Origin: a virus
IMG/VR virus record: IMGVR_UViG_3300042466_000422
Location: 1-32,299 of that record
Reading direction: 5' to 3' (one strand)
Length of the DNA stretch: 32,299 bases
In this document: positions 1-32,299 of the stretch, piece by piece
Numbering within the stretch: the first letter of the stretch is position 1
How the letters are laid out: each line of letters opens with the position of its first letter
The notes under the pieces: generated by a model
Told to the model about the DNA's origin: nothing
The model's input: only the letters and a program-made list of their open reading frames with translations
The model's database searches: none
Translations under genes and position numbers: made by a program

Positions 1-20
1 GGTTAAGCGACCTAACGAAG

Positions 21-41
21 AAAAACCCATTTGGTTTTTTT
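21..41 (+). terminator. weak hairpin with T-run upstream of terminase
   Basis: AAAAACC (21-27) can pair with GGTTTTT (33-39) across a 5-base loop and is followed by further T residues to 41. It has the outline of a Rho-independent terminator, but only two G-C pairs support the stem, so it would be weak. The A-run/T-run symmetry means it could act in either direction. It probably closes the transcription unit lying upstream, outside the window. Bases 1-64 hold no other recognisable feature; a cos site could lie here but no landmark identifies one. Confidence 0.4.
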
Positions 42-64
42 CAACAAGTTCCAGCTTTTGACCG

Positions 65-544
65 ATGACGCCCAAACCAAAATTCACGCAACTAGCCGAG
101 CGCATGGGCGTTGACGTTCGAACGATTACGAACTGGCGGAAACGCGACGGCTTTCCGCATGACGGAACGGTTGACGAGATCAAAGCTTGGGCGGACTCGC
201 ACGGACTCGGACGCGTAGGCGGCAGCGGTGGCGGACTCGCCGACCTCAAAGCCGAACTCATGCGCGAGCAGATCCGCCTCGCCAGGTCGAAGAACGAACG
301 CGAGGCCGGCGACGTGATCGACCGCGAAGTGGTCGAGGCGATGCTGGTCACGCTGGGTCAAAAGCTCGACCTGCTCTTGCGGCTCAAGCTTACGATCGAG
401 CTCGGACCGCGCGGCGTCGGGATGAACGCGGCAGAGCTAAACGTCGAAGGCGCCGCGATCCTGGCGGAGATCCGCGAGGTGGTGAACGCGAACATCGCGA
501 CCTTCGAAGCTGAGGCGCTGGACCGGTCGAGAGGAAGCGCATGA
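65..544 (+). CDS. terminase small subunit (Nu1-like)
   Basis: The 159-residue product has an N-terminal helix-turn-helix of the Nu1 type (about residues 7-28, with 'TQLAERMGVDVRTITNWRKR'). A Gly-rich hinge follows, then a charged helical C-terminal region of the kind used for oligomerisation and contact with the large subunit. In this family the protein recognises the packaging site and recruits the ATPase/nuclease subunit. Size and position just before a GpA-type large terminase fit that role, although one small gene intervenes. The ATG at 65 opens directly on the HTH and has no clear Shine-Dalgarno. The stop overlaps the next start (ATGA at 541-544), suggesting translational coupling. Confidence 0.85.
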   Translation: MTPKPKFTQLAERMGVDVRTITNWRKRDGFPHDGTVDEIKAWADSHGLGRVGGSGGGLADLKAELMREQIRLARSKNEREAGDVIDREVVEAMLVTLGQKLDLLLRLKLTIELGPRGVGMNAAELNVEGAAILAEIREVVNANIATFEAEALDRSRGSA

Positions 545-1020
545 CCACAAAATCTGTGACTATCGAATCATCAGAGGGTGCAGCCTGGTCATTCATCGCG
601 ACCCGTGGTTGGGTTGGTTTTTGCTCTAAATGCTTCGCTGAAATAACAAGAGAAAGCGCGCCACCGCCGTGTCATCAAAATCGTATGCGATGCAAGAAAT
701 GCCGTAACGAAAGCCGGCTCAAAGCTCGCGCCAACTGGATCGCAAAAAACCCAGAACCAGAACGCAAGCACCGCAGAAAATGCATTAGAAGAAATACAGA
801 GAAAAAGCGGGCCAGATCCCGCGAACTAGCCGAAAGCACTGGTGCGAGATGGAGCGGAGAGGAGGAGTCGTTTTTGCTGCGCAACATAGGAAAAATGACA
901 CAGGAGAAAATAGGGATCGCGCTAGGCAGGAGTTTTTCATCAATCGAGGTGAAGCTGTGGCGACTTAGATCTGCCTTGTCTAAAAATGCTGATACGCTTT
1001 CCGAGCGCGTCGGACTATAA
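541..1020 (+). CDS. zinc-finger plus Myb/SANT-like DNA-binding protein
   Basis: This 159-residue basic protein sits between the two terminase genes, where no gene is usually found. Two CxxC pairs (C28/C31 and C51/C54) form a likely zinc knuckle. A very basic helix with 'NPEPERKHRRK' follows, resembling the amino-terminal part of phage endonuclease VII or HNH-type proteins. Residues about 102-145 ('RWSGEEESFLLRNIGKM' and onward) look like a Myb/SANT-type helical DNA-binding domain. No complete HNH or His-Me catalytic motif is visible. Its base composition is more AT-rich (48% GC over 781-840) than the terminase genes, suggesting separate acquisition. It may be a relic or variant homing endonuclease, or a packaging accessory factor; function unknown. 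Confidence 0.6.
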   Translation: MTTKSVTIESSEGAAWSFIATRGWVGFCSKCFAEITRESAPPPCHQNRMRCKKCRNESRLKARANWIAKNPEPERKHRRKCIRRNTEKKRARSRELAESTGARWSGEEESFLLRNIGKMTQEKIGIALGRSFSSIEVKLWRLRSALSKNADTLSERVGL

Positions 1021-1022
1021 CG

Positions 1023-2813
1023 GTGACGGATTCCGACTCTCTACTTTCGACCCTGCGCCTCCCGCAGCCCGACCTCTCGCCGATCTACGACTGGGCGCGC
1101 CGGCACATCATCCTGCCGGAGAGCTACGCGACGCCGGGGCCGTTCAACGTCAAGATCTCGCCGTGGCTGATTCCAATCTTCGACGCGCTCCAGAATCCGC
1201 TCGTCAGGCGCGTGCACTTTCGGAAAGCGGTGCAAATAGGCGGCACGCTTGTCGCGGATATCTGGGTTCCGTGGCTTATCTGCAACGACGCCGGCCCGAT
1301 CTCGTGGACAATGCAGACCGACGAGATGATCGATAGGCATGCCAAGAGCCGGCTCAATCCGATCTTTGAAAGCTGCAAGCCAGTTGCGGCAATGCTGCCG
1401 AGACCGGGCCCGCACCGGACGACTACCGAGATCTACTTCGGCGGATTCTTTTTCCTGCTCAACCCGGCGAACCTTTCGAGCCAGCAAAGCCAGTCGATCC
1501 GCTACAAAATTAACGACGAGATCTGGCTGCCTAAGTGGCAAGACGTTTATGGTCATGCGGTTGCGCGCGTGTCTCGCTTCGAGGAAGTGGGGCGCTCGAA
1601 AATTTACAACACGTCGCAGGCGCCGATCATGGACCTCGAGACCGGCAACGTCGAGGACACGAGCTTCCGCCAGGGCACCCAGCAGGAGTGGAGCACCGAG
1701 TGCCCGGCGTGTCACAAGATCCACCCGGTCGCGTTCGCCTTGGACAAAAACGAAGACACCGGGCTCCGTGGCGGCGTGGTCTGGGATGCCGCGGCAAAGC
1801 GCGACGACGAGACCTGGGACGTGGCGCGAGCGGTCGAGTCCTGCCGCTTTCGCTGCCCGCATTGCGGCCACGAGTCGCCGGACACGGACACGACGCGGAC
1901 CGGATGGAAGCGTGCCGGGCGGTTCGTGCCGTTGAACCCGGCGGCGCCGGCCGAGATCCAGAGCTTTCGCGTCGAGTCTTTGGTCAGCCGGCCGATGCGG
2001 CTGCTCGTGGAAGAATTCTGTGAGGCGGACAATCACCACGTGCGTCAGGGTGACGACAAAATGAAAATCGAGTTTCGCACGAAGCGCGAGGCTCGGCCGT
2101 GGATCGTCGAGAAGAAGGTCGTCAACCTCTTCGTGCAGGCGAGCGACTACACCGTCGCTCAGTTCAGCAACGGCGAAGGGATCGAGGGCGAGGTCATCCG
2201 GTTCATGGCCGTGGACCGCCAGCAAGACCACTGGTGGGTCGAGATCGGCGCGTTCAGCTCGGCGACTGGTCCGACCTACCGGCAACTTTACTTCGGGCGG
2301 ATCGAGACGCGGGACCAGCTCCGTCAAATGCAGTATCGCTACAAGGTCCAGGACGCATGTGTGGCGCAGGATCGCGGCTATCGCCCGGCCGACGTTGACC
2401 GGGACTGCGCGGACTTTGGCTGGCGCGGGATGCGCGGACACGCGCGCAAGACCTGGACGATGCGCGACGAGCACACCGATGCGCTGGTCAACTTCCCATT
2501 CTCGGAGCCCCGGGTCAGCGACTACCGCGGCGGCGACGTGTATTACTACGACTGGAGCGGCGACTATTTCAAGGACCTCCTGGCGAACGCGCTCGAGGCC
2601 AAGGGCGATCTCAAATGGCTGATGCCGGCGGACGTTAATCCGCTTTACCTCGAGCACCTAAAGGGTGAGTCAAAGGTCGAGATCCGGACCGGCGTCTGGG
2701 AATGGCGTGAGGTAAAAAGCAACGCGCCGAATCATGGCTTGGACACGAGTGCGATGATGCTCTGCATGGCGACGATCGCGAACGTGCTGCGCTACACGCC
2801 GGTCAAAGACTGA
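1023..2813 (+). CDS. terminase large subunit (GpA family)
   Basis: The 596-residue product is the packaging motor of the lambda GpA type. A deviant Walker A lies at residues 68-75 ('KAVQIGGT', compare lambda 'KSARVGYS') and a Walker B-like 'INDEIW' at about 163-168. Two CxxC zinc-ribbon pairs (in 'CPACHK' and 'CPHCGH') follow, as often in this family. The C-terminal nuclease half shows 'MAVDRQQDHWWVEI' and 'AQDRGYR', matching the acidic metal-binding positions. GpA enzymes cut concatemers at cos sites and drive ATP-dependent DNA translocation into the prohead. The start is GTG at 1023, two bases after the preceding stop; the next in-frame ATG would remove conserved sequence. Confidence 0.93.
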   Translation: MTDSDSLLSTLRLPQPDLSPIYDWARRHIILPESYATPGPFNVKISPWLIPIFDALQNPLVRRVHFRKAVQIGGTLVADIWVPWLICNDAGPISWTMQTDEMIDRHAKSRLNPIFESCKPVAAMLPRPGPHRTTTEIYFGGFFFLLNPANLSSQQSQSIRYKINDEIWLPKWQDVYGHAVARVSRFEEVGRSKIYNTSQAPIMDLETGNVEDTSFRQGTQQEWSTECPACHKIHPVAFALDKNEDTGLRGGVVWDAAAKRDDETWDVARAVESCRFRCPHCGHESPDTDTTRTGWKRAGRFVPLNPAAPAEIQSFRVESLVSRPMRLLVEEFCEADNHHVRQGDDKMKIEFRTKREARPWIVEKKVVNLFVQASDYTVAQFSNGEGIEGEVIRFMAVDRQQDHWWVEIGAFSSATGPTYRQLYFGRIETRDQLRQMQYRYKVQDACVAQDRGYRPADVDRDCADFGWRGMRGHARKTWTMRDEHTDALVNFPFSEPRVSDYRGGDVYYYDWSGDYFKDLLANALEAKGDLKWLMPADVNPLYLEHLKGESKVEIRTGVWEWREVKSNAPNHGLDTSAMMLCMATIANVLRYTPVKD

Positions 2814-2831
2814 GCCTAGAAAATAAAAAAC

Positions 2832-3545
2832 ATGGACTCATTTTCGCTCGAACATTGCGCGCAAATCTCGGCGCCCGCTTTGCCCATTTTCCACGCTACC
2901 GGAACGCTGGACCTGCGGCTTGCAGACTGCATGGACGTGATGCGTGAGTTTCCTGACAAGCATTTCGACCTCGCCATCGTCGATCCGCCGTATGGAATGG
3001 GCGAAATAGCCGATTCGGAAAAGTCGGCTGGCGTAAAAAACGGCAATAAACACGTCAGCAAAGGATGGAACGACGCACCGCCTCCTCCTGAATACTTCGC
3101 GGAACTCTGCCGCGTGAGCCGCAATCAAATCGTGTGGGGCGGAAACTACTTTCCGCTTCCTGTTTCGCGTGGTTGGATATTCTGGGACAAGCATGCGCCA
3201 ATCGTAAACTACGCCGACGGAGAGCTGGCATGGACGAGCTTCGATAAAAACCTGCGCAAGTTCTCAATGCACTGGCTTGGAGGAATCCGCGCCCAAATGG
3301 AAAAAGGATACGTGAACATCCACCCGACTCAAAAGCCGGTGAAGCTCTACTCGTGGCTGCTGGCTAACTACGCCAAGCAAGGCCAGCGCATCCTCGACAC
3401 CCACCTCGGGAGCGGCTCGCACGCAATCGCGTGCCACTACTTCGGCGCACACCTCACCGCCTGCGAAATCGACGCGGACTATTACACCGCCGCATGCGCC
3501 CGCATCGCCCGCGAGACTGCGCAGATGACCCTCGCTCATCAGTAA
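2832..3545 (+). CDS. orphan DNA methyltransferase (N6-adenine/N4-cytosine type)
   Basis: The 237-residue protein has 'DPPYGMG' (residues 51-57, motif IV, target amino-group binding) before 'HPTQKP' (164-169) and 'LDTHLGSGSHA' (188-198, the SAM-binding FxGxG-type motif I). That order marks the beta class of amino-methyltransferases. It would methylate adenine N6 or cytosine N4 in a short DNA site using S-adenosylmethionine. No restriction endonuclease is encoded nearby, so a protective (anti-restriction) or regulatory role is more likely than a complete restriction-modification system. Motif I reads HLGSGS where many relatives have PFxGSG; the glycines are kept. An A-rich leader precedes the ATG at 2832, without a Shine-Dalgarno. 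Confidence 0.9.
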   Translation: MDSFSLEHCAQISAPALPIFHATGTLDLRLADCMDVMREFPDKHFDLAIVDPPYGMGEIADSEKSAGVKNGNKHVSKGWNDAPPPPEYFAELCRVSRNQIVWGGNYFPLPVSRGWIFWDKHAPIVNYADGELAWTSFDKNLRKFSMHWLGGIRAQMEKGYVNIHPTQKPVKLYSWLLANYAKQGQRILDTHLGSGSHAIACHYFGAHLTACEIDADYYTAACARIARETAQMTLAHQ

Positions 3546-3579
3546 CAGACTGAGCCAGTTTGACGTTTCGAGCAGTGGT

Positions 3580-3816
3580 ATGCTCGACAACCCATTTCTC
3601 GGACTGGACACCGCGACGCTGACGGCGCTTAAGACCAAGACGATTGACGCGATCCAGGCCGTGCTGCTCAACCAAAGCTACAGCCTCAACGGCAAGAGCG
3701 TGAGCCGGGCGGATCTCAACGCGCTGAACAACATGCTCGGCAACTTGCAAGACGCATTGACCGACGCGGCCGGAACGTCAACGGATACGACCTTCATCAG
3801 CTTCAACGGCAACTAA
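3580..3816 (+). CDS. gpW-like head-tail joining protein
   Basis: The 78-residue protein has a helix, a short turn containing 'LNGKSVSRADLNALNNML' and a second helix, which is the layout of lambda gpW-type joiners ('G..V..ADL..L...L'). gpW proteins plug the portal after packaging and create the tail attachment site. Position supports the call: in lambda, W lies between the large terminase and the portal, as here. Sequence similarity is limited and the protein is short, so the assignment rests on pattern plus synteny. Confidence 0.6.
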   Translation: MLDNPFLGLDTATLTALKTKTIDAIQAVLLNQSYSLNGKSVSRADLNALNNMLGNLQDALTDAAGTSTDTTFISFNGN

Positions 3817-3821
3817 ACACC

Positions 3822-5996
3822 ATGAGCAACGACTTCTTCGACGCGTCAAAATTAGTCGCGCAAAAACCTTGGCTTGATCGCGCGCTCGAAAACATTGCAC
3901 CGACCTGGGCGCTCAAGCGTCTCGAGGCTCGCGTGCAGAAGTCTTTGTTCGAGTATAACGCGGCGCGCACCAATCGACTGTATTCGCCGAAGCAGTACGC
4001 TCAGCCGGCCGAGAGCTCGCAGAATCAGCGCGACCGCGTGGTCATGATGTACGAGGCGCGCGACCTGGTGGAAAACTTTCCAGAGGCGCGGGAGATCTCG
4101 CGCAAGTTCGGCCTCTACCTGACGCCGCACGAATACTCACCGACGACCGGCGACCGCGATTACAACCGGGTGATCGACGAGTATTTTCATCAATGGTGCA
4201 AAAATTGCGACGTGACGAACCGGCACAGCTTCAAGAAACTGGTGCAACTCGCAGCCGAGGAACGGCCGATCGACGGTGACTGTGGCTTCGTGATTCGCCG
4301 CAGCGGCGAAGGGCTCAAGCTTCAACTCGTGCCGGCCACGCGCATCGGTAACCCGAACGACACCGCGGTCGCGTCGAACAATTATTACCAGGGCATTATC
4401 ACGAACGACTTCGGCCAGCCGGTCGCATATCGGATCTTCCGCGTGGACCGCAACGGCGTTTACTTTGGCGCCGAGGACATCCCCGCGAATCAGTTTTGCC
4501 ATTACTTCGACCCGTTTCGCGTCGATCAATACCGCGGCATCACCGATCTGCACAGCGCGATCCAGACCGCGCGGATGCTCCACGAGATCCTCCAGGCCGA
4601 AAAGGCCGGCGTGCGCTTCTCGTCGCAACAGGCGGCGCTGATCTTCAACGACCGCGGCACCGCGAACCCGCGCAATCTTTTCCAGCCGAATCCTACGATG
4701 ACTCTGCCGAACGGGCAGCAGCAGAAAAACGAGCTTACCGAGGTCGGCATGATTCGGTACTTCCAGAACTCCGACCGCGTCGAGGTCATGCCGTCGCGTC
4801 CATCGCAGGCGTTCACGGGCTTTGTGCAGCATCTCATGCACGAGATTGCGCTCGGCGTCGGCGTGCCAGAAGGCGTGCTGTTCGGCACCCAAGACTACAA
4901 GGGACCAAGCGTGCGGGCAGAATTCGCCGCGGCCGATCGTGTCTTCACGAAGCAGCAAGGCGTGCTGACCGACAAGGTCTTGGATCCGATCAAGGACGCC
5001 GTGATCCTCGATGCTATCGCCCGCGGCGAGATCGCGCCACCAACTTTGATTGCCGGCGAGACGATGGTGCAGGCTTTGCGCCGGGCGACTAAGGGCGAGT
5101 GGCGCTTCCCGGCCAAGCTCTCGATTGACGTTGGCCGCGAGAGCGCCGCGAACATGAACGAGAACCGGCAGGGCGCGAAGTCGCTGCAAGAGATCGCAGC
5201 CGAGGAAGGCACCGACGCGTTCTCCAGGCTCGAGCAGATCGCAATCGAGGCCGGCTTTGTGAAGGAACTCGCGGTCAAATACGGTGTACCGGAGACGGCG
5301 ATCCGCCTCACCACGACCTCTCTGCCAAGCACGCCCGCGGCCGCGGCCGCAGCCGGCGACGCAGTCGGGGCGAGCGCAGCCGAGGCACAGGCCGCCAGCG
5401 TTGCAGCGGCGCCGGCCGCAATCGAGCCAGTCCAGCAGATCGAAAACGATGCGAACCTGGTCACGATCAACTTCGCGACCGACTCTTACATTCCGACGAA
5501 CGCGATGGCGGAAAACGCTCGGCGCGCGCTCGAGATCCGCGAGAAAAAGCCGATGTCGCAGCGCGGCATGACGAGCGTCGGCATTGCCAGGGCACGGGAT
5601 ATCATGAACAAGCGGCCGATGTCCGAGGACACCGTGCGCCGCATGAAAGCATTTTTCGATCGGCATGAAGCCGACAAGCAGGGCGAGACCTGGGACGAAC
5701 AAGGTAAGGGCTACCAGGCGTGGAACGGGTGGGGGGGAGACGCCGGCTACTCCTGGTCAACGGCCATCGTCGAGAGGCTGAATAAGCAGGCCGACACGAA
5801 GGAACTCAAAGCAGCATCGGCCGAAGTGCGGCAGACCTTTGCAGCGTTGCAACCACCGGAGCCCGAAGAGTGGCTCGACGCCGTGCAGAATTTCCGCGCG
5901 AAACAGAACGGCCGTGTCGATGAGATCAAGCAAAGCATCGTTGGAGAAAAATCTATCATCGAGTTAAGCAAGACGGTTAAAGCTAAAAAGAAATAA
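3822..5996 (+). CDS. portal protein (lambda gpB family) with C-terminal extension
   Basis: At 724 residues this is longer than the usual lambda-type portal (about 530). Residues 1 to about 490 follow the portal pattern, with an N-terminal 'LYSPKQYAQPAESSQNQRD' region, 'IDGDCGFVIRR', and the 'GVGVPEGVLFG' then 'SVRAEFAAADRVFTKQQ' segment typical of gpB proteins. Twelve copies would form the DNA entry ring. An Ala-rich linker (about 500-545) leads to an extra module from about 547 ('TINFATDSYIPTNAMAENA', 'SQRGMTSVGIARARDI', 'DEQGKGYQAWNGWGG'). I recognise this pattern from other phage proteins but cannot name a family. The A-rich leader lacks a Shine-Dalgarno. Confidence 0.9.
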   Translation: MSNDFFDASKLVAQKPWLDRALENIAPTWALKRLEARVQKSLFEYNAARTNRLYSPKQYAQPAESSQNQRDRVVMMYEARDLVENFPEAREISRKFGLYLTPHEYSPTTGDRDYNRVIDEYFHQWCKNCDVTNRHSFKKLVQLAAEERPIDGDCGFVIRRSGEGLKLQLVPATRIGNPNDTAVASNNYYQGIITNDFGQPVAYRIFRVDRNGVYFGAEDIPANQFCHYFDPFRVDQYRGITDLHSAIQTARMLHEILQAEKAGVRFSSQQAALIFNDRGTANPRNLFQPNPTMTLPNGQQQKNELTEVGMIRYFQNSDRVEVMPSRPSQAFTGFVQHLMHEIALGVGVPEGVLFGTQDYKGPSVRAEFAAADRVFTKQQGVLTDKVLDPIKDAVILDAIARGEIAPPTLIAGETMVQALRRATKGEWRFPAKLSIDVGRESAANMNENRQGAKSLQEIAAEEGTDAFSRLEQIAIEAGFVKELAVKYGVPETAIRLTTTSLPSTPAAAAAAGDAVGASAAEAQAASVAAAPAAIEPVQQIENDANLVTINFATDSYIPTNAMAENARRALEIREKKPMSQRGMTSVGIARARDIMNKRPMSEDTVRRMKAFFDRHEADKQGETWDEQGKGYQAWNGWGGDAGYSWSTAIVERLNKQADTKELKAASAEVRQTFAALQPPEPEEWLDAVQNFRAKQNGRVDEIKQSIVGEKSIIELSKTVKAKKK

Positions 5997-5997
5997 C

Positions 5998-8900
5998 ATG
6001 ATCCACACTCAGACTCAAATCGACAACCTCATCGAGCTGGCAATCATTCAGCGCGTCGAGCTCAAGAAGCTCGTCGAGTCGCTGCCCGAGTTGCGCACGC
6101 ACCTCTCGGTCGAGATCGAGCGCAACCTCAACGAGATCGAGCCACTACTGCGCGAAGAGCTGCAATCCTATTTACTGACCAACTCCCAGGCCGAGCACGC
6201 AAAGCTGGGCAATGCGCTCAAGCAAAAGATCGCCGAGCTGGCGGTCCAACTCGAAGACACGACTGCTGCAAAGTATTCCGTGTTGATGGCTGAGCGCGCC
6301 GAGAATGAAACGCTGTTGGCTAAGGCTGAAGCGCGTATCGCCGAGGCTGCATCTGCGCTGCCGAACGCGGTCAAAGAAATCGTCACCGAGGAACTCTCGC
6401 GCTTTCCTCGCGCGGGCGAAATCGACCAACTGCGCAAAGAATTCGCTGAGCCCAAGGGCTTGAATCCCCGGGGCAAGTGGGCGCCAGGTGAGACCTATCA
6501 GCGCTTGGACCTGGTGACATGGAACGGCGATTCCTTTGTTTCGAATATCGACGGCAACCGTGAGCGGCCGAGCCGGAGCGCGGCAGACTGGACTCTAAAT
6601 GCGGCACGCGGCAACAGTGGCGGCGGCGGCGGTGTCACATCGATCACCGACCTCTTGCCGATTCCAAGCAGCGGTCAGATCCTAGGCAGCGAAGGTCCGA
6701 ACTACGTGCCGAAGACCCTGGTGGCCGGCAGTAACATCACCATCACCGAGACGCCGACGACGATCACGATCACGGGCGACGAGGGACAGATCGAGTTACA
6801 GGACGGAACCGAAGCGGCGCCGTCGCTATTTTTTGTCAACGACACGAACACCGGACTCTATCGCCCGACGGCGGACACGGTCGGGATCGTCGGCGGCGGT
6901 AACGACATTGTGCGGTTGACCGGCGTGGCGAGCGCGACCGATTACCTCGAGATCAAGAATGGCATCGGTGTTGGCAGTCCGCTTCATGTACTCGCCGAGG
7001 GCGCGAGCGCGAACATCGGCGTGCATTTGCAGCCGAAGGGCAGCGGGCTTTTCACGATCAGCGACGGCACCGATTTCAACAAGGGCATCCGCTTCCGCAG
7101 CTCATCGAGCGCAGCCAGCGCAGTCACTTTGATCGACGCCGTCTCGACGGCCGGCCGCGTGGTTACTTTGCCAGACGCAACCGACACGCTGGTTGGACGA
7201 TCGACCGCCGACACGCTGAGCAACAAGACCATGATCGCGCCGGCGCTTGGCACGCCGACCGCTTTGATCGGCACGAATATCACCGGCACCGCGGCAGGAC
7301 TGACCGCGGGCAACGTGACTACGAACGCAAATCTGACCGGCGATGTGACGAGCGTGGGCAACGCAACAAGCATCGCCTCGGGCGTGATTGTAAACGCAGA
7401 CGTAAACGCGAGCGCGGCCATCGCTTACTCAAAGCTCAACCTGGCGACGAGCATCGTCGATGCAGACATCAGTGCAGCGGCCGCAATCGTGGACACGAAG
7501 CTCGCGACGATCTCGACCGCTTCGAAGGTCTCGAACAGCGCAACCACTGCGACCTCGGCGAACACCGCCAGCGCAATCGTTGCACGCGACGCCAGCGGCA
7601 ACTTTACCGCCGGCACGATCACGGCGAACCTGACCGGGAATGTCAGCGGATCCTCCGGTAGCACGACCGGCAACGCGGCCACGGCTACGGCGTTGCAGAC
7701 GGCTCGCGCGATCAACGGCGTGAACTTCGACGGCACCGCGGCAATCACGGTTGCGGCTGCAGCCGGCACGCTTACTGGCACGACCCTGGCATCGAACGTA
7801 ACCGCATCGAGTCTGACCAGCGTCGGGACTCTCGGCTCACTCACCGTCACCAATCCGATCACAGGCAGCGTCACGGGATCCAGCGGAAGCACGACCGGGA
7901 ACGCAGCGACGGCGACGGCTCTCGCGACCGGGCGCACCATTGCGATCACGGGCGACATTGTTTACACCTCGCCAAGCTTCGACGGCACCGGGAACGTCAC
8001 CGCGGCCGGTACGCTCGCGACCGTGGCGACGCCTGGATCTACTGGAGGGAGCACCGCGATCCCGATCATCACGATCAACGCGAAAGGCCTGACGACCTCG
8101 ATCACGACCGCGGCGGTCATTGCGCCGGCTGGTACGCTATCTGGCAACACCCTGGCGGCCGGGGTCACGGCTTCATCGCTGACCTCGCTCGGTACGATCG
8201 CGAATCTGACCGCGACGGCCGGCACGATCTCGACCACGCCGACCGCCTCCACCGACATCGCTAACAAGCTTTACGTGGATACGGTCGCGCAAGGTCTCGA
8301 CGCGAAAGCCTCGTGCGTCGCGGCCACCACGGCGGACATCACGCTGACCGGAGCGCAGACCATCGATGGCGTGAGCGTCGTCGCGGGCAATCGCGTCCTG
8401 GTCAAAAACCAATCGCTCTCGCAAAACAACGGGCTTTATCTTTGCGCATCGGGATCGTGGACTCGGACGACCGACGCGAACACCTGGGATGCGCTGACCT
8501 CGGCTTTCACGTTTATCGAGCAGGGCACGCTCAACGGAGACTGCGGCTTTGTCTGTACGGCTGACGCCGGCGGGACCCTGGGCACGACCGCGTTGCCCTG
8601 GTCTCAATTCTCGGGCGCCGGTACGTTCACCGCCGGCACCGGGCTGACGCTGACCGGATCCGTGTTCTCGCTCACCTCGCCGGTCGCAGTCGCAAACGGC
8701 GGAACCGGCTTGACGAGCCTGGGATCTGGCGTCGCGACCTTCCTCGGGACGCCATCGTCGGCGAACCTCCTGGCGGCGGTCAGCGACGAGACCGGATCCG
8801 GCTCGCTCGTGTTCGCCACGAGTCCGACGCTGGTCACGCCGGCGCTGGGCGCGGCCACTGCCACGTCGATTTCAGCAAGCGGAACAGTGACGGGTAGCAA

Positions 8901-10692
8901 CCTCAGCGGCACGAACACGGGCGACCAGACCATCACCCTTACGGGCGGCGTCACAGGTAGTGGTACAGGCTCATTTGCGGCTACGGTGGTCACCAATGCC
9001 AACCTCACTGGCGCGGTTACATCAGTTGGCAACGCCACCTCTCTCGGTTCGTTTTCGTCGGCCAATCTTGCGGCTGCGCTTACGGATGAAACAGGTAGTG
9101 GCGCGGCGGTGTTTGCCACGTCGCCAACCCTCGTCACGCCAATCCTCGGCACGCCCTCCAGTGGCACGCTATCGAGCTGCACGGGTCTGCCCATCAGCAC
9201 AGGCGTCTCTGGTCTCGGAACGGGCATCGCAACGGCTTTGGCCATTAACACTGGCAGCGCGGGTGCTCCGGTGCTGTTCAACGGCGCATTGGGCACGCCA
9301 TCTAGCGGTACGGTGACGAACCTTACAGGCACGGCCTCGATTAACATCAACGGCACGGTGGGCGCGACGACGGCCAGCACAGGCGCGTTTACGACGTTGA
9401 GCGCGAGTGGAGCTATTACTGGAAGTCTAGGTGCTACTGTTCGCGGTTATTCGGTTCCAGCAAGCGGTTCAGGTATGGAACTATTTTGGGATGGAACGGA
9501 AAGCATTATCCAATCGTATAATCGCACAAGTCCATCTTATCAGCCATTATGGTTAGAAGGTGGTACACTTGTTCGCGTTGGCTTAGGTGGCGCTCAAGTA
9601 GCTGGATTCTCCTCCACCGGACTCGCGGTGACAGGCGCGTTGTCGAGCACCACAGGAGCCAACTTTGCGACGAGCAGTGGGTCGGTGGGCATTGGGACTG
9701 CGAGTCCGGCTACAAAACTAACAGTAGCAAAATCATTTAACATTTCCAGCGATGGCGTATATGCGCCGTCGTCTGCTGCTGGAACAGGACTTAACTTTGG
9801 TTTTGATGGCGCTGGAACAGAGGAATCGTGGATTCAAGCGTTGCGAAATAACACCAGCGAAGTTCGTAACTTAATGCTTAATCCGTTAGGAGGTAATCTG
9901 CTGGTGGGCGTAACAGCAAACACAGGCGTAGATACTGGAGTGCAGCGTTTAGTAGTCACAGGTATCGCCTCTGGAAATGGTGGTGCTTTAGGGCTTATCA
10001 GCGACAGTCTTGGTCGTAATATCATTATTACAGACAGTTCAAAAACTAATGTAGGAGCTATAAACATAAGCTCTACGCAAATGACTGTGGGAACAAATAG
10101 TGCTACACCTTTGTTGTTTTATACTAGTTCATCTGAGCGTATGCGCATCGACACCAGCGGTAATCTGCTGGTGGGAATGAGTAGTGCGCCATCCGGTATT
10201 GCTTCAGACCCAGTTGGTGTTTGTATATTTGGAGCATCTGCCACTGGAGCAACCGTATTTACCCGAGATTCCGCAAATAGTGTTCTTTATGTAAATAACA
10301 AGACAAGTAGCGGAGCTTTAATTACTTTCTACAATGGTGGAAACTCGGTTGGGAGTATTACATCCAATGGAACCATTACGATTTATAATACTACATCTGA
10401 TTATCGCTTAAAAGACATTACTGGCCCGCTTACAGACAGCGGAGCGTTTATCGACGCTCTTAAACCTAAAGTTGGTACTTGGAAATCCAACGGCAGCAAA
10501 TTTGCGGGATTCTTAGCTCACGAATTTGCCGAGGTTTGCCCATCTGCTGTGACTGGTGAAAAAGACGCCGTGGATAGCGACGGCAATCCGAAATACCAAG
10601 GTATGCAAGCCAGCTCCGCTGAAGTCATCGCAAATCTAGTTGCGGAACTTCAGTCGCTTCGCCAACGTGTCGCCGCACTCGAATCCAACTAA
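5998..10692 (+). CDS. large tail fibre with S74 self-cleaving chaperone domain
   Basis: This 1564-residue fibre starts with a helical segment (about 1-150), then a carbohydrate-binding-module-like motif ('GKWAPGETYQRLDLVTWNG', about 159-200). A long Ser/Thr/Gly/Ala-rich shaft of degenerate repeats follows, such as 'SSGSTTGNAATATAL' and 'FATSPTLVTP'. The C-terminus holds 'SERMRIDTSGNLLVGM' and then a peptidase S74 intramolecular chaperone from about 1465. Its signature SDYRLK places the nucleophile S1467 and partner K1472 five residues apart, as in endosialidase-type chaperones, followed by a coiled-coil end. Such fibres trimerise and shed the chaperone. Base composition falls sharply near 9420. 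Its position between portal and protease genes is unusual. Confidence 0.9.
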   Translation: MIHTQTQIDNLIELAIIQRVELKKLVESLPELRTHLSVEIERNLNEIEPLLREELQSYLLTNSQAEHAKLGNALKQKIAELAVQLEDTTAAKYSVLMAERAENETLLAKAEARIAEAASALPNAVKEIVTEELSRFPRAGEIDQLRKEFAEPKGLNPRGKWAPGETYQRLDLVTWNGDSFVSNIDGNRERPSRSAADWTLNAARGNSGGGGGVTSITDLLPIPSSGQILGSEGPNYVPKTLVAGSNITITETPTTITITGDEGQIELQDGTEAAPSLFFVNDTNTGLYRPTADTVGIVGGGNDIVRLTGVASATDYLEIKNGIGVGSPLHVLAEGASANIGVHLQPKGSGLFTISDGTDFNKGIRFRSSSSAASAVTLIDAVSTAGRVVTLPDATDTLVGRSTADTLSNKTMIAPALGTPTALIGTNITGTAAGLTAGNVTTNANLTGDVTSVGNATSIASGVIVNADVNASAAIAYSKLNLATSIVDADISAAAAIVDTKLATISTASKVSNSATTATSANTASAIVARDASGNFTAGTITANLTGNVSGSSGSTTGNAATATALQTARAINGVNFDGTAAITVAAAAGTLTGTTLASNVTASSLTSVGTLGSLTVTNPITGSVTGSSGSTTGNAATATALATGRTIAITGDIVYTSPSFDGTGNVTAAGTLATVATPGSTGGSTAIPIITINAKGLTTSITTAAVIAPAGTLSGNTLAAGVTASSLTSLGTIANLTATAGTISTTPTASTDIANKLYVDTVAQGLDAKASCVAATTADITLTGAQTIDGVSVVAGNRVLVKNQSLSQNNGLYLCASGSWTRTTDANTWDALTSAFTFIEQGTLNGDCGFVCTADAGGTLGTTALPWSQFSGAGTFTAGTGLTLTGSVFSLTSPVAVANGGTGLTSLGSGVATFLGTPSSANLLAAVSDETGSGSLVFATSPTLVTPALGAATATSISASGTVTGSNLSGTNTGDQTITLTGGVTGSGTGSFAATVVTNANLTGAVTSVGNATSLGSFSSANLAAALTDETGSGAAVFATSPTLVTPILGTPSSGTLSSCTGLPISTGVSGLGTGIATALAINTGSAGAPVLFNGALGTPSSGTVTNLTGTASININGTVGATTASTGAFTTLSASGAITGSLGATVRGYSVPASGSGMELFWDGTESIIQSYNRTSPSYQPLWLEGGTLVRVGLGGAQVAGFSSTGLAVTGALSSTTGANFATSSGSVGIGTASPATKLTVAKSFNISSDGVYAPSSAAGTGLNFGFDGAGTEESWIQALRNNTSEVRNLMLNPLGGNLLVGVTANTGVDTGVQRLVVTGIASGNGGALGLISDSLGRNIIITDSSKTNVGAINISSTQMTVGTNSATPLLFYTSSSERMRIDTSGNLLVGMSSAPSGIASDPVGVCIFGASATGATVFTRDSANSVLYVNNKTSSGALITFYNGGNSVGSITSNGTITIYNTTSDYRLKDITGPLTDSGAFIDALKPKVGTWKSNGSKFAGFLAHEFAEVCPSAVTGEKDAVDSDGNPKYQGMQASSAEVIANLVAELQSLRQRVAALESN
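7642..7923 (+). repeat. near-identical shaft repeats in the tail fibre gene
   Basis: The peptide GSSGSTTGNAATATAL occurs at fibre residues 551-566 and again at 627-642, 76 residues apart, each followed by a 'TARAI' or 'ATGRTI' stretch. The DNA copies differ mainly at third codon positions, so the peptide rather than the DNA is conserved. Other shaft pairs include 'DETGSG..VFATSPTLVTP' near residues 935 and 1035. These look like beta-rich repeats built by internal duplication. Confidence 0.7.
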
Positions 10693-10697
10693 AACAC

Positions 10698-10841
10698 ATG
10701 AACACTGAACAAGCCTTAAATAACCTATACGCCGCCGCCCGCCTCGCTCCTCTGCCAGCCGAGCAACACGAAATCATCCGCAAAAGCGCGGAAGTGCTCG
10801 TCGAAGCCTTGAAGCCCAAGGAAGAGAAGAAAGCCGACTAA
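10698..10841 (+). CDS. small unknown protein, 47 residues
   Basis: This short gene follows the fibre stop by five bases and ends one base before the next start. It encodes a charged helical peptide beginning MNTEQALNNLYAAARLAPL and ending in a Lys/Glu-rich tail (KPKEEKKAD). No domain is recognised. Its tight fit between two genes and an open reading frame without odd codons support it as real. The leader is A-rich (AACTAAAACAC before the ATG), like those of other genes here. It might be a small chaperone for the fibre or a lysis accessory, but there is no direct evidence. Confidence 0.55.
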   Translation: MNTEQALNNLYAAARLAPLPAEQHEIIRKSAEVLVEALKPKEEKKAD

Positions 10842-10842
10842 G

Positions 10843-11373
10843 ATGTCCGGAACAAAAGACGTAAACTGGCGCAGCTACGTTGGCCCTGCGGACAACGGCA
10901 AGGTCGTTACGTCTGAGGACTGGAAAGCTCCAAGCAACCCACGCGAGTGGGACGACTTGTTTAAATGTTCCAATGTGGACAACCTAACGGCTATTGGACT
11001 AGTGATTCCATCTAGCCACGAGGACTCGATTGATTGTGTGCGCGGCAGCGGCTATTCCTTTAAATCCTGCGACATTCAAGGCTCAGTGACGGTGAAGGGC
11101 GCGATTGATGGGCTGAAGCTCTATAACTGCGTTGTAAGCGGCACGGTGGAGCTAGGGCAATATGACAACTACTGGGTCAAAGGCCGCGCTCCTACACGCA
11201 GAGTTTCCTTGCTCAACTGCTGCTCACCGGATGGCGAGCCAATTCGTGTCAAACTGTGGGACGCTGAGATGCCTGTGGTGCAGAATACCAATGTAAAACT
11301 GGTCAAGATACCAAAGTGGGTTTGGCTGCCCTATTTCTTGTTCCGTCGTTTGACGAATCCCAAAGCAGTATAA
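10843..11373 (+). CDS. unknown protein, beta-helix-like with hydrophobic C-terminus
   Basis: The 176-residue protein has alternating short strands and turns ('SFKSCDIQGSVTVKGAIDG', 'LKLYNCVVSGTVELGQYD') reminiscent of a right-handed beta-helix or pectate-lyase-like fold. Near the end is an aromatic, hydrophobic segment ('IPKWVWLPYFLFRRL') that could anchor it in or at a membrane. No catalytic motif is obvious. It lies between the tail fibre and the holin-like genes, so it might be a fibre partner, a host-surface or exclusion factor, or part of the lysis block. Similar proteins may exist in environmental phages, but I cannot assign a family. Confidence 0.5.
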   Translation: MSGTKDVNWRSYVGPADNGKVVTSEDWKAPSNPREWDDLFKCSNVDNLTAIGLVIPSSHEDSIDCVRGSGYSFKSCDIQGSVTVKGAIDGLKLYNCVVSGTVELGQYDNYWVKGRAPTRRVSLLNCCSPDGEPIRVKLWDAEMPVVQNTNVKLVKIPKWVWLPYFLFRRLTNPKAV

Positions 11374-11376
11374 GCC

Positions 11377-11775
11377 ATGCTCGATCTTATCACCAACGCA
11401 CTAGGCGGCGGCGCACTCGGTGTCTTGCTCCGCATCGGCAACGGCTTTTTTGAGAACTACAAGGCCGGACAAGATCACAAACGAAAGCTGGAAGAGGCGA
11501 AAGCAATGGCCGAGATCGCCAGCGACAAAGCAAAGTGGGATGCGTTCACGGCTAGCCAACAAGCGGCAACTCCTCCGGCCAACACTTCGGCATGGGCGGC
11601 CAATTTGATAACGCTGTTTCGCCCATTCATCACGCTGCTTCTTTTGATTCTAGTGACCATCGTTTTCTTTCGCGTCACGGCATCCGAGCAAGCTGAGATG
11701 ATCGACGAGATCCAGTTCTGCGCTTTCAACTGCATCGGGTGGTGGTTCGGTGATCGCATGACTCGCAAAAAATGA
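11377..11775 (+). CDS. holin-like membrane protein (GTA-type 3TM holin pattern)
   Basis: The 132-residue protein has a Gly-rich amphipathic start ('LITNALGGGALGVLLRIG'), a charged helix (about 28-55), a strong transmembrane segment (about 72-95, 'LFRPFITLLLLILVTIVFF') and a second hydrophobic stretch near the end ('CAFNCIGWWFGDRM'). The 'FRPFIT' entry and 'WWFG.R' exit match my memory of the three-TM holins found with gene transfer agents. Holins collect in the inner membrane and open at a set time to start lysis. It overlaps the next membrane gene by four bases (ATGA at 11772-11775), so the two are probably translated together. Confidence 0.6.
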   Translation: MLDLITNALGGGALGVLLRIGNGFFENYKAGQDHKRKLEEAKAMAEIASDKAKWDAFTASQQAATPPANTSAWAANLITLFRPFITLLLLILVTIVFFRVTASEQAEMIDEIQFCAFNCIGWWFGDRMTRKK

Positions 11776-12098
11776 GCGACCACAAGGATCTCATGGAAGT
11801 CGCCAAACTTTGGAAGGAAACCGGCTGGCTGACGGCGGTCATCGGCGGCGCCGGCATGGTTGCCCGACTCCTGGCGAACCCTATCCAGGGCACGATCTGG
11901 GACAGCGTGCGGAGGGTCATCATGGCTGCCATCGTCTCGACTCTTGCCTGGGTTATCGTCGAGCAGATCGAGGTCAGCTCCCTGGTGAAGGCCGTGACCT
12001 ACGGCGTCGCCGGGCTCCTGGCGCCGGAGATTATCGACGGGCTCACGACTCTCGCAAAAAAGTATTCTAAGAACCCGGGCAAGCTCTTGAAAAAATGA
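11772..12098 (+). CDS. phage holin, three membrane segments
   Basis: This 108-residue protein has three predicted transmembrane helices: about 19-35 ('WLTAVIGGAGMVARLLA'), 49-63 ('VIMAAIVSTLAWVIV') and 71-90. It has a charged N-terminus and a Lys-rich C-terminal tail, the size and layout of class I holins of the LydA/lambda-S kind. It would form inner-membrane lesions that trigger lysis. It overlaps both neighbours by four bases, forming a cluster of three membrane proteins. The endolysin is not adjacent; the best candidate is about 14 kb downstream at 26382. Confidence 0.7.
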   Translation: MSDHKDLMEVAKLWKETGWLTAVIGGAGMVARLLANPIQGTIWDSVRRVIMAAIVSTLAWVIVEQIEVSSLVKAVTYGVAGLLAPEIIDGLTTLAKKYSKNPGKLLKK

Positions 12099-12727
12099 GC
12101 CCGAAACTGATCACCGCTGCGCTCGCTGCAACCGTCGTCTGTTTTGCAGGCGTCGGAGTGATCACGGTCAAAAGCGTTTCCAAGCATATCGCGGCGAGTG
12201 ACAAGGAATTCGCCATGACGAGCAACGTGCTCAGTCCGCTGTTCGATGTTTACGGGCTCGAGATTGTCGATGGCCAGGCGAAGGCGAGCAAGGGACTGAT
12301 CGATCCGAAGGCGTTTTGTGCGTCGCTGAACAAGCTCCAGGCCGAAGCCGAGCGATTGCTCGCGGAATTTGGCAACCCGGCGGATCTCCTGGCGCAACAC
12401 AAACTCGTCGCAGCCTACCTCAAGAAAGCTCGAGACCTCTGCGACCGGGGCGAGATCTCAACCCTCAACTCGCCGGCCATGACGGCCGAGCTATACGCGG
12501 TCATCGAGCCCATGACGGGTCTGATCAATAAGACTCTGCAAGATCAACTCGCTCTTTCGCGCACGCACAAGGACGCCGCGGACCAGGCTCTGCTCACGTT
12601 CGAGCGCTTCGCCAGCGTCGCGGCCGGCCTGGGAATCGTCTTTGCGGTCGCTCCCTGGATCGGGGCGAAGAAGAAGCCGGCCGCAGCAATCGCTCCGAAG
12701 GTCCGGAAAAAGAAGGTCAAGCGCTGA
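12095..12727 (+). CDS. two-TM protein with helical periplasmic domain, possible lysis accessory
   Basis: The 210-residue product has an N-terminal membrane segment (about 5-25), a roughly 145-residue helical region with two cysteines, and a second membrane segment (about 172-190) followed by a very basic tail ('KVRKKKVKR'). The expected topology places the helical domain in the periplasm and both ends in the cytoplasm. That layout resembles four-helix-bundle sensor domains. In a lysis cluster it could be an antiholin, a spanin-like factor or a superinfection-exclusion protein. I do not recognise a family. It overlaps the holin gene by four bases (ATGA at 12095-12098). Confidence 0.5.
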   Translation: MSPKLITAALAATVVCFAGVGVITVKSVSKHIAASDKEFAMTSNVLSPLFDVYGLEIVDGQAKASKGLIDPKAFCASLNKLQAEAERLLAEFGNPADLLAQHKLVAAYLKKARDLCDRGEISTLNSPAMTAELYAVIEPMTGLINKTLQDQLALSRTHKDAADQALLTFERFASVAAGLGIVFAVAPWIGAKKKPAAAIAPKVRKKKVKR

Positions 12728-12754
12728 TCGGTTTTGACGGCCATCGCATCAGCG

Positions 12755-13693
12755 ATGGAACAAGTCATCACTTTCTCAGCTTCGGCCGGCGTCATCGACG
12801 CCGAATCCGGCATCATCCGCGGCGTCTCGCTGATCACTAAAGGCCCGGCGCTCGGTCACGGCGTCATGATTGACGACAAGACCCTGGCGCAGGTTAAGAC
12901 CGCGGCCGAACAATATGCCGGCGGGCTTAAAGTTAAGCTGAACCACAGTGGCGGCGCCGGCGACATCGTCGGTTACATCGATGCGCTGCGCATCAGCGGC
13001 GAAAAGCTGCTCGGCGATCTGCACTTGCTGCAAACCTCGCCCCATCGCGCTTACATTTTAGAGATTGCCGAGCGGATCCCGGACACGTTCGGGCTCTCGA
13101 TTGCGTTCTCGGGTCCGTCTGAAAAAAGCACGGACAAGCTCACAACTTTGCAACGGTGCTCGGAAATCTACTCGGTCGATCTTGTCAGCGAACCTGCTGC
13201 CAATCCGAACGGATTTTTTGCGCGCAAACTCAAACTCGAGAGCGATGTCAGCGAGTCGCCGGAAGCAGAAATCGAAATCAAATTACCTATGAATGACGAC
13301 CTCAAACAGGCCATCGAAGGCATGATTCAATCTGCCATGATGGGCATGAATGATAAGATCGCGAAGCTCGAAAGCGCTCTCGCTCCGAAAGAAGACAAGC
13401 CCGCCATGATGAGCGCGCAAAACGAAGTCGTGCAGCTCGCCGCCAACACCGCGGCCCTCGCTGCCGTCAAAGAATTTGCCAAGTCGTTCGGTGCGCCAGC
13501 CGCTCCGATTGCCTCGGCCGAAGCAGTCAAACCAGTCGTGCAGGTCCAGAAGTTCGAAGATGTCGTTGCCTCTAAAGCCACCGAGCTCAAGGGCGACAAA
13601 TCCTCGGCCATCACCTTCGCGATCAAAAACCATGCTGACCTTTACGCTGCGTATCGCGCACGCGTTCAAGGCGGCGAACTCGTCAAACTCTAA
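12755..13693 (+). CDS. prohead protease with scaffold-like C-terminal region
   Basis: From the ATG at 12755 the protein is 312 residues. Residues 1 to about 158 are a phage prohead protease: 'KLNHSGGAGDIVGYID' carries the likely catalytic H64, 'PDTFGLSIAF' the likely nucleophile S115, and 'EIYSVDLVSEPAANPNGFF' the conserved closing segment. Residues about 160-312 are helical, charged and Ala/Lys-rich, as expected of a scaffold or delta-domain. Such enzymes trim the capsid precursor and themselves during maturation. An in-frame TTG at 12734 would add seven residues; I prefer the ATG because the protein then begins at the family-like 'EQVITFSA'. No Shine-Dalgarno is visible for either start. 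Confidence 0.85.
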   Translation: MEQVITFSASAGVIDAESGIIRGVSLITKGPALGHGVMIDDKTLAQVKTAAEQYAGGLKVKLNHSGGAGDIVGYIDALRISGEKLLGDLHLLQTSPHRAYILEIAERIPDTFGLSIAFSGPSEKSTDKLTTLQRCSEIYSVDLVSEPAANPNGFFARKLKLESDVSESPEAEIEIKLPMNDDLKQAIEGMIQSAMMGMNDKIAKLESALAPKEDKPAMMSAQNEVVQLAANTAALAAVKEFAKSFGAPAAPIASAEAVKPVVQVQKFEDVVASKATELKGDKSSAITFAIKNHADLYAAYRARVQGGELVKL

Positions 13694-13704
13694 TCTAAAC
13701 TACC

Positions 13705-14055
13705 ATGGCAACTTCATACCAAAACAGCGGCAGTTTTGTCGCTAATTCGGCCATCACGGCCTACCGCCTCGTATCAATCTCAAGCAATAGAGGCGTCGGT
13801 CTTTCCGCCACCGCTTCCCTGCCTGACGGCGTGGCTACGATCGACGCTGCAAGCGGCGACTTCGTCACCGTTCAATTCCTCGGTGGCAACACCGTCAAAG
13901 CCACCCTGCTCGCAGGACCGGTCACCGTAGGTGATACTCTCTTCACAACCGCCAACGGGACCGTGGCGATTACCGGGAGCATAACGGTGGGCAAATCTCT
14001 CACCACCGCCTCTGACGCTTCGGCCATCATCGAGATGCTGCCAAAGAATCTCTAA
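13705..14055 (+). CDS. head decoration / capsid-stabilising protein
   Basis: The 116-residue protein is beta-rich, small and without cysteine, with the features 'YRLVSISSNRGVGLSA', 'FVTVQFLGGNTVKATLLAG', 'VGDTLFTTANGTVA' and 'GKSLTTAS'. This pattern fits DUF2190-like or lambda gpD-like proteins that bind the outside of the capsid shell. Position between protease and major capsid protein matches lambda (C-D-E). A-rich bases precede the ATG at 13705 rather than a Shine-Dalgarno, as for the capsid gene that follows. Confidence 0.75.
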   Translation: MATSYQNSGSFVANSAITAYRLVSISSNRGVGLSATASLPDGVATIDAASGDFVTVQFLGGNTVKATLLAGPVTVGDTLFTTANGTVAITGSITVGKSLTTASDASAIIEMLPKNL

Positions 14056-14075
14056 CCCTTAAAAAATAAATTACC

Positions 14076-15041
14076 ATGTATAGCAATTCCGCAGCCATTT
14101 TCCGCGGCGATATCGCCGGTGTAGTTGAGCAGGCAAAAGACTTTGAGGCCGGCCTGATCGGCACCGCCGTCATGCCAATCCTCGACGTGCCCGTGCGCGC
14201 CGGCCAATATCCATCCTTCGTTTTGAAGGAAGGTCAGCTCCTCAAGAGCGACATGAAGAACCGCTCGCCATACAGCGCCTACGCTCGTGGCACCCGCGCC
14301 TTCGTGCAAGACACCTACACCGCGCTCGAGTACGGTTACGAAGAGGCCGTTGACGATACCGTCACCCTCGACGTTGCTCGCTTCTTCGACGCCGAAGTCA
14401 TCGCCGCCAAGCTCGCCAAGCGCAAACTTCTCCTGGCGCACGAGCTTCGCGTCGCTGCTAAAATCTTCGACAGTGGCACTTTCACCGCGACGAACTCCGG
14501 CACCGCTTACACGACCGCGAATCTCGCTACGTTTGACGCTGGTCAAGACGTGCAAGAGGCCATCGATCGCTTGCTCTCCAAGGGCGAATCTACGACCAAC
14601 CTCAAGGTGGTCATTCCATATCCAGTATGGACCCGTGTTCGCGCCAGCACGAAATTCCAGAACCGCCTCCGCGGCACCGGTCTTTCGACTGACACCATCC
14701 TCAACGCTTCTACCCAAGCAGCCGCGGAGGTATTTGGCGTTTCTGAGGTCCTGATTGGTCGCGCCTCATACGATAGCGCCCCCGAAGGCGTTGCGTTCTC
14801 CGCTGCCAATGCCTGGGCCAACACCTACATCTGGGTCGGTTCCGTTACCGATGGCTCCGCCGGCTACTTCGGTGGCGGCGCTGGCTTTACCTTAAACTGG
14901 TCCGAGTACGGTCCAGCAATCGGTGTCTCGACCTATCGCGAAGAGGCGATCAAGTCGAACATCGTCCGCGCCTCGCAATATACCGCCGAGAAGGTGGTCA
15001 ATTCGAACGCCGGTCAGCTCGTGACGACTCAGTATTCCTAA
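14076..15041 (+). CDS. major capsid protein
   Basis: The 321-residue protein has the length and order of an HK97-fold major capsid protein of the lambda-like group: an N-terminal arm, an E-loop region ('YEEAVDDTVTLDVARFFD'), a helical spine ('AAKLAKRKLLLAHELRVAAK'), 'QDVQEAIDRLLSKGESTTN' and a C-terminal beta domain ending in 'VSTYREEAIKSNIVRASQY'. It would be the main shell subunit. The leader is CCCTTAAAAAATAAATTACC with no Shine-Dalgarno, notable for what should be the most highly expressed gene. A strong terminator lies just downstream and glycosyltransferase genes follow. Confidence 0.9.
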   Translation: MYSNSAAIFRGDIAGVVEQAKDFEAGLIGTAVMPILDVPVRAGQYPSFVLKEGQLLKSDMKNRSPYSAYARGTRAFVQDTYTALEYGYEEAVDDTVTLDVARFFDAEVIAAKLAKRKLLLAHELRVAAKIFDSGTFTATNSGTAYTTANLATFDAGQDVQEAIDRLLSKGESTTNLKVVIPYPVWTRVRASTKFQNRLRGTGLSTDTILNASTQAAAEVFGVSEVLIGRASYDSAPEGVAFSAANAWANTYIWVGSVTDGSAGYFGGGAGFTLNWSEYGPAIGVSTYREEAIKSNIVRASQYTAEKVVNSNAGQLVTTQYS

Positions 15042-15063
15042 TCCTTAAACGGATTTTGATCTT

Positions 15064-15100
15064 AAAGCCTCACGCTTTACGGCGTGGGGCTTTTTGTTTT
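15064..15100 (+). terminator. Rho-independent terminator after the capsid gene
   Basis: AAAGCCTCACGC (15064-15075) pairs with GCGTGGGGCTTT (15082-15093) with one U-G wobble and a 6-base loop. The T-run TTTTTGTTTT (15091-15100) follows. This is the clearest terminator in the late region. It would end or partly attenuate transcripts after the major capsid gene, giving high capsid expression relative to the glycosyltransferase and connector genes downstream. Confidence 0.85.
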
Positions 15101-15148
15101 GACCATTCCAGGAGATCCGCAAGACCTGACGCACACACAACGACGACC

Positions 15149-16534
15149 ATGATACTTTCTCTTTGCGTAATTGCGGGCAATGAAGCGGCACAGATCGGCG
15201 CCATGCTCGAGAGCTTTAACGGCGTGATCGACGAGGTCTCACTCGTGCGCGCCATCGGCTCCCAGGAACCGGACGCGACCGAGCAGATCGTGCGCGACTG
15301 GTGCATGCAGAATTCCGTCGGCTTTATCTTTTCTGAATACAAGAATGGCGCCACGGCACAGGCCTGGAAGCATGTCGATTCGTTCGCTCGCGCGCGTAAC
15401 CAATCCTTCGCCCAGGCGTGCGGCGACTGGCTGATCTGGGCGGACTGCGACGACGTGATCGCGGATGCTGACAAACTCCGGGACAGACTCGCCGAGCTAT
15501 CCGAGGACGTGCTCATGCTTCGCTGCCCGTATGATGTGCACGGCACCGGCAAAAAGCTGCACCGCGAACGGATCATTCGGCGCTCGGCGTTTGTGTCTGG
15601 GCGCATCTGGCACCATGACGTACACGAGAACCTGCTTCTGCTGCCGAACGATCGGCACTTCGATTGGGCGACGCCAATCTGGCATCACAAGCCGATCTCG
15701 ATCAAGCAGGACAACCGCAAGCGGAACCTGGCGATCCTGGGGCGGAGCGTGGCCGAGTCTGCAACGCAGTATTTTTACGTGCACCAAGAGCACTATTGCG
15801 CCGGCAACAAGACGGCCGCGGAGCAGTTCGGCCGCATCGCGCTGAGCTTCCCCAACCTCGACGACTCTTTTCGGTACGAGGTCCAGCTGAATCTCGCCAG
15901 GCTCGTCGCTTCCCGGCGTGAGGCGATGGGCTTCGCGATGAGCGCGCACGGTGTTTTCCCTTGGTGCCGGGAGGCCATTGCCTCAATCATCCTCCTGGCG
16001 TTTGAGCGCAACGACGGCAAGCGGGCGAGCTTCTGGGCGTCGCGGATGCTGACATTGCCGGAGCCGACCGAGAAAGAGCGGCCGTGGACCCACGAGGTCA
16101 AATGGTACAACTGGGCCGGCCACGACCTGGCGGCTCGGGCGTTTCGTCTCGCCGGCCAACTGGACGACGCCGCGGCGATGCAGCTCGTGTTTCACAAGCA
16201 TACCCAGCCGAGGATTCGAATCATGCAAAAGACCCTCGGCAACTCGACCCGATCGGTGTCATTCCGCGACGCGTGGCTCTCGACGGCGGCGCAACCGGAC
16301 CGCATCGAGCACCGTTTCATAGTGCGCGCCGACGATGCCGAGACGATCAACATGGCCAAGCAATTCCTGCACGACGTGGGCGAGCCCAGCGCAGCGGATC
16401 CGGGCGTCATCCAGGTCAATGCCGAGGATGGCATGGTCGCACCGCACGGCTGGGATGAGCGGATCCTGGCGAGTGGCTGCACGCTGATTGACGCCGAGAA
16501 CATCGAGCAGATCCTCGGGACAAAAAAGCCATGA
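15149..16534 (+). CDS. glycosyltransferase, GT2-like
   Basis: From the ATG at 15149 the product is 461 residues. Residues 1 to about 110 show the GT-A nucleotide-sugar fold: 'ILSLCVIAGNEAAQIGAML', 'DSFARARNQSFAQACGDW' and the metal-binding DCDD (99-102) in 'WLIWADCDDVI'. The remaining ~350 residues are helical and may be an acceptor-binding or TPR-like part. It would transfer a sugar from a nucleotide donor to a protein or glycan. An open frame extends upstream to 15056, but it runs through the terminator hairpin, so the ATG is preferred. The gene lies just after the capsid gene and overlaps the next by four bases. Acceptor unknown; the virion or the host surface are candidates. Confidence 0.8.
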   Translation: MILSLCVIAGNEAAQIGAMLESFNGVIDEVSLVRAIGSQEPDATEQIVRDWCMQNSVGFIFSEYKNGATAQAWKHVDSFARARNQSFAQACGDWLIWADCDDVIADADKLRDRLAELSEDVLMLRCPYDVHGTGKKLHRERIIRRSAFVSGRIWHHDVHENLLLLPNDRHFDWATPIWHHKPISIKQDNRKRNLAILGRSVAESATQYFYVHQEHYCAGNKTAAEQFGRIALSFPNLDDSFRYEVQLNLARLVASRREAMGFAMSAHGVFPWCREAIASIILLAFERNDGKRASFWASRMLTLPEPTEKERPWTHEVKWYNWAGHDLAARAFRLAGQLDDAAAMQLVFHKHTQPRIRIMQKTLGNSTRSVSFRDAWLSTAAQPDRIEHRFIVRADDAETINMAKQFLHDVGEPSAADPGVIQVNAEDGMVAPHGWDERILASGCTLIDAENIEQILGTKKP

Positions 16535-17169
16535 GTGAGCAGCCGGCCATCGTTATCTGCACGGTCAACTCGGCTTGTCTCGAGGTCATGCTCGCCTCGA
16601 TCAAGGCCTACGTGCCGGCCGGGGTCGAAAAGCACGTGCATTTCAAGGTCGGCGCTACGTTCGGCGAGGCCTACAACTTTGCGATGCGTGACGCCTTCAC
16701 GCGCCACACCGAGCTCATCATCTGCAACGACGATATCGTTTTCACGCCGACGACCTGGGCGAAGCTTCTGGCGGACGTTGCTCTGCTCAAGGAGGCGGTC
16801 GCCGATCTTGGCTACGTCGCAGCCAGGTCGGACTATGCTCGAGGATTGCAGAACATCCGTTGCGGCTCCGGGCGCCTGGACTTCTTGCGGTTCGAATCGG
16901 AGCGCAGCATCATTGAGACGCCGGTCATCGCGCCGATCTGCGCGTGGATCCACCGGGATGCGTGGGTCGATTTTCCTCCGATCAACTGGTTCAGCGACGA
17001 CGTGCAATGCGCGGACATGAAGCGCCGGCACTTTGTTTCCCGAGCCTACGTGCACCACGTCGGCTCACAGACGTGCGGCAACGACGCAGCCAGGTGCATG
17101 GCCGATGCCGAGCCCTGGCTCAAAGCGAACCGGCCGGCGCTGCACGCGCTGCACTTCGGCGCCGTTTGA
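16531..17169 (+). CDS. second glycosyltransferase-like protein
   Basis: The 212-residue product resembles a short GT-A enzyme. It opens with a beta-strand start 'PAIVICTVNSACLEVML', then 'TFGEAYNFAMRDAFTRHTE' and NDD (66-68) in 'LIICNDDIVFTPTTW' in the place of the DxD metal motif. A later 'WFSDDVQCADMKRRHF' and 'AYVHHVGSQT' fit the acceptor/donor-site region of small rhamnosyl- or GT2-like enzymes. It overlaps the upstream glycosyltransferase by ATGA (16531-16534), so the two likely act together or in sequence. Donor and acceptor are unknown. Confidence 0.65.
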   Translation: MSEQPAIVICTVNSACLEVMLASIKAYVPAGVEKHVHFKVGATFGEAYNFAMRDAFTRHTELIICNDDIVFTPTTWAKLLADVALLKEAVADLGYVAARSDYARGLQNIRCGSGRLDFLRFESERSIIETPVIAPICAWIHRDAWVDFPPINWFSDDVQCADMKRRHFVSRAYVHHVGSQTCGNDAARCMADAEPWLKANRPALHALHFGAV

Positions 17170-17185
17170 CAAGTCGCACAATTAT

Positions 17186-17506
17186 ATGGCCGCCGTCCGA
17201 GATTTCGACCCGACGCAGATCAATTCCGACTTCTCGGCGATACTCGCGCAGGCCGGGATCTCGTTCACGTATCAGAGCACCTCGATCACCGGCGTCTGGT
17301 CGTCATCGCGCGATGCTTTCGCGGACTTCGAGGACCAGCGTCGCGACGACAGTAAGTTCACGGTTTTCCTACTGACCTCGAGCGTCAGCGCCGTGCCCCA
17401 GGTCACGCAGACTCTCTCACGGGCGGGCATCACCTATTTCATCGAGCGCGTGACCCTGGACGCTGAGGGCGCCGGCTGCGAAATCGAAGTCTGCAAGTCG
17501 ATATGA
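17186..17506 (+). CDS. head-tail connector-like protein
   Basis: From the ATG at 17186 the protein is 106 residues with mixed helix and strand ('FDPTQINSDFSAILAQAG', 'ISFTYQSTSITGVWSSS', 'FTVFLLTSSVSAVPQ', 'VTLDAEGAGCEIEVCKSI'). Its size, beta-rich end and position between capsid and tail-completion genes fit a lambda FII-like connector. The frame is open further upstream, inside the glycosyltransferase gene, but 17186 is the first ATG after that gene's stop. It overlaps the next gene by ATGA at 17503-17506. The assignment rests on synteny. Confidence 0.5.
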   Translation: MAAVRDFDPTQINSDFSAILAQAGISFTYQSTSITGVWSSSRDAFADFEDQRRDDSKFTVFLLTSSVSAVPQVTQTLSRAGITYFIERVTLDAEGAGCEIEVCKSI

Positions 17507-18303
17507 TTGATATTAAAACCAGTTTTTCGCAGCTTGAAATGCAGCTACATCTTTTGGCGAAAGCGGCAAAAGTTGATCTTGGCTCGGTGATTAAAGAAGA
17601 AGCCAAGTACGCGATCCAGACCATCGTGAAATTCACCCGTCCAAAACAAAAGGCCCAAGGCGTCAACGCGGTGCGCGGAGATTTTAACAAGCTCGCGGAA
17701 CCGTTGGTTTACCAAGACCTACAAGCTAAGGCGACCGAAGGCGGATTTTATAAATCGATGGCTAGATATGTTCGCAATCGTAAGGTCGAGAAGTTGCGCC
17801 TGCTGCTCAATAATCCTAAGCTCTCACACTATTACGGAAAGCCTCTGCTTGAAAGCGAAGATGCTATCAAGAAATATCATCGCAGTAAGCGAAACGCAAA
17901 CGGCAGAATTGAAGGCAAGCCGCGAGTCCTTGCGTTTGGATTGGATTTTCGTCGTGTACGAAAGACGATGGAAGATCGAGTTGGCTGGAGTGTCAGCGGC
18001 TGGAGGTCATCCGCAATAGTGACTGGCGCGCGCTATAAAAAGTTCAGCGACAAACTTAAGCCACAAGCTGGAGGGAATACGCTTTTTGGTTCGGTGCGTT
18101 CTACCTTTGGACCGGATCCATTTATTAAGGCTACGGCTAGTAACGTGAAGATCTCAAATTATCAGCGCATGATTGACGGGACTATAAATTCACGCATCAA
18201 AACAACCACCAGGAAAGTCGCCGCCGTTCTTGCCAACCGCGCCGTCAATCTTGGCTTCACCCGTGTCGGCGGTGCGATGCCAATCAAAACCCCAACAGCA
18301 TGA
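17503..18303 (+). CDS. tail completion protein (gpZ / HK97 gp10-like)
   Basis: The 266-residue basic protein sits where lambda encodes Z, between the connector and the tail terminator. The helical N-terminal part ('FSQLEMQLHLLAKAAKVDL') and Arg/Lys-rich middle match the look of tail-completion proteins, which help the finished tail accept the head. No catalytic motif is seen. The gene is clearly more AT-rich than its neighbours (42% GC over 17521-17580 against 58% over 17221-17280), suggesting it was exchanged separately. It overlaps both neighbours by four bases. Confidence 0.5.
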   Translation: MIDIKTSFSQLEMQLHLLAKAAKVDLGSVIKEEAKYAIQTIVKFTRPKQKAQGVNAVRGDFNKLAEPLVYQDLQAKATEGGFYKSMARYVRNRKVEKLRLLLNNPKLSHYYGKPLLESEDAIKKYHRSKRNANGRIEGKPRVLAFGLDFRRVRKTMEDRVGWSVSGWRSSAIVTGARYKKFSDKLKPQAGGNTLFGSVRSTFGPDPFIKATASNVKISNYQRMIDGTINSRIKTTTRKVAAVLANRAVNLGFTRVGGAMPIKTPTA

Positions 18304-18731
18304 GCACCCGCACAAACATCCGCAACGCAACCGGCGCCGCGCTGACCGGCGCTCTTGTCGTGCCGACGGCAAACATCCTCCGCGGGCGAAACAACACGAT
18401 CGCCAGTATCAGCTTCCCGGCCGCAGCGATCTACGCCGTCAGCGAGCAGATCGAGGTCCGCACGCTCGGGCCGAGCAACCGCACGCAATACCGGCAGCTC
18501 CAGCTCATTGTAGACTACTTTGTCGCCGAGAGCGGGACCTATTTGATCGACGATCTTTTTGACACCGGGAGCGCAGCGGTCGAGGCGGCCGTGCTCGCCG
18601 ACGTGACGCTGGGTGGCGTATGTCAAGATCTGCATTTGACGGCAGTCGATTATACGATCGAGCCAGATGAGGACCGGCGCTTCGGATCGGCTCGTCACAC
18701 TTTCAACTGCATCTACTTTTCAACCGACTAA
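18300..18731 (+). CDS. tail terminator protein (gpU-like)
   Basis: The 143-residue protein has the length and alternating strand-helix pattern of lambda-type tail terminators ('IYAVSEQIEVRTLGPSNR', 'YRQLQLIVDYFVAES', 'LHLTAVDYTIEPDEDRRFG'). These cap the growing tail tube and form part of the head-tail joint. Position just before the tube protein supports the call. The start overlaps the previous stop (ATGA at 18300-18303). Confidence 0.6.
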   Translation: MSTRTNIRNATGAALTGALVVPTANILRGRNNTIASISFPAAAIYAVSEQIEVRTLGPSNRTQYRQLQLIVDYFVAESGTYLIDDLFDTGSAAVEAAVLADVTLGGVCQDLHLTAVDYTIEPDEDRRFGSARHTFNCIYFSTD

Positions 18732-18740
18732 CCTAATTTT

Positions 18741-19127
18741 ATGGCAACCAAACTCGGCCGTGAAGGCCTCATCAAACTATCCAGCACGACGATTGGCGAG
18801 CTACGCAACTACGCTCTGACCCATACGTCCGACACCGTCGAAGACTCCGTCATCGGCGACACCTACCGCACCCGGCTCGCATCCATGAAATCCTTCTCGG
18901 TTTCGGGCGACCTTTATTGGGACGAGACCGACGCCGGCCAGCTCCTGATCACCATCGGAAGCTCGGTCACGTTGAACCTTTATCCAGAGGGCTCGACGAC
19001 CGGCGATGTTTACTATTCCGGCGCCGCGATCGTCACCCAGTTCAACGTCAGCGCCAGCTTCGACGGCATCATCGAGGGCTCAATCGCCTTCGAAGGTAAC
19101 GGACCGCTAAGCACGTTGACCGCTTAA
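18741..19127 (+). CDS. major tail tube protein
   Basis: The 128-residue product has the compact beta-sandwich look of siphovirus tube proteins: 'LGREGLIKLSSTTIGELRN', 'TYRTRLASMKSFSVSGDLYW', 'SVTLNLYPEGSTTGDVYY' and 'FDGIIEGSIAFEGNGPLS'. Hexameric rings of this protein stack around the tape measure to form the tail. Its position between the terminator and the G/GT chaperones is the standard order. No Shine-Dalgarno is visible (TAACCTAATTTT before the ATG). Confidence 0.85.
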   Translation: MATKLGREGLIKLSSTTIGELRNYALTHTSDTVEDSVIGDTYRTRLASMKSFSVSGDLYWDETDAGQLLITIGSSVTLNLYPEGSTTGDVYYSGAAIVTQFNVSASFDGIIEGSIAFEGNGPLSTLTA

Positions 19128-19152
19128 TCTCGCAGGCAAAACACACACACAC

Positions 19153-19476
19153 ATGGACGCAATCGATCAAGTCAGAGAACACTTCGCCTCACTCGGCACG
19201 CGCAAGATCGACGTGCCCGAGTGGAAGCTCGTCGTGCACGCATCGCCGGTCACGCTCTCGGAAAAGAACCGGCTCTATCGTCGCAGCAAAGAAAACGACA
19301 TGGAGCTCCTGGTGGACATCCTGATCATGAAGGCGACCGACGAGCACGGCGTGAAGCTGTTTACCATCGAGCACAAGCCGACCCTCTTAAACAAGGCGGA
19401 CAGCAACGTCGTCGGCCGCATCGCAAACGCTATTCTCGCGGACGATGCGCCGAAGGTGGACGACCTAAAAAACTGA
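19153..19476 (+). CDS. tail assembly chaperone G
   Basis: The 107-residue G-type protein lies between tube and tape measure genes, where tail assembly chaperones always sit. It contains 'DVPEWKLVVHASPVTLSEKN' and ends 'DDAPKVDDLKN' at a frameshift site. G coats the tape measure during tail assembly, and a fraction of ribosomes extend it into GT. The leader is a run of AC repeats (CACACACACACACATG) without a Shine-Dalgarno. Confidence 0.85.
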   Translation: MDAIDQVREHFASLGTRKIDVPEWKLVVHASPVTLSEKNRLYRRSKENDMELLVDILIMKATDEHGVKLFTIEHKPTLLNKADSNVVGRIANAILADDAPKVDDLKN

Positions 19477-19634
19477 TCTACGGCGGGGAGGCGGCCGACT
19501 TCCTGACCGTGTACGCTCTGGCAGACAGACTGCATAAATGCGCCCATGAAATTCTTGCCATGCCGGCGCAGGAATTGACCGGCTGGATTGCTTACATCGA
19601 ATACCAAAACCGAAAACTAAAACAACATGGCTGA
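19153..19634 (+). CDS. tail assembly chaperone G-T fusion by -1 frameshift
   Basis: Slipping back one base at the AAAAAAC heptamer (19467-19473) joins the 107 residues of G to 53 further residues read from 19473 to the TGA at 19632-19634. The expected fusion is 160 residues. The T part begins 'LIYGGEAADFLTVYALADRL' and contains 'HEILAMPAQELTGWIAYIE', which looks like other phage T domains. In this family the T part contacts the tube protein while G holds the tape measure. The T frame has no good start of its own and ends eight bases inside the tape measure gene, both typical of GT arrangements. Confidence 0.85.
19467..19473 (+). promoter_or_regulatory. -1 programmed frameshift slippery site
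   Basis: The heptamer A AAA AAC is read in the G frame as CTA AAA AAC followed immediately by TGA (19474-19476). It is a perfect X XXY YYZ slippery sequence. A short stem, CGGC (19481-19484) with GCCG (19494-19497), can form seven bases downstream and might act as the stimulator, although it is weak on its own. Confidence 0.85.
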
Positions 19635-20973
19635 AGCATCATTCACACTCCGGGCGGTCGATGCGACGAAAGCCGCGTTTGCTAGCGTGCAGAACTCGCT
19701 CGGTAAGCTGGAGAAATCAACGCAGTCGATTTCCAAGATCACCAAGCTGGCGTTCGGTGGCGAGGCCGTGATGGGCGCGCTGAACATGATGAAGCAGCGC
19801 CTGGACAAGGTCGCGACCGCTGGCGAAGAAGTAGGATTCAGCGACGAGCAAATCGTGGCCGCGATTCAGATGGAGAATCTCGTCGAGAATACGTTGAACC
19901 TTTTCATGAAGCTGCCTCTAGCTCTAGCGCAAGTTGGCATCAGCATAGGAAACGCTTTTACGCCACTTACAAAAGACGAAATCAGGCAAAAGCTCGACGA
20001 TCTGAAATTCGTGAAATTCAGGAAAGAGATTGAGGCATCGGGCGCAACGCTGGCCGAATTAAAAAAAGACTTTGACCAGATAGGAATGTCGCAGGAGCAA
20101 CTGACTGCGGCAAAAAAGAATCTTGCCGAAACGCTCGGTGCAGAACTGGAAGCAATGCGCGGAAAAGGCGATCCAGTTGCTACCGCGAAAAAAGAAGTTG
20201 AGCTCCAAAAGATTTTAAATGACCTGAGAAAAGACGAAGTATCAGAGACGGAAAAACTCAAGAAACTAACCGAGCAACTGGGGGTCGTTCAAAGCCAAAC
20301 ATCTGTTGCGACCATTGAACAGTTGCGCGAAAACCTTCAAGCGGACAAAATGCGCGTGAGTGATTTACTGGGAGCGCGCGAGGATTTTGGTTTAAGAAGA
20401 GACATTCCAGAGGAAAATACGCAGATTCAAATCAGGACAAAGGAACAGTTACTCGAGCTTCTTCCAAGAATCCAAGCGCGTGAGGAAAAAATTAACGCTC
20501 TCATGAAGGAGCAAAACAGACTCTTCGACGACGCCGGCCAAATTCTTGCCACCGGATTCGAGGATGCAATTCTATCTGGTCAAAAACTCAGCGACACGCT
20601 GCGCGCAATCGGCCAAGACCTAGTGCGGCTAGTCTTCAGCAACATGATAACGCAGCCGCTCGCGAAGGGAATCGGAACCTTCCTTTCTGGCATGCGCGCC
20701 GAGGGCGGACCCGTGAACGCAGGCGGCGCTTACATGGTCGGAGAAAAAGGACCGGAGCTTTTCGTGCCGCACGCATCGGGCAGCATCGTGCCAAATAACA
20801 AGATGAGCGGAGGCGGATCCGGCAGCGGAGGCGTCACGGTCAACTACAACATCGCGGCCGGCGTCTCGCGCGCCGAACTCGTGCCGATTCTCGACCAGGA
20901 GCGGCGTCGGCTAAAGGCCGAGATCCCCGATATGGTTCGCCGCGGCGGTGGATATCGCGCAGCATTTGCCTGA
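19627..20973 (+). CDS. tape measure protein, short
   Basis: The 448-residue protein follows the chaperones. It is mostly helical, with a hydrophobic segment (about 80-105, 'LNLFMKLPLALAQVGISIG') and a glycine-rich C-terminal part ('GSGSGGVTVNYNIAAG', then 'AELVPILDQERRRLKAEIP') like the ends of lambda H-type proteins. At about 0.15 nm per residue it predicts a tail of roughly 67 nm, short for a siphovirus. The centre is AT-richer (40% GC over 20161-20220) than both ends, hinting at exchange of the coiled-coil core. The start overlaps the T frame by eight bases. Confidence 0.8.
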   Translation: MAEASFTLRAVDATKAAFASVQNSLGKLEKSTQSISKITKLAFGGEAVMGALNMMKQRLDKVATAGEEVGFSDEQIVAAIQMENLVENTLNLFMKLPLALAQVGISIGNAFTPLTKDEIRQKLDDLKFVKFRKEIEASGATLAELKKDFDQIGMSQEQLTAAKKNLAETLGAELEAMRGKGDPVATAKKEVELQKILNDLRKDEVSETEKLKKLTEQLGVVQSQTSVATIEQLRENLQADKMRVSDLLGAREDFGLRRDIPEENTQIQIRTKEQLLELLPRIQAREEKINALMKEQNRLFDDAGQILATGFEDAILSGQKLSDTLRAIGQDLVRLVFSNMITQPLAKGIGTFLSGMRAEGGPVNAGGAYMVGEKGPELFVPHASGSIVPNNKMSGGGSGSGGVTVNYNIAAGVSRAELVPILDQERRRLKAEIPDMVRRGGGYRAAFA

Positions 20974-20978
20974 TCCTC

Positions 20979-21578
20979 ATGGCTATTTCATATCCACTCA
21001 CTCCGCCGAGTCCGTTCAACCTCTCGCAACTTTCGTTGACGGGCGTCTCGGCGACCTCGCGCAACACGTCGCCGTTTACGCTCCAGACCCAGCAATACAA
21101 CTGGCCAGGCCAAGCCTGGCTCGGATCGGTCGATTGCCCGCCGATGAAGCGCGCGGACGCCGAGGAGATCATTTCCTTTCTGCTGAAGGCGCAACGTGGC
21201 ACGTTTTACTTTCAAGACTACGCCAACCCGACGAACCGAGGCGGCGTCACTGGGACACTCACCGTTTCCAGCGCGACCGCGAACGGGACAACGCTTGGCA
21301 TCAGCGGCGCGAGTGGGCAATTTGCCGTCGGCGACTGGCTGCAAATCTCGACCTCGCTTTACAAGGTCGTCCAATCCAACTCGTCGTCGAGCGTGGACGT
21401 TTTCCCGGCGCTGCGCAAAAGCTACGCGGGCGGCACATCTATCGTTTACGGCAAGCCCAACGACGCAGCTCGCGCACAGGGCGTCTTCCGCCTGGCATCG
21501 CCGAGCACCGAGTGGTCAATCGGTGAGGCGAGCATTTACGGCGTCGGCTTTGCCATCATCGAGGACGTCGAGTCATGA
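20979..21578 (+). CDS. distal tail / minor tail protein
   Basis: The 199-residue protein follows the tape measure. Its start, 'FTLQTQQYNWPGQAWLGSV', then 'MKRADAEEIISFLLKAQRGT' and 'FYFQDYANP', fits distal tail or minor tail proteins that form the first ring of the tail tip. The middle is beta-rich ('GTTLGISGASGQFAVGDWL'). The gene order Dit-like, hub-like, NlpC-like, J-like matches the baseplate of lambda and GTA-type tails. It overlaps the following gene by ATGA (21575-21578). Confidence 0.65.
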   Translation: MAISYPLTPPSPFNLSQLSLTGVSATSRNTSPFTLQTQQYNWPGQAWLGSVDCPPMKRADAEEIISFLLKAQRGTFYFQDYANPTNRGGVTGTLTVSSATANGTTLGISGASGQFAVGDWLQISTSLYKVVQSNSSSSVDVFPALRKSYAGGTSIVYGKPNDAARAQGVFRLASPSTEWSIGEASIYGVGFAIIEDVES

Positions 21579-22213
21579 GCATCACCACCGCAGGCCGGTC
21601 GCTCTCGGCCAACATGGTCACGGAGGTCAGCGCGTCGCAGCTCTCGCCGATCTTGCTCGCTTCGTTTTCGTTCTCGACGCCGGTCAGGCTTTGGAGCGGC
21701 TACGGTACGATCACGGTCGGCAGCGTGACCTACCAGGGCATTGGCACGCTCGGCACAATCTCGCCCGTCGAGGAAACGACCGACCTGGCGGCGCGCGGAA
21801 TTAACTTCCAGCTCTCGGGTGTGCCGGCGGCTTACGTGTCGCTAGCGCTCACCGAGAACTACCAGGGCAAGGAGTGCTCGGTGCTATTTGGGGCGCTCGA
21901 TGCAACCGGCGCGCTGGTCTCATCGCCGGTTACGATCTTCGCTGGCCGCATGGATATAATGTCCATCAATGACGATGGTCAGGAATCCACGATCATCATG
22001 ACCGCGGAGAATAAGCTGGTGGACTTCCGCCGGCCACGCGAAGTGCGATACACCCACGAGGAACAGCAAAACCTTTACCCGGTCAGCCCTCCTGATCTTG
22101 GCTTGGAATTCGTGAACGCTATCCAGGAAAAACAAATTTACTGGGGCGATGCAAAGCTCGCTGCACCGATCAACGAAGGCGGCGGAGAGACCGAGGTCAC
22201 CTCTTACATGTGA
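21575..22213 (+). CDS. tail hub-like protein (DUF2163/DUF1833-like)
   Basis: The 212-residue protein has a beta-rich body ('ITVGSVTYQGIGTLGTISP', 'AARGINFQLSGVPAAY', 'VTIFAGRMDIMSINDDGQ') that resembles tail hub proteins of the GTA gp13 or lambda L type. 'ENKLVDFRRPREVRYTHEEQ' before a flexible end is typical of this group. It would link the distal tail ring to the central tip. Its stop overlaps the start of the NlpC-like gene (TGATG at 22211-22215). Confidence 0.6.
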   Translation: MSITTAGRSLSANMVTEVSASQLSPILLASFSFSTPVRLWSGYGTITVGSVTYQGIGTLGTISPVEETTDLAARGINFQLSGVPAAYVSLALTENYQGKECSVLFGALDATGALVSSPVTIFAGRMDIMSINDDGQESTIIMTAENKLVDFRRPREVRYTHEEQQNLYPVSPPDLGLEFVNAIQEKQIYWGDAKLAAPINEGGGETEVTSYM

Positions 22214-22617
22214 TGCCAGCACGACGCGACAACTGGCCGAATCTCCTGGCGCAATTTATCGAAGCGCGCCGCGAGCAACCTTTCGCCTGGGGCTCGAACG
22301 ACTGCTGCACGTTTGCAGCGGATTGGGTCGAGATCTGCACGGGCGAGGATCACGCGAAGGCCTGGCGCGGTCGCTACACGTCGGCGCTTGGTGCGGCGCG
22401 CGCTCTGGACGAGGCCGGCGGCGTGGAGGCTCTGGTCGATGCGCTCGGTCTGCAACGCATCGCATCGAAGCTGGTCGGCCGCGGCGACATCGTTGCCCAA
22501 GAAACCGGGCGCGGGATGACGCTCGGAATTTGTCTCGGCGAGACAACTGTTTTCACAGCTAAGACTGGTCTGATCTTTGGTCCGATTACAAACGTCGAGA
22601 CAGCTTGGAGAATTTAA
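22213..22617 (+). CDS. NlpC/P60-like tail protein (DUF6950-like), apparently no catalytic His
   Basis: From the ATG at 22213 the protein is 134 residues. 'FAWGSNDCCTFAADWVE' (25-40) contains the would-be nucleophile C31 of an NlpC/P60-like fold, and 'RGDIVAQ' (90-96) is the next conserved element. The usual active-site His after that element is absent; the only His is H47. GTA gp14 and lambda K relatives cut cell-wall peptides during DNA entry, but this one may be structural or use other residues. A GTG at 22210 would add one residue. It lies between the hub and J-like genes, the usual place for the tail peptidase. Confidence 0.65.
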   Translation: MPARRDNWPNLLAQFIEARREQPFAWGSNDCCTFAADWVEICTGEDHAKAWRGRYTSALGAARALDEAGGVEALVDALGLQRIASKLVGRGDIVAQETGRGMTLGICLGETTVFTAKTGLIFGPITNVETAWRI

Positions 22618-22618
22618 T

Positions 22619-25600
22619 ATGCCACAAGCCATTTTTACCTCAGCCGCAATCAAGGCAGTTGCATTTTTTGCAGGCGTGCCAACCGGCGCAGTTGCGACCT
22701 CAGGGATTTACCTCACCGCTGTCAAAGCGGTTGCGGCGGTTTTGAAATTTGCAGCCTACGCATCGGCATCAATGGCGGCGTCGAAGCTGCTTTCGCCGAA
22801 GATGCCAAGCTTTGCCGATTCTTCGCTTTCAAACCGCTCGCAGGCGGTTCGCAATCCAATCTCAGCGCGCACGATTGTTTACGGCAAATGCCGAGTCAGC
22901 GGGACCATCGTTTATCTCAGCACGACCGGCACCACAAACGAGTATTTGCATATAGTACTGGCGCTTGCCGGCCACGAGATCCAAGCAATCGACGAGGTTT
23001 ATTTCAACGACGAGCTCGTGCCGTTGACCGGCAACACGCCGACCGGATTCTACAATGGCGTGGCGCGGATTAACAAGAAGCTCGGCGTGCCGGGCGATAC
23101 CGCGGATGCGGATCTGATCGCCGATACTGTGAGCCTCACCGAAGGCAAATGGACTACGGCTCACAAGCTATCCGGCATCGCTTACCTCTACGTGCGTCTG
23201 ACCTGGGACGCGGAGAAATTTCCGTCCGGGATCCCGAACATCAGCGCCGTGATTCGAGGCAAAAAGGTGCTCGATCCTCGCACGAGCACAACCGCCTATT
23301 CGGCCAACGCTGCGCTCTGTCTGCGCGACTACCTGACCGACACGACCCTGGGCATGGGAATGACCTCGGCCGAGGTGGACGACACCGCCTTCGGTGTTGC
23401 TGCGACGATCTGCGAGGAACAAGTGCGGATCCTGCCACTTTCGCCGGTGGCCAACGAAAACCGCTACGAGGCTAACGGAGTGATCGTGACGAGCGCGAGC
23501 CCCGACGAGAACATCGGCAAGCTCTTGTCGGCAATGGGCGGCCTGATCGCCTACACGGGCGGCCGGATCGTGCCGTACGCGTCGGCCTACCGGATCCCAA
23601 CGGTGACGCTGACCGAGAAGCATTTCGTGGGACCGATTAACGTGCAGACCAAGACGAGCGCCCGAGACCGGGTCAACTCGGTCAAAGGCGTTTACGTTTC
23701 TGAGACGAACAACTGGCAGGTCACGGACTTCCCGACCATCAGCTCGACGACTTACGTCAGCCAGGACAACGGGAACGTATTTTTCCGCGACGTGGTGCTG
23801 CCGTTCACGACCTCGCCGAGCTGCGCGCAACGCCTCGCGGTGCTCGAGCTACGCCGCGCCAGGGAGGAAATCACGTTCTCCGCGCGCTTCCGGCTCGAGG
23901 CGATGCAGGTCCGCGCCGGGGACACGGTCATGATCACCAACGAAAAACTCGGCTGGTCTTCCAAGGTCTTCGAGGTGATGGAGTGGAATTTTGCTGCCGA
24001 CGGGACGCCTCCGCAGGCGAGTATCGACATGACACTCCGGGAGACGGACTCAGAGATTTACAGCTGGGACGTGAACGAGGAAATCTTCGTCGAGGACTCG
24101 CCCAACACGACGCTCCCGGATCCGTTCACCCTGGCGGCGCCGACGAACCTTTCGTTGACGGCTGACGGCACGACCCAACTCGTGCAGGCCGACGGCACGA
24201 TCTTGCCGCGGATCCGCGTGGGCTGGACGCCGCCGGCCGAGGCTTTTATTCAGTCGAACGGCGAGGTCGTCATCGAATACAAGCCGGCCGCAAGCACAAC
24301 ATACCTGACGTGGAATAGCGTCGAGGGAGCGACGACCGAGGACTACATTTCGTCAGACGTGAAGATCGGGACGAACTACAACGTGCGTCTCTACGGCAAG
24401 AGCATTTTCGGCATCACCACGACCTACCTCGCTGGATCGATCACCGTCGCGCAAGACACGACGGCGCCGGCTATTCCGACCGGGCTCAGCGCAGCCATCG
24501 GAACCGGCAAGGCGGTCTCGCTGGACTGGAACGACAACACCGAGCCTGACTTTTCGGAGTATGGCATTTATCGAAAAACGTCGGCAGTCACGCCGGCCAA
24601 CGCGAACACCGACAAGGTCGCCGAAGTGCGCGCGTCGCGATTCGTCGATACGGACGTCAACATCGGCACGACCTATTACTATTGGCTGACCGCATACGAC
24701 TCCGTCGAGAACGTCAGCGGCTTCACGAGCTACGTGCAGGCCACGCCGTCAGTCATCACGGCCGGCCCGATCGATCCAACGGCGCCAGCTACGCCGAACG
24801 CTCCGACCTTAATCAGCACCACGGTCTATCTTGCAACGGACGGGACGAGCCTGGCTCGCGTATCGCTCACGGCTCCACCGTTGCCAACTGGCGCGGTCGC
24901 TCTTGACGTGCTTTACCGGCGCAGCGGCGCGAGCGATTTCATTATCGGAAATCAAATCAACTCCTCGGTTTCCTACGCGGTCAGCATCGACGATCTATCT
25001 GTCGGCCAAGCCTACGAATTTGCAGCGCGCGGGATTTCGTTCTCGGGATCGCTCTCGGCGGTGTCGAGTCTGCTCAGCCAGACCGCACCGAGCAACACGA
25101 CGGCGCCGGCGGCTCCGATTCCGCTTTCCCCGGCGCTCTCTCCTGATGTCGAGCCGAGGAAAATTGGAGCGGTGTTCGCTTTTGGGTCGCTTGCACGTTG
25201 GCAGGAAAACACGGAGCTCGATTTCGCTTACTACGAGGTCAAGGCGACGTTCACGAACAGTGACGCCGCGGTCGATTACACTTGGGGCAACGCGGAAATC
25301 TTCGAGGCGAGTTACGTGTTTTACGATACAACTCTGCAGCCGGGCTTTGTCCGAGTGCGCTCAGTCAACCGGAGCGGAGTCGCGTCGGCCTGGACATCGT
25401 TCGGCAACGCAAACCAAATTGGGAACAATTCGCTTGGGATCAATTTTGGCACAACCGGATCCTCGGTCGCTGAGGGCAACGACACACGCATCACCGGAGC
25501 AGCGCAGAAAGCTTCGAATCTCTCGGACGTTGCCAGCCCGGCCACGGCTCGAGCGAACCTCGGCATCAACCGCTTTTCACACGTCGAGACCTTCACATCC

Positions 25601-25822
25601 GTGGGCGCAGCGAGCACAACTTTCACGTTTACGCACTCTCTCGGGACCGTGCAAAACTACGTGCTCGCTCAATGCGTTGACCCGCCGAACAACCTTTTGA
25701 TCGCGCACGATTACTCGGCCGCCGGGAATACGAGCAACGCCACGGTCTTCAAGGTGGAGACCATCGACGGATCCAACATCAGCGACGGCGGGCGACGATT
25801 CACGATCCACTTCGTGCAGTGA
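22619..25822 (+). CDS. tail tip attachment protein, J-like, with FnIII domains
   Basis: From the ATG at 22619 the protein is 1067 residues. The N-terminal ~500 residues are a J-like tail tip, with 'RNPISARTIVYGKCRVSG' and a central 'VRAGDTVMITNEKLGWSSKVF' segment as in lambda J relatives. Fibronectin-type III repeats begin at about 507, 617, 722 and 828; the second is the clearest ('FVDTDVNIGTTYYYWLTAYD'). The C-terminus has a fibre-like 'LSDVASPATARANLG' and a final beta domain. These proteins close the tail tip and contact the host receptor. The ATG lies one base after the preceding stop; an earlier in-frame start would overlap the NlpC-like gene without added motif. Confidence 0.85.
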   Translation: MPQAIFTSAAIKAVAFFAGVPTGAVATSGIYLTAVKAVAAVLKFAAYASASMAASKLLSPKMPSFADSSLSNRSQAVRNPISARTIVYGKCRVSGTIVYLSTTGTTNEYLHIVLALAGHEIQAIDEVYFNDELVPLTGNTPTGFYNGVARINKKLGVPGDTADADLIADTVSLTEGKWTTAHKLSGIAYLYVRLTWDAEKFPSGIPNISAVIRGKKVLDPRTSTTAYSANAALCLRDYLTDTTLGMGMTSAEVDDTAFGVAATICEEQVRILPLSPVANENRYEANGVIVTSASPDENIGKLLSAMGGLIAYTGGRIVPYASAYRIPTVTLTEKHFVGPINVQTKTSARDRVNSVKGVYVSETNNWQVTDFPTISSTTYVSQDNGNVFFRDVVLPFTTSPSCAQRLAVLELRRAREEITFSARFRLEAMQVRAGDTVMITNEKLGWSSKVFEVMEWNFAADGTPPQASIDMTLRETDSEIYSWDVNEEIFVEDSPNTTLPDPFTLAAPTNLSLTADGTTQLVQADGTILPRIRVGWTPPAEAFIQSNGEVVIEYKPAASTTYLTWNSVEGATTEDYISSDVKIGTNYNVRLYGKSIFGITTTYLAGSITVAQDTTAPAIPTGLSAAIGTGKAVSLDWNDNTEPDFSEYGIYRKTSAVTPANANTDKVAEVRASRFVDTDVNIGTTYYYWLTAYDSVENVSGFTSYVQATPSVITAGPIDPTAPATPNAPTLISTTVYLATDGTSLARVSLTAPPLPTGAVALDVLYRRSGASDFIIGNQINSSVSYAVSIDDLSVGQAYEFAARGISFSGSLSAVSSLLSQTAPSNTTAPAAPIPLSPALSPDVEPRKIGAVFAFGSLARWQENTELDFAYYEVKATFTNSDAAVDYTWGNAEIFEASYVFYDTTLQPGFVRVRSVNRSGVASAWTSFGNANQIGNNSLGINFGTTGSSVAEGNDTRITGAAQKASNLSDVASPATARANLGINRFSHVETFTSVGAASTTFTFTHSLGTVQNYVLAQCVDPPNNLLIAHDYSAAGNTSNATVFKVETIDGSNISDGGRRFTIHFVQ

Positions 25823-25981
25823 TTCCGAGTTGAGTCTGTTTTTTCTTCAGACGTAAGCCGTTGACTATCAACGCGCACGGATTGCGTGCGATACTTCGCG
25901 CACATTTTTCTTCACATCGCGGGCCGGATGTGTATGGTTTGCTCATCGGAGGGAATTAACCCGACGACAAAACAAAACAAA
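25823..25981 (+). promoter_or_regulatory. intergenic control region with small inverted and direct repeats
   Basis: This 159-base gap separates the tail genes from the lysis/replication block. It holds CGTTGA-CTA-TCAACG (25859-25873), then CGCAC/GTGCG (25874-25878 with 25886-25890), and a direct repeat of CGCGCAC (25872-25878 and 25897-25903). GTCTG (25834-25838) can also pair with CAGAC (25848-25852) around a T-rich loop. A TTGACT at 25861 lacks a properly spaced -10 box. An operator or promoter region for the downstream block is plausible but unproven. Confidence 0.35.
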
Positions 25982-26122
25982 ATGATCACCTCACTGCTCC
26001 AAGTTCACGAAGTCGCCGACAAAATGTTCTCAAGCGATTCTGCAATTATTTCGGTCAACATCCAAACCTCTTGGGGATTGGTTACAGCTTTCCGCGACGG
26101 AACGGTAAGACTTGCCGCGTGA
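25982..26122 (+). CDS. small unknown protein, 46 residues
   Basis: The gene starts at an ATG preceded by an unusual A/C leader (GACGACAAAACAAAACAAAATG) and ends 20 bases before a strong terminator. The peptide begins MITSLLQVHEVADKMFSSDS and contains 'IISVNIQTSWGLVTAFRDG', with no recognised domain. Because a promoter-like region and a terminator bracket it, it might be a single-gene unit, perhaps an early host-takeover peptide; this is inference from layout only. Confidence 0.5.
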   Translation: MITSLLQVHEVADKMFSSDSAIISVNIQTSWGLVTAFRDGTVRLAA

Positions 26123-26142
26123 AATAACCCACCACCGCAAAC

Positions 26143-26175
26143 AACCCCGCTACCTCTTCGGAGGCGCGGGGTTTT
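26143..26175 (+). terminator. Rho-independent terminator
   Basis: AACCCCGC (26143-26150) pairs with GCGGGGTT (26166-26173), and inside it CCTC (26153-26156) pairs with GAGG (26161-26164) around a TTCG tetraloop. A T-run (26172-26175) follows. The GC-rich stem with an ultra-stable UUCG loop makes this a convincing terminator for the 46-residue gene, or for read-through from the tail operon. Confidence 0.85.
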
Positions 26176-26220
26176 CCGGTGCCACCCGACGCGAATTAAC
26201 GCCGAGGCGCGCAATCAAAC

Positions 26221-26385
26221 ATGACATCCCAATCCGCACTCACCCAAGCTCTAGTCCTCGCGATCACCGCGCCCGATCAACAGCGCGCCGACCGCGCAAT
26301 CGCTCTCGCCGAATCCATCGGCGCAGGCTGCACGGCTCGCCAGATCGCCAACGCCAAACGCAACGCGGCCAAACTTACGAAATGA
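26221..26385 (+). CDS. small unknown phage protein, 54 residues
   Basis: The 54-residue peptide begins MTSQSALTQALVLAITAP and contains 'RAIALAESIGAGCTARQIA'. I recognise this pattern as similar to short conserved unknown proteins of cyanophage-type genomes, but not from any named domain. Its stop overlaps the endolysin start (ATGA at 26382-26385), so the two genes are probably coupled. Confidence 0.55.
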   Translation: MTSQSALTQALVLAITAPDQQRADRAIALAESIGAGCTARQIANAKRNAAKLTK

Positions 26386-26762
26386 AATCACTCATCCTTC
26401 TCCTGGCGCTCTGCGCTACCTGCCACGCGGCTCCTGCTCCTGGCTTCTGGCGCGCGTTGCACATCGTCGAGACCTCCGGGCGCACCGGGCCAATCGTAGG
26501 CGATCAAGGCCGGGCCCTGGGACCGCTCCAGATCCATCGCGGCTACCACCAGGACAGTCGAGTGGCCGGCGACTACTCGCGCCTGGCGGATCTCGAATAC
26601 AGCAAGCGGGTCGCCACCGCCTACCTTAAACGCTACGCGCCAGAAGCCTGGGCGGCTGGCGATATCGAGACCCTGGCGCGCGTGCATAATGGCGGGCCCA
26701 GGGGTCATCTTAAGGGCGCTACAAAATCCTACGGCGCCCGCGTTAAAGCTTTTACCAAATGA
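26382..26762 (+). CDS. secreted endolysin, lysozyme-like
   Basis: From the ATG at 26382 the product is 126 residues with a Sec signal peptide (about 1-16, 'MKSLILLLALCATCHA'). The mature part has 'RALHIVETSGRTG' with candidate catalytic Glu E30, 'GRALGPLQIHRGYHQD' and 'LARVHNGGPRGH', a lysozyme/transglycosylase-like pattern seen in phage and bacterial wall-degrading enzymes. A signal peptide means it can reach the cell wall without a holin hole; the holins would then only trigger or time lysis. The start overlaps the previous gene and its stop overlaps the next (ATGA). It is far from the holin genes at 11377-12098. Confidence 0.75.
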   Translation: MKSLILLLALCATCHAAPAPGFWRALHIVETSGRTGPIVGDQGRALGPLQIHRGYHQDSRVAGDYSRLADLEYSKRVATAYLKRYAPEAWAAGDIETLARVHNGGPRGHLKGATKSYGARVKAFTK

Positions 26763-27163
26763 CAACCGAACAACATCACGAGATCCTCACTGAGCTCCGC
26801 GCCATCCGCGCAGCTCTTGAATTTAAGCCAGCCGCGGCGCCTCAACCCGCGGCCACCATCAAGATCGCCACACCAGGAGATCTGCCGCCCCCGGCCATCG
26901 AGATCGCGGACGCCGGCAGCGTGCAGATCCACTTCGGCAAAAACGCGGGCACGCCGATTTCCTCTCTCAGCGACAAGCAGTTGCTCTGGTACGGCGCCGA
27001 CCGGCCGGCTCAGCTCAAAAAAGACGGGACGCCATTCGCGCCACGCGAGGCCGACGTGCAACTCCTCAACGCGTGCCGGACGCTCTGGCAGCAGCGTAAG
27101 AGCGGCGCGCCGATCGTCCTGGCGTCGCAGCCGGCCGACGACGGCGAGAACGTGCCGTTCTAA
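26759..27163 (+). CDS. ExoX C-terminal-like protein with SSB-type acidic tip
   Basis: The 134-residue product starts with a short helix ('HHEILTELRAIRAALEF'), then a Pro/Ala-rich linker. A segment 'QIHFGKNAGTPISSLSDKQL' follows, resembling the small exonuclease X C-terminal motif (FGKxxGxPlsxl) found in several phage proteins. It ends ADDGENVPF, like the acidic tip of bacterial SSB (DDDIPF) that recruits recombination and repair enzymes. Position two genes before RecE and beside RecT makes a role in binding or presenting single-stranded DNA plausible. No nuclease active site is seen. Confidence 0.6.
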   Translation: MTTEQHHEILTELRAIRAALEFKPAAAPQPAATIKIATPGDLPPPAIEIADAGSVQIHFGKNAGTPISSLSDKQLLWYGADRPAQLKKDGTPFAPREADVQLLNACRTLWQQRKSGAPIVLASQPADDGENVPF

Positions 27164-27252
27164 TTTCTCGGCGGTCCCGAGCATAAACCTAACCCTCCGA
27201 CGGCGCTCGTGCCGGTGCGAAAATACGCGAGCAACACTTTCCCAAAAGGAAA

Positions 27253-27278
27253 CCCGCCGGCCAACGACGACCGGCGGG
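27253..27278 (+). promoter_or_regulatory. perfect hairpin upstream of recT
   Basis: CCCGCCGG (27253-27260) and CCGGCGGG (27271-27278) form an 8-base perfect inverted repeat with a 10-base loop. It lies about 25 bases before the recT start in a 139-base gap. There is no T-run, so it is unlikely to terminate transcription. It could be a binding site for a dimeric regulator or an RNA element that controls translation. Confidence 0.4.
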
Positions 27279-27302
27279 AACACGAAACACACACGATACA
27301 AC

Positions 27303-27953
27303 ATGGACACAAACGTAAAATCAGACAACACAATCGCGGTCGCTGAGACCGCTCCGAAATCGCCGATCCAGTTCGGCTCAAACGGCGTGCAACTTCAATC
27401 AATCGACGAAGCTTTCCGGTTCGCCCGGGCGGTCGTCGCCAGCGGCTGGGCGCCGAAGGGAATGGAAAAGCCCGAATCGGTCATGATCGCGATTCAGTTC
27501 GGCATGGAGATCGGACTCACGCCGATGGCGGCGCTCCAAAACATGGCCGTGATTAACGGTCGGCCGGCGATCTACGGCGACGCGGCGCTTGCCCTGGTGC
27601 GATCCAGCGGTCAGCTCGTCTCATACAAGGAGACCGAGGTCGGTGAGCCTGGCAAAGACTCGCACGGATTCACCGTCACGGTGCAGCGCAAGGGCTTCGA
27701 CCCGGCCAGCGAGACGTTTACGATGGGCGACGCCAAGGCGGCGAAGCTCGCGGGCAAAGCCGGACCCTGGACGGACTATCCGAAACGCATGTGCAAATTC
27801 CGAGCCCGCGGATTCCTGCTCCGTGACCAGTTCGGCGATATCTTGAAAGGCCTTCGAACCGCCGAAGAAGCCCGGGACATGCCAAGCGAGATCAACGTCA
27901 CGCCGCTGGCTGAAAAGCTTGCCGGCGGACTGAGCGAGGCCATCAACGGATAA
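27303..27953 (+). CDS. recT: RecT-family single-strand annealing protein
   Basis: From the ATG at 27303 the protein is 216 residues. It contains 'MIAIQFGMEIGLTPMAALQN' (61-80), 'INGRPAIYGDAALALVR' and 'GPWTDYPKRMCKFRARG' (154-170), conserved elements of phage RecT-like annealing proteins. It would coat and pair single-stranded DNA made by the RecE-type exonuclease three genes later. Family length is usually 200-300 residues, so this is complete. The leader 'CACGAAACACACACGATACAAC' is AC-rich without Shine-Dalgarno. The name is given by family, not by close identity. Confidence 0.85.
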   Translation: MDTNVKSDNTIAVAETAPKSPIQFGSNGVQLQSIDEAFRFARAVVASGWAPKGMEKPESVMIAIQFGMEIGLTPMAALQNMAVINGRPAIYGDAALALVRSSGQLVSYKETEVGEPGKDSHGFTVTVQRKGFDPASETFTMGDAKAAKLAGKAGPWTDYPKRMCKFRARGFLLRDQFGDILKGLRTAEEARDMPSEINVTPLAEKLAGGLSEAING

Positions 27954-28169
27954 ATGACCAAACCACGCGAGAGAATTACCGGAGTGCCGACCCGTCGCAA
28001 AGACGTACACAAAGAAATCGCGAAACCAAAGCGCGTGCCGGCCTTTGATCCAACTACTACTAGGCGAAACAAAATCGGCGAGGCAGTAGATGACCGAGGG
28101 CGCTTTATCGGCAGCCACGACGTACAAAAAGGCGCCGCATTTTTCTGGAACTCACGCAGAAAGGAATAA
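27954..28169 (+). CDS. small basic unknown protein, 71 residues
   Basis: This gene starts on the base after the recT stop. It encodes a basic peptide ('ERITGVPTRRKDVHKEIAKP', then 'RRNKIGEAVDDRGRFIGSHD') with no recognised domain. The strong positive charge suggests nucleic-acid contact. Its placement between the recombination genes suggests a helper role. The ATG at 27954 is unambiguous; the frame is not open upstream. Confidence 0.5.
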   Translation: MTKPRERITGVPTRRKDVHKEIAKPKRVPAFDPTTTRRNKIGEAVDDRGRFIGSHDVQKGAAFFWNSRRKE

Positions 28170-28173
28170 AAAC

Positions 28174-28467
28174 ATGAACGACAACGAAACAAAACAGACA
28201 GCCATCATCAACGCAGCGACAGAGCAATTCCGCTCGCTGCTCGAAACAAACTTTGCCTCGATCGCCAAGGCCGCCCAAGACGGATTTATCGAGGACGAGA
28301 ATCAGACTGAGCCCAAGGCCAAGGTCGCCTTCTCCGTCGAGTGGGACTCGCTCGCCGCGGCGCCGAAGGTCGGCGTCAAGATCTCCTGGTCGGTGCGATA
28401 CAAAGACGAGTCAGAGACCGAGATCGATCCGCTGCAAAGCAAGCTCGGGCTGGAGGCACAGCCATGA
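28174..28467 (+). CDS. unknown protein between RecT and RecE-type genes
   Basis: From the ATG at 28174 the 97-residue protein has a helical first half ('ETKQTAIINAATEQFRSLL') and a beta-rich second half ('KAKVAFSVEWDSLAAAPKV', 'VKISWSVRYKDESETEIDP'). An AAGGA precedes the ATG by six bases, one of the few recognisable Shine-Dalgarno sites here. I recall similar unknown proteins beside recombination genes in other phages, but no family name is certain. Its stop overlaps the exonuclease start. Confidence 0.55.
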   Translation: MNDNETKQTAIINAATEQFRSLLETNFASIAKAAQDGFIEDENQTEPKAKVAFSVEWDSLAAAPKVGVKISWSVRYKDESETEIDPLQSKLGLEAQP

Positions 28468-29291
28468 TCGAGTCCATCGAACAGTACCACGCCAACCCGG
28501 CAATCAGTCACTCGAAGCTCGAGTGCTACCGGCGCCGGCCGGCGCTGTATTACAAAAAGTATGTCGCCAAGACTCTGCCACCACCAGAGGACACCAGCGC
28601 CTTCCGCCTGGGATCCGCGGTCCACTGCGCCGTGCTCGAAGAAAAGCAATTCTCAGCGCGCTACATTCAGAAGCCGGACTGCGACCGACGCACGAAAGAA
28701 GGCAAGATTCAGTTCGCCGAGTTCAGCGCTCAGCACGCGGACAAAACCTTGCTGGACGCCGGCGAGATGGCGCAGGTCGTGGCGATGCGCGAGGCGGTGG
28801 CGGCGCATCCAATCGCGTCACGGCTACTCGCGGAAGGTATGCCGGAGATGACTTGGCGCAAGCTGCAGCCGAACGCACTCGGCGCTCTGCAATGTCGGAC
28901 CGACTGGTTCGCTCCGTGCGGATGCGACATCAGTGACTTTCACCCTTACGCGCTGGACGTGAAGACGGTCGAGAGCCTCGACTCCGACGCGTTCCGCAAC
29001 TTCGAGAGGGCTGCGTTCTCCTACGGTTACCACCGGCAAGCGGGATTCTATCTGCCGTTGATCAACGAGATTCTGGAGTATCCGATCTCGCGCATGTATT
29101 ACGTGGCCGTCGAAAAGGCAGAACCGTACGGGTGCGCGGTTTACACGATGAGCGACGACGCAATCGCACGCGGGCAAGATGAAAATATCGCGGACCTGGT
29201 GCGGCTCAAGCGCAGCCTGGAGACGAACGAATGGCCGAACATCGATCCGACACTGCACGAGTTGAAACTGCCGGCCTGGTATTCGAAATGA
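28464..29291 (+). CDS. RecE/YqaJ-type PD-(D/E)XK exonuclease
   Basis: From the ATG at 28464 the protein is 275 residues. Expected nuclease elements are in order: 'RLGSAVHCAVLEE' with H54, E128 in 'EGMPEMTW', 'LQCRTDW' with D147, 'ALDVKTV' giving D165-x-K167, and Q192 in 'GYHRQAGFY'. Together these are the PD-(D/E)XK signature of RecE C-terminal, YqaJ and DUF3799-like exonucleases, which resect double-stranded DNA ends 5'-to-3'. It pairs with the RecT-type annealing protein at 27303. It overlaps its upstream and downstream neighbours by ATGA. Confidence 0.88.
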   Translation: MIESIEQYHANPAISHSKLECYRRRPALYYKKYVAKTLPPPEDTSAFRLGSAVHCAVLEEKQFSARYIQKPDCDRRTKEGKIQFAEFSAQHADKTLLDAGEMAQVVAMREAVAAHPIASRLLAEGMPEMTWRKLQPNALGALQCRTDWFAPCGCDISDFHPYALDVKTVESLDSDAFRNFERAAFSYGYHRQAGFYLPLINEILEYPISRMYYVAVEKAEPYGCAVYTMSDDAIARGQDENIADLVRLKRSLETNEWPNIDPTLHELKLPAWYSK

Positions 29292-29455
29292 AGACCAACC
29301 TCAAATACAACTGGCGCATCACACTATCTGCTCCAGGTCACTCGCTCAGCATAGTCAAGCGACTCACCATCGAGGAAGCGATCCAAGCGGCCGACGAACT
29401 CGAGACGATGGTCGAGTGGGTCGTCACCTCGATTGTAATTCACCAAGAATCATGA
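29288..29455 (+). CDS. small unknown protein, 55 residues
   Basis: This 55-residue protein is linked to both neighbours by ATGA overlaps (29288-29291 and 29452-29455). It contains 'YNWRITLSAPGHSLSIVKR' and a short acidic helix 'TIEEAIQAADELETMVEWV'. No domain is recognised. The double overlaps support it as a real part of the recombination operon; function unknown. Confidence 0.55.
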   Translation: MKTNLKYNWRITLSAPGHSLSIVKRLTIEEAIQAADELETMVEWVVTSIVIHQES

Positions 29456-29676
29456 ACGACATCTTGATCATCCTTACGGTCGCGCTCTGCACCGCCATCG
29501 GCTTTTATGTCGGGCGCGAGCTCGGCAAGAAGTACGGCCGGGACGAGCAATGGGTCGCAGACTACCTGGCGTATGAACGCAAAACACAAGCCGGCCGGGA
29601 CAACCTCGGACGGTTCAAAAAACGAAAGGCACAATATGGTAAGGTCAAAATCACAGCACAACAAAACCAATTCTGA
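29452..29676 (+). CDS. small single-TM protein, 74 residues
   Basis: From the ATG at 29452 the protein has an N-terminal membrane segment (about 4-22, 'ILIILTVALCTAIGFYVGR') and a basic cytoplasmic tail containing 'DNLGRFKKRKAQYG'. It would sit in the inner membrane with its tail inside. The role is unknown; membrane anchoring of replication or superinfection exclusion are guesses. It overlaps the following gene by 41 bases. Confidence 0.5.
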   Translation: MNDILIILTVALCTAIGFYVGRELGKKYGRDEQWVADYLAYERKTQAGRDNLGRFKKRKAQYGKVKITAQQNQF

Positions 29677-29851
29677 TATCGATCGGCGTCTGCTGGAAAT
29701 GCACACGCCGGTCGAGATCGTGAAGCTGGTCCGCACGGCGACCCTGAGTAACGTGCACGCACGGGCTCGAAGGCTCGGGCTGAACCTGCATCGCATCACG
29801 CCGGACGAGCGGGATCACCTGCTCGTCAGGCGCAAGGAGGCCAGCAAATGA
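29636..29851 (+). CDS. small HTH-like protein, 71 residues
   Basis: From the ATG at 29636, preceded by a weak AAAGG, the product is 71 residues. The central helices 'DIDRRLLEMHTPVEIVKLVR' and 'LSNVHARARRLGLNLHRI' resemble a short helix-turn-helix. An open frame continues upstream but inside the membrane gene, and 29636 has the best start context. It could be a small regulator; no family is recognised. Confidence 0.4.
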   Translation: MVRSKSQHNKTNSDIDRRLLEMHTPVEIVKLVRTATLSNVHARARRLGLNLHRITPDERDHLLVRRKEASK

Positions 29852-30132
29852 GCACACAATTCACCCACGGAGCAAACTCATCAATTCCGTTTGGCCAGCC
29901 CGACATTATCGTGTCCGTCACGGTTACGGAAAGCCGAATCGAAATTGTAAAACGAGTGCCCAGCAATATGACTTATGCGTGCAACCCGCCACGACCAGCA
30001 CCCGATAAAGTTTGGAAAGAAATTTACGAAGTCGTTAATGGCCGATTGGAGCGGCGGCGAGCTTTTGAGATCGGTACACATGTGCCCGCGCACTTCGTGC
30101 CAGAAACTATTATTTGGGAGGCCACCCAATGA
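29848..30132 (+). CDS. unknown protein, 94 residues
   Basis: The 94-residue product has a beta-rich first half ('DIIVSVTVTESRIEIVKR') and a proline-containing middle ('NPPRPAPDKVWKEIYEVV'). No domain is recognised. It overlaps both neighbours by four bases, fitting the operon. Base composition is lower in GC than the tail module, as in the gene that follows. Confidence 0.5.
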   Translation: MSTQFTHGANSSIPFGQPDIIVSVTVTESRIEIVKRVPSNMTYACNPPRPAPDKVWKEIYEVVNGRLERRRAFEIGTHVPAHFVPETIIWEATQ

Positions 30133-30431
30133 CCCCCGACGCACAACGTATAGCCATCGCGGAAGCGTGTGGATGGAAGCATATTCTAAAAGACCCTGTT
30201 TTTTTTCGCGGAACTCCACCTTGGCTTTCGATTGGTCTGCACGAAATCTCCGACTACCTCAACGACCTCAACGCCATGCACGAGGCCGAAAAGGTGCTTA
30301 ATCCTGAGCAGTTGAGCGAGTATTATATTCAGCTAGCTTCGGCCATGTTTCGTCCGTTTCGCGCCAGCGCCGCCCAACGCGCCGAGGCTTTGCTTCGCAC
30401 GCTTGGTAAATGGAAGGAGACCAGCAAATGA
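30129..30431 (+). CDS. ABA-sandwich-like phage protein, 100 residues
   Basis: From the ATG at 30129 the protein is 100 residues. 'RIAIAEACGWKHI', 'YLNDLNAMHEAEKVL' and 'AAQRAEALLRTLGKWKE' match the pattern of small phage 'ABA sandwich' proteins often present in replication modules. Their biochemical function is unknown. It overlaps the previous gene and RusA by ATGA. Confidence 0.6.
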   Translation: MTPDAQRIAIAEACGWKHILKDPVFFRGTPPWLSIGLHEISDYLNDLNAMHEAEKVLNPEQLSEYYIQLASAMFRPFRASAAQRAEALLRTLGKWKETSK

Positions 30432-30889
30432 CCTTCTTCATTCACGGCGACCCGAAAGGCCAGCCAAGACCGCGAGCGTTCGCTCGCAAGATGGGCGCAA
30501 CGCACGTGGCGCGGATGTACGACTCTGACGTGGCTGACGCTTGGAAGCGCGCGGTGTACATCGGGATCTACCGCGAAGTGCAGGCGCAAAAACCGGCGGT
30601 CGATCCAGTCGGCGCGTTTGACTGCAAGCTCACCTTCTTTTTTCGCCGGCCGAAAAGCCACTACGGCAAGGCCGGGCACGTGAAGGCGAGCGCGCCGATC
30701 AACCACACTAGCAAGCCCGACGCGGACAACCTGGCGAAACTCGTGCTCGACCGCATCACCGAAGGCGGCTGGATCTGGCGCGACGACGCGCAGGTCGCCA
30801 AGCTCAAGGTCGAAAAGTATTGGGCGATCACCGATGCCAGGATCGGCGTGTACGTAAGCATTGAGCCAGTCCAGGCGAGCCAGGCTTGA
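30428..30889 (+). CDS. rusA: RusA-type Holliday junction resolvase
   Basis: From the ATG at 30428 the protein is 153 residues, close to the usual RusA length of about 120. It has the RusA signature: 'SKPDADNLAKLVLD' with D98 and D100, and 'WRDDAQVAKLKVEK' with D119/D120, the acidic metal-binding residues of the active site. The enzyme cuts four-way DNA junctions formed during recombination or replication fork collapse, complementing the RecT and RecE-type genes. Confidence 0.9.
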   Translation: MTFFIHGDPKGQPRPRAFARKMGATHVARMYDSDVADAWKRAVYIGIYREVQAQKPAVDPVGAFDCKLTFFFRRPKSHYGKAGHVKASAPINHTSKPDADNLAKLVLDRITEGGWIWRDDAQVAKLKVEKYWAITDARIGVYVSIEPVQASQA

Positions 30890-30945
30890 CGCGCGGACGG
30901 GATCGAGTAAACACAAACCAAGGCCGTAAGAAGCCTAAGACCACA

Positions 30946-31032
30946 ATGACAATTCAAAATTTAGCCAGCCAGTTGCGCGGAGGCATTTTCGTGGTGCCAA
31001 TTCTTACCCGTGTTGCTGGTTGGCTTTTTTGA
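30946..31032 (+). CDS. possible 28-residue leader peptide
   Basis: A short frame MTIQNLASQLRGGIFVVPIL and so on stops four bases before the next ATG, exactly across the candidate hairpin at 30964-31030. It might be a translated leader, but its reality is doubtful because 28 residues can occur by chance. No domain is seen. Confidence 0.2.
   Translation: MTIQNLASQLRGGIFVVPILTRVAGWLF
30964..31030 (+). terminator. long-loop hairpin and T-run before the replication gene
   Basis: GCCAGCCAG (30964-30972) pairs with CTGGTTGGC (31016-31024) with one G-U wobble, and six T residues (31025-31030) follow. The 43-base loop holds an inner GGCA/TGCC stem. It resembles an attenuator, ending only six bases before the ATG at 31036, so it may control expression of the replication gene rather than simply terminate RusA transcripts. 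Confidence 0.45.
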
Positions 31033-31035
31033 TTT

Positions 31036-31767
31036 ATGAAAAGAATGACCGAGACTAGAAAATGGCAGGATTCATGGTTCATGGATTTGCCTGCAAAATA
31101 CAAACTCGCGTGGTTTTGGATTTTAGACAATTGCGATCACGCAGGATTGATAGACCCCAATTCCAAACTTATGTCTTTTATGGTTGGAGAGCCAATCGAT
31201 GGAGAGGAGTTCCTGCGCATGATGGCCGGTCGCGTGACCAAACCTAAATCCGGAAAGTGGTTCGTTACCTCGTTTATCAGTTTCCAATATGGAACGGAAT
31301 TGAATCCGCGCAACTCCGCGCATCGTGGTGTTTTGCGAATTTTGAACGATCAACAAATTGAATGTCCTGTCTCGGTTTTTAACGAGAAAGATCAAGGGCC
31401 TAACAAGCCCCTAGGAAGCCCCTCTGGAGGGGCTCAGGATAAGGATAAGGATAAGGATAAGGATAAGGAGATTCAGATTCGCGCCGGAACACTACTTCGC
31501 AAACGTGCGGAGACGCTTTGGGACCATGCTGAGATTCGAGCCTATGCCAAAAACAAGTCCGTGATTGCTTCAACTCCCGAAGCCGACTGGCTCGTGCTGG
31601 AAAAGTTCTACGCAGCTCCGCAGGCTGAAACATTCAAGCGAAAGTCGCTTGCGACGCTGCTCAACAACTGGAACGGCGAGATCGACCGGGCAAAGAATTG
31701 GGAAATCGAAGCCACGAACAAATCCAAACCCATTTTCACCCGTGAAAGCACCATCGACCGGTCCTGA
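31036..31767 (+). CDS. phage replication initiator-like protein
   Basis: The 243-residue protein opens with 'WQDSWFMDLPAKYKLAWFWI' and 'LDNCDHAGLIDPNS', a pattern typical of phage replication initiators (O-like or replisome organiser N-terminal winged-helix domains). A flexible middle follows, including five Asp-Lys pairs (135-144), and a helical C-terminal part ('LATLLNNWNGEIDRAKNW') that may contact the helicase. Such proteins bind the phage origin and load the helicase. The gene is AT-rich (40% GC over 31081-31140). The helicase gene starts inside its last 26 bases. No Shine-Dalgarno is visible at the start. Confidence 0.6.
   Translation: MKRMTETRKWQDSWFMDLPAKYKLAWFWILDNCDHAGLIDPNSKLMSFMVGEPIDGEEFLRMMAGRVTKPKSGKWFVTSFISFQYGTELNPRNSAHRGVLRILNDQQIECPVSVFNEKDQGPNKPLGSPSGGAQDKDKDKDKDKEIQIRAGTLLRKRAETLWDHAEIRAYAKNKSVIASTPEADWLVLEKFYAAPQAETFKRKSLATLLNNWNGEIDRAKNWEIEATNKSKPIFTRESTIDRS
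31417..31434 (+). repeat. perfect hairpin inside the replication gene
   Basis: AGCCCCTC (31417-31424) and GAGGGGCT (31427-31434) form an 8-base perfect stem with a two-base TG loop. It lies in the coding sequence just before the tandem GATAAG repeats. It may be a chance palindrome or an RNA or DNA structural element, such as part of a phage origin. Confidence 0.5.
31438..31467 (+). repeat. five GATAAG tandem repeats
   Basis: Five copies of the hexamer GATAAG, in frame with the replication gene, encode DKDKDKDKDK at residues 135-144. Because the unit is six bases, gain or loss of a unit changes linker length without a frameshift. Iterons of this kind inside a replication-initiator gene are typical of phage origins such as lambda ori, though hexamers are shorter than most known iterons. 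Confidence 0.75.
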
Positions 31768-32299
31768 CTATTCAGCCGCGGAGCGCCGGCTCATTGCCTC
31801 CTGCATGGCCGGCGGAGTCCAGACCGTTGCCACCGCGGTCAACCAGGGCGTGAGCGCCGAGACCTTCGCGGATCCGATGCTCGGGATCCTCTGGCAGGCG
31901 CTGGTCCAGACCGCGACCGAGGACAAGGACACGCACGTGTTTAAGGTTGGCCGGCGCGCCTTCGGCTCGGCCATCGATGCTGAGAGTATGGCCGAACTGG
32001 CTCGCATCGCGTCACTCGAGCCCACCTCGATCTTCGCCCGGGCGCTGACCATCGAGGTCATCGATGCGAACAAGCGCCGCCAGGCAGTCACGAAGCTCGG
32101 CCAGGCGCTCAACGCAGTCACGCCACGGGATGGCGCCGAGTGGGATGAAGATTGGTCGGCCGCCCGCAAAGCGATCCACGAGGCCGAGCTCGCGGTCTCG
32201 ATCCAGGGCGCCACGAAAACTCTCTCGGCGATCGTGGACGAATATATCCATGACGAGATCCACGGCCGGGAGGCGGGGATCGTCGGGACAGGAATAAGC
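31742..32299 (+). CDS. DnaB-like replicative helicase, N-terminal part (cut by window)
   Basis: The frame from the GTG at 31742 runs to the window end (186 codons, no stop). 'DYSAAERRLIASCMAGGVQT' and 'GVSAETFADPMLGILWQALV' match the DnaB N-terminal domain, followed by a helical linker region. The ATPase domain, with Walker A, would lie beyond the end. The start overlaps the replication-initiator stop by 26 bases, and a later ATG (at codon 21) would remove part of the domain. DnaB helicases unwind DNA at the phage replication fork and are loaded by the neighbouring initiator. Confidence 0.75.
   Translation, partial: MKAPSTGPDYSAAERRLIASCMAGGVQTVATAVNQGVSAETFADPMLGILWQALVQTATEDKDTHVFKVGRRAFGSAIDAESMAELARIASLEPTSIFARALTIEVIDANKRRQAVTKLGQALNAVTPRDGAEWDEDWSAARKAIHEAELAVSIQGATKTLSAIVDEYIHDEIHGREAGIVGTGIS

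Follow-up and report, generated by a model that had tools for sequence, protein, structure and literature searches.

The major capsid protein gene of an uncultured virus is followed by two glycosyltransferase genes, and this capsid-linked pair suggests that the phages sugar-coat their own particles. The window analysed, 32,299 bases long, is a virus record from IMG/VR. Its two enzymes, GT1 and GT2b, probably carry out cytosolic O-glycosylation of a virion protein, with the capsid protein as the likeliest acceptor. The gene order is as originally predicted: the capsid gene (14076-15041) and its terminator precede the two glycosyltransferase genes, and the connector gene begins at 17186. The features of the window are as follows.

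65-544, repressor-like gene (weak match to a CI-repressor HTH)
1023-2813, terminase
2832-3545, DNA methyltransferase
3822-5996, portal
5998-10692, fibre-like protein of 1564 residues
13705-14055, cement-type decoration protein
14076-15041, + strand, major capsid protein gene (321 residues), likeliest candidate acceptor and synteny anchor
15064-15100, + strand, intrinsic terminator at the junction of capsid gene and cassette (stem at 15064-15093, then a T-rich tail, TTGTTTT)
15149-16534, + strand, GT1, glycosyltransferase of 461 residues (PF00535, phrog_13126 and GmaR profile matches)
15149-15703, + strand, GT1 domain 1, residues 1-185, catalytic GT-A (alignments; GmaR match over profile positions 3-203)
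15704-16198, + strand, GT1 domain 2, residues 186-350, TPR-like helical repeat (AlphaFold model m0701ea759daf)
16199-16531, + strand, GT1 domain 3, residues 351-461, truncated second GT-A (alignment with 563-residue homologs)
16531-17169, + strand, GT2b, GT-A glycosyltransferase of 212 residues (PF00535 matches of orthologs; model aligned to GT-A enzymes)
16531-16806, + strand, N-terminal half of GT2b, residues 1-92, mosaic and fast-changing (median dN/dS; allele types)
17186-17506, + strand, head-tail connector, closing the cassette (weak Phage_attach match; synteny in relatives)
18300-18731, tail terminator
18741-19127, tail tube, followed by tail and recombination genes

The capsid protein is identified by its match to the major head protein family phrog_1005 (7.5e-31), and its gene has a dN/dS of 0.085. 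The connector reaches 17.9 bits against Phage_attach, below the cut-off of 26; a good tail-terminator match lies two genes 3' of it. Between these two genes, a neck-type protein (17503-18303) diverges sharply among close relatives, with 28-50% identity against 75-100%, while its neighbours are conserved. The long protein directly 3' of the portal gene (5998-10692) has fibre-like, head-decoration-like (phrog_2647) and C-terminal Peptidase_S74 chaperone-like matches, and its position is unusual for a tail fibre. A 210-residue protein (12095-12727), just 5' of a putative protease gene, has an N-terminal hydrophobic segment and no PHROG match.

The terminator hairpin comprises 13 base pairs and a 4-base loop. 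The cassette edge first proposed, 15064, is the first base of this hairpin and not the start of GT1, which homologs place at the ATG at 15149; the open frame extends 5' to a TTG at 15056, beside the hairpin. A simple scan finds eight terminator-like sites in the whole region against 7.5 expected from shuffling, a rate that led us to drop any claim of significance from the scan alone. Conservation is more telling. Terminator-like hairpins occur in 112 of 113 distinct capsid-GT1 spacers of relatives, compared with 4 of 113 after shuffling, and their stems differ between relatives. The same spacer carries an HNH-endonuclease-like gene of about 245 residues with a HHVDHIIPIKHGG motif in about 17 loci (L023, L067, L099, L137, L155, L229, L252 and others). 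This insert, absent from the window, is likely a homing endonuclease at the capsid-GT1 junction.

Relatives in viral contigs number 261 with GT1 as the query and 177 with GT2b. In 50,697 phage records, tblastn returns no match to either enzyme, and no relative of the window capsid was found there. To avoid bias, loci were also gathered through the capsid protein, counting each distinct locus whose downstream sequence reaches 2.5 kb or more. GT1 lies directly behind the capsid gene in all 79 of these, some of which have an HNH-type gene inserted before GT1. None of the 79, in a search that reaches to near 70% capsid identity, is a capsid relative without the cassette. Given this placement and the retained terminator, the glycosyltransferase cassette is a fixed trait of the lineage and a constant part of its structural operon. 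The original description of the two genes as interrupting that operon is therefore misleading. All cassette carriers with a window-type capsid belong to one lineage, and thus the perfect association may represent one or two events. The lineage appears to be a freshwater one, judging from the IMG/VR samples of the relatives and from a lake MAG in which locus L139 lies. As to the host, genome collections give a single match, a Betaproteobacteria MAG contig that is probably a binned phage and offers a weak hint. In 399 genomes from the order of this MAG, short DNA matches were weighed as candidate CRISPR spacers, and the best, G060, lies in no repeat array.

The tie between GT1 and a capsid gene recurs beside an unrelated head module, in which the capsid assignment is putative and positional. 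In another contig, L337/L354, the putative capsid gene is immediately followed by a GT1 homolog with 32% identity, colinear and with both GT-A domains. The head genes differ from those of the window and include a GpA terminase, a lambda-family portal and a ClpP-type protease. The capsid ORF of L354 has no PHROG, Pfam, NCBIfam or PDB match, and a viral-contig search with the L337 enzyme gives no match. The L354 module with the GT1 homolog spans 510-10570, and a further glycosyltransferase-like gene is found 2 kb on, at 9983-10570.

The slot between GT1 and the connector always holds sugar-transfer genes. Among 146 distinct GT1-connector segments, 83 contain a truncated GT1 with GT2b and 63 a full GT1 with other glycosyltransferase or methyltransferase genes; none is empty and none is mixed. 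GT2b is absent from the 63, where its place is taken by methyltransferases, a GT9-like gene or other glycosyltransferases; the GT9-like label was assigned by eye and has no library match. The deeper branch was first met in L139, where GT1 has 563 residues and a complete second GT-A domain with SDD, FSDNEFS and HxHP motifs. The L139 cassette (9048-12755 of a Betaproteobacteria MAG contig) consists of four genes, for a two-domain glycosyltransferase, a methyltransferase, a GT-A enzyme and a GT9-like enzyme. The methyltransferase weakly matches the sugar O-methyltransferase TylF. With a full GT1, methyltransferases and GT9-like genes in the deeper relatives, the slot is best described as a variable glycan cassette. 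The window clade appears to have lost one sugar-adding domain of GT1 and gained a separate enzyme, GT2b. A comparison by hhalign lends no support to homology between GT2b and GT1's second GT-A domain (probability 0.6%, no profile similarity), so it is the distribution alone that suggests the replacement, and common descent is not claimed.

GT1 is sequentially composed of a catalytic GT-A domain, a TPR-like domain and a truncated second GT-A domain. It scores 26.3 bits against PF00535 (GT2 family), above the curated cut-off of 23.3, and matches the beta-1,4-glycosyltransferase family phrog_13126 at 1.7e-14. In domain 1, the DCDD (residues 99-102) and HHxVHEN motifs are invariant in the alignments. 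The best solved relative by sequence is GmaR, with a profile match of 8.2e-10 over about 200 residues. SunS and ThuS follow with weak matches (E about 0.01-0.05) and are also the top Foldseek matches of the weak GT1 model. In VIA-align, the TPR domain that the model shows at residues ~200-356 aligns to TPR proteins, OGT included, with Z up to 12.9, although Z values of 12-13 are close to background for helical repeats and serve as evidence of fold only. The model has a pLDDT of about 60-90 over residues 220-350. Compared with the 563-residue homologs, domain 3 is shorter by about 100 residues and has no SDD motif; what remains is still under constraint (dN/dS 0.098), and GT1 as a whole is under purifying selection (dN/dS 0.073).

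Neither GT1 nor GT2b looks membrane-bound. A 19-residue hydropathy scan of the two enzymes and of the L139 cassette reveals no apparent membrane segment. The peak value is 1.51 in GT1 and 1.93 in GT2b, the latter where the GT-A fold has its first strand and helix. Nor does the scan reveal the membrane-embedded flippase or transferase trait of Gtr-type serotype conversion in the two enzymes.

The structure prediction first suggested as a check yielded a TPR fold in GT1 and a GT-A-like GT2b, but both models are poor, with mean pLDDT of 50 and 60. Their alignments included close relatives only, having been fixed before the deeper homologs turned up, and this shallow input accounts for the quality. 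The Foldseek ranks are thus taken as supporting evidence only.

GmaR, the flagellin O-GlcNAc transferase of Listeria monocytogenes, resembles GT1 in having an N-terminal GT-A domain of about 180 residues followed by TPR. The TPR domain that follows the glycosyltransferase domain in GmaR has been proposed to recognise flagellin (PMC9638930). The two proteins differ at the C terminus, where GmaR carries a helical antirepressor domain. That domain is absent from GT1, whose C terminus aligns with the second GT-A domain, truncated in the window and complete in relatives. GT1 also differs in being phage-encoded and located beside a capsid gene. Lacking the antirepressor domain, GT1 is regarded as working like GmaR and is not filed as GmaR. 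SunS and ThuS, the glycocin S-glycosyltransferases, are GT2-type enzymes that modify protein, but they act on a cysteine of a small peptide.

The start of GT2b and the stop of GT1 share 4 nt (ATGA), and GT2b itself has no family match in Pfam or PHROG. The original call of two GT-A-like enzymes is right. For GT2b, 15 of 24 orthologs match PF00535 weakly (best 6e-4), and all keep NDD (66-68), FSDD (154-157) and HH (175-176). The GT2b model aligns to GT-A enzymes such as GnT-I with a Z of 9.3, at a model pLDDT of only 60. The gene is under purifying selection overall (dN/dS 0.243). The two halves of the protein evolve differently. Measured against the window over all 212-residue orthologs, dN/dS has a median of 0.447 in residues 1-92 and 0.072 in residues 93-212; these values are rough because synonymous divergence is high. 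In the near clade, with 36 unique GT2b proteins, residues 1-92 form six types with exchanged segments, and there is hardly any variation in residues 93-212. The exchange between phages seems to involve segments around residues 1-28, 29-60 and 76-95. L014 and L018, for instance, share 98% identity in GT1 and 92% in the C-terminal half of GT2b, but 60% in its N-terminal half. Since donor binding in GT-A enzymes is the job of the N-terminal half, the mosaic naturally prompts the hypothesis that the donor has changed. That phages exchange capsid glycan types through these N-terminal alleles, on a frozen C-terminal half, is a speculative extension that we consider improbable. If true, phages of one freshwater lineage could interchange the sugar types of their capsids, with selection coming from hosts, protists or particle-binding surfaces.

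These features are consistent with the following pathway. GT1 would be a soluble, GmaR/OGT-like enzyme whose TPR domain holds the acceptor protein. Its N-terminal GT-A domain would place the first sugar, from a nucleotide-sugar donor, on a freshly synthesised virion protein, for which the product of the neighbouring upstream capsid gene is the likeliest candidate. A further sugar would come from GT2b, in a task that in deeper relatives falls to GT1's own second GT-A domain; there, methyltransferases and the GT9-like enzyme may extend and cap the glycan. The terminator 3' of the capsid gene would hold glycosyltransferase levels well below the capsid level. The sugar coat may benefit the particle by shielding it or by changing adsorption.

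The original prediction named virion proteins or the host surface as targets. A virion protein is favoured because the nearest solved relatives (GmaR, SunS and ThuS) act on proteins, because GT1 combines a TPR domain with no apparent membrane helix, and because its gene is tied to the capsid gene, the second head module included. The constant filling of the slot, the conserved terminator and the methyltransferase genes of the cassettes, one of them with the weak TylF match, also argue for virion glycosylation. Action on the host surface, which is without positive support, is doubtful: in an infected or lysogenic host, the enzymes would modify precursors of LPS or capsule, altering receptors or blocking superinfection. 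The glycosyltransferase gene lies inside the virion operon in every relative, unlike serotype-conversion genes, whose usual place is the prophage edge, and the lack of an apparent membrane segment and the protein-directed nature of the closest solved relatives point the same way. Surface modification is nevertheless a common role of phage glycosyltransferases (PMC12619734), and the repressor-like gene at 65-544 would allow lysogeny. Glycosylation of a modified base in the phage genome is far less probable still. DNA-modifying phage glycosyltransferases are known (cited in PMC12619734), and the window encodes a DNA methyltransferase, but the ORFs scanned, which cover part of the small ones, include no nucleotide hydroxymethylase or other base-modification gene. 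A TPR domain suits a protein acceptor better, and DNA modification leaves the capsid-adjacent position unexplained.

A closer competitor, itself a variant of virion glycosylation and overlapping with it, is that the acceptor is a virion protein other than the capsid, such as the decoration protein, the tail tube or the fibre-like protein. The cassette lies between head and tail genes, the capsid and tail-tube C termini of mycobacteriophages both bear glycans (PMC12619734), and the tail-tube C terminus of the window, LSTLTA, keeps Ser and Thr. The constant neighbour, however, is the capsid gene, in the second head module too, and we judge one of these other acceptors possible but unlikely. Correlation of pairwise identities was uninformative for finding the acceptor, since the variation of the glycosyltransferases follows that of the capsid protein with a rho of 0.42-0.44, no higher than for neighbours.

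Glycosylation of a virion protein, the preferred reading, is already known in mycobacteriophages, and the window cassette is a variant of it. Glycosylated capsids were originally called rare in phages, which is fair, but they are not unprecedented: mycobacteriophages carry glycans on capsid and tail tube (PMC11256854, PMC12619734, both citing Freeman et al. 2023). In Che8 and Rita, phage glycosyltransferases are associated with virion-protein glycans (PMC11256854, PMC12619734). In Maravista, an F1 relative, the glycosyltransferase genes are near the 3' end of the genome, in contrast to their place at the capsid gene in the window. No sequence relation to mycobacteriophage glycosyltransferases was detected for GT1 or GT2b (tblastn, 50,697 phage records) or for the L139-type GT1, which in phage records finds only Streptomyces and Pelagibacter phages and one unclassified phage. 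Streptomyces Samistivirus phages (e.g. Daubenski genes 35 and 36) also have two adjacent, overlapping glycosyltransferase genes, and the matching sequence, at 25% identity (1e-5), is similar to the L139-type enzyme in its second GT-A domain. These genes, however, lie beside endolysin, tRNA and nucleotidyltransferase genes, outside the capsid-connector slot, and no TPR-type partner is seen. No report of a capsid-adjacent glycosyltransferase cassette was found in the open-licence literature.

Virion glycosylation has been documented in few cultured phages. In the apparently widespread, uncultured freshwater lineage described here, the putative capsid-adjacent glycosylation cassette looks obligatory, exists in several enzymatic versions and is set off by a conserved terminator. 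Four points go beyond the routine: the fixation of the cassette in an uncultured lineage, its terminator, its variants, and the mosaic in one half of GT2b. GT1 and the capsid protein form a concrete candidate enzyme-acceptor pair, open to testing in E. coli with no need to culture the phage, and the cassette variants provide a natural series for asking what capsid sugars do for the phage.
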